From NCBI GenBank assembly GCA_963682025.1, contig OY821518.1:124520800-124584799 (forward strand): a stretch of DNA of 64,000 bases, in the 5' to 3' direction. The notes beneath the pieces are model-generated. The model saw only the letters and a program-made list of their open reading frames with translations, made no database searches and had not been told where the DNA came from. Shown in pieces: positions 1-64,000 of this stretch (its first letter is position 1; every line of letters begins with the position of its first letter). A program made the position numbers and the translations under genes. Source of the stretch: Cordilura impudica (lineage: Eukaryota > Arthropoda > Insecta > Diptera > Scathophagidae).

Positions 1-265
1 TTTTGCCCTTTTTTCAAAAAGGGCATTTGTTTCATAAGAAAGCTTAGGATTTTCCCTTTAAGAGCTTTATGGTCGCTTAGTGGGATGGGAGTGGAATATC
101 CATCAAAATAAATATTTTGTAACTCAAGACAATGGATTTTCAATTTTTCACAAATGCACTATTTGGAATTTTTTCCTATTTGTGTGTAAAACCTTTCAAA
201 TAAAGCTTATACTGAGAAACTAGACAAATTAACCTTTCCGAGGGTATGGGGTATGTAACATACCT
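1..265 (+). repeat. Left inverted repeat of element E
   Basis: The arm starts with a self-complementary TTTTGCC...AAAAAGGGCA stretch and runs through the landmarks GGTCGCTTAGTGGGA and CTAGACAAATTAACCTTTCCG to TATGTAACATACC. The same landmarks occur in reverse complement at 3160-3428. Small indels and substitutions separate the arms. Confidence 0.8.
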
Positions 266-490
266 AACTAAAATTTCATACCCCGATACTGTAATACCCA
301 GAATATGTTAACCTCAGGAAAAAAAATCGCGTTTTTTCTATAGAAATGTTGAAAAATTATTATTTTTTATTTATTTGTAATAATAATTAAATTAATATAT
401 AATAATAGTAATATTAAAAATAAAAAGATAAATAATTTAATAAAATTTAATCTTAATTACATTAGATCCATTTATATCATAACTATTTTT

Positions 491-1290
491 ATACCCTATA
501 CCACTATGTGGTTTTGGTATAATGACTTTGTGCTGCTGTTTGTAACAACCAAAAATATTTGACCTAGACCCATCTTTAATTATACCGATCGAATCAGAAT
601 CACTTTCTGAGTTGATTTAACAATGTCCGTCCGTCCGTCCGTCCGTCCGTCCGTCCGCCCGCCCGTCTGTGTGTCCATGTAAAGCTTGTAATCAAACTGC
701 AGGTCGCAAATATGAATATATATTGATGAAATTTGGTATATAAGCTTTTATCGGCCATGGGATGAACGCTATTGAAATTGGTGAGAATCGGTCCATGCTC
801 AGACCTAGCCCCCATACAAATTACCCATATGAAATCGACATAAATTGCCATAAGATCCAAATTGTCATATAGATCTTACTCAAATTGGGTTTGTATGCGT
901 TCATTATATCCACCAATGAGTAGTCCAAAAATGATCCCTTTGACCCCATATAGAGCTGCTTCCCGATTTTCACTTAAATCTATTAAAAAACAAAAATATT
1001 GCACTGATTCTTCTCAAATTTTGTTTGTCCATATTTTTGCAAAATACAAGAGACTTTACCAAACATGATCAGGATCGGTCCATTTTTGGACCTAGTCCCT
1101 TTATAGATATAGCATCCGATATGAACTTTTTCATATCTGCAGCCAAAAAAATTAATAAAAATCCCACTCAAATTTGGTTTTTGCTTATTTTCAATGTCCA
1201 GTTAGTTGGGCCTAAGAGATAGGGTTTCTAAACGCATGGTATAGGGTATCGTATAGTCGGTCTAGACCGACTATAATTTTCTTACTTGTT
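491..1290 (+). mobile_element. mini-me-like Helitron-type repeat, copy 1
   Basis: This is the best full copy of an ~800-bp family. It begins ATACCCTATACCACTATG and carries a (GTCC)n tract at about 626-668. It ends with the perfect palindrome AGTCGGTCTAGACCGACT, an AT-rich spacer and CTTGTT. A hairpin followed about 10-12 nt later by a CTxG end resembles a Helitron 3' end, and the (GTCY)n tract resembles the mini-me elements described in flies. Apparent reading frames inside it recur in every copy and are not genes. It sits inside element E. Confidence 0.7.
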
Positions 1291-1370
1291 ATACTTAATT
1301 TATTGTAGCTGATGAAGTATTTAAGTCTTGTAAATTTTGAAATACCCAGTCGCTTTTTTGTCGCCTTTAT

Positions 1371-1697
1371 TTACTGCGTTTCTTTTGCCAATCCTTTATT
1401 GGCGTTACTGGGTTCTGCTGTTGATTTCGCAGCTGGTTTACTTGTTGGCTTTGGAAAGAAATCGCATTGAATAGAGGCAGAAAAATTTTTCAACTTGAGT
1501 CTTCCATCGACAAGCGGTATAAAAGTATGGTATTGAGCGGTGCCATCGATTGATATCGCAACATCGAATCTGCTCTTTAGTGTTTTCAATGTTTCCTCAT
1601 AATCCTCTTTGCTACTAAAAACTATTTTAGTTTCTTTACAATAATTCTTTGCCCAATGGAATAAAGCAGTCGCATCTAAGTACAAAGCATGAAAAGT
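1371..1697 (-). pseudogene. Element E transposon protein, C-terminal fragment
   Basis: The open minus-strand frame contains ALFHWAKNYCKE, then an SKEDYEETLKTLKSRF stretch and ISIDGTAQYHTFIPL. From memory this arrangement (a WAK/WAE segment, an 'EDYE' segment, then GTxxYHxFIP) is typical of the C-terminal part of uncharacterised arthropod transposon proteins whose N-terminal part matches the fragment at 2388-3145. About 100 residues expected between the two are missing or were removed around the tandem-array insertion. The start methionine of the open frame lies in the inserted array, so it is not the real start. I assign no function beyond a probable transposase part. Confidence 0.5.
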
Positions 1698-2387
1698 ACA
1701 AATTCGTATAGGGAACAAAAATATCCCACAACAAAATGTGAATTTTATATGAAAATTGGGCGTAAAAGTAGGCGTGGTCGGTAAAAATCATATGGTGACC
1801 TTCCCTGGAATATGTACTAAATTTCGGAGAAAGCCATTGAAAAATAAAAGTTTGTATAGCAATCAAATAAAGAAACAAATAAATGAAAAAAAATAAGTTT
1901 TATATTCATAGAAGTTGGCGCAAAGTAGACGTGGCCTGTAAAAAGCATATGGTGACCTTCCCTGTAGTATAGAGATCGTGTGACCAAATTTTAGACATCC
2001 CTAGAAAAATAAAAATTTCTATAGTGAACAAATATACCAAAAAGCAGAAAATTAATTTTGTATAAAAAGTGGGCGTAGAAGTAGGCGTGGCCGGCAAGAA
2101 TCATATGGCGACCCCTCTGGAGTACAGAGATCGTGTGTAGCAAATTTCAGAGAAATCCGTTTAAAATAAAAATTTGTATAGCAAACAAATGTAACAAAAA
2201 ACAGAATATGAATTGTATACAAAAAGTGGGCGTAACAGTAGGCGTGACCGGTACGAAGAATATGTCGACCTTTCCTGGGGTATAGAGATCGTGCATGCGA
2301 AATTTCAGGAAAATCCGTTGAAAAATAAAAATTTGTATAGCGGTCAAACAAACAAACAAACAAACAGAAAATGCATTTTATATATAT
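1695..2387. repeat. Tandem array, about four 156-bp units with GGGCGT motif
   Basis: Units are marked by (a)GTGGGCGTA...GTAGGCGTGG at about 1756, 1912, 2069 and 2224, giving periods of 155-157 bp. Each unit continues with an AATCATATGGYGACC-like stretch, CCYTGG, ATAGAGATCGTG and AAAAATTTGTATAG. The array ends with (CAAA)n and TATATATATAGATT. It interrupts the element E gene. Similar ~150-bp repeats with GGGCGTGG fill the Helitron arms at 46157-52887, so this may be the repeat core of a Helitron relative. Confidence 0.75.
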
Positions 2388-3145
2388 AGATTATCTTCTG
2401 GTACTCATAAACTGCAACGGTATCATGTTTTTAATCGTCGGATATGATTGCCATACTTCTGTGTTCCAGTTTTTCATCTTTCATGTAGTAAATAACTACT
2501 GTGAATATAGTTGCTTGGTCGTTATTGAAGTGGAATGCTTGTATGGCATCCTGAAGAACATATTTATAGTTTTCTGCGAAATCATATGAAATAACGAATT
2601 CACCAGACTTTAAATGTATCTTCAAATCTTTGAAGAATGAGCTCTTTGACTAAAAAGTCATGGGTTCTCAAGTTTAGCAATCCTGTACGTATTTCTTCCA
2701 CAAAATCATCCACATTTAAAATGATTGTTTTCAATGTGCATCGGTCAGTCTGAATCCAAGAATCAAATTTGACCTTCTCTATAAATGATTATTTTTCTTT
2801 GATGATTAAATTTTCTTTGATGAATGTGGTTTTCGGGCAGTTGGTACATTCACCTAAGTTTCAAGAAGTTGTTGCATTAGGACACATAGTCAATTTAAGG
2901 CAATCGCGGTAATCGTGTAAATCTTCTGCCGAAAAAAAAATACTTTAAGTTGATTTCCTTCAACATCAGTTTAACATTTTCATGGTAAATGCAAACGCAT
3001 ACTGTGTGAGTTCCGCTGCTTCCTGCCAAAAACACAATGTTTTGGCCTCATTTGGGTAAATTTCGTGAAGCCAATTTTAACATCCTCGTGTTCAGATTGA
3101 AATGATGCAAATAACTCTTTCAGGTTACAGAGAACCATTCTCTTC
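2388..3145 (-). pseudogene. Element E transposon protein, N-terminal and central fragment
   Basis: Three minus-strand frames, joined by frameshifts, give family-like motifs. They are IGFTKFTQMRPKHCVF with SGTHTVCVCIYHENVKLM (about 3110-2960), then CPNATTS...ECTNCPKTTF, then EFVISYDFAENYKYVLQDAI and QAFHFNNDQATIF (2431-2600). A tail reading KHDTVAVYEYQKI follows. These motifs occur in this order in uncharacterised arthropod transposon proteins I remember, so I read it as a decayed transposase-like gene. There are at least two frameshifts and several stops. The catalytic residues of this family are unknown to me. Confidence 0.5.
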
Positions 3146-3159
3146 TGTTATGTTATGAA

Positions 3160-3428
3160 GGTATGTTACATACCTTCGGAAAGGTTAATTTGTCTAGTCT
3201 CTCAGTATAAGTTTTATTTTTAAGGTTTTACACACAAATAGGAAAAAAATACAAAATTAGTGCATTTTTGAAAAATTTAAAAACCTTTGTCTTGAGTTAC
3301 AAAACATTTATTTTGATAGATATCCCACTCGTATCCCACTAAGCGACCAAAAAGCTCCTTAAGGAAAAATCCTAAGCTTTCTTAGAAAAAAAAATAAATA
3401 AATGCCCTTTTTGAAAAAAAAGGCAAAA
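3160..3428 (-). repeat. Right inverted repeat of element E
   Basis: The arm runs from GTATGTTACATACCTTCGG through CCTTTTTGAAAAAAAAGGC and pairs with bases 1-265. Similarity may continue outward, but the partner sequence lies left of the window. Confidence 0.8.
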
Positions 3429-3920
3429 AATGCTTTGATTTAGCCAAAAAAAAAAAGTCTTAAATTTTTTTTTTTAGTATTTTTTCCGAAATATTGAAGA
3501 AATAGCTATCTAAACTATTTGGGAGAAAATGTTCTAAGAAATAGGTAATAAGTTACATTGATGAGAAAAAAGCACCTGTTGGCCAAAATGTCAAATTTTA
3601 ATCCCCCTCTAACTCAGAGAGATCTTGACCGATCTTGTTGAAAAATTGTGTCGAAACTACGATCCAGTAGGACTAACCTTGGTACAAATTTCATCCAGAT
3701 CGAAAGACATCGGTTTCAAAAGTTGGTGCACTTGACACGAAACCCCCCATATATAAATTTTGATGAAATTCGTTTTAAAACTGCTAGAACATATGTATAT
3801 CCGTACACTTGTGGATGAAAAATTCAAATATTAATAAAAATTATAATAAAATACTACTACTACTGCTGCTCCGCAGCATTATATTATATTATATTAATTT
3901 TTATAATATAATACCAAAAT
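3429..3920. other. No gene seen
   Basis: AT-rich sequence with a TACTACTACTACTGCTGCT patch and a short (TATAT)n region near 3880-3910. A GC-balanced block at about 3595-3765 (CCCCCTCTAACTCAGAGAG onward) may be the outer part of element E or another repeat. I see no coding potential. Confidence 0.5.
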
Positions 3921-4140
3921 TTGCCAAGAGAAGTTAACGTACAGTAATACCAAAGTATGCCAAGAGAAGTTAACGTACATTAAAAGTAAAGTTGATTCTC
4001 CACGCATAACTTTCCTCAAACCCAACGAATTTGCCAAGAGAAGTTAACGTACAGTAATGCCAAAATATGCCAAGATAAGTTAACGTACAGTAAAAGTAAA
4101 GTTGATTCTCCACGCATAACTTTCCTCAAACCCAAAGAAT
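3921..4140 (+). repeat. Tandem repeat, two 110-bp units
   Basis: The unit starting TTGCCAAGAGAAGTTAACG at 3921 restarts at 4031 with only a few differences. Each unit holds a shorter internal repeat (GCCAAGAGAAGTTAACGTAC occurs twice per unit), then GTTGATTCTCCACGCATAAC and TTTCCTCAAACCCAA. Confidence 0.9.
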
Positions 4141-4434
4141 TTAAGCAGTTAATAGCTTAAAAGAAGGAGCTTGATCCACTGAGTGTTCTTAGACCTATGT
4201 CAACAGCCTACGTTAATTAGAACTCTAGTTATAGAGGTTTGAGAGAAAAAAAATATTGAAAAAAATCTTGAATGCAAAGTTTATTCATAAATTCTTTTAA
4301 TATATAAGATATTGAATTACTAACTCTTTATCACTGACACGTTGGGAATTTTACTTCTTTTTCAAAAAACCTTCGGAAAGTTTTTACTTCAATTGTTTGT
4401 TTATAATTGCAAGAAAAAATTTTTACATTTACAG
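4141..4434. other. No gene seen
   Basis: Unremarkable AT-rich DNA leading into a splice-acceptor-like TTTTTACATTTACAG at 4420-4434. Confidence 0.4.
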
Positions 4435-4537
4435 TTGTGAGAATTGCACGAAGGAACTGATAAAGGACACATCGGTGGTCACTGGGCAAGATATAAATCT
4501 AAAAAAAATCGAATACGTCCAAAGGAATGAATTATAG
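4435..4537 (+). other. Possible terminal coding exon (weak)
   Basis: A pyrimidine-rich tract ending TTTACAG is followed by an open frame of about 33 codons (CENCTKELIKDT, then VVTGQDINLKKIEYV) that closes with TAG at 4535-4537. I do not recognise the protein. It could be the last exon of a host gene or chance. No clear AATAAA follows, and the next 170 bases are noncoding. It cannot join the exon candidate at 5377-5559 in plus-strand order because it already ends in a stop. Confidence 0.2.
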
Positions 4538-4710
4538 ATACGTATTACTACATTTTTAAGTACTCAACATAATTCCTTCTCGAAAGATTTATTGGGGTTT
4601 TTCAAGGATATAGAAAGACGAACTTATATTATTTACATATTTTTGATAAAAAAAATATAATTAAAAAAAAATCACAAGAATGCATAATTAATATTATCAC
4701 AATGCTTTAA

Positions 4711-5063
4711 TCTATAATATTAAAAGGCTAGACAATTTCTTGTGACTGATGTTTTGTTCTACCGTTTTATCCCGATTTTGACGAAACGTATATTGTTTGA
4801 AAGGTATTTCGTTTTAGCCGTTTTGCAAATTTACAGATTTTTAAATTTTTTCCTTTGTTTTGAGTAAATTGCTCTTAAAATTGCTTCTAACACATATACA
4901 ATGCTATGTGTGTGTTTATTAAATTTGTTAATGAGTTTGTAACAAAAATGAGTATGTTTTTTGTGTTGATTTGTGAATTGGCATACTTTTAGGGTCTTTA
5001 TTTAATGAAAAAAAAAAATTTCCTAGAATTTGCGCCCGAATTTCGAGGGCTGGAATCTGCTTG
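4711..5063 (+). mobile_element. Helitron family B, copy B1 (353 bp)
   Basis: It begins TCTATAATATTAAAAGG and ends with the hairpin region GCGCCCGAATTTCGAGGGC, nine bases, then CTTG at 5060-5063. The same family at 41270-42395 ends in CTAG, the classical Helitron 3' terminus (hairpin, ~10 nt, CTRR). The interior matches B2, including TATCCCG, GAAAGGTATTTC and ATTTACAGATTTTTAAATTT. It encodes nothing and is non-autonomous. Confidence 0.75.
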
Positions 5064-5117
5064 TTACTTGTAATTATACTACAGGTGATAGCTATATTTT
5101 ATTTATCTATTTATTTA

Positions 5118-5181
5118 ATATATATATATATATATATATAGTATAATATATATATAGTATATATATATATATATATATATA
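5118..5181. repeat. (TA)n microsatellite
   Basis: Two runs of TA dinucleotides are separated by GTATAATATATATATAGTAT. The region can fold on itself. Confidence 0.95.
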
Positions 5182-5376
5182 CTGATTCCTATAATTCCAA
5201 GTTGGGAGAAAGGGCCGTAATAGATATAATAAATCTTATTAAAACTTGAAGACTAAATATAATTATAATCTATATTTGGTATATCTTAATTAGTTGTGAA
5301 TCAGATTGGCAAAAATTATATAAGAAAATGTATATTCAATAATTCTTTTTTATTAAATAAATTCGTTTATTCTTAG

Positions 5377-5559
5377 TTTTCTTAATTTCAAGCAAGATTC
5401 CAAGTAAGGATATATTACAAAGCTTACCTAGACCGACCGAAGCACTTCTGAATGATCTAGAATTGATATCCAAAAGACCACCTCTTGCTATAATGATTAG
5501 ACTAATAGCACGGGATGAGAGTTCCGAGGAAGTAATTTGCAGCAAAGAATACTTTAATT
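5377..5559 (+). CDS. Candidate internal exon of an unidentified host gene
   Basis: A polypyrimidine tract ending TTATTCTTAG (5367-5376) precedes 183 bases with one uninterrupted frame, and a textbook donor GTGAGT follows at 5560-5565. The frame reads KDILQSLPRPTEALLNDLEL, then ISKRPPLAIMIRLIARDESS and EEVICSKEYFN. This looks like an ordinary charged and hydrophobic protein segment, unlike the low-complexity frames nearby. The exon would start in phase 2 and end in phase 1. I do not recognise the family. It is bounded by mobile elements on both sides, so flanking exons would lie far away. It could instead be an old transposon exon. Confidence 0.4.
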
Positions 5560-5749
5560 GTGAGTATAAACCATGAAATTGAGAGCTTATTGCATCGGGG
5601 ATAAAGTTTTAAATTTCGAAGGATGTTACGAGCGGTAAAATAGAGTTATTGATTTTGCTAAGTGAAGCAGAATAAGTGCTGTGAATAAAATTCACTTCAG
5701 CATAAAGGACTCTCCAATCCTCGGCCTAAAATGTTAGCTTAGCAATTAT

Positions 5750-6250
5750 TAATTCAGTTTGCAAGGTAATCTATTGACGAGCATGTTAAGGACTTTATTG
5801 TTGTAGTCAAAATGTAATCTTAACTTATATTGATATTGAGGGTTTAAACCAGTTTCTAAAAATAGCATGTATTTTGGAGAATTACTAGGCAGCATTAACA
5901 TCTTTTAATGAAAAATCTGAATAATTTTTCAACTACATCGTACTTTTTGTAACCACATATCTGCGCACCGTAGAGCATTATAGAGAAGCAGCACTAAAGA
6001 TTATGGGCCGTATGCAAAAAAAATAAATAAAGTGTACTTCCAGTAGACTTTATCAACAATTTTATATGAAAAACATACAATGAAGTCTACTTGAAGTACA
6101 CTTTATTTTTTTGCAGCTTCAACTTTTTGAGGGGCGAGACAATAAATATTTCCACTTTAAGAAATAAAGGACACCCCAACTAACAGCTTCAATTTCATCT
6201 TCTCCATAAGTCCACTTTAACCCTTTCACGACCGAACCTAAACTGCCGAA
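5750..6250 (-). pseudogene. Non-LTR reverse-transcriptase C-terminal relic
   Basis: The minus strand reads MLYGAQICGYKKYDVVEKLF (about 5985-5925), then, after a frameshift, LPSNSPKYMLFLETGLNPQY and LRLHFDYNNKVLNMLVNRLP. The same order (MLYG..., then PxxxPxYMLxxETGL..., then LNxHFxYxxKxLNL) occurs in element F at 22640-22830, so this is the post-RT part of a relative of F. A MITE (6005-6118) interrupts it upstream of MLYG. The polymerase core itself is absent or unrecognisable. Confidence 0.55.
6005..6118. mobile_element. MITE family K, copy 1
   Basis: GGGCCGTATGCAAAAAA at the left, and AGTGTACTTCCAGTAGACTT paired with AAGTCTACTTGAAGTACACT at the right, make an almost complete hairpin. The matching family member at 58811-58958 has both ends and TAA duplications. 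This copy lost the last bases of its right end. Confidence 0.8.
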
Positions 6251-6654
6251 AAATTTTCATTTTTTTTTTTGCTGTCAAACCCAACTGTTTTTTAATTTCA
6301 GAAAACTATGATTTTTTCGTTTTTTTTTTATCAAAAATAAATGGTTACTACTCGCAAGTTATCGTCGATAATGACCTGCGGTCTTCTTTACAAGGTTTGT
6401 AGGATTGCAGTCTTCAGTTGTTGTAAGTGCGCACAACTCTACCGTCTATTATTAGGGGTGTTCTGAAATATTTATTAAACTACTATATTTATGTCAAATT
6501 TCAACTTCAGTGGAATAGAAATTATAGGGAACAAAAGGAAACAAGAAACGTATATCACCCATGTATACCTTTGCACCCGTGACGATCTGCGGATAGAACA
6601 CTTTTTTTCATTTTAATGAAATTAATCAAAAAAAATTTCATATTACGGTAATTT
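6251..6654. other. No gene seen
   Basis: AT-rich sequence without a convincing frame or repeat. Confidence 0.4.
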
Positions 6655-7237
6655 AAACACCCTATAAGATATAGCAATGTCCATCCGTCCGTACGTCTGT
6701 GTGTCCATGTAAAGTTTGTAATCAAACTACAGGTCGCAAATATGCAAATATTTTGTCGAAATTTGACATCTAGGCCTTTACCGGCCATGCGATGAATTCT
6801 GTTAAAATTGATGAGAATCGGTACATGTTCAGACATAGTCGCCATACAAATGACCCCTATGAAATCGACATAAATTGCCATAAGTTCCAAATTATTATAT
6901 AGATCTCAGTCAAATTGGGTTTGTATGTGTTTATTACATCCATTAATCAGTAGTGCAAAAATAATACCTATAGGACAATTCTTAGTCATAGGCCCCATAA
7001 AGAGCTGCTTCCCGATCTTCACTTAAATCTATCAGAAAACAAGAAATATTGCACAGATTTTTCTCAAATTTGGTTCATATATATTTTTTGAAAATATAAG
7101 TGACTTTACCTAATATGGTCAGGATCGGTCTATTTTTCGACCTATTCCCCATATAAATATAGGACCCGATATGAACTTTCTCATATCTGCAGCCAAAAAA
7201 TTAATAAAAATTCCACTCAAATTTGGTTTATGCTTAT
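6655..7237 (+). mobile_element. mini-me-like repeat, copy 2 (left part)
   Basis: This is the same family as copy 1, from GTCCATCCGTCCGTACGTCT to CAAATTTGGTTTATGCTTAT. The 5' end is degraded. The copy resumes at 10392 (TTATTTTCTATATTC...) after the piggyBac insertion. Confidence 0.8.
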
Positions 7238-7604
7238 CCTTCATCTCACCCTTGTGTGAAAAACCACACAATATGAAAATATTTTGTACATAAAAAAAGT
7301 AATAATTAAGCGATGTTCATGAAATTTCTTGACTTTTCCTGTCGCATCAATTTTATACAGAAAACGTATTAATTGATTCAAAAATATTTATTTACAACCA
7401 GATATTTAGAAAGTGATGACGTTGCTTACCCTGGTGTGTGGTTTTTCACACATGTAATTTATATATATTTTTTACTAGGAACATAATTTTTTGCGGTCAA
7501 ATGTCCATTCCTATTGATGTTCTGACAAACTGTTTACCTATTATACAATATAAACAATTGATATGTTATTCTTAATTGATCAAATGCATATGCAAAGGCA
7601 CAAT

Positions 7605-9277
7605 TTATTTATTTATTTATTTAATTCAGTTACAATAAAGCAACAGCTGAGCAATATTTACAAAAATATTTTATAAAAATAATACCGACTTTAAATACAG
7701 TTATAAACATAATCATTAGAGTTCAAACATCATCGGATAAATCAATTAAAGCATAGTGTCTGTTCACTTCGGTGCAAATTTTTCGGAATGGATCGAAATT
7801 AATGAAATTTGATCTGTGGAAATTCAGGTAAACCGGCTCATACGATCGAAGTTGTCTGTTAGGCACATTTATACAAATTTTTCCGAGAACGCATTCAGAA
7901 TCAATTTTACCATGAACCAGGTTGAGGAAGAATGTTATATTAGAAATGATCCTTCTACTTTTCAAAGTTGGAAGCTTTATTAGAGCCAAACGACTGCGAT
8001 ATGGTGGAAGACTCAATTCCGCATTCCACTCAAGATATCGTAGACAAAATAGTAAGAATTGTTTCTGAACTGATTCAAGTTTTTTGATGAAAACATTGTA
8101 CTGTGGATCCCAGATTACTGATGCGTATTCAAGTATCGGCCTGACCAACGACGTGAATAGATTTTTTGTTATATAAGGATCATTAAATTCCTTTGCCCAA
8201 CGCTTTATAAAAGATAAAACACCATTTGCCTTATTAACAGTCATTGTTACGTGAGAATTAAAACTTAGTCTTTTATCAAAATGAACTCCCAAATCTATGA
8301 ACGATTCAACTGAGTTTAGTTTTGTGTCATGGATGACATAGTGGTTCGAAGATGGCGAATATCTAGAGAAGGTCATAGACTGACATTTTTTTAGATTTAA
8401 TTCCATTAAGTTGACATTGCACCATTTGTAGAAGCTATTTAAGTCAGACTGGAGACGTATACTGTCTTCGTTGTTTATGATGGTGGAGTAGATTTTTACA
8501 TCGTCGGCATACATAAGAATATTGCTATATTGAATAGACTTTGGTAGATCATTAATAAACAGCAAAAATAGGAGAGGTCCAAGGTGACTCCCTTGAGGGA
8601 CACCGGAAGAAACGTCTATATATTTCGATTTAGAGTTATTGAAAATTACACATTGCTTACGATGTTTTAAGTACGGCCGAATCCATTTAAGAAGTTCCCG
8701 TAGAATCCAGTAGCATCAAGTTTCGCTAGCAGTAGATCATGGCTAACCTTATCAAAAGCTTTGCTAAAGTCCGTGTATATAACATCAGTTTGTTTATTTT
8801 TGTAGAATCCAGAGTTTATATAAGAAGTAAATTCCATTAGATTAGTAGTCGTAGACCGTCCTTTGCAAAAGCCATGTTGAGCTGGTGATAGCATTGATGA
8901 CATTTCGTGTGATAATATATCAGTTATAATTTTCTCAAAAAGTTTAGGTATAGCATTAAGCTTTGCAATTGCTCTATAATTAGTAGCATTACTGCGGATT
9001 TGTAGTGCGGAATAATAAATGAATTTTTCCAACACTTTGGAAAAAAGCCGAATTTAAGAGAGTTATTATATATAAGAGTTAACGGGGTAGAAAATATTTC
9101 AGCACAATTTCTTAAGATACAGCTGGGAATACCATCTGGACCTGGATTAAGTGAACTTTTTATACTTCTTAGATTCTTCAGAACAGTCAACACGTCAAAA
9201 GATGAAATATTAATTGATGTCAGCCTTGGAATACTGTGAAAGCTATACCGAAATCGACTCAAACTTGTTACATGCAT
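7605..9277 (-). pseudogene. CR1/Jockey-like reverse transcriptase, 5'-truncated element
   Basis: The minus strand encodes the RT domain of a non-LTR retrotransposon in three overlapping frames. Recognisable segments in order are LNPGPDGIPSCILRNC (about 9140), YTDFSKAFDKVSHDLLLAKL (8780), SGVPQGSHLGPLLF (8600) and LMYADDVKIYS with the catalytic YADD (8500). The usual C-terminal LVRPILEYASVIWDP and FLLFCLRYL segments follow, to a stop at 7723. Frameshifts lie near 9000 and 8685. The 3' end is an (AAAT)n tail, seen as (TTTA)n on the plus strand at 7605-7622. The endonuclease and ORF1 are absent, as expected for 5' truncation. It is inserted in piggyBac-like element 1 and is related to, but distinct from, element G. 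Confidence 0.85.
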
Positions 9278-9368
9278 ATATCGGTGTTCCTACTTGGACT
9301 TTACAGGTCTCTGTTTCTAACTAATCTAATGTTTTAGATATAATTGTAATAATTTAGATGAAAGAATA

Positions 9369-10230
9369 CGACAATATTGGATTTATTTGATGGTGAATAT
9401 GGACGTCCCATACTTGGAGCGATGATGTCGAAGAAGACATTTCTATACATGAATTGTGTTATTCGGTTCGATAACATTATAAGCAGACTTCAAAGAAGCT
9501 TTACGGACAAATTTGCTGCAATTCGTGAAATATTCGACAAACGATCTATTAGCTGATTATTGCAATCCATCTGTATGTGTTACAGTTGACGAACTATTTC
9601 TAGTTTCTCGTAGAAGATGCAAGTTTCAACAATATATGCCTTCTAAGCCGATATAGAATTAAATTTTGGGTTTTTGTTTGCTCCAAAACTTATAACGTTT
9701 GGAAAATTCAACCATATTTGTGTAAACCAGTTGGTGGTTTAGCTGAAAAAAATTAAGGTGAACGTGTAGTTTCGAATTTGGTTCGAAGAGTGAAGATTCA
9801 TAACATTACAATGGACAACTTTTTCTGTTCTTACGAATTTGGTCAAAAGTTGTTATCCAAATTGGGAAACAAACAAAAAAACAATCTTTTCTTGCTTGAG
9901 CTTGGAATATCTCTAGCATTAGCAACAATTTGAATCAGTAAGGGAGCCCAATTGCTCAATATCACATTCCACATCTTCAATGTTTCGTCAACCTTCAGAA
10001 TCTGAAGAGCGGTCATCATTATCATTCGACATTACTCCAAAAAGTCGAAATGTGTTCCTCCGAATATCGAAGGAAAAGCTAGATGTTACATATGTCATTA
10101 CGGGAAGTCGAAAACTAAGAACCAGTACGAGTATATAAAACGATGTGCTGTTTCTGCCAAAAAGGTATGTAAGCATACTAATAGCCATAATGTTTGTTTA
10201 AAATGTATTGAAGAGAAACTAATTTGATGT
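9369..10230 (+). pseudogene. piggyBac transposase relic
   Basis: Plus-strand frames show the DDE_Tnp_1_7 landmarks in order. These are FDGEYGRPILGAMMSKKTF, then IRFDNIISRLQRSFTDKFAA, then VTVDELFLVSRRRCKFQQYM (first catalytic Asp present), then KTYNVWKIQPYLCKPVGG, then ITMDNFFCSYEFGQKLLSKL (second Asp present). Near 10085-10215 a cysteine-rich tail (ARCYICHYGKSKTKNQ, VCKHTNSHNVCLKC) matches the C-terminal zinc-binding domain of piggyBac proteins. The segment with the third acidic residue is missing, and there are at least three frameshifts and stops. Confidence 0.8.
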
Positions 10231-10391
10231 AATAAATAACAAAATATAAAAATATATGTTATTGATGGTAAATCATGATTTAAATAAAAAAAAAAAATAT
10301 GTTGCTATTGCAAAATATGTAGATATCCCGTATGTGTGGAAAACCACAAACGAAGGTAAACAACGTAAATTTTTTGAGGGTGAGATAAAGG

Positions 10392-10505
10392 TTATTTTCT
10401 ATATTCAATTAGCTGGACTAAGAGGTAGGGTCTCTAAACGGTTTAGGATATAGTATAGTCTAGATATAGTATAGTCTAGACCGACTATAATCTTTTTACC
10501 TGTTT
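10392..10505 (+). mobile_element. mini-me-like repeat, copy 2 (right part)
   Basis: This is the continuation of copy 2 after the piggyBac insertion. It contains a small local duplication (ATAGTATAGTCTAGA twice) and the terminal TCTAGACCGACTATAA before CCTGTTTTT. Confidence 0.75.
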
Positions 10506-10940
10506 TTAAAAGGTTTTTTACCCATATATGTATGAAATGTTTCAATAAATATGAAAGATTTAAAAAATAAAAACCCTTATTTTCATATCAAAATCAGAAT
10601 CATTGCGCTAATATTCAGCAGATTTATTTTTCAAATATTAACAAATTTGATAATATTACCATTATTAGATAATATTACCAACGTTTTTTAAAGTGGAAAT
10701 ATTGTTTGAGCGTAAATAAATGTACAAATTTGACATCAAAAATTTTTAATTTTTCAGTAGTAATAGCAAAATTTCTAAATATGACATTTTTAATAAATAA
10801 AAAAACCCATATTTCACGCTAAAGTTAAAAAAATGAAGAGTTCAACTTTGACCTGTAATTTCTTAAAAAGTACTTAATCACTTTTAATGAAGTTAATTTC
10901 ATTTCAACTAAATATCTACCCACTAGAAAAAGAATTACTA
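10506..10940. other. No gene seen
   Basis: AT-rich DNA with no supported feature. Confidence 0.4.
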
Positions 10941-11960
10941 AAATATTTTGATCGGCATTTGTCTGGCATATACTCCACCCTTTGTTATTGGTTCGGGCCT
11001 ATCTAAAACCCTGTTGCTCTATGGGTCGCAAAACCCGGTTGAACTCCACATCGAACTGTGTTCTTCCCGCTATTTTTGTACCCCACAGCCATCGCAAAAT
11101 TCCCCGAGGGGCCGTTCCCAAAAAAGCCATTTAAGGGTTCAACACTTCCGTGTCAATCATTAGCAGTACTTGTAAGAACACGCCATCTTTCTGACACCTC
11201 CTGACACTTCTTGATAACACTCTCGTCTGCAGCACCCCTTCATGCTGCTACCTCTATCATCCATATGGCTGCAGAAGCGAGATGATTTTGATAGCATTTG
11301 GAACTCGTTCTTCCACTACTGGTCCATCGTTTCAACCCTCTCGTCGACTAGACTCCTTCTTCTTGTTACGTCTGTCATCCCCATGGCCGCACATGCGAGA
11401 TGATATCGATAGCTCTCCGAACTCGATTTTCAACTCATTTTCCGTTTTCCATCTACTACGCTTATTCTTACTGATTGTCTCTATCAGGGAGTAGGGCTGA
11501 TATCAACAACGTTCCTAACTTACTTTTGAACTGATCTTTAACTTGTCTTGGACGCTATGTTGGCATCTGCAGCTGCCTAAAACGCCTTTTCTTCAACGAC
11601 ACTCTTGCTTCCAACTTCTCCATAATGGTAGTTTGTCAGAGTCACTGACTAACCCATTCTCGGCCTCATTCTCCACTCATGTTCCATCATTACCATCGTT
11701 AACACCTTTGGACACCAACACAATTATGGGATGTGACAACCATTTCTCTGGTAGGCTTTGACACCTTCAATTGTGTCTTCTTGTTCGTACTGCCTTTGAT
11801 ATAGACGATTCCGTGAATCATATGAGCATATGACTTACCCGTGGTACCATTTTATCGCCATTGGTAAGGCTTCGTGTCCAAACTGGTCAGTTCTTTACTT
11901 ATGGCTGAAAACGTCAAACCTTTTTGAGGCTTTACAATACTGGCCCAGTACTTTCACGCT
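10941..11960. other. GC-richer block of unknown origin
   Basis: This kilobase has a visibly higher GC content than its surroundings and many stop-free stretches of 60-72 codons, but no frame runs through it and no motif is recognisable on either strand. It may be the 5' or ORF1 region of a retroelement, or a decayed host exon block. CTGCAGAAGCGAGATGAT and CCGCACATGCGAGATGAT are a local near-repeat (about 11270 and 11385). Confidence 0.3.
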
Positions 11961-12040
11961 GACCTGAATTTAAGTTTGAAAACGTAGCCACTCATATATT
12001 GTATAATTTTATGTTCATTACTTTAAAAGAATTAAATAAT

Positions 12041-12455
12041 TCGCACCTGTACCTCTAAAGTGAGTCAACTCAATATTTAAAAATTTTCAGTAGAGGCAAA
12101 AAACAATTTTTTTAATATTTACTATAAAATTGTAAAACAGTTGTTTCGTTGTAAAGAACTGCGAATAATAAGTATACAACAGTAGTTGTTTTTGCGATTT
12201 TTTCAGTGATCATCAAAAATAACAATTTTTTTGGGTGGAACTCAAAATATGTATTTCTAGTGGGTTCTAAAGAAGCTACTCTCATAACACAAAGAAGATT
12301 ACAACTGTATTTTTTTTTTTTTTTTTGCCAAAGACTAGAAAAACCGATGTAAGATTTTTACAGTGGATGGATATGACCACGGTGTATCGTTTTCTTGCAA
12401 AAAGTGAAAATTTGAAAATTTTGAATTGACTCACTTTAGAGGTACAGGCGCGAAT
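12041..12455. mobile_element. MITE family L with 27-bp inverted ends
   Basis: TCGCACCTGTACCTCTAAAG followed by TGAGTCAA at the left is matched at the right by the reverse complement, with one difference (TCGCGCCTG...). The ~415-bp interior has no coding frame, and AATT-rich flanks hide any target duplication. The superfamily is unknown. Confidence 0.8.
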
Positions 12456-13990
12456 TTTACTTTTTTATTTAGAACGTAAGTTTTATAAAACTCATTAAAG
12501 AGAGACTCAGGTGTCTAAAAAGAATTAATATTAAGAATCTTAAAAGAGTCTGAATTTCTGTTTGCCCAACAATTTTCTTATTGTAGCCTTGAATCTTTTG
12601 CAACATGACATATTTTTTTTTCTTCTGTTCACATAAAAAGAAAATGAAATTATGAAAGCAACCATATTTATTTTTCTCGCATTATTACACACATCAATAC
12701 ACCTCTCGCATGTTCCCCAGTGGGGGTGTCTGTGTGTGTGTGTGTGTGTGTGTTTTTGTGTATATGTATAGTGTTGGTGTTCGTTGTTTATTTCTGGCTA
12801 CAAACAGGAAATGCCCTCAGGCTTATGTGCAAAAAATAAAAATATTCAACGGAAGTTCACAGTTGCGTTTTCCGTTTCAATTGTATACAAGTGGGGAGGG
12901 CAATGTATGGAAAGGAGTTAATAGTAAAGTAGTCATATATTCGAATTAAACGCAACAAAAACAAACAGTTAGTGTTCATTTACCATACAATATGAGAGCA
13001 ATTGTGTGTAACTGACTACAACAATCCACTCTAGCCAACATCGTGCCAGCACAGCCCAGAAAAAAAAAACCTTGGAAATGACGTCCACTGGTGTTTTATT
13101 CGAAAGCTTGGCATGATTCATGCATGCTTATGAATTGGTTGTTGAGATGTTTTCTCTGCAATAAGTTTGTTGGATATACTTGTGTATGTGTATACATACA
13201 TAAATATATATTTTATAGTTTTATTTATTTTTTCATTCAACAGTTTATGTAGCATAATTTTAACAATAAGATGCATTTCATGCTACTTTATAATATAGTT
13301 GCCTTTCCAGTAAATTGGTTTATTATTTCAGGAAGAATATATTCTCTTAAATATGGCTGTTCTCTCTCCATATATATAAGAAATTTTTGAAAACCTTTTC
13401 CTTGGCTAGTGAAAAGCAAACTTTACCTTAAAATTTTCGTTAATCATTTATTAAACATTTTTTTTTGTACTTAGAAAAAAAAATACTCTAAAGCAATTAC
13501 TTTGCATTAACAAATGACACCGTTGGGAAATTTAATTCTATTTTTTTCACCCACAGACAAAACTACATAACCCAATACATAACAAATAACAATACAATAA
13601 ACAACATTCTTTGCATAACTTTTATTTGACACAAATTTTCAAATTTAATTTGATTCTTTGGAATTTTTTTTTTGTATTTTTTTCTTTTAGGAATAACAAC
13701 CATAATTGGTGATTGGACACAGGGCACTGAGCAATAGGCCTGTAAAAATTTTAAATTGTCAAATCTCAAAATTAGTTTTATTTGTTGTCCGACGAATTGT
13801 GGAACAACAAGAAATAGTCCGACGTTCCAAAAATTCTACAACATTAAAAACAAAATTTTTAATTCAGATTTATTTTTTGCTACTGAAACTTAAATTTTTT
13901 TATTAATTGGTAATTTCAAAAGGGGATTCTGCCCAAAACTTCTAAAATTTTAAATTTGTCTTAGCATAAGTTATATGTATTTAACGAGGC
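12456..13990. other. No gene seen; contains (GT)n
   Basis: A (TG)n microsatellite lies at 12727-12753. The rest is AT-rich with homopolymer runs, and short open frames here have no recognisable content. Confidence 0.4.
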
Positions 13991-13995
13991 AGAAA

Positions 13996-14270
13996 ATTAA
14001 AGTCACTCTAGACCGACTATATGATTTTATGAGAAAGGGTCTTGGATACAACATTGATGTTAACATGCACCGTTTTTCACAATAGCGAAATATATTTTTT
14101 TATTTACAACCGCAAGTTTGACTACAAATTTACATGGACACAGAGACCGACAGACGGATTGAAGGACAGACGAAAAGACTTTCGGACATAGCTAAAACGA
14201 CTCTGCAAGTGATTTTCATTGATATTCCCAGCATCATCCATATAGCAGATTAAAACTAATAAGTGCTTGA
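13996..14270 (-). mobile_element. Degenerate mini-me-like fragment
   Basis: CTCTAGACCGACTATA near 14010 and TTTACATGGACACAGAGACC with GACAGACGG repeats near 14130-14165 are the two ends of the family in reverse orientation. Most of the middle is lost. Confidence 0.5.
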
Positions 14271-14289
14271 TACCGAAATCATTTTCGTT

Positions 14290-14435
14290 TTCTATTTTCT
14301 ATCGAATTTAGAACGTAGTTCTTTTGGAACAGGGTGGTCCCTCTAGAGGTTGCATTTTGACCTACTAGCAATGGGAAATATTACTTATTCAAAAGAACTA
14401 AGTTCAAAATTCGATAGAAAAAAGAACCGATTTCC
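14290..14435. repeat. Inverted repeat (MITE-like, family M)
   Basis: TTTTCTATCGAATTTAGAAC with GTAGTTCTTTTG is mirrored by CAAAAGAACTAAGTTC and AAAATTCGATAGAAAA about 65 bases later. It forms a long hairpin with no coding content. Confidence 0.65.
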
Positions 14436-14439
14436 AGGC

Positions 14440-14945
14440 AATATGTGGCCAATTTTGTCGAACGTTTGCAGGAAACTAGATCATTAGTAGATTAGACAAC
14501 ACGTTCTCTGTTGTTATCCAGAGTATGCAGGAACAACCAAGCACCTAATCTGATCATAGCTCTCAGAAATTGAAGATTTCATGCATTTTTTAGGCGAATT
14601 TTGCATAAAGATCTCGGTATAATGCAACACAATGTTCAATTAGTGCTCGAGCTGATGTCGCAAGACATCCTTTTTGGTTTTCTAATTGAGCGAAATGCTT
14701 GGAAGAAGATTATCAGTTTTACCGAAAAATCTTCGTTCGTGACGAAGCTTATTTTCATCTCGGTGGTTATCTAACAAGCATAATTCTCGCGTCTAGGACA
14801 CACGAAATCCACAGATGACTGCTAAAAGGCCAATGCTCCTCAGCGATGTAATTTTTGATGTGGTTTTTGGGTTTGCGGTACAATTGGGCCATTTTTCTTC
14901 GAATATGCGGCCGTGAGTTTTTGGTGGGGACTAAGTATAACTAAA
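14440..14945 (+). pseudogene. mariner-type transposase relic 2
   Basis: Plus-strand fragments read RRILHKDLG (via GAATTTTGCATAAAGATCTC), FVRDEAYFHLGGYLTS, and a stretch equivalent to GTIGPFFFEYAA. These match the mariner at 59089-60325 in order. Frameshifts are frequent and the ends are not recognisable. It keeps the aspartate of the DEA motif that the other copy has lost. Confidence 0.6.
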
Positions 14946-15423
14946 AATTGTCTACAGATTTATTTTTGAGCCACTGATTAACAGATATGATAAACCATAT
15001 TTGACCGTTATCTTCATAATAATCTGTATCTCACAGAAATTTAAGTCGACTATTAGTTACAAACTTCAGCAAAAACTTTGTGCGATACTTGTTTATTTTC
15101 AAAATTCCCCTAATTTTTCAAGATTTAAAAATATCAATACTTTGAAAGATGAACTAAAAACACTAAAAAAAAGTCAAGAAATGAATTCTGACATTAAACT
15201 TTTTCTATATTTTTATCTCACACACAGCGTTATTTGCACTTTATAGTCGAGCGTTTAGGTATTTGCCTACTAGAAATCAGCGATGCCAACTTTTTCCAAG
15301 TAAAAAGCTCAAAACAACACTTCAAAAGGCGCTATATTAGAATTAAGCTAAAACCGTTAAAAAGTGCTAATTATATGTTCGTACAAAAAACGTATACTTA
15401 TGTTATTTGTTCATTTTATATTA
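14946..15423. other. No gene seen
   Basis: The open frame of about 80 codons at 15001-15246 is lysine- and leucine-rich, has no recognisable domain, and does not look conserved. Confidence 0.35.
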
Positions 15424-15473
15424 CTAGCAGAGCCCAGCACTCGAAATTCGAGTGCAAATTCTAGGAAATTTTA
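15424..15473 (-). mobile_element. Helitron family B, 3'-terminal fragment B3
   Basis: CTAGCAGAGCCCAG followed by the palindrome GCACTCGAAATTCGAGTGC and AAATTCTAGGAAATTT is the inverted 3' terminus of family B. It is cut directly by mini-me copy 3. Confidence 0.75.
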
Positions 15474-16278
15474 TTATACCCTATACCATTATGTGGTTTG
15501 GGTATAATGACTTTGTGCTGCTGTTTGTAACAACCAAAAATATTTGACCTACACCCATCTTTAATTATACCGATCGAATCAGAATCACTATCTGATTCGA
15601 TTTAACGATGTCCGTCAGTCCGTCCGTCCGTCCGTCTGTGTGTCCATGTAAAGCTTGTAATCAAACTGCAGGTCGCAAATATGAATATATTTTGATTAAA
15701 TTTGGTATTTGATCTGTTATCGGCCATAGGATGAACGCTATTGAAACTGGTGAGAATCGGTCCATGCTCAGACCTAGCCCCCATACAAATGACCCCTATG
15801 AAATCAACATATATTGCCATAAGATCCAAATTATCATACAAATCTTAGTCAAACTAGGTTTGTATATATATATTACATCCATTAATCAGTAGTCCGAAAA
15901 TTATCCCTATTGGATAACTCTTAGTCATAGGCCCCATATAGAGCTGCTTTCCGATCTTCACTTAAATCTATCAAAAAACAAAAGTATTGCACTGATTCAT
16001 CTCAAATTTTGTTTGTATATATTTTCGCAAAATACAAGAGACTTTACCAACCATGGTCAGGATCGGCCCATTTTTGGACCTAGTCCCCATATAGACATAG
16101 CACCCCATATGGACTTTTTCATATCTGCAGCCAAAAAAATTTATAAAAATGCCACTCAAATTTGGTTTATGATTATTTTCTATATCCAATTAGTTGGGCC
16201 TAAGAGATAGGGTCTCTAAATGCATGGTATAGGGTATCGTATAGTCGGTCTAGACCGACTATAATTTTCTTACTTGTT
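15474..16278 (+). mobile_element. mini-me-like repeat, copy 3
   Basis: A full-length copy from TTATACCCTATACCATTATG to TCTTACTTGTTTT, with the (GTCC)n tract at about 15611-15640 and the terminal palindrome at 16244-16261. Confidence 0.8.
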
Positions 16279-16289
16279 TTTACATTCAA

Positions 16290-17128
16290 TTTTTTAGGCG
16301 GTTGTTTGTATGGTTTAAAGAAAAGCTTAAAAAATAAACGCATATTAAAATTTTGTGAATTTACTAACGGTGTAACATTATCTGCCAAATTAAACGATGT
16401 TTGTTTTCATTTTATTCCAAGCTACCTTAATTGCAATAATTGGCCTATGATTTTGAGAAATTTACACATCTTGCAAATTGTTTGAACACTCAACCATTTT
16501 GAATTATTGGAGATTTAAAGGCGAGAGTTTCTTCTGCATAAACGCTGGATGATGATATTTTGTTTAATTTACCTTTAGTTGCCAACTCACGAAGGTCTGA
16601 GGATACTACAATTGATGGGGAAGGGAGAAAACTATTATCGTTCCTAGAGAATGCGAATGGTATTATAGTTAATGGTGGTATTATAGTTAATGCTCTGCAA
16701 CTCTTTTCCGACTTTCAAATCCCACGTAAGCCTTTTTCTGATCACATGTCGCTAGTCGTTTCATTATGCGCAGAGCTTAAAAATCTTTCTAGAAAATTAG
16801 CACTTCCTGCCAAGCTTCCTTGGTTCGCAAACAGAATTGTTAAGTATGCAAATGCTCTTGAAAACCTCGCTGACCTTAGTTACGTACAATCAATTTTACC
16901 CATTCAAGAAAAAGTTAATATATGTACTCAGAAAACTCGTAATGCTAATGGTGGTGAATAACGTTATTCAAAAAATTTGATATTAATATTGTTTCAAACT
17001 ATAGAGCATTATCGCTTCTCGACACTTTATATAAAATCTTTACGGGATTGTTACTGAGTCGCATTAACAGCTGGTTGGACTTTAACGGTATCCTTAATGA
17101 ATACCAAGCTGGGTTCCGCAAAGATTAT
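16290..17128 (+). pseudogene. Element F, endonuclease and start of RT
   Basis: Plus-strand fragments show an AP-endonuclease-like domain: NGVTLSAKLNDVCFHFIPSY, then IIGDLKARVSS (the usual GDxN is GDLK), then NLPLVANSRRSEDTTIDGEG and a FSDHMSLVVSL motif with the catalytic SDH. After a gap, the RT begins with NYRALSLLDTLYKIFTGLLL and FNGILNEYQAGFRKDY. The frame stops at 17128, where element G is inserted, and continues at 21912. It resembles LOA/I-group elements, which I state only as a guess. Several stops and one missing block are visible. Confidence 0.7.
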
Positions 17129-17133
17129 TTATT

Positions 17134-17196
<63 letters not shown>

Positions 17197-17279
17197 TTCG
17201 TATATTGGTCTGTGGAATTAATCCTTACAGACTATTTACAAAGAAAAACTTTTTAAAATTAATTTTAGTGCATAGATAT

Positions 17280-20200
17280 TCATGAATTTAGAAAGCATAT
17301 TATTTTACTTTTAAATAGATTAGTATTTAATGAGAAATCAATAAATCTATAAAGTTCATTAAATTGAATACACATTCTCCTGAGAGGGTCTGCATTTGCA
17401 TAATTAGCTCTATAGAACTGTACAGATAAAGGTGAGAAGTAAAGTGTTGGTCGTTGAGGAATGTTGAATGATATATTGTTAATCAGGAAACCAGAACAAA
17501 CATCGCCGTTAATTATATTAAGTAGAAATGAAACATTTAGCATAGTTCTCCGGCTTTTTAAAGTTGGTAGCTTAATAAGGGCAAGTCTGCTGGTATAGGA
17601 TGGAAGATTACTTGGATTGAAGTTTAAACTCCGAAGACAAAACAAAAGGAATTGTTTCTGCACAGATTCCAGACTGTCGGCATGAATTTGGTAGATTGGG
17701 TCCCAAATTATAGAAGCATATTCCCAGATAGGTCTGACAAGTGACGTATATAAAGTTTTGGTGACATAGGGATCATTAAACACTTTAGCCCAACGTTTTA
17801 TGAAACCAAGTGCACCTCTGGCTTTGTTGACAGTAATTGTTATATGAGGAATAAAGCTCAGTTTATGATCCAATAAAACACCAAGATCTATAAAGTTATC
17901 TACTTTATCGAGACAATAATCACCCAGCACATAGTTGACAGATATCGGCCTCTTTCTGACGAAACGCATATGTTCACACTTTTTAAGGTTTAGCTCCATT
18001 AAATTTAAATTACACCAAGAATAAAATGAATTCAAATCATTTTGGAGAAAAACATTATCAGAGTGTTGATTATAACAGAAGAAAATTTTGACATCATCCG
18101 CATACATCAAGATGTTTGAAAAACGAATAACATTCGGAAGATCGTTTATAAACAAAGAAAAAAGAAGCGGTCCAAGATGGCTGCCTTGTGGTACTCCCGA
18201 CATTACATCTATCGGCTTTGAAGTAACATTTTTAAAACATACTTTTTGTGTTCTATTAGTTAAATAAGAATATATCCACTTTGCGCAAAGTTTTGAAAAT
18301 CCCATCATATGTAATTTCTTAAGAAGAAGCTTATGATTGACTTTATCGAAAGCCTTGCTGAAGTCAGTATAAATTGCATCTGTTTGTTTGCGTTCAAGAA
18401 AACCACGGTTGACAATTGAAATAGATTTGTAGAGGTTGAACATCTTTTTTGGAAACCATGTTGGAAGGGAGAAATTAACGTATTTACTTGATGGCATAGA
18501 TAATCCGTTATAATTTTTTCAAAAATTTTAGGTATAATACTTAACTTAGCAATTCCACGATAATTAGTAATATCAGCCTTGTTACCAGATTTGAATAGCG
18601 GAATAATGAATGAATCTTTCCACACAGTGGGAAAATACCCATATTTAATTGAGGTATTAAACACGAGTGTTAATGGTACAGCTAAAACATCAGCACATTT
18701 TATTAAATTACAGGACGGATTTTATCGGGACCACTGTTGCAGGAAAATTTAAGTTTTTTCAATTCATTAGAAAAAACAGATATAGCAAGAGAAGGAATGG
18801 ATATAATTTGAGTAGCAGTCAGTGAATATGAGCAGATATTAGAATCATCAAAAATTGCATCGGAGTAAGTAGTTGAGAAGAAGTCAGCAAATAAATTGCA
18901 TACAATAGTATCATCACAGGATTCATTATGTAGAAATTTCATAACAGCAGGATAGCCCTTAGTTTTTCTCTTAGAGTTAACAAATTTGTAGAATGACTTC
19001 GGATTTCGTTTAAAATTATTTTTCATTTTGTTCAAATAGTGTAAATAACATGAATTATTCAGAGTATTATATTCGGCACGACAAATGGAGTATTTTCCAT
19101 GATCAACAAGAGATCCAGTTTCCTTATACTTTTTGTAATATTTATTTTTTTTATTCTTGATACTAGCCAGTTTCGTAGTATTCCAAGGCGGTCCAGAAAG
19201 GTTTTTTTTAAGAACACATGACTCACTAAAAGAATACATCTTGTTATAGAAAGCTTCAGTCATTTGATCAATGGCGCGAGTTGTACCAGTAGATAACGAT
19301 AATAAATCATGCCAGTTTGTATTATTTATAAGTTCATTAAACATAGTGTAATTCGTTTGAGCGAAACAAAAAACTTTAACACTTTTTTTAGGTGTGTCTA
19401 CAAGTCCAGATGGAATGGATATATTTACTTCAATAGTAGGGTGATATTCAACTTCAGGAATTGAAATAGGGTTTGATCGCTTCATAAAACATTCAGTAAC
19501 TTCATTAACAAATATTAAATCCAATAATTTTGAATGATCATTAAGAATTCCATTTAATTGAAAAAGATGTAAATAAAAAACAAGTAAGAAAATTATAGTC
19601 GGTCTAGACCGACTATACGATACCCTATACCATGCGTTTAGAGACCCTATCTCTTAGGCCCAACTAACTGGACATAGAAAATAAGCAAAAACCAAATTTG
19701 AGTGGGATTTTTATTAATTTTTTTGGCTGCAGATATGAAAAAGTTCATATCGGATGCTATATCTATATAAGGACTTGGTCCAAAAATGGACCGATCCTGA
19801 TCATGTTTGGTAAAGTCACTTGTATTTTGCAAAAATATATACAAACAAAATTTGAGAAGAATCAGTGCAATATTTTTGTTTTTTAATAGATTTAAGTGAA
19901 GATCGGGAAACAGCTCTATATGGGGTCAAAGGGACCATTTTTGGACTACTCATTAATGGATGTAATGAACGCATACAAACCCAATTTGAGTAAGATCTAT
20001 ATGACAATTTGGATCTTATGGCAATTTATGTCGATTTCATATGGGTAATTTGTATGGGGGCTAGGTCTGAACATGGACCGATTCTCACCAATTTCAATAC
20101 CGTTCATCCCATGGCCGATAAAAGCTTATGTACCAAATTTCATCAAAATACATTCATATTTCCGACCTGCAGTTTGATTACAAGCTTTACATGGACACAC

Positions 20201-20910
20201 AGACGGACGGACGGACGGACGGACGGACATTGTTAAATCAACTCAGAAAGTGATTCTGATTCGATCGGTATAATTAAAGATGGGTCTAGGTCAAATATTT
20301 TTGGTTGTTACAAACAGCAGCACAAAGTCATTATACCCAAACCACATAGTGGTATAGGGTATAAAAATATTAAAAAGCTCATTACATTTATCATTTGATT
20401 TAGTCGGAACAAAGTATTTTTCTTCAGGTAAGAACTTCCACGAAATTGAAGGCATATTGAAATCTCCAAGAACAATAACAGAGTCATCCGGATTCGCAGA
20501 ACGTAGAACAGATTTAATAGCTTCTACATGTCTAACATATAAAGACTGCGGAGACGATGGAGGGATGTATGAGCAAGTAACAAATATTTTTTTATGATTG
20601 TATTTAATTAAAACTGCAACGAATTCGATGTTTAAAGAGGAATCAATTAATAAAAACTCAGATGATAAGATAGTTGAGACAGCAATAACAACGCCACCGC
20701 CATTCATCTTATTGCAACGGTCACGTCTAAAAATATTATATTTATTGCAAAATATTTCAGTATTTAAAAAGGTATGATTAAGCCAAGTTTCAGTAAATAC
20801 GATAATATGATGACTTATGTTGAAACTTTCAATATATAAAGTTGACAGTTTAGTTCTCAGACCACGAACGTTTTGGTAAACTAATGAAATATTTTCACCC
20901 GTAAGATCTT
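17280..20910 (-). pseudogene. Element G ORF2: endonuclease and reverse transcriptase
   Basis: Minus-strand order: endonuclease (LVYQNVRGLRTKLS, IVFTETWLNH with the catalytic Glu, NKMNGGGVVIAVS, VIVLGDFNMPSISW), then mini-me copy 4. After it comes the end of the endonuclease (HSKLLDLIFVNE), a linker, then RT: NSGPDKI, YRGIAKLSIIPKIFEKII, YTDFSKAFDKVNHKLLLKKL, SGVPQGSHLGPLLFSLFIND and LMYADDVKIFF with intact YADD. The C-terminal segment ends at 17280. Frameshifts lie near 18710 and 18450. The protein is about 900 residues when the mini-me insertion is ignored, a usual size for the group. The role is target-primed reverse transcription. Confidence 0.85.
19579..20365 (-). mobile_element. mini-me-like repeat, copy 4 (inside element G)
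   Basis: A full copy from AACAAGTAAGAAAATTATAG to GGTATAGGGTATAA in reverse orientation. It interrupts the endonuclease frame of element G. Deleting it rejoins NELFNIF to YLHLFQLNG in frame, with a shared TTTTTAT at the junction and no clear target duplication. Confidence 0.85.
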
Positions 20911-21772
20911 TTAGTTTTTTGGAACATTTGAATCAGTTTGAGGAAGGCGGCCAATATTGTTAGAATTTTGTCTAAATATATATTCTCGAACCAATGTATT
21001 TTCAGACCAAAAGTTACGATCAATAATACGGTCAAAAAGATCATAAGAAACGGTAATTTTAAAAGATGTTATAGATTTCTGTTTTTTGGCCCAACTTACA
21101 TCTAACAAAGGCATCGACATCTCCAGCAGTAGTTTCAATCGCTAAACGCGAGATAAAAACAGTTTTTTTTTTTTGGAGGAACAGCTCTCAGCGAAACGAT
21201 TTGACCAGCATTTATCACAGGACAAGTATTTATAGAAGGCACAGGTTGATTTAATGGCACTTCAGCAAGGCCCACAGGCAAATCAGCATTACAATTAATT
21301 ACTGAGGCATCAGATGTTATTGTTACTGAACTCGTAGGAATAGCAGGAAGATTATCAGATTTATCTTTATTTGTATTTCGTGACGATTTACGACGTTTTG
21401 GAGAAGATTGAGGTGGAGATTTTAAATTATCTAATGATTTATAATCATCAAATAATTTGCCATAACTAGATATAGACATCGATAATTTAGTTACCTTTTC
21501 CTGGATATCATTGAATTCCTTTTATGTATCATTGAAAAAACGGTAGAAATTCACTCCGATTTTCCTGCATTTATGCAACACCAATGTAACCCTTTATTAT
21601 TATATAAAGCATCAGCAACTAGTCCAGAAAGACCACTACATTTAGTATGACATAGCTCATGGCACAGCCAACAAGTGATCATTCTTTCCCCATCACCTTT
21701 AATGGTACAATTATTCATCAAACAAGCCATTATTATTATAAGCAATGTGATAACACTTATTGTATTTAACAA
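20911..21772 (-). pseudogene. Element G ORF1: PHD-like finger and FP-type C-terminus
   Basis: The N-terminal part (from 21772) has the cysteine pattern ACLMNNC...MITCWLCHELCHTKC...LHWCC, a PHD-like zinc finger as in ORF1 proteins of CR1-group elements. A serine- and lysine-rich linker follows (21479-21180, KSPPQSSPKRRKSSRNTNKD). The C-terminal part (21138-20911) holds FKITVSYDLFDRIIDRNFW and TLVREYIFRQN, an arrangement seen at the end of related ORF1 proteins. Frameshifts lie near 21530 and 21170. The protein probably binds element RNA. The stop at 20911-20913 abuts the start of ORF2. Confidence 0.65.
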
Positions 21773-21906
21773 AAAATGAGATCAGATGTAATGTTTAAAG
21801 TTGTTTTATTGTGTATTTATTGTTATACTGAAAATTTGACTATTTTTTTTGCGCTTTGTTTGTTCTATTACAGTTTAGGAGTATATGTATATATATATAT
21901 ATATAT

Positions 21907-23515
21907 ATTATTCCACAATTGATAATTTATTCAATTTAACCAGTATTGTGAATTTTTGTTTTAATCGGAAAAGAAAAACTTTTGAATTTTTTGTTGACTT
22001 TGATATTATCCCACGTAATTCGTTATTTAATAAACTTTGTTGTTTGGGTCATTCAAGTAAAATGAAGTCCGTATTGAGGTAATTGTATGACAATACGACT
22101 AGCAGAGTTTGGAATGGCAGTTCGCTTTCTGATTCTTTCACAATCTCTCAGGGTGTTAAGCAGGGATGTTTATTAAGTCCAGTTTTGTTTTCGCTATATC
22201 TTAACGACCTTCCAGACTATCTACATGGCGGTATTACTGCAGCTGGAACCATTGAAAAGACCCTTTTATATGCGGCAGGCATTGTCGGATTCTCCTGAAG
22301 TAGTAGAGAACATGATTGACTCGTTATTCATACACTGTGAGGTATGGGGTCTTCGGATAAATTTAGATAAGTCCAAAATAGTAATATTTAGAACAGGTTC
22401 GAGATATAGTAATAGTCTTACTTGGAAATATGGCGAATATCAAATAGAGGTAGTGAACGAATACAAGTATTTTGGTGTAATTTTAATATATAACCCGTCT
22501 TTCAAAAAACATCTTGAGGATAAACTTGCCACGTCCAAAATGGCCATTAAGTCCACTTGGTTAAGCTGTATCCACCATCCGAAAATCAATCTTTGGAATA
22601 AACTTAAAATTTTCCAAGCAGCTGCAAAGTCCATAATGTTATATGGATCTGAGTTGATGAGGTTGAAACATTGTTGAGATATTTCCTAAAGAAAATGTTA
22701 TACCTTCCCATAAATAAACCCAATTATATGCTCCATATTGAAACTGGTTTGTCTTCATTATATTTGGAAACTTTAAATTTACATTTTAATTATATTAGGA
22801 AATTTCTGAATCTTTCCACGAATAGACTGCGGAACACTTACTGCTTTAGTCATTGGTGTGTCCTATGTACAGAAATTGGGATTATATTATATGAGGTTAT
22901 ATGAGGCTTGAGTTAACAATATAATGTATTACCACGATCTTAAAGTTGATAAATTAAAATCTTCTGAATACGATAAATTTGTAAATAGTGCAAGAAACCC
23001 TCGTTTTGGTCTTCATGATATGTGTCCTTTTTTAAAATATGATATCTCACTGTATTTCCGAGATGGAAACGCGGCTTACCTCGTGAGCTTAATTATGATG
23101 GCCTATTAAATTTAAATTCAAGTAATTTTTGTAGACGTGCGTCAAATTTATTAACCTTGCGCAATTATAATGCAGTGGAAAACACAAATCATTTAATAGG
23201 AAGATGTCCAATTTTTTCGGGGTACCGTTTCTCCTTTTTTGGAAAAAGATTTTTCTTAATAATGAAGAAGTTTTGAACAGTGAGAATTACATGTTCTTAT
23301 ACAAATTCGTATCAAACTGTTTAAAATATAGAAAATAAATTACTTCTGAATTTCTGAATAATAATAATTTTGCAATTATTATTTTAATTATAATTTAAAA
23401 ATTTTTATTATGCCAATCGGACACACAACATTTAATGTTAAATCTTCCTACGATTTAATCATTGAAAAATTTTTGTTACTGTAATGTTTAGTATTTTATA
23501 TATAAAAAATCAATA
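21907..23515 (+). pseudogene. Element F, RT core and C-terminal part
   Basis: The frame of F resumes as STIDNLFNLTSIVNFCFNRK and then shows FFVDFDIIPRNSLFNKLCCL (with a few residues missing), a stop at 22080, SFTISQGVKQGCLLSPVLFS, and LLYAAGIVG where the catalytic YADD is expected. Two catalytic aspartates are therefore gone. After a frameshift, LRINLDKSKIVIFRTG, YKYFGVILIYNPSF and AAAKSIMLYGSEL follow, then the C-terminal LETLNLHFNYIRKFLNL. The 3' UTR ends ATAAAAAATCAATAAATCT and merges into the AATCT array. Confidence 0.75.
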
Positions 23516-24717
23516 AATCTAATCTAATCTAATCTAATCTAATCTAATCTAATCTAATCTAATCTAATCTAATCTAATCTAATCTAATCTAATCTAATCT
23601 AATCTAATCTAATCTAATCTAATCTAATCTAATCTAATCTAATCTAATCTAATCTAATCTAATCTAATCTAATCTAATCTAATCTAATCTAATCTAATCT
23701 AATCTAATCTAATCTAATCTAATCTAATCTAATCTAATCTAATCTAATCTAATCTAATCTAATCTAATCTAATCTAATCTAATCTAATCTAATCTAATCT
23801 AATCTAATCTAATCTAATCTAATCTAATCTAATCTAATCTAATCTAATCTAATCTAATCTAATCTAATCTAATCTAATCTAATCTAATCTAATCTAATCT
23901 AATCTAATCTAATCTAATCTAATCTAATCTAATCTAATCTAATCTAATCTAATCTAATCTAATCTAATCTAATCTAATCTAATCTAATCTAATCTAATCT
24001 AATCTAATCTAATCTAATCTAATCTAATCTAATCTAATCTAATCTAATCTAATCTAATCTAATCTAATCTAATCTAATCTAATCTAATCTAATCTAATCT
24101 AATCTAATCTAATCTAATCTAATCTAATCTAATCTAATCTAATCTAATCTAATCTAATCTAATCTAATCTAATCTAATCTAATCTAATCTAATCTAATCT
24201 AATCTAATCTAATCTAATCTAATCTAATCTAATCTAATCTAATCTAATCTAATCTAATCTAATCTAATCTAATCTAATCTAATCTAATCTAATCTAATCT
24301 AATCTAATCTAATCTAATCTAATCTAATCTAATCTAATCTAATCTAATCTAATCTAATCTAATCTAATCTAATCTAATCTAATCTAATCTAATCTAATCT
24401 AATCTAATCTAATCTAATCTAATCTAATCTAATCTAATCTAATCTAATCTAATCTAATCTAATCTAATCTAATCTAATCTAATCTAATCTAATCTAATCT
24501 AATCTAATCTAATCTAATCTAATCTAATCTAATCTAATCTAATCTAATCTAATCTAATCTAATCTAATCTAATCTAATCTAATCTAATCTAATCTAATCT
24601 AATCTAATCTAATCTAATCTAATCTAATCTAATCTAATCTAATCTAATCTAATCTAATCTAATCTAATCTAATCTAATCTAATCTAATCTAATCTAATCT
24701 AATCTAATCTAATCTAA
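23516..24717 (+). repeat. (AATCT)n array, about 240 perfect copies
   Basis: The five-base unit repeats without a visible interruption for about 1.2 kb. It starts exactly at the 3' end of element F (CAATAAATCT) and ends at AATCTAATTAAATTTTT. A short isolated CTAATCTG lies near 24744. It is not the canonical insect telomere repeat TTAGG. Array length in the assembly may be inaccurate. Confidence 0.98.
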
Positions 24718-25184
24718 TTAAATTTTTTTCTTTCAATGTTTTTCTAATCTGTATATATAAAAAATTTATGAACATTTAAACGAATTAGTTATTTATTGTT
24801 CGGCTTGAGATCATGTATACATTTTCTAATGAAAGAAAAGGTAATAGTTTTTGTAATGTAAGAAAAATATTGGAACAAATTGAAGACAGCGCTAGATGGA
24901 GTAGCTATTTTCGAACAAAGCGACTTGTTCATCTTCAGCATCCTTCTGTCTATTACTTCAACTCATGCTTAATCAACTATTTAACTCAACTTTGAAAGAA
25001 AAGAACATAGGGAATGTAAATAAAATTCATTAAATTGAGAATTTTTAAATAAAATTCATTGAGTTTCATTGTAAATATTTGTTGAACACACTAAAGAAAT
25101 ATAAATAGGTTAGTTAATAAAAAATGTTATAAAAGCCTAGAGGTATGCTTTAAATGATTACACGGTGCTACAGTGAAAACATAA
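24718..25184. other. No gene seen
   Basis: An open frame of 60 codons at 24813-24995 (KILEQIEDSARWSSYFRTKR) looks protein-like, but I do not recognise it. The rest is AT-rich. Confidence 0.3.
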
Positions 25185-25451
25185 TTGGAAAGTGACCTAG
25201 TGTAGGTTGTAGGTCTTGTTGAGTAGATCCCAAATCAGTTTTAAAATACCCTTAAATTTCGGAATTATTATGAATAAACCGTTTCTGAGTAGGTACAAGT
25301 ACTTATGACCGCGTAACTTAGTTGGTTTTTAACCGATATTATTTTTTTTAAATGGTTTCAGAAAGAAGAAAAATGTGCCTTTCCAAATGTATACACCCTT
25401 TGCTATGTATATTAAACATTTGTGGTGATATTTTTAATTATATTTGATTTT

Positions 25452-28400
25452 TGGGGGATGGGGTCTTTCTCAGAGGTGCTCTTCGGTGCGGAACGCTCTC
25501 TGTCTGCTATTCACTTGGGAATAGCAAGAAGCAATTCCTCTGTTGGATTTCCCAAGCAGCTCACAACTTCCGGTCTCTGACCAAGTATCCCCTGGAAATG
25601 TCGCCCAGGCACCCATCTGACGGCAGCTAGAGTGAGAAGGCGTGCAGCTATGAGTGACTTGAATGGCATGCGAACACCAGTGCGTCTCAGGTAAGTAGGT
25701 GGTAATCCAGAATGCAGAATACCACTGAAACTCTGCTGTATTTTAACCTGCCTAGAGGTAGTTGGCAGCCCCAACAATAGGATCGGAGTGCAGTGGTCTA
25801 ATCAGTCCTCACTCCTAAATAACTTCGATTACAGAAACGTCAATAAATTCAAATAACAACGGTTTATGATTGGTACTTGGAACGTTAGAACTCTTTCGGG
25901 AATATCTCGAATCGAGAAAGTTCGTAGGAAAATGGCTGCACATAGTTTGGATGTCTTAGGACTTAGCGAGGTACGATGGTTTAGCAATGGTTCCACTTAC
26001 TTACCAAATGGCTTTCATTTCATATACTCGGGTAACGATACGCATAGAAAGAATGGAGTTGGAATACTACTTTCGCCGAAAGCTAGTCGCGCTTTGTTGG
26101 AACATAATGCTATCTCCGATCGCATTATCATTGCGAGAATAAACTCAAAGTTTCGCAAGATTTCGATCATTCAATGCTACGCCCCAACGGAACCCGACGA
26201 CGATAGTGTTAAGGATGTTTTTATGATCAACTAGATGCTGTTGTCAGTAAGATACCTTCTGGCAACAACAATAATAACTTACAGTCAGTCATGGGTATAC
26301 TTGGTCTTGGTATGGTGAGAAACAACAATGGAGAAAGACTGATTGACTTTTGTGCTCGAAACCGATTATTTATCGGTGGTACAAAGTTCCCACATAAGGA
26401 CATACACAAGTATACGTGGGTTTGTCCTGCTGGCCGTACACGTAACCAAATCGATCATGTCCTGATGAGTAAGCTATTTTTGGGATCCTTAATGGATGTA
26501 AAGACCCGACGAAGAGCGGATATCGACAGTGATCACCGATTACTCGTAGCTACGCTTCGTTTGCGACCAGCTGCAATCAAAACTAGGGATAGGCCCGATA
26601 AATACAATACAGCACGGCTCCTTGACCGTAATATTGCACAGTTATACAACAACAACTTAAAGACTGCTTTGCTTATGAACCAACATCAAAACACATGGGC
26701 AGACGTATCGTCAGTTTGCAAAGAAACTGCTAGGTCAGTGCTTGGATTAAAAAGTAGCAAGATTAAGCCGTGGATTAGCGATGAATCTTGGATGGAGATA
26801 CAAAACCGAAAAAACTTCACAAAGATCGCCTAAATGCTAAAACTCACGCACAAAAACAGCAATCTAGATCCCAATATCGGCAGTCTGCACGTCGAGTTCG
26901 TAACTTGGTTCGTTCTGATCGCGAAAAATATTATAACGGCATTGCTGAACAGGCGGAGCAAGCCGCAAATACAGGTAACTTGCGTGGTGTATATTCAGCT
27001 ATTAAAGAGCTAAGTGGAAATAATATAAGAGGCACCGCGATTGTAAAAGCAGTCGATGGATCTGAAATAATAGCACCCGAACAACTTGAGCGATGGCGCG
27101 ATTTCTTTTCACTGCAAGCTTCATCAACTAGTAGCGAGACTCAAGACGATGATCGATTTTTTACAACTCGTCGCAATCCCAGGAGGGACATATCTACAGG
27201 TCCAACGTCATGCTCAGAAATTGAAGATGCGTTAAATAGAATTAAAAACAATAAAGCATCAGATCCAGACAGCATTCCTGCTGAACTTTTGAAATATGGC
27301 GCTGGTACTTTAGATCAGTTACTTACCCCTATTATCCATGAAGCCTGGACATCTAACCACATACCAGATGAATGGAAAGAAGGAACAGTGGTCACACTAG
27401 CCAAGAAAGGAGATTTGACCCAATGTAAAAATTGGCGTGGCATAACTGTTCCTAACGCCATAGGCAAGGTTATGGTCACCCTTATACTGCAAAGAATTTC
27501 TCCTGTTGTGGATCAGATTTTGCGTACTGAGCAGGCAGGATTTAGACAAGGTCGATCCTGTGCTGATCACATCAATACTTTGCGCATAATTATCGAAAAA
27601 TCCGCTGAATATAATACTCCTCTTTATTTACTTTTTGTCGACTTTGAACGGGCATTTGATACTATATCCCGAAACTCCATGTGGTCGGCGCTAACATACA
27701 AAGGAATTCCTGAAAAAATAGTTAACATGATACGTGAACTATATAGGGATGCACAATGTAGGATACGTTTTAATGGAAATGAGAGTCGGCCATTCGTTCC
27801 CACCACTGGTGTGCGACAAGGATGCATCCTCTCTCCAACGTTGTTTTTGCTACTTCTTGAATGCGTAATGGAAAAAACCAACAGAGATGCACCTTTCGGT
27901 ATCTGATGGACTTTATCCGAATTTCTATATGACATAGACTATGCCGATGATATATGTTTAATGGCACATCGTTTTTCGGATATCGAAGCAAAACTTTCCA
28001 GACTATCCGAAAACGCTAAAAAAAAGTTGGTTTAAGTATTAATATAAACAAAACAAAGCTCATGCGCATAGGCACAGATATCGCCACACCGTTAGTTATA
28101 AACGGTCAGACCATTGAAGATGTAGATGCTTTCTGCTACCTTGGTAGCAAGATAACTAAGGACGGTGGGTCAAATGCTGACGTAACCGATCGCATAAATA
28201 AAGCACGAGTGGCTTTCTTTTCCTTAACCAAAATTTGGAGAAGAAATAATATTTCTCGTAAAACAAAAGTACGTATTTTTAACTGTAGTTTAAAGTCTGT
28301 GTTGCTTTATGGCTGCACTACATGGAGCTTAACGCAAGATACCATTAAAAAAAATTCAAACATTTATTAACAAATGTCTGAGACAAATTTTTCACATCCA

Positions 28401-28644
28401 CTGGCCAAACAGAATTTCAAACGATGCCCTGCTCCAAAGGGCAAGCTCCTTGCCCCGTAACACCTGGGTTCGATGCCTTAAACAAGAATGTCAACTAGCT
28501 CGTATATCCTGGAACCAAACAAAATCAATTGCCAGAGATAGAATAAGATGGAGAGAATTCGTTGACGACCTATGTTCACTCTGAAATTTATTTAAGTATT
28601 TGTAGTTTTCAGAAATGTATTTCTATTGATATTTAATTAAATAA

Positions 28645-28698
<54 letters not shown>
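25452..28698 (+). mobile_element. Element H: RTE/CFDP2-like non-LTR retrotransposon
   Basis: It is flanked by a duplicated TATTTGATTTT (25441-25451 and 28699-28709). It opens with a GC-richer 5' region (25453-25865) that contains a CTGAAACTCTGCTG-like leader and has no long frame. One degraded ORF follows (25866-28583), and the 3' end is an (AT)n tail at 28649-28700. It is inserted in the left inverted repeat of element J, which dates it after J. Confidence 0.85.
25866..28583 (+). pseudogene. Element H polyprotein: AP endonuclease and reverse transcriptase
   Basis: The N-terminal endonuclease starts MIGTWNVRTLSGISRIEKV, with LGLSEVRWF (catalytic Glu) and IIQCYAPTEPDDD. A one-base frameshift lies near 26222, and a block with the GDWN motif is deleted (VMG runs directly into ILGLGMV). 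Then come ERLIDFCARNRLFIGGT, WVCPAGRTRNQIDHVLM and DIDSDHRLLVATL (SDH present). After a frameshift at about 26800 the RT reads NKASDPDSIPAELLKYG, NWRGITVPNAIGKVM, FVDFERAFDTISRNSMW, TTGVRQGCILSPTLFLLL, a stop at 27904, and DYADDICLMAH (YADD intact). A further frameshift near 28022 leads to the C-terminal FCYLGSKIT and LYGCTTWSL segments. The EN type is the one often annotated as craniofacial-development-protein-2-like in insects, which is transposon-derived. Confidence 0.85.

Positions 28699-28700
<2 letters not shown>
28649..28700. repeat. (AT)n tail of element H
   Basis: About 26 AT dinucleotides follow AAATAAAGGAC. This is consistent with the short-repeat 3' tails of RTE-like elements. Confidence 0.9.
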
Positions 28701-28704
<4 letters not shown>

Positions 28705-28979
28705 ATTTTAATTTTATTTATTCTAGTTTTTTCAACATACCTCTATGTATATATTTCATTAAAGCTAACTTAGTCTCAAGTTAAACAAACTTTCAATAAA
28801 TAAAATCGAGTAAAAAATAAAAAAGTTGTTAAGGTTTTTCAAATGTGAAAAATTTAGCTTTTACAAATATTGAGCAGGAACTATCACTTTACTTTATTTT
28901 ACTTTTTTTTTTTAGTTTCATAATGATATGATGATATAAATATTTTAAAATAACAGTATACAAATAATTTTATTTCGAA

Positions 28980-30175
28980 ATTTAGAATTTTTTTGTTGCA
29001 CAGTCGGTGAAATCACATTTAGTGACAAATGAAGATTTCCATGATCTTGTTCGAGATTTGAAACTATTATGGAGACAAACAGAGATGTTAGTTTCTCGAC
29101 TAAAACAGTAGAATTTCACGAAAAGTGACTTAAAAGTAACATTGCAAGAGACAATCTCCAAATACAGTTTGAGCACATTTTTAAAGCTGACAATGATGAC
29201 AACAACAAGAACAATGATAATAACACCTTGTATATTGCTCAGATGAGTTAATCAATTGTCTAAATTACCAACATCAACCGAACGACTGGAGATTATTTCT
29301 GAACGGCTCGTGTATATGTAATTTATATTATTCGGTTTCAAAATCCATTAACATATTTTTTAGGTTTGTAAGCAGTTTTATTACACAACGAGAACCAGTT
29401 GCCCTCAGTGCCAACAGCATACGCCACTAACATGAAAGAGTCGTAGGCAACAATGGAGAAAATACTGGATTTAATATGTTTTGAAAAGTATCAATGGTAA
29501 ATTGTTTCAGATCTAAAAGTTCTGATAATCTTATTCGGAATGCAAGGAGGCTGTACAAAATTTGCGAATGGGGCATTCGTGGGAAAGATCAATACAAGCA
29601 AAAAAACTGGCCATCAAGAACAATTTTTGAAATTGGCAAGAAAAACGTCTTAAAAATTCCACAAATTGGGATACATGAAGCAGTTTGTGAAACGCCTGGA
29701 TAGGGAAAGTGAGGCCTTTTTATACTTAAAGTCAGTTTTCCCAAGAATAAGTGAAGCTAAACTAAAAAAAATTAGGAATGTTTATTGATTTCTAACCATC
29801 ATTGTATTGTTTTTTTTTTATTTTTAGGTATTTTTGTTGGACCTCAAATCCGCAAAATCATGCTTGACGAAGAATTTACAGTGAAATTAAATGTTGTGGA
29901 AAAAAGAGCATGGCGAAGCTTTATTAGTTTATGTGAAAAGTTTTTGAGAAGCAAAAAAAGTGAAAATTATATTGATGCTGTAAATGAATTTCTTGAGGTT
30001 ATGCCGAAATGGAATGCAGAATGTCCATAAAAGTTAATTTTTTGCATGTACCTTTAGATTTTTTTCCCAGAAAACCTAGGATAATTTAGTGAAGAGTAAG
30101 GCGAACGATTTCACCAAGACATTTTGGATATCGAAAGACGCTTTGAAAGAAAAAGCCAAGTAAGAATGATTTCAA
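28980..30175 (+). pseudogene. Element J transposon protein (arthropod MKETY/GDLKV family)
   Basis: Plus-strand pieces in family order: FHDLVRDLKL-like start near 29040, ATNMKES and KYQW with SDLKVLIILFGMQGG (29430-29560), CEWGIRGKDQYKQKNWPSRT, GKKNVL, YMKQFVKRLDRESEAF, FPRISEAKLKKIRN. A T-rich gap with AG (29775-29827) that looks like a relic intron follows, then GIFVGPQIRKIMLDEEFTVK, EKRAWRSFISLCEKFLRSKK, a FLHVPLDFFPE-like stretch and ERFHQDI. From memory these blocks define a widespread uncharacterised arthropod transposon protein. Stops and frameshifts are frequent in the first half. Confidence 0.6.
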
Positions 30176-30186
30176 ATTACTAGAAA

Positions 30187-30846
30187 GTAAGCATAAACCA
30201 AATTTGAGTGGTATCTTTATAAATTTTTTTGGCTGCAGATATGAAAAAGTTTATATCGACCGATCCTGACCATGGTTGGTAAAGTCTCTTGTATTTTGCG
30301 AAAATATATACAAACAAACAAAATTTGATAAGAAGCAGTGCAATATTTTTGTTTTTTGATAGATTTAAGTGAAGATCGGGAAGCAGCTCTATATGGGGCC
30401 TATGACTAAGAGTTGTCCCATAGGGATAATTTTTGGATTACTGATCAATGAATGTAATAAACACATACAAACCCAATTTGAGTAAAATCTATACGACAAT
30501 TTGGATCTTATGGCAATTTATGTCGATTTTATAGGGTTCATTTGTATGGGGGCTAGGTCTAAACATGGACCGATTCTCACCAATTTCAATAGCGTTCATT
30601 CTACGGCAGACAGGAGCTTACATACCAAATTTCATTAAAATATATTCATATTTGCGACCTGCAGTTTGATTACAAGCTTTTCATGTACACACAGACGAAC
30701 GGACGGACGGACATCGTTAAATCGATTCAGATAGTGATTCTGATTCGATCGGTATGATAAAAGATAGGTCTAGGTCAAATATTTTTGGTTGTTACAAACA
30801 GCAGCACAAAGTCATTATACCCAAACCACATAGTGTTATAGGGTAT
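30187..30846 (-). mobile_element. mini-me-like repeat, copy 5 (terminal hairpin missing)
   Basis: Reverse-oriented copy from TAAGCATAAACCAAATTTGAG to GTGTTATAGGGTATAA. The 3'-terminal palindrome is absent and a short internal block is deleted after TTTATATCGA. It has only three GTCC-type units. Confidence 0.8.
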
Positions 30847-31335
30847 AATAAAGTGGTAGTTCTTGATCAATATTTTAAAAGCTAAATTTTTCACTTTTGT
30901 AAAACCTTAATAACTTTTTTATTTCTTACTCGATTTTATTTATTAAAAGCTGATTTAACTCAAAACTAAATTAGCTTTAATCAAATATATACATAAGGGT
31001 ATGTTTCTAAAAAACCAATTTACAAAAATGCCACCAAAATTGAAAAAACTGAAAAAATAATTTCAAATCAGATATAATTAAGAATATCAGTTATATACAT
31101 ACCAAAGGGTGTATATATTTGGAAATGCATATTTTTCTTCTTTCTGAAACCATTTAAAAAATAAATATCGGCTGAAAACCAAAGTTACGCGGTCATAAGT
31201 ACTTGTACCTACCTAAAAACGGTTTATTCGGAATAACTCCGAAATTTAAGGGTGTTCCGATTATTTTAAAATTGATTTATGATCTACTCAATAAGGTCTA
31301 TAACCTATACTTGGTCGCTTTTCAAGTATAAAGAA

Positions 31336-31652
31336 TTTATAGTGGTAAAAGTGTGGAAAATTTATAGTGGTTTAATATTTTAAAATTATAAATGCAGTTT
31401 GATTCGTAAATAAGAGAGTTTTTGAACTCAATTAACATTTTTTGATTGATTGTTTGTTCGATTCTTCAATATTATTGTCAAGAACTAACTCATTTAATAC
31501 AGGGTCTACCTTGTCCTCCAAACAATAAAAAATTATTGTATTTGTGGAAAAAAAACAATTTATCTTTGAAAAATAACGTCTCTACTCGAGTTCTACGAAT
31601 TGTAACTATAAAGGATTATCACCAGATACGTTAAACGTAGTTACCCGTTTTT
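31336..31652. other. No gene seen
   Basis: AT-rich sequence between element J and mini-me copy 6. Confidence 0.35.
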
Positions 31653-32288
31653 TATACCCTATACCACTATGTGGTTTGGGTATAATGACTTTGTGCTGCT
31701 GTTTGTAACTACTAAAAATATTTGACCTAGACACATCTTTTATTATACCGATCAATTCAGAATCACTTACTGAGTCGTTTAAGCGATGTCCTTCCGTCCG
31801 TCTGTGTGCCCATGTAAAGCTTTTAATCAAACTACAGGTCGCAAATTAGAATACATGAAATTTGGCATGTAAGCTTCTATCGGCCATAGGATGAGCGCTA
31901 TTGAAATTGGTGAAATTCGGTCTATGTTGAGACCTAGTCCCCATACAAATGACCCCTGTGAAATCGACATCAATTGCCATAAGATAGAAATTATCATATA
32001 GATCTCAGTCAAGTTGGGTTTGTATGTGTTTATTATTACCACTAATCGGTAGTTCAAAAATAATCCCTATAGGACAAATCTTCATCATAGGCCCCATATA
32101 GAGCTGCTTCCCGATCTTCACTTAAATCTATCAAAAAACAAAAATATTGAACAGATTTTTATCTAAATTGGTTTGTATATATTTTTTCAAAATATAAGTG
32201 ACTACCAAAATATGGTCACGATCGGTCTATTTTTCGACCTAGTCCCCATATAAATATCGCACCCCATATGAACTTTCTCATCGTCTGC
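31653..32288 (+). mobile_element. mini-me-like repeat, copy 6 (left part)
   Basis: It starts ATACCCTATACCACTATG-like and runs to CATATGAACTTTCTCAT, where the foldback element is inserted. It resumes at 33326. Confidence 0.8.
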
Positions 32289-32290
32289 GT

Positions 32291-32470
32291 AAAATTTCCC
32301 GAAAACAATTTCCCGAAAACAATTTCCCGAAAACAATTTCCCGAAAACAATTTCCCGAAAACAATTTCCCGAAAACAATTTCCCGAAAACAATTTCCCGA
32401 AAACAATTTCCCGAAATTACAATTTCCCGAAATTACGATTTCCCGAAAAAAAATTTTCCGAAATTACAAT
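32291..32470 (+). repeat. Foldback left arm: 14-bp tandem repeats
   Basis: Eight or nine perfect AATTTCCCGAAAAC units are followed by four variants with AATTAC or AAAAAA. The stop-free frame running through it (32268-32549) arises from the repeat and is not a gene. Confidence 0.95.
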
Positions 32471-32824
32471 TTCCCTATTTTTAGTTTACAACTTCCCATA
32501 TATTCTTGATTTCCCCCATAAAAAAAACTTACTGCATACGATTTCTTGAAAAAACAATTTCCCGAGTATACGATTTCTCGAAAAAACAATTCCCCCACCC
32601 CGCACCGCGCCCTTCCTCTTCCACCCTCCCTCGTCATCCGGACCTATTTATTGGAGTGTCATACGCTTATTTTTTCATTGTGACTTTGAACACTTCGGTT
32701 TTCAGACTTCCCGACGGATAACGCTCACTCCATTACATCATGCCCATGCAGTAGCTGCTACGGAATCGTTACCATCTTGCATAGCGAAGTTTTTTAGTTA
32801 TTTGGATTGTAGTACTCAGTTACT

Positions 32825-33144
32825 ATGCCACTCGAATTCCTGGGTAGCGAAAAAGTTAAACCGAGGTTGCTTTTGAATGGTTTCTTGTATCATGACGACG
32901 GTCAGTCCGTTGATAGCGTTTATTGGCGTTGTATCCTTTATCGAGGAAAACATTGTACCGGTTGGGTCATAACAATCACAGTGCCGAAGCGGCTTTCGTT
33001 GCTAAAGAAAAAATCGTTAATGGGCTGATAGATCTTGCCCGGACCACTACATCAAGTGGTCATGAACTGATTGCTCGCGCTTTGGCCGGAATTTCTGATG
33101 ATATTGTTTCGGAAATGCCATCAACAAGCTCTTCGAAGAAATAG
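32825..33144 (+). pseudogene. FLYWCH-type zinc-finger fragment
   Basis: The first frame starts MPLEFLGSEKVKPRLLLNGF and continues LYHDDGQSVDSVYWRCILYR and GKHCTGWVIT. This matches the FLYWCH pattern (hydrophobic start, G-[FY]-x-[FY], YWRC, C...). The final His of the finger is found after a one-base shift (HNNHSAEAAFVAKEK, then IVNGLIDLARTTTSSGHELI and SDDIVSEMPSTSSSKK). FLYWCH domains occur at the N-terminus of many Mutator-like transposases, and no catalytic core follows here. The function was probably DNA binding. It sits between the foldback arms, so it is transposon cargo or the remnant of the element's own transposase. Confidence 0.65.
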
Positions 33145-33325
33145 TAATTTCGGGAAATTGTAGTTTCGAGAAATTGTGTTCGGGAAATTGTATTTCGGGA
33201 AATTGTAATTTAGGGAAATTGTAATTTCGGGTAATTATGTTCGGGAAATTGTAATTTCGGGAAACTGTTTTCGGGAAATTCATTTCGGGAAATTGTTTTC
33301 GGGAAATTGTTTTCGGGAAATTTTC
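33145..33325 (-). repeat. Foldback right arm: inverted 14-bp tandem repeats
   Basis: About ten copies of TTTCGGGAAATTGT-like units in inverse orientation to the left arm. They are more diverged at the inner side, and the outer two or three units are perfect. Confidence 0.92.
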
Positions 33326-33487
33326 CTTTTTCATATCTGCAGCCAAAAAAATTAATAACAATATCACTTAAATTTGGTTTCTGCTCATTTTCTATATCTA
33401 ATTAGTTGGACCGAAGAGATAGGGTCTCTAAAGCATGGTATAGGGTATCGTATAGTCGGTCTAGACCGACTATAATTTATTACTTGT
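33326..33487 (+). mobile_element. mini-me-like repeat, copy 6 (right part)
   Basis: It continues from TTTTTCATATCTGCAGCC to GTATAGTCGGTCTAGACC and the CTTGTTT end. Confidence 0.85.
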
Positions 33488-36400
33488 TTAATTTTTATTA
33501 GTGCATCATATGTTTCCGTCATTTTGTACTAAACGCGATTTTCATTGACATTATGCAGTAAAACCTATCTCAAATGAAAAGGGTTTGACCTGAGAAATCT
33601 CCACCTGACTTACAATTTCTCACCCTCGCCGAGAAATTCCAATTTTGATTAACATGAACTGTTGCCTTTAAAAGGCGCTAGAAGCACTAACATGAAAAAC
33701 GAAAAGCGCCAATTTTAGAAATTTTTAAATTCAAGCCCATAGTATACATTATCAACAAAGACTTAACACTCGTGAAGTGTCTGTCAAGCAATTTTTTTTA
33801 TATCTTTATAAGTAAGTGTCCACAATTGTACAATGAAAACAGCAACAACTACAACGCAAAAAAACAATGAGAAATATACTTATACTTGTCATAAGAAATG
33901 GTGATTTTCCACTTGAATTACAATTTTATGAAGTCCCAAAACACAACAAAAACTAAATGTGTTTTTGCATTTTCTTTTTTCATTTTTCTGTTATGTACAT
34001 AAGACAAAATAGACCGCAACAATGATGATGGTATTTATAAAATAAGGACAACATCCAGTCGTAGTACTTCTGCTAACACTACGACGATCAAACACAACAA
34101 TAACAAATAATCATCATAATAAAAGGGCCGCTTTGAGGTGTCATAAAAAAAAATCTGTTGAAATTTAGAGGTTTTTACTTACGTTTTAAGTATAAGCGAC
34201 AAGTTGATAGAGACTTAAGTATAATTAAATTAAGTTTATTATAAAGTAAAGGCCGAAGTTCAAGATAGCTTGGATATTTGAGAAAATAACAAATTTTTGG
34301 ATTTGAGAGTTGTTTAGTCCTTTGAAAAGTCAGTGTTCGCTAAATTTGATTCAAATAATTTGTTCAACAAATAATTTGTTGTCTTTTATAGAAATTTTTA
34401 AATTAAATTTTCGAATAATTATATTTTTAAACAATATTTTTATTTCTCCAAAAATAAATTGTTCTGCTCATTAAAATTTTATTAAAACTTTTCACTTAAA
34501 ATTAATTCAAACTCCCTTTTATCACATAATTATTAAAAACAAAATTCAAAATCCAAAATTTATTCTCTATTGAAGCTTTTAGAAAAATTCATAAAATTCA
34601 TAAAACGAATCGCCTTGTCAAAAAAAATATTGTTGCAATTTTTTTCCAATTCTCGTCTTCTTTTCTTCAAGAAATTTCACATTACCTTTCTTGAAATGTT
34701 GCAAACCGAAAGACCATATTAGCGTACCGACACAAATCCATAATAAAAATCTTTATTTCTCTTTAATGTAAGAAAAAAATTGAAAATAATGATAATAACA
34801 ATGGTGGCTGCCAACGAAATGAAACAAACACTCAAATAAAATAACAATATAAGATGAATAAAAAAATATATATGTAGATAAAGTAAAAAAATATAACAAC
34901 AACAGTAAGGGAAATAAGTTGATTTTTCCAACAAACAATAGAAATTAGATTTTATTGTCAGGAAACTATAGCAAATTCTAGGACAACAGAGACTACATCA
35001 AAATAACATAAAGAATAAGAAATAAATTTCAAACTTAAGCAAATAAACCCACAATATTATGGTATGGGGAATATTTTCATGAAGTCCTCTTGTTTTTTTT
35101 TTTTTTTTTTTTTGCCTGTTTTATTCAGTGTATCACAAAAACGGAAGTAGACAAATTAAGATGTACATAAATATATTTCAGTAAAACATCATTATACCTA
35201 TACAAGTCTGACTTGTTGTTGTTATTATTATTAATATAAATACCATCGCACGCCCATTTACACCTTAATAGATTTTATATATAAAAATTATATTAGAGTA
35301 GAATAAGCAAACTTTATAGTTATAGGACATATTAATCAATAGTGAATATGGCGGTACAAATTAACGATAAAGAGATCGGCATTTAGTAAGCCATTTTTTT
35401 TTTTTTTTAATTTTTTAATTTTCATACAATAATATGAATTGCTTGTTAATTAAGAAAATATATTCACATTTATTAATACATACACATAACTGGTTTCTGA
35501 TATTATTAAAAATTCATGCCTTACTGTTTATCAGGGTACGGCGAACGATCAAACTACGATTGTTTCCAATGTGCCTTGAGTAGAGGTTGGAAATTTACCG
35601 ATATTTTAAAAAACCGGCAATTCGGTAAAAGAAAAAAAATTTTACCGGTTCACCTTTAATTTACAGTTTTTTTTTTTTATTTTATCTTTTTAGTTATTTT
35701 TTTTTTTTTTTTTTGATGTGTAAACATCTATGCGATCAGGAGGGGTAAAAATCACAAACTTCCCTTACGGAAGTGGAACTATTTACGGAAATGGAAGCTA
35801 AAATTATTTAGCTGATTCATCAACCAACAGAAAGCGCCATGAATGTATAGCATACAACTGCAGCCATCAAGTATGACAAACATAGCAGTTGCTTGCTATA
35901 CACATGTAGATAGCGCTTACTGCTTGAATAGATGTTTTTATTCACAAACCACAATGATTTCCAGAATTGCACCAAAATATTGCTATTTTATTAAACATTT
36001 ATTTTTATAAAAATTTATAATTAATTTTCTCAATCATTTAAAGTTATTCGTAACACTACAACTTATTATATATATATTTAACAATTATCACTGCATTTAA
36101 TATTATTTTTAATAAATAAATAAAATAATAAACACATGTAACCGGTAGTAGAGTTTAAAAAGGTTTTTAGTAAAATCACGTGATTTTAAACCAATTTCAC
36201 ACTTTACAAATATCTGGGGTCGAATCGTCGCATTCATTATCGAAATTTTTCAATCGAAATTATTTTTTTATTTTCCCAAATAATATACAAAGCGTAATTT
36301 AACTCTGTCACAGATAGCAAGTTATTATCCATAGTTAATAGTAAAAGTGGAACGAGGTCTGACGATTGTCCGTCTTCTTTAAATAATAAACCAAAATATG

Positions 36401-37230
36401 CCATTTCGACTGATTTTATTCGATATTGAATGCGACGATTTGCCCCTTGCATATTTTTTTATGATACGATTTTCCTATGCGTTTTCTTATTTGGAAAACG
36501 TTCTTATATTTTGCAGTATGGCAGTATTTTTGTACTAAAATTATTATTTTTTTATGTATGAGCAATTCCCCAGATACCCCCACAACTAATAATTCCACTA
36601 CTATGGATGCAGTTTTCCATAGATTTTTAAATACAGTTGAGTCAAAAATGTATATATCTTATTTTAGTTACCATAAGCCAATACTAACTATTTTTAATTA
36701 AGGCTAACCAAATATTATGCTGAGCACCCACGATGGAACATAAACAAAAACATGCGAAAAAACATGTTACCATTTTTTTTTAATACAGACGATGGAAACA
36801 TCAATTCTGTTTGTTTATTGAATATATTAGTACATACTAAAGAACTATATGTGGAAGAAAATAAATTTTATATTCAGCTATAAAATTTGCAAAAATTTAT
36901 AAAAATTTCTATATTTTTATATTAGTTTATAAAATACTTAAAATTTTCATTATCATTATTCATTATTATTAATAAAATTCTTAAAATTTTCATTATCTTA
37001 AATGTTCTCCATTTTTGTCTTTTATTTTCTTTAGTCCGATATACAAAACAACATTACAGCACTGCTCTCAATTAAATAATAGAGCAAAAACAGTAAACAT
37101 TGATACAGCCGTGGAACATTCAGGTTGGAAACATAAAATATCAAAATAATTTGATTTTTGACGAACCAAAATTGAAACATAAATTTGGACATGATACATT
37201 ACTACACACGATGGATCATTAAGGGAAACA
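33488..37230. other. Long stretch without recognised genes
   Basis: AT-rich sequence with poly(T) runs (35093-35113, 35700-35714) and scattered short open frames. One minus-strand frame at 36237-36452 (QYRIKSVEMAYFGLLFKEDG, then QSSDLVPLLLLTMDNN) looks protein-like and ends near a TTAACTCTG stretch, but I do not recognise it. ACCGGTAAAA-type motifs recur at 35610-35650 and 36140. Confidence 0.4.
36237..36452 (-). other. Unidentified protein-like open frame
   Basis: 71 codons, ANRRIQYRIKSVEMAYFGLL followed by FKEDGQSSDLVPLLLLTMDN and LYIIWENKKIISIEKF. The amino-acid mix looks genuine, and neighbouring frames hold no continuation. It may be a transposon-derived exon. I give no function. Confidence 0.2.
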
Positions 37231-37303
37231 TGCCGGTCATTTGTATGTGGACTAGGTCTGAACATGGACCGAATCTCACCAATTTCAATAGCGTTCAGCA
37301 CAA
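37231..37303 (-). mobile_element. mini-me-like fragment
   Basis: CATTTGTATGTGGACTAGG to CAATTTCAATAGCGTTCA matches the central part of the family in reverse orientation. Confidence 0.65.
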
Positions 37304-38088
37304 CGTTAATAAAAAATGCTTTAATTTTTAGATGTTTACACATCTTCCTTGTGATCGGACTCACATGATCTTTTTTTTTTGTTAAAAACGCTAAATATTA
37401 AGAATCCATATACTGAAAACAACAAAAATGTTTAACCCTTCATTGCATAGCATATATGCAATGTTGACTTCGCGCGCATCTGGCAACTCCACTATTGCCC
37501 ATTTTCCGTTATTTTTCTTTCAAAATATTTAATTTTTGGTGCAATTTTGCGTAGTTTGTTAATCATCTTTTAAAATATGCTGATTAAGCAACATGTGTTT
37601 GAAGTAAGCAAAAAAAAATTGTGTCGATTCCTTTTATTATTCTGAAATTCTGTGAAGGTTAGCCGAAATGTAAGTTTTAAGTAGAGCGCTATAAAGCATC
37701 ATTCCATATGTGCAAATTCATGCGTTTGCGCTAATGAGAACTTGTATTGCAAATACAATAATCCCGCAATTTACGAACGGGATACGTTTTGTGAAAGTGT
37801 GCGTATATCGCATATACATATAGCGAGCCCAATATTAGTATGCCATTCTATTGAAAAATAAATAGATACGTTCCAGAGATTGAAAATACAAGGTTTGTCT
37901 TAAAAAAATACGTAGATGCGTACCCAAAATATTCGTTATAGAAAACCCTATTTTTAGAAAGATTTAAAACAATGTGATTAGAAAATAAAAGAAAAAGAAT
38001 TTATTCATTTTAAAAATTAAATAAAAATTACATTCACTAAAAAAGAAAATTTTACATTAACAAAAGAAATTTAACATAACAAACATTT

Positions 38089-38163
38089 CATTTTAAAAAG
38101 AAAATTAAAATTACGTTATTCATTAGAAAAAAAAAATTGATATTACATATTAAGAAAAACAAG
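38089..38163 (+). repeat. Direct repeat left of the 3-kb Helitron-like repeat
   Basis: TTTTAAAAAGAAAATTAAAA to TTACATATTAAGAAAAA recurs at 41167-41235 with few changes. The 3-kb repeat lies exactly between the two copies. Confidence 0.75.
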
Positions 38164-38167
38164 TAAG

Positions 38168-41160
38168 AGTGTTGAATTCGGCTGAGCCGAATCTTTGATA
38201 TCCTCCACCTCGGTTTGAGTATTGATAATAAATGTAAACAAAATATTGGAAAAATAGGCACGCGTTTCCTATATGCATGCGTTTCCGGTTATATGACATA
38301 ACTTCTCGTTTAATTTAGTTTTTGCTAATTAAATAGCTCACCCTTACCTCCATTGCAAAGGTAGTGGTTGTGTAGGGTGGCTATATGCACATTAAATCGT
38401 GCTAATTGGAGATGGCTGTATAGTTTCTTTTAACTGGCGAAATATTTTTTCATTGCGGCCATTTAGGTCGGATGGAGTAACAAAATAATAACCAAAACAA
38501 AAGCTCTCTCAACTTTTTTATTAAAATATTGCCATATTTGGAAAACATAGAGAATAAATTTATAATAATAAATAATCAAATTAGGGATGCCAAATGCAAA
38601 ACACCAAATGTCCCAAACATTTTAAATAAAATAATTTGTTATCTTTAATTTCTGAAAAACTTCAAATATTCATCCAAAAAAAATTGTGAAAATTTATATA
38701 TAAATAACATTCTCATCAAATTGCGTTTATTTATGTAACAATTTTTATGTTCGCAATTCTTAAAGATCAGTTGAGATTTTATAAAATTCATTGAATTTAA
38801 ATTGATATTTTCTGTAGTCCTATTCTGTAAATTTCAACGATCCGACAATCTCAAAATATATCGACAACTATTGTTGTTTGCACTAAGGATTAAGTGATTC
38901 ACTAAGTACATACATCTTATCAACAGTCGACAAATCTATTTTTCTATTTATTTAAATTGTAAACGAGTGGCATCTCCGTCAAAATAAGCGAAAAACACAA
39001 AGAATAGAAAAAAACAAATTACTTCGTGTTTGACAGGATGATTTTATGTTTATGTTTAATATCTTTATTTTTTTTACCAATATTTCTGTTTATTTATTTG
39101 AAAATGAAATAATGAATTGAATATGCTATTTAATTTTTTTATTTATGTAAAAAAGATTTTTTAATAAAAGCAAAATATTTTCACTATTTTATGATTTTTA
39201 TTTATGTATGACGACATTTCAACCTAAAAATTTAAGTCTTTATCGATTGAATAAACAACACAAAAATGGTTGTCGTTTAGATCACAACAACAGCTGACTT
39301 TAACAACAGCGAATATCGTTTAAAAATTTTACTAATAATTTTGCTTTTCTTTTTTAACGTTCGACTACCGTTAAAAGAAGTTACTGGAAAGCTATTAATT
39401 TCTCCTGAATGTCAATATTTTTTTTATTGTAAACATTTTTTAAATGTAAACATATTTGGTGTTTTTTTTTTTTTTTTGGAATTTGATACAATTGATGTCT
39501 TCTAAATTTAAAATTATAATTTCCGACGTTTTGATATGATTTTCTGAAATCCAATTAATATTTTATAATTTATAATTGGAAATTTTAATTCCAGTTTTTA
39601 AAATTGATATTTTCGAAAATTTGAATGGAAAATTTAAAAAGTGCAATTTTGTATTTATGTGAATAATAATGCTTTAGTAATTATAAACAATTTTTAAAAA
39701 TTAGATGTAATCGCAATCAGATATTTTGTAGGTAAAGCAGAATAATAGTTCTATATAACTATGTAAAGCAAAAAACTCATTGATGAACTCGGTAACTCTA
39801 TTTTGTAAAGACAACAAAAAGTTAATATGCCAAACTCATGTTCATATTTGTAAAAGAATAATGAAAAAACGTATGAAATAAAAGACCAGCCGATGTATAC
39901 TCTTAACATTGTTCTGTATGATATCTATTTGAAAATATTGACATTCATGTTAAAATAGAAATAACTATTGCAAAGCTAACTAGAACAAAAATTGTGGCGC
40001 CATCTACTGTGACATAGTCACGCTGAGCATAATGAAGTGACACTCTGTTAATGCAAAAGAAATGTATTTTCCCCACAACAAAATATTGCAGAATTTTATG
40101 TAAATAAAACAATATACCGATTTATTTCTAACATGCAGTTATTATGGATATACATATATAGAATATATGTAAATTATTTGTATTATTTAATATGTATATG
40201 TATGTATATGTGAATATTACACACAAAAAATACAACATCAAACGTTATTTTTGTGTTTTTCTCTTTAAATAAATTAATACATAAACATTTTTTTTGCTAA
40301 ATTTACATTGTTTTTTTTTATTAACAACTAGGTATTTTAGCATTATTTGCTTTAGATGTTGGTGAATTTTTACTCCCTTTATATTAACTCGTAGTGTCTG
40401 CTTGTCGAAAAAATTTTGGATCGATTCTAACCCCTTTCCCGTGACCCATTCGATCTGAAATTTTGCAGGCAGGCTCGTGCTAATAACAGAAATGATCTAA
40501 CAAATGCCAAAACAATGGAAACTTTTAAATTTTTCTACCAGAGTTAATAAAAAAATGTACAAAGGGTTAGTTTTTATTATATTATTACCACAATGACCAC
40601 AAAAACAACAAGTCCAGCTATGACAATAACACAACATTTAAAATAACAACAAGAACAATATAGAAACATCATATTTTTTATTTTTTTTTTACTTTTTCAG
40701 AGATTTCCCTGGACCTGTTCCACCGATTTTAATGATTTTTGAAATAGAAATCTTCCCATGAATTTGGTGAATCATTCTCAATAAAAATTATCACTGTAGC
40801 TGCACTATTGAGGGCGTGATCGTGACAAGAACAACATAGAAAATTATATTTTTTTCAAGACTTTTTTTAGTTCTTCATTCAAATCTCGGGCCCTAATCGA
40901 CCGATTTGGACGGTTTTAAACAGAAAACTTTTCAGGATGTCAGTGAATCATTTTTTATATCAACGAGTACCCCAGCTGCCCGATTGATGTCGTCATCGTG
41001 ATTTCCACAGACGGACAGACGGACATCGCTATATCAACTCCGGTTGTTATAAGGATCACAAATATATATATTTTATGGGGTCCAAAATTTTTTTCTAATT
41101 ATTACAAACGGAATGACAAACTTATATATACCCTCTGCACACTGGAGTGGAGGGTATAAA
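38168..41160 (-). mobile_element. Helitron-like 3-kb repeat, (GTCY)-bearing family 2
   Basis: The left border AACAAGTAAGAGTGTTG is followed by the palindrome AATTCGGCTGAGCCGAAT. The right border ends GGAGTGGAGGGTATAAAAA, with GACGGACAGACGGACAT near 41015. In reverse this is the same layout as the ~800-bp mini-me family (hairpin, ~10 nt, CTTGT), but with different sequence. No long frame was found. The middle is AT-rich and may hold older insertions that I cannot resolve. Confidence 0.6.
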
Positions 41161-41166
41161 AACATT

Positions 41167-41235
41167 GAATTTTAAAAAGAAAATTAATATTACGTTATTC
41201 GTTAGAAAAGGAAATTTGCATTACATATTAAGAAA
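41167..41235 (+). repeat. Direct repeat right of the 3-kb Helitron-like repeat
   Basis: Partner of 38089-38163. Confidence 0.75.
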
Positions 41236-41269
41236 AAAATATTAATTATAAATGTTATATTTATTTTGA

Positions 41270-42395
41270 CTAGCAGATTCCAGCGCTCGAAATTCGAGTG
41301 CTATTTCTACTTAGCCAATTCACAAACCAGCACTTTTTGGTTTATTATTATTGTGAATGAAGATGAAAAACTCATTAACAAACACATTAAAAAATTTAAT
41401 AAACACACACGGAGCATATGTATAATTATACCCTATACCACTATGTGTTTTGGGTATAATGACTTTGTGCTGCTGTTTGTAACAACCAAAAATATTTGAC
41501 CTACGCCCATCTTTAATTATACCGATCGAATCAGAATCACTATCTGATTCGATTTAATGATGTCCGTCCGTCCGTCCGTCCGTCTGTGTGTCCATGTAAA
41601 GCTTTTAATCAAACTGCAGGTCGCAAATATGAATATATTTTGATGAAATTTGGTATGTAATCTTTCATCAGCCGTGGGATAAACGCTATTGAAATTGGTG
41701 AGAATCGGTCCATGTACAGACCTAGCCCCCATACAAATAACCCCTTTGAAATTAACATATATTGCCATAAGATCCAAATTATCATACAAAATTGGGTTTG
41801 TATGTGTTTATTGTATCCATTAATCAGTAGTCCAAAAATGATCCCTATTGGACAACTCTTAGTCATAGGCCCCATATAGAGCCGTTTCCCGACCTTCACT
41901 TAAATCTATCAAAAAACAAAAATATTGCACTCTCAAATTTTGTTTGTATATACTTTTGCAAAATACAAGAGACTTTACCAAACATGGTCAGGATCGGTCC
42001 ATTTTTGGGCCTAGTCCCCATATAGATATAGCATCCGATATGAACTTTTTCATATCTGCAGCCGAAAAAATTAATAAAAATTCCACTCAAATTTGGTTTA
42101 TGCTTATTTTCTATATCCAGTTATTTGGGTCTAAGAGATAGGGTCCCTAAACTTATGGTATAGGGTATCGTATAGTCGGTCTAGACCGAATATAATTTTC
42201 TTACTTGTTTTATTTTATGTATGTGTTAGTAGCAACTTTGAATGCAATTTACTTAAAATAAAGGAAAAAATTTAAAAATCTGTAAATCTGTAAATGAAAT
42301 ACCTTTCAAATAATATAAGTTTGGTCAAAAGCGGGATAAAGCGGTAGAATAAAAAATCGGTAACAAAAAATCGCCTAACCTATTAATATTATAGA
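41270..42395 (-). mobile_element. Helitron family B, copy B2 (split by mini-me)
   Basis: In reverse orientation it runs from TCTATAATATTAATAGG (42395) to the hairpin GCACTCGAATTTCGAGCGC, nine bases and CTAG (41270-41273). It has the same interior as B1. It is split at 41428-42210 by mini-me copy 7, and its own length is about 343 bp. Confidence 0.8.
41428..42210 (+). mobile_element. mini-me-like repeat, copy 7
   Basis: A full copy from TTATACCCTATACCACTATG to TTCTTACTTGTTTT. Its terminal palindrome has one change (GACCGAATATAA). Confidence 0.85.
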
Positions 42396-42559
42396 TGTGT
42401 CATATAAGCTCTCGTCTAAGGTAGTAGATGATTGTTCAAAGCGACTTCATGTGCCATAACGACAATTTCATTATGAATTTCTTGAATGTTGTGTAATGAA
42501 CTACCGAAATCATTCATGCACTCACGCCATAATTTCTTCCAAACTCCATGCATAGCTGA

Positions 42560-43670
42560 TTCCTGAACTTAATCCCAAGATTTTTTAATATTATCAATAA
42601 CATTCATTACATTAAATTGCTTCCAAAATTCTGTAAGAGTTATCTGATTTAGAATATCAACATATTGGATAAGATTCTTGTAAACGCGACGCAAATAATA
42701 AGCCTTAAAATTGGCGATTACACCCCGATCCATTGGTTGAAGTATAGGAGTAGTAGTTGGTGGTAGGGATACGATTTTGATGTTGTCAGGTATATCAGTT
42801 AGCTTATGGCTAGGTGGATTGACAATTATTAGCAATGCCTTATTTAAAATATTTTGTTCGGAATTAAATTGTCACAGAATTTAAAAAAAAAATTATTCGA
42901 CCAGTCTTGTAAAAGATGTGCTATTATCCATCCCTTTTTTACTGGAGCGCCAGATAACCAAGTTTTGATTTGTTGCAACGCTTGAAGGCTCGTGGATTTT
43001 CAAAATGATAAATAAGCATCGGCTTTAAATTATTATCACCCTCAGCATTCCATCCCAACATAACCGTTACACGGTTCTTAACTGTATTAAATCCTGACGC
43101 AGACTTTTCTTGTTTGGAAATGAGTGTTCTAGATGGCATTCTTTCAGAAAATAGACCTGTTTCATTCACATAATATACTTGTTGTGGGGTATACTCACCG
43201 GCTTCAACAACTTCTTTAAATTCTGCAGGATAATTTTTTGCTGCATCAACGTAACGCTTCTTAAATCGATCAAGCCAACCTTTGCTAGCTAAAAACTTTT
43301 CTGCCTGAGATCCTTCGCCATTTTTCATTATTAAAATAATAAATACTGGCTCCTGGTTTTTTCTTGGATAATGCTTGTGCTTATCGCAATATTTCGTTAG
43401 GATTCGTTCCATATCTTCCATCACCACACCTCTATGTTTTGGAACGTTTTTTGCAGTTAAAGATGTTATTCTTTGTACACTACTTCTTATTTAATCTTGA
43501 TTGTTCTTCATTGAAGCAGCGAGGCCTAAATCTTTTCCTATTTCATTATATTTGTCGCCTGCTTCGTTCCTCCAATGTAATCGCTTTACGGATCTTTTTT
43601 GCACCAGTGGCGTGGTACGTACCTCCATTTCGCTTACCAGATATTTTTATAGTAAAATTAATTTTCACTT
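42560..43670 (-). pseudogene. Tigger/pogo transposase relic, catalytic acids lost
   Basis: Minus-strand order: a psq-type helix-turn-helix start (KRNGGTYHATGAKKIRKAIT, about 43640-43570), a CENP-B-type segment (MEDMERILTKYCDKHKHYP, FLASKGWLDRFKKRY), then the DDE_1 core. The first acidic motif reads VYYVNETGLF, where VDET is expected, followed by ISKQEKSASGFNTVKNRVTV and MLGWNAEGD. After a frameshift and a poorly preserved stretch the second motif reads LLIIVNPPSH, where LLxDNxPxH is expected. Then SLPPTTTPILQPMDRGVIAN and FKAYYLRRVYKNLI follow. Two catalytic aspartates are therefore replaced by Asn and Val. The role would have been cut-and-paste transposition at TA sites. Confidence 0.8.
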
Positions 43671-43937
43671 AATATACCACCAACAACGATAGACCTTACT
43701 GAGATACTACCAACACTAAATAACTTATTTTTTCCACATACTGTAATAGACTTCACTTTTAAACATTGTTCATAATAGCGAATTTTTCATTCGTAAAACG
43801 AATTTTATACTTTACGAATAATGTTTGTAACATCGAAATTTCGTAAAAAGAGCCTTCGTAAGTCAGGGGATTACTGTATGTTGTTATATTGCATATATGC
43901 AATTCCATGTATTCTTGTTTATTAATTTTATTTATTT

Positions 43938-45690
43938 TGAGGTCACTTACTGATTACCAAATTGCAAAAAGGTTAGGTGAAAGCGCAGATGATTTTTTTC
44001 TTGATGACGATGACAATATTGGTAAAAGCAACATAAGTCGACTGAAGTAGGTGGAGGACGAAGCAAATGCAGGAGAAATATCTAGTGTTGGAGAGAACGC
44101 AAATGCTAATGAGCGAAGAAGTGTCGGTGATTTACGTTCTCTGAAACATAAATGTGAAAGAACTATTTGGAAATAGAAACAATCCGCCATGGATTTAAAA
44201 ACTGATTTTAAGGCCAGCTTCCAGAACGATTTTTAAATATAAGTGAACCATGCAGTTACTTCACATATTTTTTTTTTTAAGAACTTATGAATTCTATTGA
44301 CTACCAGTTGAATTTATATGCTTGTCAGAAAAATACTGATTCTGGAGATCATATTGATCAATTGACTTAGAAAAATTTTTTGGTATATACATTATGATGT
44401 CTGTGGGTGAAATTCCAAACAGTCTTTGATATTTAACACACTTATACAGGAGACTATGTCTATAAATCGGATTGAAAAAATTAAGTCAATTCTATATTTC
44501 AATAACAATGATGAAATAATACCGAAAGATGATCCAAATTATGATCGACTTTTTGAAATACGTCCTGTTGTGAAACATTTGGTCGAAAAGTATATGTCCC
44601 AATTGAAAGCTGTCTTTCTGTTGACGAGCAACTATGCTCTATAAAATGAAAGTGATATTTGAAGCAGTATCTTCCAATGAAACCAAACGAGTGGAGATTT
44701 GAAGCGTATGTGCTTGTAGGAATTTCGGGCTATATATACGGGTCACGATAACAACCCCTCATTTAGGCCACCCGAACAAAATGACTTGGGTGCGTGTGCC
44801 AACATTTTCGTTAGACTTCTGCGACCCGTTCCGTCAGAAAAACAACTATAAAGTTTTTTTTTGATGATTACTATACATCGTGGTATTTTCTCGCTGCGTC
44901 AGTCCGTTGGAATAGAATTTCGAACTTAAAACTTCCAGATGACAAAATTACGATGAAGAGACCACGCGTAGAATGCTGCGAATAGTTGCAATGGTAAAAA
45001 TTCTATTGTATCTATTGATTCTTGGAGAGATAACAAAATTGTTAACTTGATGGCAAACTTTTGCGGTAAGAATCCTGAGGTTAGCGCTGAAAGGTTCAAC
45101 AATAAGTTGAGAAGACAAATAAATGTCGATTGCCCAAGCATTGTAGCAGAATATAACAAGTTTATAGATGGGGTCGACTTACTGGATTCCTTCATAGGGC
45201 ACAACAAAATCAAAATACGCTCTAAGCAGTGGTATATAAATATATTTGTTCTTTTTAATTCTTCAAATAGCATAGAGGCGTAAGAAGTGGTATATGCGTC
45301 TTTTTTTATCACTTGGTAGATACCGCCTTGATAAATGCTTGGCTGTTATACAAACGCGCTGAATTACAAAAAGGCAACAATATAAACGAAATCTTGGCAG
45401 ATTTTCGTTTGAAAGTAGGTGAAACGCTTTGCAAAGGGGGAATAAATGCAACAGCTAGTGGTAGACCTTCAGAATTAAATAAGGTCTTTCCCGTAACTAT
45501 TAGCTATTTTTTTCAAAACAGTTTGTCTGAACAATCATTCTTTTGGAATTCTTTATTTTAGAGGAAGTATCCAAGAAGTTGGCCAATTTCCCAAAACGAG
45601 GTTTGACTAGATCACGTGGCGCATTGGCCCAAATGGGTAGATAACCGAATTACATGTAAATTGACGGGCTGTAATGGATATACGTTTATT
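43938..45690 (+). pseudogene. piggyBac transposase relic 2
   Basis: It starts with an acidic N-terminus (TDYQIAKRLGESADDFFLDD). RIEKIKSILYFNNNDEIIPK and RLFEIRPVVKHLVEKY follow. After a frameshift come LSVDEQLC (first catalytic Asp), YLKQYLPMKPNEW, YVLVGISGYIYG, then FFDDYYTSWYF (second Asp). A further shift leads to CPSIVAEYNKFIDGVDLLDS (third Asp region), IKIRSKQWYINIF and ALINAWLLYKRAELQKG. A zinc-binding tail, HWPKWVDNRITCKLTGCNGY, closes it. All three acidic motifs survive although the frame is broken at least four times. Confidence 0.8.
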
Positions 45691-46156
45691 CTTTAATAAG
45701 TCAAGAAATAGTTTTAAAAAATTTCCCACAATAGTTTTCCAAATATAAATTATATAAACATGAATCAAATAAAAAATGATTTCTTAAAATTTTAATTAAT
45801 ATTTCAGTCCACCATAATCATCAATGAAACCGATAAAACGTGAAGGTATAAAAAAATACATGTTAATACATTTCCATGAACATACTGCATGATATTGCTT
45901 ATATGCAATGTTACGTAACTCCTACAATACAAACAGGAAGTCAACCAAATTTAATTTCTGCAATCATAATGTGCATGCAACGTACGGTTAAATGTATTTG
46001 TAAATCTACTAGTTCATTTCTTGAATAGATAAAAATGAATAATTAAAATAATCATTATGCATTATTATTCTTATAAAAAAATTAAAGTGCATCCATTCAT
46101 TTAAAAAATCGTAAACATAAAAGACATATGTTATGTTTATGTTAGTATATAATATA

Positions 46157-46594
46157 CTAGATGTAACCCGGTGTGCTTCGCTACACCCTCCCCCTTCCCA
46201 GCTACGAATCGATATGAGAGTGCTCACGCAAAGTCCCAAGGCTCTCACTAATACAGTAATTCAGATATATCACATTTAATATTAAGTTTGTGTAGGGGTG
46301 CCATGCGCATTTGTCCAATCCCGCCCATTTTTTTTTTGTCCGACTACTCACGTTAATAATAGATGACCTGAGACAAATTTGCAAAGCTTCCTCTATCATA
46401 TTAATATATATGATATTTAAAATTTACTTTGTATGGGAGGTGCCACGCCCGCCAGCCTGTAGCACTCCCATATCCGCAGTAAGACTTTGTGGCAATTTCA
46501 GGAAGGTCAGATGAGTAGTTATGGAGATTACCTCCTACAACCAAACGAACACATATTACCTCCTTACTATGTTAGCATAGATTATTAGCATAGA
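46157..46594 (-). mobile_element. Helitron family C, copy C1
   Basis: In reverse orientation it begins TCTATGCTAATAATCTATGC, contains the (GTTT)n block and GGAGGTAATCTCC, one ~150-bp unit, and ends in the hairpin and CTAG. It is the mirror partner of C4. Confidence 0.8.
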
Positions 46595-46596
46595 TT

Positions 46597-46735
46597 TTTA
46601 TACCCTATACCACTATGTGGTTTGGATATAATGACTTTGTGCTGCTGTTTGTAACTACCAAAAATATTTGACCTAGACCCATCTTTTAACGATGTCCGTC
46701 CGTCCGTCTGTGTGTCCATGTAAAGCTCGTCTTAT
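46597..46735 (+). mobile_element. mini-me-like fragment in the left arm
   Basis: Only the first ~140 bp of the family, from TTTATACCCTATACC to CATGTAAAGCTCG. It has no partner in the right arm, so it entered after the palindrome formed or was lost there. Confidence 0.8.
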
Positions 46736-46744
46736 TTGAATACT

Positions 46745-46865
46745 TGCTGATATACAATATTTTTTTTCATTCGGTACAACAATTATCAGATTTTTCGGCG
46801 TTCCTACCCTGGAGCAAGGTACATGTAGCTGCCCATGAGAAGAAGATGGGTTATCAAAATTAGAT
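46745..46865 (-). pseudogene. Helitron helicase C-terminal fragment (left arm)
   Basis: The minus strand reads SSSHGQLHVPCSRVGTPKNL and IIVVPNEK, with a frameshift near the end. It mirrors the fragment at 52299-52415. Confidence 0.7.
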
Positions 46866-47085
46866 CTGGCAACACTTAACTACTGACCTTGAACTTAGAA
46901 TATCATTTGGCAATTTTTCTTTTTAGCGATTTTTGATTTTGCCCATTTTTGATTTTGAAGATATTTTGTTCGATTTTTATTTTTCGCAATTTTCGGTTTT
47001 GGCGAATTTTTGATTTTGGCGATATATTTTCCACGACAAATCACATTGATAACTAATGTACTTAACAAAAGACTATTGCTTTCGT

Positions 47086-48719
47086 AGTACTATACTAATA
47101 TTATAAAGAGGTAATGTGTGTTTGTTTGTTTGTTTGTTTGTAGGAGGTAATCTCCGTAACTACTCATCCGATCTTCCTGAAATTTTCACAAAGTCTTACT
47201 GCGGATATGGGAAGTGCTATTAGCTATAATTTTTTAAACATTTTCAGTGGGCGTGGCACCTCCCACACAAAGTAAATTTTTAATATCATATACATATATT
47301 GAGTATTATGATAGGGAGAGCTTTGCAAATTTGTGTGAAGTCACCTATTGTTAATATTAGTAGCTACGCCTGAAATGGGCGGGATCGGATAAGTGGGCGT
47401 GGTAGCTCCCATACAAGTAATAATTCAATATTATATATCTCGAGTACTGTGATAGAGAGAGCTTTACAAATTTGTTTAATGTCACCTGTTATTAATGTGA
47501 GTAGTCGGACATAAAATTGGCAGTATCGGACCAATAGGCGTGGCACTTACCATACAAATTAAATATAAAATGCCATATATCTGAAGTACTGTTGTATTGA
47601 GAGTTTTGGGACTTTGTGTTATTTATACAGGAGGTGTCACGCCCACTAATCCCATCCCACCCAATTTTTATTGGACTACTCACATTAATATCTGATGGAC
47701 TCATGCAAAATGTCGAGTCTTTCCCTTTTGTAGTACACCAGTTATATGATATTAGATATTTACTTTGCATGGGCGGAGCTGCACCCACTGCTTCGATCAA
47801 GCCCATTTTTTTGTTCGACTAATCATACAAAGAACTTATGGGCTCACGCAAAGCCACAAAGCTCTCTCTTTTAAAGTACTCCAGATATATGACATTAAAT
47901 AGTTACTTTGCATGGGGAGTGCCACGCCCATTGGTGTGAACCCGCCAATTTTTTGTCCGACTACACATACTAAGATCTGATGGTGTCGTGCAAAGTTTCA
48001 AAGCTTCTCTTTTTTAGTACACCAGTTATATCATATCATATATTTACTTTGTACGGGCGATGCCACGCCCACTGCTCCTATCACGCCCTTTTTTTGTCCA
48101 ACTAATCGCATGCATAACTTATGGGCTCACACAAAGTCCCAAGACTCTCACTATAACAGTACTCCAGATATATGGCATTTTATATTTAATTTGTATGGTA
48201 GGTGCCACGCCTATTGGTCCGATACTGCCCATTTTTTGTCCGACTACTCACATTAATAATAGGTGACACCAGACAAATTTGAAAAGCTCCCCGTTTTTTG
48301 TCCGACTACTCACATTAATAATAGGTGACACCAGACAAATTTGAAAAGCTCTCTCTATCACACTACTCGAGATATATAATATTGAATAATTACTTGTATG
48401 GGAGGTACCACGCCCAGTTCTCCGATCCCGCCCATTTTCGGCGTAACTACTAATATTAACAATAGGTGACCTCACACAAATTTGCAAAGCTCTCCGTATC
48501 ATAATAGTGAATATATGTATATGATATTAAAAATTTACTTTGTGTGGGAGGTGCCACGCCCACTAAAAATATTAAAAAAGTTATAGCCTGTAGCACTTCC
48601 CATATCCGCAGTAAGACTCTGTGAAAATTTCAGGAAGATCAGATGGGTAGTTACGGAGTTTACCTCCTACAAACAAACAAACAAACACACATTACCTCTT
48701 TATCTATACTTATTAGAGT
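47086..48719. mobile_element. Helitron family C repeats, C2 (head-to-head halves)
   Basis: It starts TATACTAATATTATAAAGAGG with (GTTT)n in plus orientation and ends with the same 5' terminus in minus orientation (CCTCTTTATCTATACTTATT). The two halves (about 47086-47620 and 48160-48719) are inverted copies of each other. About ten ~150-bp units with GGGCGTGG and CGCCCAT motifs lie inside, including a 63-bp exact local duplication near 48286-48350. No protein is encoded. Confidence 0.7.
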
Positions 48720-49278
48720 TCGTTTGGCGACCAGGTCACCTGATTTGTTTTTCGGGTATCAACATTTTTTTTAAGGTTTTTGGGTAAATAAAAATAATGG
48801 CGGTCTTTTTTTTTAAAAATTTTTACTCCTTGGGGTGGTTCAACCCACCTAAAAACGCGGATTTTGAGCTCATTTTCTGCAGTGCAAAAACGGTTAAATA
48901 TATTGCAAATCTGATTTCACCAGTCAATTCTGCAGCAAAAATTAATACAATGTATGTTTTTTGAACCCCTAAAAAAGTTCCAAAAACCCACAACAGAGGG
49001 CGCAAATCTCATTAAAAAAGAAAAAATTTTTTTTTTGATTTTTTTAAACATGCACGATGAAAAGGCATTTTAAGCTTAGTGAACCGGTACCAACATTTTA
49101 TTTTTATCAGAACCCGTAAAAAAGTTATATGGCTTTAAACATTTTTTGTTAAGGCTAAGTAACTTGTTAGAAAAAAGTTAAGACTGTTGAAAAAAATTTT
49201 GCAGAGTTTCCTGTCATTTAAAATTTTTAAAAAATTAAATCTTAAACATTTGTTTGCAATTGATAATACTTTATCAAT

Positions 49279-50292
49279 ATGTCGGATCTGTTACATTTAG
49301 CAAATAAAAATCACCGAAGGGCGGATCACAGAGAAGTGGCCGAACTTGCACTTGTTTATTTAAATGCGAATCCTGGCTATAATTTAAAAGCCTGCGGGGC
49401 AGATCACCACGCCCGATGGCTCTCAAAAGTAATATATATTTTCAAAATAATGTTGTACAAAAATCATTTTTACATTTCGGAAACGTTGTTATAGCAATTT
49501 GAAGCTATGCTTCTCTATTTTATAACCGTATACCTAAAGTATTTGTTCACAATTTATGTTACAAAAAATTACCTAGACTTTTTGTCCGAACTTGAGAAAT
49601 TTTCGCAGATGGAAGGAAAATATTGTTCTTTAATTGCAAACAGTGCTAAAGTCACTCAGCTACGGCATTTGGAATACCTAAGCGAAGATAGCGCAGTATT
49701 TTCAATTTTTGACGAACGAATTTCATTAGAGGAAAAGGAAAAACTACGAAAAAAATTGTTACCAATTAAAATCAAAGATCAAATTCAAAAGTTGTTAGAA
49801 ATTGATCCAAATTGTTATTTACACGATTTCAAAGACTATGATGCCGTTACATATTGTACACCGGATGAAGAAGCTGAAGATTTTGTTAACTTGATCCATT
49901 CAACCGATCAAATACTTTATGAAAAAGATTTCGTTGATGTCGATGAAAATGAAAATGTATTAAACAAAACTATCGATGTAACTAGCAAATTACCAAATTA
50001 TGATTCTTTTTGTTCTAAATCGCCTTTTGATTACGTCACTCTTCAGAGCATAAAAAGTTTACCTAATTTTGGTATAAATATTTCTTTTATGGGTCATAAA
50101 GCCATTGATTGGCCAACTAACAAAAGCTATGTAAATGCAATCAAAATCGCCAATAACATTAAATCTACAAGCATTTATATGGAACAACTAGTTGGCCGAA
50201 TTTCAAGACTAAACGATTCGTGTTTGCTGAAAAATAAAGATTTTTTAAATCGTTTAGCTATAGCCGAAGTAGATAACACTGAAATTGTTTAA
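49279..50292 (+). pseudogene. Element D protein, one in-frame stop
   Basis: About 337 codons in one frame, with a single TAG at 49492-49494. The N-terminal part has LKACGADHHARWLSKVIYIF and KIMLYKNHFYIS. The second part has VYLKYLFTIYVTKNYLDFLS, LRHLEYLSEDSAVFSIFDER and a lysine/glutamate-rich helix. The C-terminal half reads SPFDYVTLQSIKSLPNFGIN and CLLKNKDFLNRLAIAEVDNT. The HHARWLSKxIYxxKI, then LxYLSExxxxFSxFD order occurs, as far as I recall, in the C-terminal half of uncharacterised arthropod and cnidarian transposon proteins. No catalytic triad can be assigned. The strong codon continuity suggests a young or recently active element. Confidence 0.55.
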
Positions 50293-50690
50293 AATTACTT
50301 TAAATGAATCATTTGAAACAATAAAAAAATTTGTAAACTTTTTTTACCAATTATTTTTTTTTTTTGTTATAAAATAATTTTGAAGTCTCATAACTTTTTA
50401 ACGGGTTGTGATAAAAATAAATTGTTGGTACCGTTTCGCTAAGCTTAAAATGCCTTTTCATCGTGCATGTTTAAAAAACTTAATTTTTTTTTTTTTTGTT
50501 TAAAATTACTTTAAATGAATCATTTGAAACAATAAAAAAATTTGTAAACTTTTTTTACCAATTATTTTTTTTTTTTGTTATAAAATAATTTTGAAGTCTC
50601 ATAACTTTTTAACGGGTTGTGATAAAAATAAATTGTTGGTACCGTTTCGCTAAGCTTAAAATGCCTTTTCATCGTGCATGTTTAAAAAAC
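50285..50690 (+). repeat. Tandem duplication, two ~204-bp units
   Basis: TGTTTAAAATTACTTTAAAT at about 50287 recurs at about 50489, and the two units are nearly identical up to AAAAAACTTAATTTTTT. The first unit includes the stop codon of the element D frame. Confidence 0.9.
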
Positions 50691-51002
50691 TTAATTTTTT
50701 TTTTTTTTTTTTTTTTATGAGATTTGCGCCCTCTGTTGTGGGTTTTTGGAACTTTTTAAGGGTTCAAAAAACATAAATTGTATTAATTTTTGCTGCAGAA
50801 TCGACTGGTGAAATCAGATTTGCAATATATTTAACCGTTTTTGCTCTGCAGAAAAACGAGCTCAAAATCCGCGTTTTTAGGTGGGTTGAACCACCCCAAG
50901 GAGTGAAAATTTTCAAAAAAAAAGACCGCCATTATTTTTATTTACCCAAAAACCTTAAAAAAAATTTTGATATCCGCAAATCAAATTTTTAAAATATACT
51001 CT

Positions 51003-52050
51003 AATACTTATATTAATATAATAAAGACGTAATGTGTGTTTGTTTGTTTGTTTGTTTGTAGGAGGTAATCTCCGTAACTACCCATCTGATCTTCCTCAAA
51101 TTTTCACAGACTCTTACTGTGGATATGGGAAGTGCTATAGGCTATAATTTTTTAAATATTTTTGGTGGGCGTGGCACCTCCTACACAAAGTAAATTTTTA
51201 ATATCATATACATATATTGAGTATTATGATAGGGAGAGCTTTGCAAATTTGTGTAAGGTCACCTATTGTTAATATTAGTAGCTACGCCGGAAATGGGCGG
51301 GATCGGATAAGTGGGCGTGGTACCTTCCATACAAGCAATAGTTCAATATTATATATCTCGAGTAGTGTGATAGAAAGAGCTTTTCAAATTTTTCTGATGT
51401 CAACTATTATTAATGTGAGTAGTCGGATGCAAAATGGGCAGTATCGGAAAAATAGGCGTGGCACCTGCAATACAAAGTAAATATAAAAATGTCATATATT
51501 TGGAGTACTTTAATAGTGAGAGTCTTGGGACTTTGTGTGAGCCCATATGTAATTCATTTGATTAGTTAGACAAAAAATGGGCGTGACCGAAGCAGTGGGC
51601 GTGGCACCGCCCATACAAAGTAAATATATGATATCATATAACTGGTGTGCTAAAAAGAAAGCTTTGACACTTTGCACGAGCCTATCAGATCTTAGTATGA
51701 GTTGTCGAATAAAAAATTGGCGGGTACACACCAATGGGCGCGGCACTTCCTATGAAAAGTAACTACTTAATGTCATATACCTGGAGTACTGTAAAAGAGA
51801 GAGCTTTGTGGCTTTGCGTGAGCCCATAGGTTCTTTGTGTGATTAGTCGAACACAAAAATGGGCGTGGTCGGAGCAGTGGGAGTAGCACCGTCCATGTAA
51901 AGTAGATATCTAATATCATATAACTGGTGTACTATAAAAGGGAAAGACCCGACATTTTGCATGAGTCCATCAGATATTAATGTGAGTAGTCCAATAAAAA
52001 CTGGGCGCGATGGGATTAGTGGGCGTGGCACCTCCTATGTAAGAAATATA
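51003..52050 (+). mobile_element. Helitron family C repeats, C3
   Basis: It begins TAATATAATAAAGACG with (GTTT)n and continues with seven ~150-bp units. It is the mirror partner of the right half of C2. It ends at GTAAGAAATATAAAGCACTACG, where the helicase-side sequence begins. Confidence 0.75.
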
Positions 52051-52298
52051 AAGCACTACGAAAGCGACAGTCTTTTGAAAAGTTCATTAGTTATCAATGT
52101 GATTTGTCGTGGAAAATATATCGCCAAAATCAAAAATCGCCAAACCCAAAAATCGCGAAAAATTAAAATCGCCCAAAAAACAAAAATCTTCAAAAACAAA
52201 AATGGGCAAAATCAAAAATCGCTATAAAGAAAAATTGCCAAATGATATTCTAAGTTCAAGGCCAATAATTAAGTGTTGCCAGATCTAATATGGATAAT

Positions 52299-52415
52299 CC
52301 ATCTTCTTCTCATGGGCAGCTACATGTACCTTGCTCCAGGGTAGGAACGCCGAAAAATCTAATAATTGTTGTACGGAATGAAAAAACAAAAAACATTGTA
52401 TATCAGCATCAGTAA
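52299..52415 (+). pseudogene. Helitron helicase C-terminal fragment (right arm)
   Basis: The plus strand reads PSSSHGQLHVPCSRVGTPKN, then LIIVVRNEKTKNIVYQHQ and a stop TAA at 52413-52415. This matches the typical end of the Helitron PIF1-like helicase (HGQLYVACSRVG..., TKNVVY). Only the last ~38 residues survive. It ties the surrounding repeats to Helitrons directly and lies about 17 bp upstream of C4. Confidence 0.8.
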
Positions 52416-52432
52416 GCATTGAAATAAAAAAA

Positions 52433-52887
52433 TCTATACTAATAATCTATACTTACATAATAGAGATGTAATATTTGTTTGTTTGTTTGTAGGATGTAAT
52501 CTCCGTAAAAACTCATCTGATCTTGCTGAAATTTTCACATAGTCTTACTGCGGATATGGGAGTGCTACAGGCTTTAATTTTTTTAATATGTTTAGTGGGC
52601 GTGGCACCTCCCATACAAAGTAAATTTTTAATGTCATATATATTAAGTACTATGATAGAGAAAGTTTGTCTCAGGTCATCTATTATTAACGTGAGTATTT
52701 AGACAAAAAAATGGGCGGGATTAGACAAATGCGCGTGGTACCCCCACACAAACTTAATATTAAATGTGATATATCTTAATTACTGTATTACTGAGAGCTT
52801 TGGGACTTTGCGTGAGCCCTTTCATAACGATTCGGAAGGGGGGGGGGGAGGGGGAGGGTGTAGCGAAGCACACCGGGTTACAGCTAG
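52433..52887 (+). mobile_element. Helitron family C, copy C4
   Basis: It begins TCTATACTAATAATCTATAC, contains (GTTT)n, GTAGGATGTAATCTCCG and one or two ~150-bp units, and ends with the hairpin GGTGTAGCGAAGCACACC, nine bases, CTAG followed by T. This is a complete short Helitron layout (TC...CTAG). Confidence 0.85.
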
Positions 52888-53721
52888 TAATATTATATTA
52901 GTATAGATAGTATAGAAAAATAAATAAAATAAACAGTTTGACTTTTTTTAAAAATTATGAATTTATATATTGTTAATTTAAAAAAAAAAGCTGACCCATA
53001 ACAACCAAGTTTTAATTACATTCCCTTTCTTTTAACATCATGTAATTAAATAATTGATTGATTGAAAATGAAACATGGCTAGAAGAGTATTTAAGTATGT
53101 CAAAAATCTCAAAAATATCTCTTTACCTCCATTAGAATTTTCTTCTTGTTACACAATAAGTTAAAGGAAAGGGAGTAAAAATTGTACTCATGGGGCATAA
53201 ATTGTTAGTTGATTTAGGCTCTCAAAAAACACTTTATCCTTAATGTTTCGCTGTTCAAACCTGATATATATCTTGTATCAAATTAAACAGCTACAGAAAA
53301 AGCTCAAGTGAATAGTTGATATATACTTTTTAAATTTTATTTTTTTAATATTTTCCTTTAAATGTTCTGTAATTACTTTCTTAAAATTTATATTAACAAT
53401 ATCAACTGAATCCATGATATCATTGAGAACTGGAAAAGATTAATATTTTGGAGTACTTGCTTGAATACGGCTTTTCCATAACAAAATTTTCCTCATAAAA
53501 GCTCCTTTGAATCAAAAGTAATCAAAATCTTTATTTGTTTTTCTTGCAATTTCAACTTAATGTTGTTTTGTAATTCAAAAATCGGTTATCTAAGCAAAAT
53601 AGAAAAGAAAGTAATCGTCCGTAAATTTTTTGTAAAGATTATCATTTCCTTCACTCAGAATAAAAATTTCAACCTCTGTTTCTAGCTCATACAGCATATT
53701 TCCTTTTGAAAGCCACCGACC
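52888..53721. other. No gene seen
   Basis: AT-rich sequence, possibly unique genomic DNA. It ends with the left target-site copy CGACC (53717-53721). Confidence 0.4.
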
Positions 53722-53759
53722 CACAGTGGCGCCATTTGAGTTATTTCGTTGCAAAAATC
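53722..53759 (+). other. Transib left terminal signal (heptamer-22-nonamer-like)
   Basis: CACAGTG at 53722-53728, a 22-bp spacer, GCAAAAATC at 53751-53759. The heptamer is identical to the consensus V(D)J recombination signal heptamer, and the nonamer-like block resembles ACAAAAACC in its A-run. Confidence 0.85.
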
Positions 53760-54040
53760 ATATCTTTTGAATCAAATAACATAATTGAACGGTTTAAACA
53801 GCATATGATAGATAACTGTTCAGCCTATGAAATGAGCATTTGGAAAGGGTACTACGCTTTGTAGGGGCCTACTTATAGGTTATCAAAGTTAAAATTTGTA
53901 GAAAAATCAATTTTATGGTAGCTAAAAAAAATTATTTTTACATTTTTAGATTGTTTTTATTTTTTTCCTTTAGGGTTTTATGTTTTAAATTATTACCCAA
54001 CAAATTAAAAAAAAATTACTTCTTTTTTAAATTTATTTTT

Positions 54041-56055
54041 TCAATTTTCTGTAAAATATTCATCACAATTCGTAAGAGAAGGTATATCTAAAAGACTAAT
54101 CATTTCTAAACTATAATTATTTTCTAACTGTATTCGTGACTTCATATGCCGCAGGAAAGAAATAAGTGGATCGGAAGATGCTGCCAACATGTTGAAGAGG
54201 TCCTCATTTTGCCTTACCCTTGATGCTTTGAATGTGTTGCAATCTATATTTTTTATAAAATTTGTTAAGAGACTCCTGTGCTTCTTCAGAAAGCTCTCCT
54301 CTGGCAAACACTGGTACTCAATTATACCTTTGCCATGCGCCAATATTTTATGGACGGTCGGGGACAATTTCTTCTGTGGATACATTTCTGCTAAAAGAGA
54401 TGCAGTTTTCGATGCATATTCTCCATATTTTGTAGAATTGACATTTTATTTGCAGTTTAAAACATTCAAGATCGTTCCCAATCTTTTCACGATTTGATTG
54501 TCAATTCCAGTGATTCTAGTTACTGCCTCATCATTTTCAAAAAATCTCCTAGAAGTGTTTCCATCGTTTAAGTTACCGTATCCGTGCTTGGGACAGTCTA
54601 CTTTTAGTCCAACTTGTTTAAAAAAAGCATCCTGTATTTGCTTCTTTCTGATCTTTTCCTTATCCTTTATTGATGTATTTTCGTCGAAGTTTTCCTCATC
54701 ATGTGGTAGGGTATACGCCAGTTTTAGCCAGAACTTCATACACCTTATCCTTGCGTGCAATGGTGACATTCCATATTCGTAATTCTCCTTGTTTGTAGAA
54801 TCGTTTAAATTACCAATGTTCTTCTGACTCTTTTTGCAAATTGGGCATGACAATATTGAGGTTGTTCCTGTCAGTTCGTTTACGACTTTTCTATCAACCA
54901 TGGTCAGGTGGAACTCGTAATTGCATTCAATATATTTTTCTTCTCCAATTTGCAACTTTGTAAGCTTAATCTTGCTTATTTGTTCTTCAATGTCCTTCAC
55001 CGTAGTCCTTATAAGTTCTGCCGATTCCCTTGCAAACTGAAACATTATTGGTCGGCAATAATACACTGATGATGGACGTGGATTTTTCCAGTGTAGGAAA
55101 CATCAGATTTTACCCGCAAAAGAACAACAGATGCCATAAACATATTTCCATATAAACGCTTGTCCGGATGATCCATCGCAGCCCCATTTGCTGATCAATA
55201 TCAGTTTCTCAGGAAGAATTTTGACCTCATTTTCAGGAAGACTCTCCAACAACCGTTTTGCTGTATGGCCCATGAGATCCTGCAGATTGAATTTATTTTG
55301 GCTTGCGTAATATGCTTGTATCCTGGTAAAACGTCAGCCTCGTGTCGCATCAAGGATGCCCGTAGTATCTCATATTTTCCTTTGGAAAGTTGTAAGTCCA
55401 CAAACAAGGCCAAGGCTTCTTCGGAACCATACTTTTTAATGTGTGTGTTTGTGGGCGTGGGAGTGCTTTCCTTAATCCTTTTTAGTCACAGTGGGCTTGA
55501 ATCATCAACAGATTTTGTAATCTTCGACCTAACTCTTTCACTATCCTTTGTATATTTAATAGACAGCGCGTCCGATAAATGCTTCGTGGTCAAGACATTG
55601 GTGACATCGGTAATTTTACTCTTTCTTGTGAGAATTGAACACTCCTCAATACTTTTTTTTGGCCTTCCTTTTGCTCCTCTGGTTGATGTGGTGGGTTTAT
55701 CTACTGCCAATATATCCAGGATGGTGTCCTCATTAAGCCAGTCCTCGTATTTGGAGTTGAAGTTCTGAATGGTTCGATTAGATTTCACCCATTTTGCCTT
55801 AATATTTGCATATATCAGATAAAAATTATTTTTTATTATTTCGCTTCTCTCAATATTTCCGTATAAGCTATCAAGTTCTTCTAAAGCAGCTTCCGTGAAA
55901 AACTTTGGTGTGGTTGACCTTCTAAACAGTTCAAATAATTTTAAATTGTTCAACGCCATGTTTTCAGTACTTAAATTGTTTAACGCCATGGTTTCAGTAC
56001 TTGTTGCGCCAACTTTCAGTCGTAGACTAATCCAGGCATTATGCTTATTTTGCAA
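54041..56055 (-). pseudogene. Transib (RAG1-like) transposase, three stops and one frameshift
   Basis: It spans about 671 codons, the normal family size. The N-terminal region (56055-55490) is charged and has GRPKKSIEECS. Then come SEEALALFVDLQLSKGKYEI, a frameshift near 55290, LQDLMGHTAKRLLESL, and ILISKWGCDGSSGQ, which I take as the first catalytic Asp motif. WKNPRPSSVYYCRPIMFQFA follows, then LTMVDRKVVNELTGT (second Asp) with CPIC, and SPLHARIRCMKFWLKLAY. After that come HGYGNLNDGNTSRRFFEND, TVHKILAHGKGIIEYQ with the candidate third acid in LPEES, and SSDPLISFLRHM. In-frame stops are at 55486, 55103 and 54446. A block between the first Asp motif and NPRPSS is shorter than I remember for the family. 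A 27-bp direct duplication near the start repeats MALNNL. Confidence 0.85.
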
Positions 56056-56922
56056 TATATAAGCTTATGCTACCATGCCTAAAAATTTACCTGTTCCCTG
56101 CATACATATGGATTTAGGCTGAATTAAATCAATTTTGATATTATGCTCGTGTCTAAATAAGATTTGTGCCTACCTGGAGGGACCATAAGTCAATATTGTT
56201 CTTGACCATTTGTACTCCAAAGTAATTTTTAAGTGAGGTGCGTACCTGCGAATTTCAATGAGTAGTTTTTTGTGCATCCAGTGTCTGTAACAGAATATTG
56301 GGAGTGGACTTTGGCAGAGGCTCACAGGTAGACAACCGACTTAAAATGCAATTTTCAAACTATTAGATCAAACTACTGTCAGTCAAAACATGTAAGGGAT
56401 GCACGCCATACAATTTCTGCAACCATGTCGTTTAACCTTTTTTACCTCTAGAAGCCAAACGGGCACGTGCGGGCAGACAAAACCTTTTGAATTATGTAAA
56501 GAAATAATCAAAGAACATGTTTTGCAAATATGGCAAATATAGAAAAATATAGATTTTTTTTATTTTCCGTCAAAATTGAAAAATATTGAAAAAACGGTTA
56601 GTTTTTAAATAGTGATTTACCAGGAGAAACACAAAGCAAACAGGTAATTTTTTTATCATTATACATTTAATAAATACATCAATCAATACAAACAAAAAAT
56701 AAGGCGATTCGTTACCTATTTTTCGTGACATTACACCTGAAATCGCAACAAATTTACTAAAAATTGTGTGTTTTTTTGAAAACCGAAAGTCGGTCAACTT
56801 TGAACGGTTATATCTTCTAAACTAAAAAGGTGATATTATTAAGAGTAGCATATTTGAAATCGTTGAAAAGTTTTCTATAACATGGGTTTATTCAAAACTT
56901 CGTCGGCGCACATGAAAATTTT

Positions 56923-56961
56923 GATTTTTGCAACCTCGTTTGCTCTACGGGCGCCACTGTG
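56923..56961 (-). other. Transib right terminal signal (heptamer-23-nonamer-like)
   Basis: Read on the minus strand: CACAGTG at 56961-56955, a 23-bp spacer, GCAAAAATC at 56931-56923. It is the inverted partner of the left signal. Confidence 0.85.
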
Positions 56962-56966
56962 TGACC

Positions 56967-58529
56967 GTTGCACAATAGGTTGAATCGTGCAAAATAGGTT
57001 TTTTTAAATTATTTTTTCTAATAAAGTTTGTATTGAGTAAAAGTATACAAAATTGTGCGTCATTTATGATCTAAATCAATATTTATAGTTACTTACTTTT
57101 TCTGCTGTGTTATCTCAAAGTGCAACAATTTTTCGTATTTTTCTTAAAGTGATAAAAATCTTAATTCAATAAATTTCAAGTGAATTTTTTTTTATATTTA
57201 GACTATTAAAAGTACAAATTTTATAATGGAACCATCAATCTCAGGTATTTTGATATATATTTAAGTAAGTTTTGTTTTGATGTTTTTTGTTAAAATATTT
57301 TTGAAATACATGTTTTTATGGGTTTATGATTATTCATCAATAAAAAAAAAGCAAAAATACTTTCTAATATGACTTTTTTGAGTTAAATTTATGGATTTAT
57401 GGAATATTAAATATTTATTCCTTTAATATTTCTTTAAAAATTATGTTTTTTTTCTAAAAGCACATTAAGTAAGCTCTTGCAGTTTAATTTACTAGTTTAT
57501 CGCCTTTTATTCCAAAGTTACAGGGAAAATTCTGAAATAAGAACATATTTCCCCAAATACAAAAAGGTGCCTAACGGGTTAAAAATAAATTTTTTTTACC
57601 GTTTTGTTTTTTAGATAATGGCTATTTATGTATCAATGAATACCCATTAATAAACAATAACAATATTTTCAAATTACGACTTCCATGAATTAATCGCCAT
57701 TTTGCATACCGTTCAACCCACTGTGCGTCGTTATGTAATAATCTTGATTGTTCAGTCGATGAATTATGCAATGAGACCCAATACTATATGTATTTGCACT
57801 TATAATTTGCTAATTTCAAAAAGCCAGAACGTGAATTCACAATTGATGGTACTTTGATCATTGCGTCTTTTTTTAAATTAGGGAAAATCACCGATATGAA
57901 TGTGCACTTCTGTGCATATTTTGTTTATATTATTATTGTTTATGCTTGTTTATATATATATAGCTTCGCAGCCAGTTAGAAAGCGTCAGTTGATGAAAGC
58001 AGTTCCACATGTTTTTTATAGTGTAAATGGAAAAAAAAAACATTTAAATATAGCATTTACATCCAGCTAATTATTTAATATTTTGTTTAAAAATTAATAA
58101 GAGTAACTAACATCTTAGTTAAACAACAAATAAAAGGACAGCTACTGTTCTTTTAAATACACATCCGAATCCGGGAAAACTATATGTATAAGAAAAAAAG
58201 TTATATTATGAGAAATATTTATAAACCTATGACGATACTTAAGTTTCGAAATAAAAATTTTTTGTTAAAAAAAAATACTCCGGTGCTATCTGGGTTAACT
58301 GTGTTGAGTATGAGTGACCGTTAGTATTAAAATTGAAAATATGTATAATATTTGTTGTTAAAAAACTTAGGTTCATGAAATATTTTCTACATAAAAAAAT
58401 ACTTTCAAAAAATATTTTTAAACTCAAATTAGAAAACTTAATAGTGCTAAATATTTTTTTTTTTCAAACTCATCGCAACCCCCTTAAAAATCGTGGCGAT
58501 CCACGACCCTTTACTATAAAGTATATAGA
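56967..58529. other. No gene seen apart from a possible small exon
   Basis: AT-rich sequence with many short open frames. A possible start exon lies at 57202-57244. I see no repeat family here. Confidence 0.35.
57202..57244 (+). other. Possible first coding exon (very weak)
   Basis: A T-rich tract ending TTATATTTAG (57201) is followed by 43 bases with ATAATGG (ATG at 57236-57238, frame MEPSIS) and a donor-like CAG/GTATTTT at 57245. Such short ATG exons occur in flies, but this could be chance. Confidence 0.12.
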
Positions 58530-58625
58530 TCGACTAATGTTACTTTATACCACTAAGTGGATAGAGTATAATGAATTTGTGCCAATGCTTGTAACTAGCA
58601 AAAATATTTGACCTAGACCCATACA
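58530..58625 (+). mobile_element. mini-me-like fragment
   Basis: TTATACCACTAAGTGGATAG to AATATTTGACCTAGACCCAT matches the first 100 bases of the family, diverged. Confidence 0.7.
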
Positions 58626-58810
58626 GACGACCTACTACAGATGATATGTTTAAATAACCAACTTATAGCCACTGTAAATTCAGAAAAAAATCTTGGAATA
58701 ATATTCAATAGAAGACCCACATGGACTGAACACATTAACTACTCTTGTGGAAGAACGTCTTCACGTTCTTAATTCCATTAAGTTGTAAAACATTTTTCTC
58801 TATTTTGTAA

Positions 58811-58958
58811 GGGCGTATGCAAAAAAATTAGAGTGTACTTCAATTAGACTTTATTGTATGATTTCATACAAAATTTGTTGTGATTGTATGTTTTTCATAC
58901 AAAATTTGTTGATAAGGTCTACTTGAAGTACACTTTAGTTTTTTTTTGCATACGGCCC
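58811..58958. mobile_element. MITE family K, copy 2
   Basis: GGGCGTATGCAAAAAAATTA at the left is mirrored by TTTTTTTTTGCATACGGCCC at the right, with AGTGTACTTCAATTAGACTT and AGGTCTACTTGAAGTACACT inside. It is flanked by TAA on both sides (58808-58810 and 58959-58961). A 3-bp TAA duplication suggests a PIF/Harbinger-type origin. Confidence 0.85.
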
Positions 58959-59088
58959 TAAGTGTTTGGATATTGCAAAGTTTAACTTTCAATTCTTCTT
59001 ATTTTTTTTAATTTTTTTAATTATTTTTTCTTTTTTTGTATAATATATACATATATACTTTTCTTATTTATATTTAACTTAATAAATG

Positions 59089-60325
59089 AAGGGTCCGCCA
59101 TCTAACGCTTTTTTTCAACTAGAGCTTATTTCGTGAATGGTAACACTTAGCTCATGTCTGATTTGGCAGATAATTAGTTTTATCCTTTCGCTGAACGAAT
59201 ATGGTTGTGTATATGCTTGAACAATGCTAGGAAATATTGCGACATTACTCAAAATCATGGTAATGTTGCAGAATGTGTGCGAAAATTGCGTACGGATTTG
59301 GAAGAAGAGAAGCACCGTCAGCTCCGTTTGTTCGTTATCTTGTGAAAAAAGTGAAAGAAACTGGCATCCTCATCGATAAACCAAAGCGTGATAAGCCAAA
59401 AACAGTGCGTACACCCGAGAATATTGCTGCTGCTGCTGAATATTGCTGCTGTGGCAGAAAGTGTCCGTGAAACGCCATCAACATCAATTCACCGTCGTTC
59501 TCAAGAATTGAACATTTCGGAGGCATCATTGAGACGAATTTTGCATAAAGACCTTGGTATGACGCCATACAAAGTCCAAGTGGTTCAGGAGTTGAAGCTT
59601 ACTGACCATCCAATGCATTTTCGCTTCGCTAAGTGGGCCTGCGATCGACTTACAGAAGATGCCGATTTTGCCAAAAAAAAAAAATTATCATTTCACATGA
59701 AGCTCATTTTGAACTTGGCAGGCATGTAAACAAGCAAAATTGTCACATTTGGGGCACAGAAAACCCGCACGCATACATTGAAAAGCCGATACACCCAAAA
59801 CGAGTCACTGTTTAGTGCGGATTTTGGTCCAGAGGCATAATTGGGCCATTTGTCTTCGAAAATTAGCAAGGAGTGGCCGTTACAGTCAATGGCGATCGTT
59901 ATCGGGCCATGTTGAACAAATTTTTGTTCACAAAAATTGAAGAGGAGGATATTGGCAACATTTGGTTTCAACAGGACGGCGCTACGTGCCACATTTTTTT
60001 GAAGATCGCATTATCAGCCGCAGAGCTGATGTCGTTTGGCCACCTCGGAGCTGCGATTTGACACCGCTGGACTAGTATTTGTGGGGTGTCCTCTAAAGAT
60101 AAGTGTGAAATACAGCTGCACATAATCGATAATGGGCTTAAAACTTGGACCGATTGTGTAGGCTGGTGCATGGCCAGCCGTGGCAGCCATTTGAATGAAA
60201 TTATTTTCCATTATTAACCGGAAGAATTGTACTTTCAAATAAAAAAAGAAATTTGAGACAATATTCAGTTTTTTTTTTTTATAGCATCTTCAAAAAAAAA
60301 AAAAAAAGTTATTTGGCGGACCCTT
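59089..60325 (+). mobile_element. mariner element 1 (1237 bp)
   Basis: The inverted ends are AAGGGTCCGCCA and TGGCGGACCCTT. They are flanked by TG at the left and TA at the right, so one side of the TA duplication has changed. Length is typical of mariner. The transposase relic is at 59150-60230. Confidence 0.85.
59150..60230 (+). pseudogene. mariner transposase relic, first Asp replaced
   Basis: Frames in order: KCDITQNHGNVAECVRKL-like helix-turn-helix region, KETGILIDKPKRDKPKTVRT, VRETPSTSIHRRSQELNISE, SLRRILHKDLGMTPYKVQVV, then ISHEAHFELGRHVNKQNCHI, where the catalytic Asp of the DEAHF motif is His. IWGTENPHAYIEKPIHPKRV follows, then TVNGDRYRAMLNKFLF and IWFQQDGATCH (second Asp intact). 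A deletion follows, then EDRIISRRADVVWPPRSCDL and TPLD (third Asp intact). A duplicated (AATATTGCTGCTG) segment at 59420-59450, a run of ten A and several frameshifts break the frame. Confidence 0.8.
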
Positions 60326-60436
60326 TATTAATATTAGATTTAAAAATTATTATATTTCCAAATGCGTAATTCTATACTGCAATAAGAGACTTATAGTCTT
60401 GTGTATAGAATTTCAAATAAATAAATAAATAAATAC

Positions 60437-61024
60437 CGATACTTTTATACCCATCGACTCAGAATCACGTTCTGAGTCGATTTAGCGATGCACGCTCATC
60501 CGTCTGTCCATAAGCGTCTAGCTGTCAGAGGATGAACGCTATCGAAATTGGTGAAAATCGGTTCATGTTCAGACATAGCCCCATGCAAGTGACCCCCATG
60601 AGATCGACTCAAATTGCCATAATATCCAAATTTTCATACAGATCTCAGTCAAATTGAGTTTGTGTAAGATTATTACATCCATTTACCAGTAGTCTAAAAA
60701 TAAACTCTATAGGACAATTCTTAGTCTTAGCCGCCATATGAAGCTGATTCCCGATCTTCACTTAAATCTATCAATAAAGAAAAATATTGCACAGATTTTT
60801 CTCAATATATGTTTTTGCAAAAAATAAGTGAACTTAGCAAATATGGTAAGGATTGGGCCATTTTCTGACCTAGTTCCCTATAAAAATATAGCATTCGATA
60901 TCAACTTTTTCATATCCGAATGCAAAAAAATTAATAACAAAATTTGGTTTATGCATATTTTCTATATCTATGACATAAGATATCGTATTGTCGGATTAGA
61001 CCGACTATAATTTTCTTACTTGTT
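60437..61024 (+). mobile_element. mini-me-like repeat, copy 8 (diverged)
   Basis: The 5' ~90 bp are missing. The (GTCY) tract is reduced to CATCCGTCTGTCC. It ends TCGGATTAGACCGACTATAA and CTTACTTG. It is more diverged than copies 1, 3, 4 and 7. Confidence 0.75.
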
Positions 61025-62994
61025 TTTTTTTTCGTTAAATAATATTTAATTAATATTAATCATGCCATCCGCATATGATATGATGATTTGAATATTTTCA
61101 TTAAGTTCTTTTAAAGAATATTTGATTTTCCCTTGCATGAAAAGTAGTGTCGGAAGGTGCTTCAATTAAATATGTATTTACACTTAAAACAAGTATATGG
61201 ATTTTTAAGAATTTTTGTTATCCCTTCTTTCAGAGTGTACTGGATATTTTAAGCAGGAAAAGTTATGATCTGAAAATTTAGATGACAGTCAGACAAACGT
61301 AAAATTTAAGTTTTAAGATGCCTATTTTAATTTCAGTCATTGTCATTTCATTTATTTATTCACTAAGAGTATAAAGATTGGTATGTGTATATTTTTCGTT
61401 TTATTTTTTGTAATAATAAAAGAGTGTGGTTTATTTTTTTTTTTTTTTTTTTTTGATTCGTTATTGTTGTAGTGCTGGTTTTATGGTTTGTCTCTTTGGT
61501 GTTTTGCTTTTGGTTTGCTTTGTTTAAAATTTTCTGGTATTGTTACTTTCTATATTGTTGTTGTTGCGTTCAAAAGAAAGACAACAAACAACGAATAAAA
61601 TTCTATATATAGTTTAATGAAGTTAAATAATGGCTCCCCTGTTGTGCATTTAAAAATTCCAGCCACCAGATAAAGTCTTTTTCAAAAGTACTGTCAAATA
61701 ATACTATTGGCTTAATGTTATTTAAAATATTGACTTAATTAAGGCTCTACTCTGAAAGTACAGCCCATATATTATGTGTTTAACTGACATAACTTAACTT
61801 TCCCTTAAAAAAAAAAAAAAAAAAAAAAAAAACATTCGAAAATTACAATGAAACAGAGATGAAAAGATTTATTGTTATGTTTAGTTCAGAAATTATTGCT
61901 GGAGCAACGCTTGAAGACATGTTTTATGAGAGGCTTTAACAAATAAAATAAATTCTTTAAAAAAAATTAATATATATAGAGTTAAAGCAATTCCAAGTTA
62001 TTTTCGAAATTTAATTCCTTTCCTATGTCACATATACTCAATAAATGTCATTCATTCTTATTACTTTTTTTTTAGGTATTCACTCCCTAATTGATTGATT
62101 TGAAAATGATTTTAAAATCATTAATTTGTTGTTTATTATTGCATGATCTGCAAATGCTCGCATAATTTAATTTTATAATAAATCATCATCATCATCATCT
62201 CGTAAGTATGAAAAAAAGGAAAAAAAATATGGTTCTTATTGCGAAAAATTGTTGTAGCTCCATTAAATAGTTAATACAGCAAACTGACAGTAATGGTGAA
62301 ACTGATTTATATTTATGTTAAACGTAAAGACGTAACAAAAGGTGTTCAGAGAATATATAAATGTACAGACTCAGACACTCAGCCATCTACAGAAACCCTC
62401 CATACTCGCATAAGCACAGATACAACTTTTTCATTTACGCTTGAATTTTTACAGCATTATTTTCATAGCAGCAGCTTCGGTTTTCAGTTTTCTTTGCTTT
62501 TTTTTTTAGATATTATGTGCGTTTTGTATGTATTGTTTTGATGCGTTGAGTGGTATTTCGTGTTGTTTGTAAAATCAACACGTTGAAATATACAAGTATA
62601 TTCTTCAGGTAAAAGTAAAGCACCGACTAATGGTGTTGACGCGTTGAAAGCGCATCCTTGTCTCAACTTTTTTTTTTAATATTTTCTTTTACAAAATATC
62701 TTTTCATTTTGTAGGGGTTTTCTATGGAATATTCACAGACATTATACATATTTAGTTAATCCTTTAATGGACCGTTAGGAGGCTTATAAGGAACTTTTAT
62801 TTGGCATGAAATATGGTTTCTATTCACAAAGGTAATTCATCACAAACGGGAAATTCGTTAGCATTGGGAACGAACCTCTCTCCTTAAGCAAAACGATTCA
62901 GGTTTCTAAAAATCTAAAATACCTGGAAGGAGTTTTTAACGAGAAACTTTTTTGAAGATTAACGAATTCTCTTGAAACTATTTTGATGCCAGGA
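61025..62994. other. No gene seen
   Basis: AT-rich sequence with poly(T) at about 61435-61454, poly(A) at 61807-61832 and a (CAT)n patch at 62185-62200. Short open frames show no recognisable content. Confidence 0.4.
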
Positions 62995-63640
62995 CGTTGT
63001 GATATCGATATAGTGTGAGATAGATATGTTAATATCAACGCAATTCACAGTGCTCTCATGGAACTGGATGTTTGAAGCTACATCAGCGACTGGATAATTA
63101 ACATACTGAACACACGAACTGTAACCATTTCGCTGGGTTATAGTGTGAAGTCAAAACAATTTTTGGGAGGAACACCACAAGGTGGCTTCCAGTTATTAAC
63201 TCAATTCTTGTAACACTTGACAATCAAGGGGTTAAAATTGTTGCCTATGCGGACGACGATTCTGCTATCAGGTATGTTCTTGGACGTGATAAGTGATATC
63301 ATGATCAGTACTCTGGACACTCTCAACAACTGAGCCACCAGTTGGAGTGAATCAAAGCACACCAGAACTGGTACTTTCACTTCGAAAGCCAAGCAAACTT
63401 TAAGACTTTCGCGTCTGAATGGCAGCGAACTTATCAAACATTGTTAAATACCTTGGAATCTTCATGGATTCTAAACTCTCATAAAAACTGAACATCGAAA
63501 ACAGTTATAGAGGCAACGGTTTAAAGTAGAGTTTGCGTCCAAAAATGGTTTTATGGATGTATATGGTTATCGTACGCCCTATTCTCACTTATAACTCCCA
63601 AGTTCAGTGGAAAGGAACTATATAAAGTGTGAAATAAATG
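62995..63640 (+). pseudogene. R1-like reverse transcriptase relic
   Basis: Plus-strand pieces: NINAIHSALMELDV, NILNTRTVTISLGYSVKSKQ, GGTPQGG, DNQGVKIVAYADD (catalytic YADD intact), DVISDIMISTLDTLNN, TFTSKAKQTLRLSRLNGSEL, and a C-terminal KYLGIF- and YGYRTPY-type region that reads VLWMYMVIVRPILTYNSQV in another frame. This order fits R1/I-group elements. Short deletions and stops are frequent. Confidence 0.7.
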
Positions 63641-64000
63641 GTGGAAATGGGACCTACCCCTCAGAAGCTCTTCATTTCTTACTTTATATTATTTCTATTA
63701 ACTTGCTCGATTTGCTGCTACATATTCAAGGAAAGGCTGGACCTATGGACATGCTAGGCATCTAAGTGGGTTACCAAATAATTAAAGTCTAGAATGTAAC
63801 TATTTTACATCTAGACAAAAATATTGTAATCAACGAGATAAATTCAAGCAGGAGGTCAAAAGGTATGCATTCATTTGACATTATGACACATGGTTGTAAC
63901 TGACAATAAAATATTCCTATATGGAAAATGGATTCCATTTTGTTGAAATTTGTGTGGGAGTATATGGGAAATTCATTAAAATACCGTATATCTGAAACCA
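63641..64000. other. No gene seen
   Basis: Probably the continuation of the retroelement relic at first, then anonymous DNA. The window ends without a recognisable boundary. Confidence 0.3.

Follow-up and report, generated by a model that had tools for sequence, protein, structure and literature searches.

The Transib copy and its surroundings

The window, by which we mean the whole 64,000-nucleotide stretch analysed here (C2:124520800-124584799), comes from a host genome that we searched over 1,486,481,460 bases in 855 contigs, and it contains one full-length copy of a Transib transposon with a broken transposase gene on the minus strand. The copy and its immediate flanks comprise the following features.

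53717..53721, no strand: left flanking 5-mer CGACC, the left copy of an imperfect target site duplication, identical to the right flank at 4 of 5 positions
53722..56961: Transib copy of 3,240 bp, full-length, ends included
53722..53759, plus strand: left terminal signal, made up of CACAGTG, a 22-bp spacer and GCAAAAATC
54041..55959, minus strand: broken Transib transposase gene, with HzTransib matches, lesions and homologues
56923..56961, minus strand: right terminal signal, made up of CACAGTG, a 23-bp spacer and GCAAAAATC
56962..56966, no strand: right flanking 5-mer TGACC, the right copy of the imperfect target site duplication

An earlier note on this DNA had described CACAGTG termini with 22- and 23-bp spacers and the 5-bp flanks CGACC and TGACC. 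On recheck these coordinates proved exact, with heptamers at 53722-53728 (plus strand) and 56955-56961 (minus strand), and the heptamer turned out to be part of a longer block, since the outermost 12 bp, inverted, read CACAGTGGCGCC on both sides. Inward of this block lie middle parts, 14 bp long at one end and 15 bp at the other, that resemble each other no more than shuffled sequence does (p 0.26), followed at both ends by the common sequence GTTGCAAAAATCA. The nonamer-like block GCAAAAATC agrees at both ends with 7 of the 9 bases of the RSS nonamer ACAAAAACC, for which we used the consensus in the available excerpt of PMC8289069. The flanks are likewise present, identical at four of five positions; they are neither CGACG nor CGTCG and depart from the target preference of the family. 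The Transib identity and the boundaries of the window copy are genuine.

The heptamer alone is not rare, as CACAGTG occurs 8 times in the window against 2.96 expected, and 2 of 100 shuffles reach this number. We counted inverted pairs of 12-mers starting with CAC and lying 1-6 kb apart, with positions 46500-52500 masked, and found six such pairs, three of which have a second shared block; these three are the Transib copy and two nested pairs belonging to one inverted repeat at 15959-19898. Counted in the same masked way, 200 sequences simulated under a first-order Markov model contained 0.345 pairs on average, and a second shared block never occurred. Inverted repeats in general are nevertheless frequent in the window, which when left unmasked holds 37 pairs, of which 30 share a second block and 31 start inside 46500-52500. 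What settles the reality of the bipartite end is the genome-wide search, in which CACAGTGGCGCC followed after 8-20 bases by TTGCAAAAATC occurred 4,556 times (2,283 + 2,273) and the reversed pattern 0 times.

The surrounding sequence is repeat-rich. A large foldback-like inverted-repeat structure at ~46147-52898, with arms 82-92% complementary and tandem units of ~141-143 bp, ends ~0.8 kb from the Transib copy; within it lie a 265-aa open frame without a Pfam hit (49495-50292) and a 211-bp tandem duplication (50285-50712). The inverted repeat at 15959-19898, with its two shared blocks, covers most of a reverse-transcriptase-type element, and reverse transcriptase frames (RVT_1) of non-LTR-type elements are found at 7723-8715, 17280-18518 and 26785-27906. 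The window further contains ~240 perfect copies of the pentamer AATCT (23516-24718), a piece of a Tc5/pogo-type transposase with HTH_Tnp_Tc5 and DDE_1 (42939-43490) and, judged by eye, an apparent decayed mariner-type transposase at 59355-60300, whose open frame at 59355-59729 has no Pfam hit. Searches of the 64-kb window with tblastn (P0001, P0004 and P0007) and with blastn (the element itself) returned no further Transib fragment.

The transposase gene and its relatives

The transposase frame extends from a start codon region at ~55959-55989 to its end at 54041. Its homology to HzTransib (best E 9.4e-31) confirms that the minus-strand protein is a Transib transposase, as had been claimed. 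When the gene is aligned to the relatives P0001 and P0002 with frameshifts allowed, its reading frame is interrupted by stops at 55488 and 54448 and shifts five times, and 32 residues have no codons, 15 of them preceding the first catalytic motif and 13 a short way past it; the alignment to P0007, 450 residues long, shows a single stop and three frameshifts. Because of these stops, frameshifts and missing segments, the window copy is unable to encode a whole transposase, and for any movement it would depend on transposase from another copy.

Both protein motifs given in the earlier note, WGCDGSSGQ and MVDRKVV, are present in the minus-strand frames. The accompanying statement that the inner acidic motifs are retained is literally true and extends to the third, with all three acidic catalytic residues recognisable (in WGCDG, MVD and NEDL), but the region is not intact: the copy reads MVDRK for MVDGK, so that Arg replaces a Gly after the second Asp that is conserved at 90% or more in the profile A2, and the 13 residues after the first motif are lost. 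A 30-bp tandem duplication lies at the start of the transposase gene (55941-56002). Since the open frame of another copy, L011, has it too, this duplication is a feature of the family and not damage to the window copy.

The N-terminal piece of the transposase gave no HzTransib hit and the next piece reached E 0.14 only; full-length relatives do cover both. Pfam named a Transib domain in none of the five pieces from the window, nor in four relatives. A profile built from 21 relatives matches HzTransib far more closely than it does RAG1L or RAG1. A GRP motif lies upstream of the core in 76 of the 94 relatives with at least 600 residues and also in the window piece; in the available part of PMC9435367, both Transib subgroups are said to have an NBD equivalent that carries GRP, and Subgroup II to have a CTT2 tail and to have lost alpha11-alpha12. 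With a threshold of E 10, a profile of the GRP region retrieved no RAG1 chain, and among the matches listed by a fold search with the model of P0004 there was no separate one for the residues before ~120. No encoded relative was found in IMG/VR (P0001 and profile A2) or in GTDB contigs (A2), and the end pattern was absent from both collections. The largest open frame of the window copy outside the transposase comprises 198 aa and runs antisense to it; the copy thus has no RAG2-sized open frame and carries a single gene.

Copies of the family in the host genome

When the first six bases were left open and the spacer was set to 22 or 23 bp, the genome yielded 5,060 ends (2,540 + 2,520) and the control 0. 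CACAGT is therefore retained by no more than roughly nine ends in ten; the ratio behind this figure (4,556/5,060) sets a ceiling for exact CACAGT, given that the count of 4,556 also admitted other spacings. Halving 5,060 leads us to infer ~2,500 element-equivalents, a figure inflated by solo ends and deflated by mutated ones. Spacers and pairs were counted among the first 100 of the 4,556 matches, all on contig C1: 53 have a 22-bp and 47 a 23-bp spacer, and inward-facing neighbours less than 7 kb apart form 27 pairs, 26 of them 22/23 and one 22/22. Fifteen of these 27 pairs are 3.14-3.31 kb apart and hence near full length.

This family size is unusual when set against published autonomous Transibs, of which a genome carries one or at most a few according to the available text of PMC4411706, compared with ~5,000 ends here; Transib MITEs amount to 0.19 Mb across 98 insect genomes according to the accessible part of PMC5199201. 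We found no published description of this family in the open-licence literature, which was searched without the species name. The copy number is the noteworthy part of our findings, and the window copy in itself is ordinary. RSS-like Transib ends are a main line of evidence for a transposon origin of antibody-gene recombination, and ~5,000 recognisable ends provide enough natural variants to measure tolerated end positions, spacer lengths and the preferred target.

For a closer comparison we used 20 other copies, the best 20 of 41 entries outside the window, for which 40 of 3,311 first-look candidates had been scored. This sample was selected on similarity of the body and not of the ends, and it favours long copies similar to the one in the window. 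Left ends are present in 18 of the 20 copies, with exact CACAGTG in 16, CACGGTG in one and a lost heptamer in one, and the nonamer-like block stands at 22 bp in 17 of the 18. Right ends, also present in 18 copies, all have exact CACAGTG, including that of L027, counted as exact because its CACAGTG lies further out than the insertion-shifted GGCGCCC register; the right spacer measures 23 bp in 16 of 18, the exceptions being one broken nonamer-like block and one insertion. Family ends accordingly consist of CACAGTGGCGCC outside and TTGCAAAAATC inside, with 22 bp from heptamer to nonamer-like block on the left and 23 bp on the right. The element boundaries proposed at CACAGTG thus agree with those of other copies (16/18 left and 18/18 right ends), and these copies, together with the ends counted across the genome, show conserved ends, 22/23 spacers and, usually, 5-bp GC-rich duplications. 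What did not hold up is the description of the window copy's ends as unusually clean, since clean ends are the rule across the family.

Among the 16 other copies with both ends, the 5-bp flanks are identical in 12, differ by one mismatch in two and do not match in two. Half of the 12 perfect duplications read CGACG or CGTCG, and the remaining six are off by one base (five cases) or two (one case). At loci found by the end pattern, 12 of 30 are flanked by CGACG or CGTCG, as opposed to 23 of the 60,692 5-mers of the window outside the element. These data show that the family generates a 5-bp duplication on insertion and that CGACG and CGTCG are frequent target sequences. One locus, L025, contains at 1004-1473 a copy of ~470 bp with both family ends (23- and 22-bp spacers), likely a non-autonomous miniature derivative.

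Sixteen of the 21 copies could be aligned, leaving out L010, L013, L017 and L022, each of which is missing an end, and L016, which has a large insertion. The window copy differs from the majority sequence by 2.35%, the largest value, and the other 15, a non-random set drawn from the 20 best-scoring copies, by 0.91-1.84%. An uninterrupted transposase frame, of 677 codons, was present in one of the 21 copies examined. We infer from this non-random sample that the family expanded recently and that the window copy is among its older members. Outside the heptamers, the 16 copies show 1 substitution in 528 positions at the right end, 8 in 512 at the left end and 588 in 45,945 (1.28%) in the body, so that the last ~40 bp at the right end are less variable than the body, unlike the left end. 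Within the heptamers, the six differences on the right reflect the mis-set register of L027, and five of the six on the left belong to the lost heptamer of L028.

Relation to known systems and interpretation

The element combines an HzTransib-like DDE transposase, TIRs with a CAC heptamer, a 5-bp GC-rich duplication and, as judged on the window copy, a single gene, which together characterise the Transib superfamily. The transposase is homologous to that of HzTransib from Helicoverpa zea (PDB 6PQN and 6PQX), and the model of a relative is predicted to adopt the same fold. Hztransib, 3,518 bp long, also generates a 5-bp duplication, GCTCG, according to the excerpt of PMC1852546. Its ends are of a kind for which the accessible portion of PMC8289069 notes resemblance to the RSS heptamer and little or no nonamer similarity, whereas both ends of the window copy have a nonamer-like block with 7 of 9 bases equal to the RSS nonamer. 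Clean RSS-like ends are not new for Transibs, however, because the available parts of PMC8355894 and, in brief, PMC6941560 mention end motifs identical to canonical RSSs, and that of PMC9435367 reports both symmetric and asymmetric ends. The excerpt of PMC8355894 gives symmetric 20-22-bp spacers for some Transibs and 12/23 ± 1 bp for others, and the 22/23 pair found here differs from these; the Transibs of Drosophila melanogaster and Anopheles gambiae that it covers likewise have an RSS-like heptamer and a nonamer-like block. The value that the earlier note saw in this copy for studying the origin of the 23-type signal is therefore small, such ends being already published (PMC8355894, as excerpted).

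Compared with vertebrate V(D)J signals, the heptamer is exactly CACAGTG, the nonamer-like block matches at 7/9 and one spacer has 23 bp, but the spacers are 22 and 23 bp instead of 12 and 23 bp. The catalytic core is homologous to that of vertebrate RAG1; in the window copy no RAG2-sized frame accompanies it, and the transposase is far closer to HzTransib. By analogy with HzTransib and RAG, the transposase would pair the two element ends and nick 5' of each CACAGTG, leaving hairpins on the flanking DNA, and the excised element would then be inserted through a 5-bp staggered cut. HzTransib itself, like RAG, produces a hairpin-sealed flank and a blunt signal end, according to the accessible text of PMC6941560. 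Going one step further, the A-rich block may be bound by an NBD-like domain.

We conclude that the element, 3,240 bp long, is almost certainly a full-length but mutated and non-autonomous member of a Transib DNA transposon family that is very abundant in its host, an animal and, judging from P0012 of Eurosta solidaginis as the best named match, probably a dipteran. Points against this reading are that its own duplication matches at 4/5 with 5-mers other than CGACG/CGTCG, that the flanks are mismatched in 2 of 16 other two-ended copies, that the N-terminal piece lacks an HzTransib hit and that Pfam names no Transib domain. The earlier note had taken the copy for a recent arrival, and a recent, still competent insertion with unusually clean ends would fit the intact terminal 12-mers and GCAAAAATC blocks at both ends and the generally young appearance of the family, in which 15 other copies lie 0.91-1.84% from the majority. 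This idea, which we consider very improbable, conflicts with the copy being the most diverged of the 16 aligned, with its two stops, five frameshifts and missing segments, and with flanks that differ at one base; moreover, clean ends are usual throughout the family. Descent from a RAG-like transposon with RAG1L and RAG2L, as in ProtoRAG or TransibSU, followed by loss of the second gene, would share the heptamer type, the 5-bp duplications and the catalytic fold. We give it next to no credence: ProtoRAG and TransibSU have paired genes, the largest frame of the window copy besides the transposase is the antisense one of 198 aa, which is too small for a RAG2-like protein, and by its profile the transposase is close to HzTransib, RAG1L and RAG1 being far more distant.

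It is also conceivable, though we think it unlikely, that the 22- and 23-bp ends differ functionally and must pair one of each, as an invertebrate parallel of the 12/23 rule. The 26 of 27 inward pairs that are 22/23 (among the first 100 of the 4,556 matches listed) are in line with such a rule, as are five listed right-type ends that keep 23 bp despite strongly altered spacer sequence in a search allowing 15-27 bp. A single founder with one 22-bp and one 23-bp end would, however, produce the same pattern by descent, one 22/22 pair exists, and a difference of 1 bp is far smaller than that between 12 and 23. The wider proposal that this Transib, with its thousands of ends, may still be active and pairs functionally distinct 22/23 ends one of each is just as unlikely; if true, an invertebrate would offer a natural state resembling a precursor of end discrimination by spacer.

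Two relatives of the transposase come from protein records that are shorter than the full-length relatives. P0007 (450 aa, ENA source) shows 90% identity across its first 224 residues and probably belongs to the same family, and P0012 from Eurosta solidaginis, the best named match, has 53% over 69% of the query.
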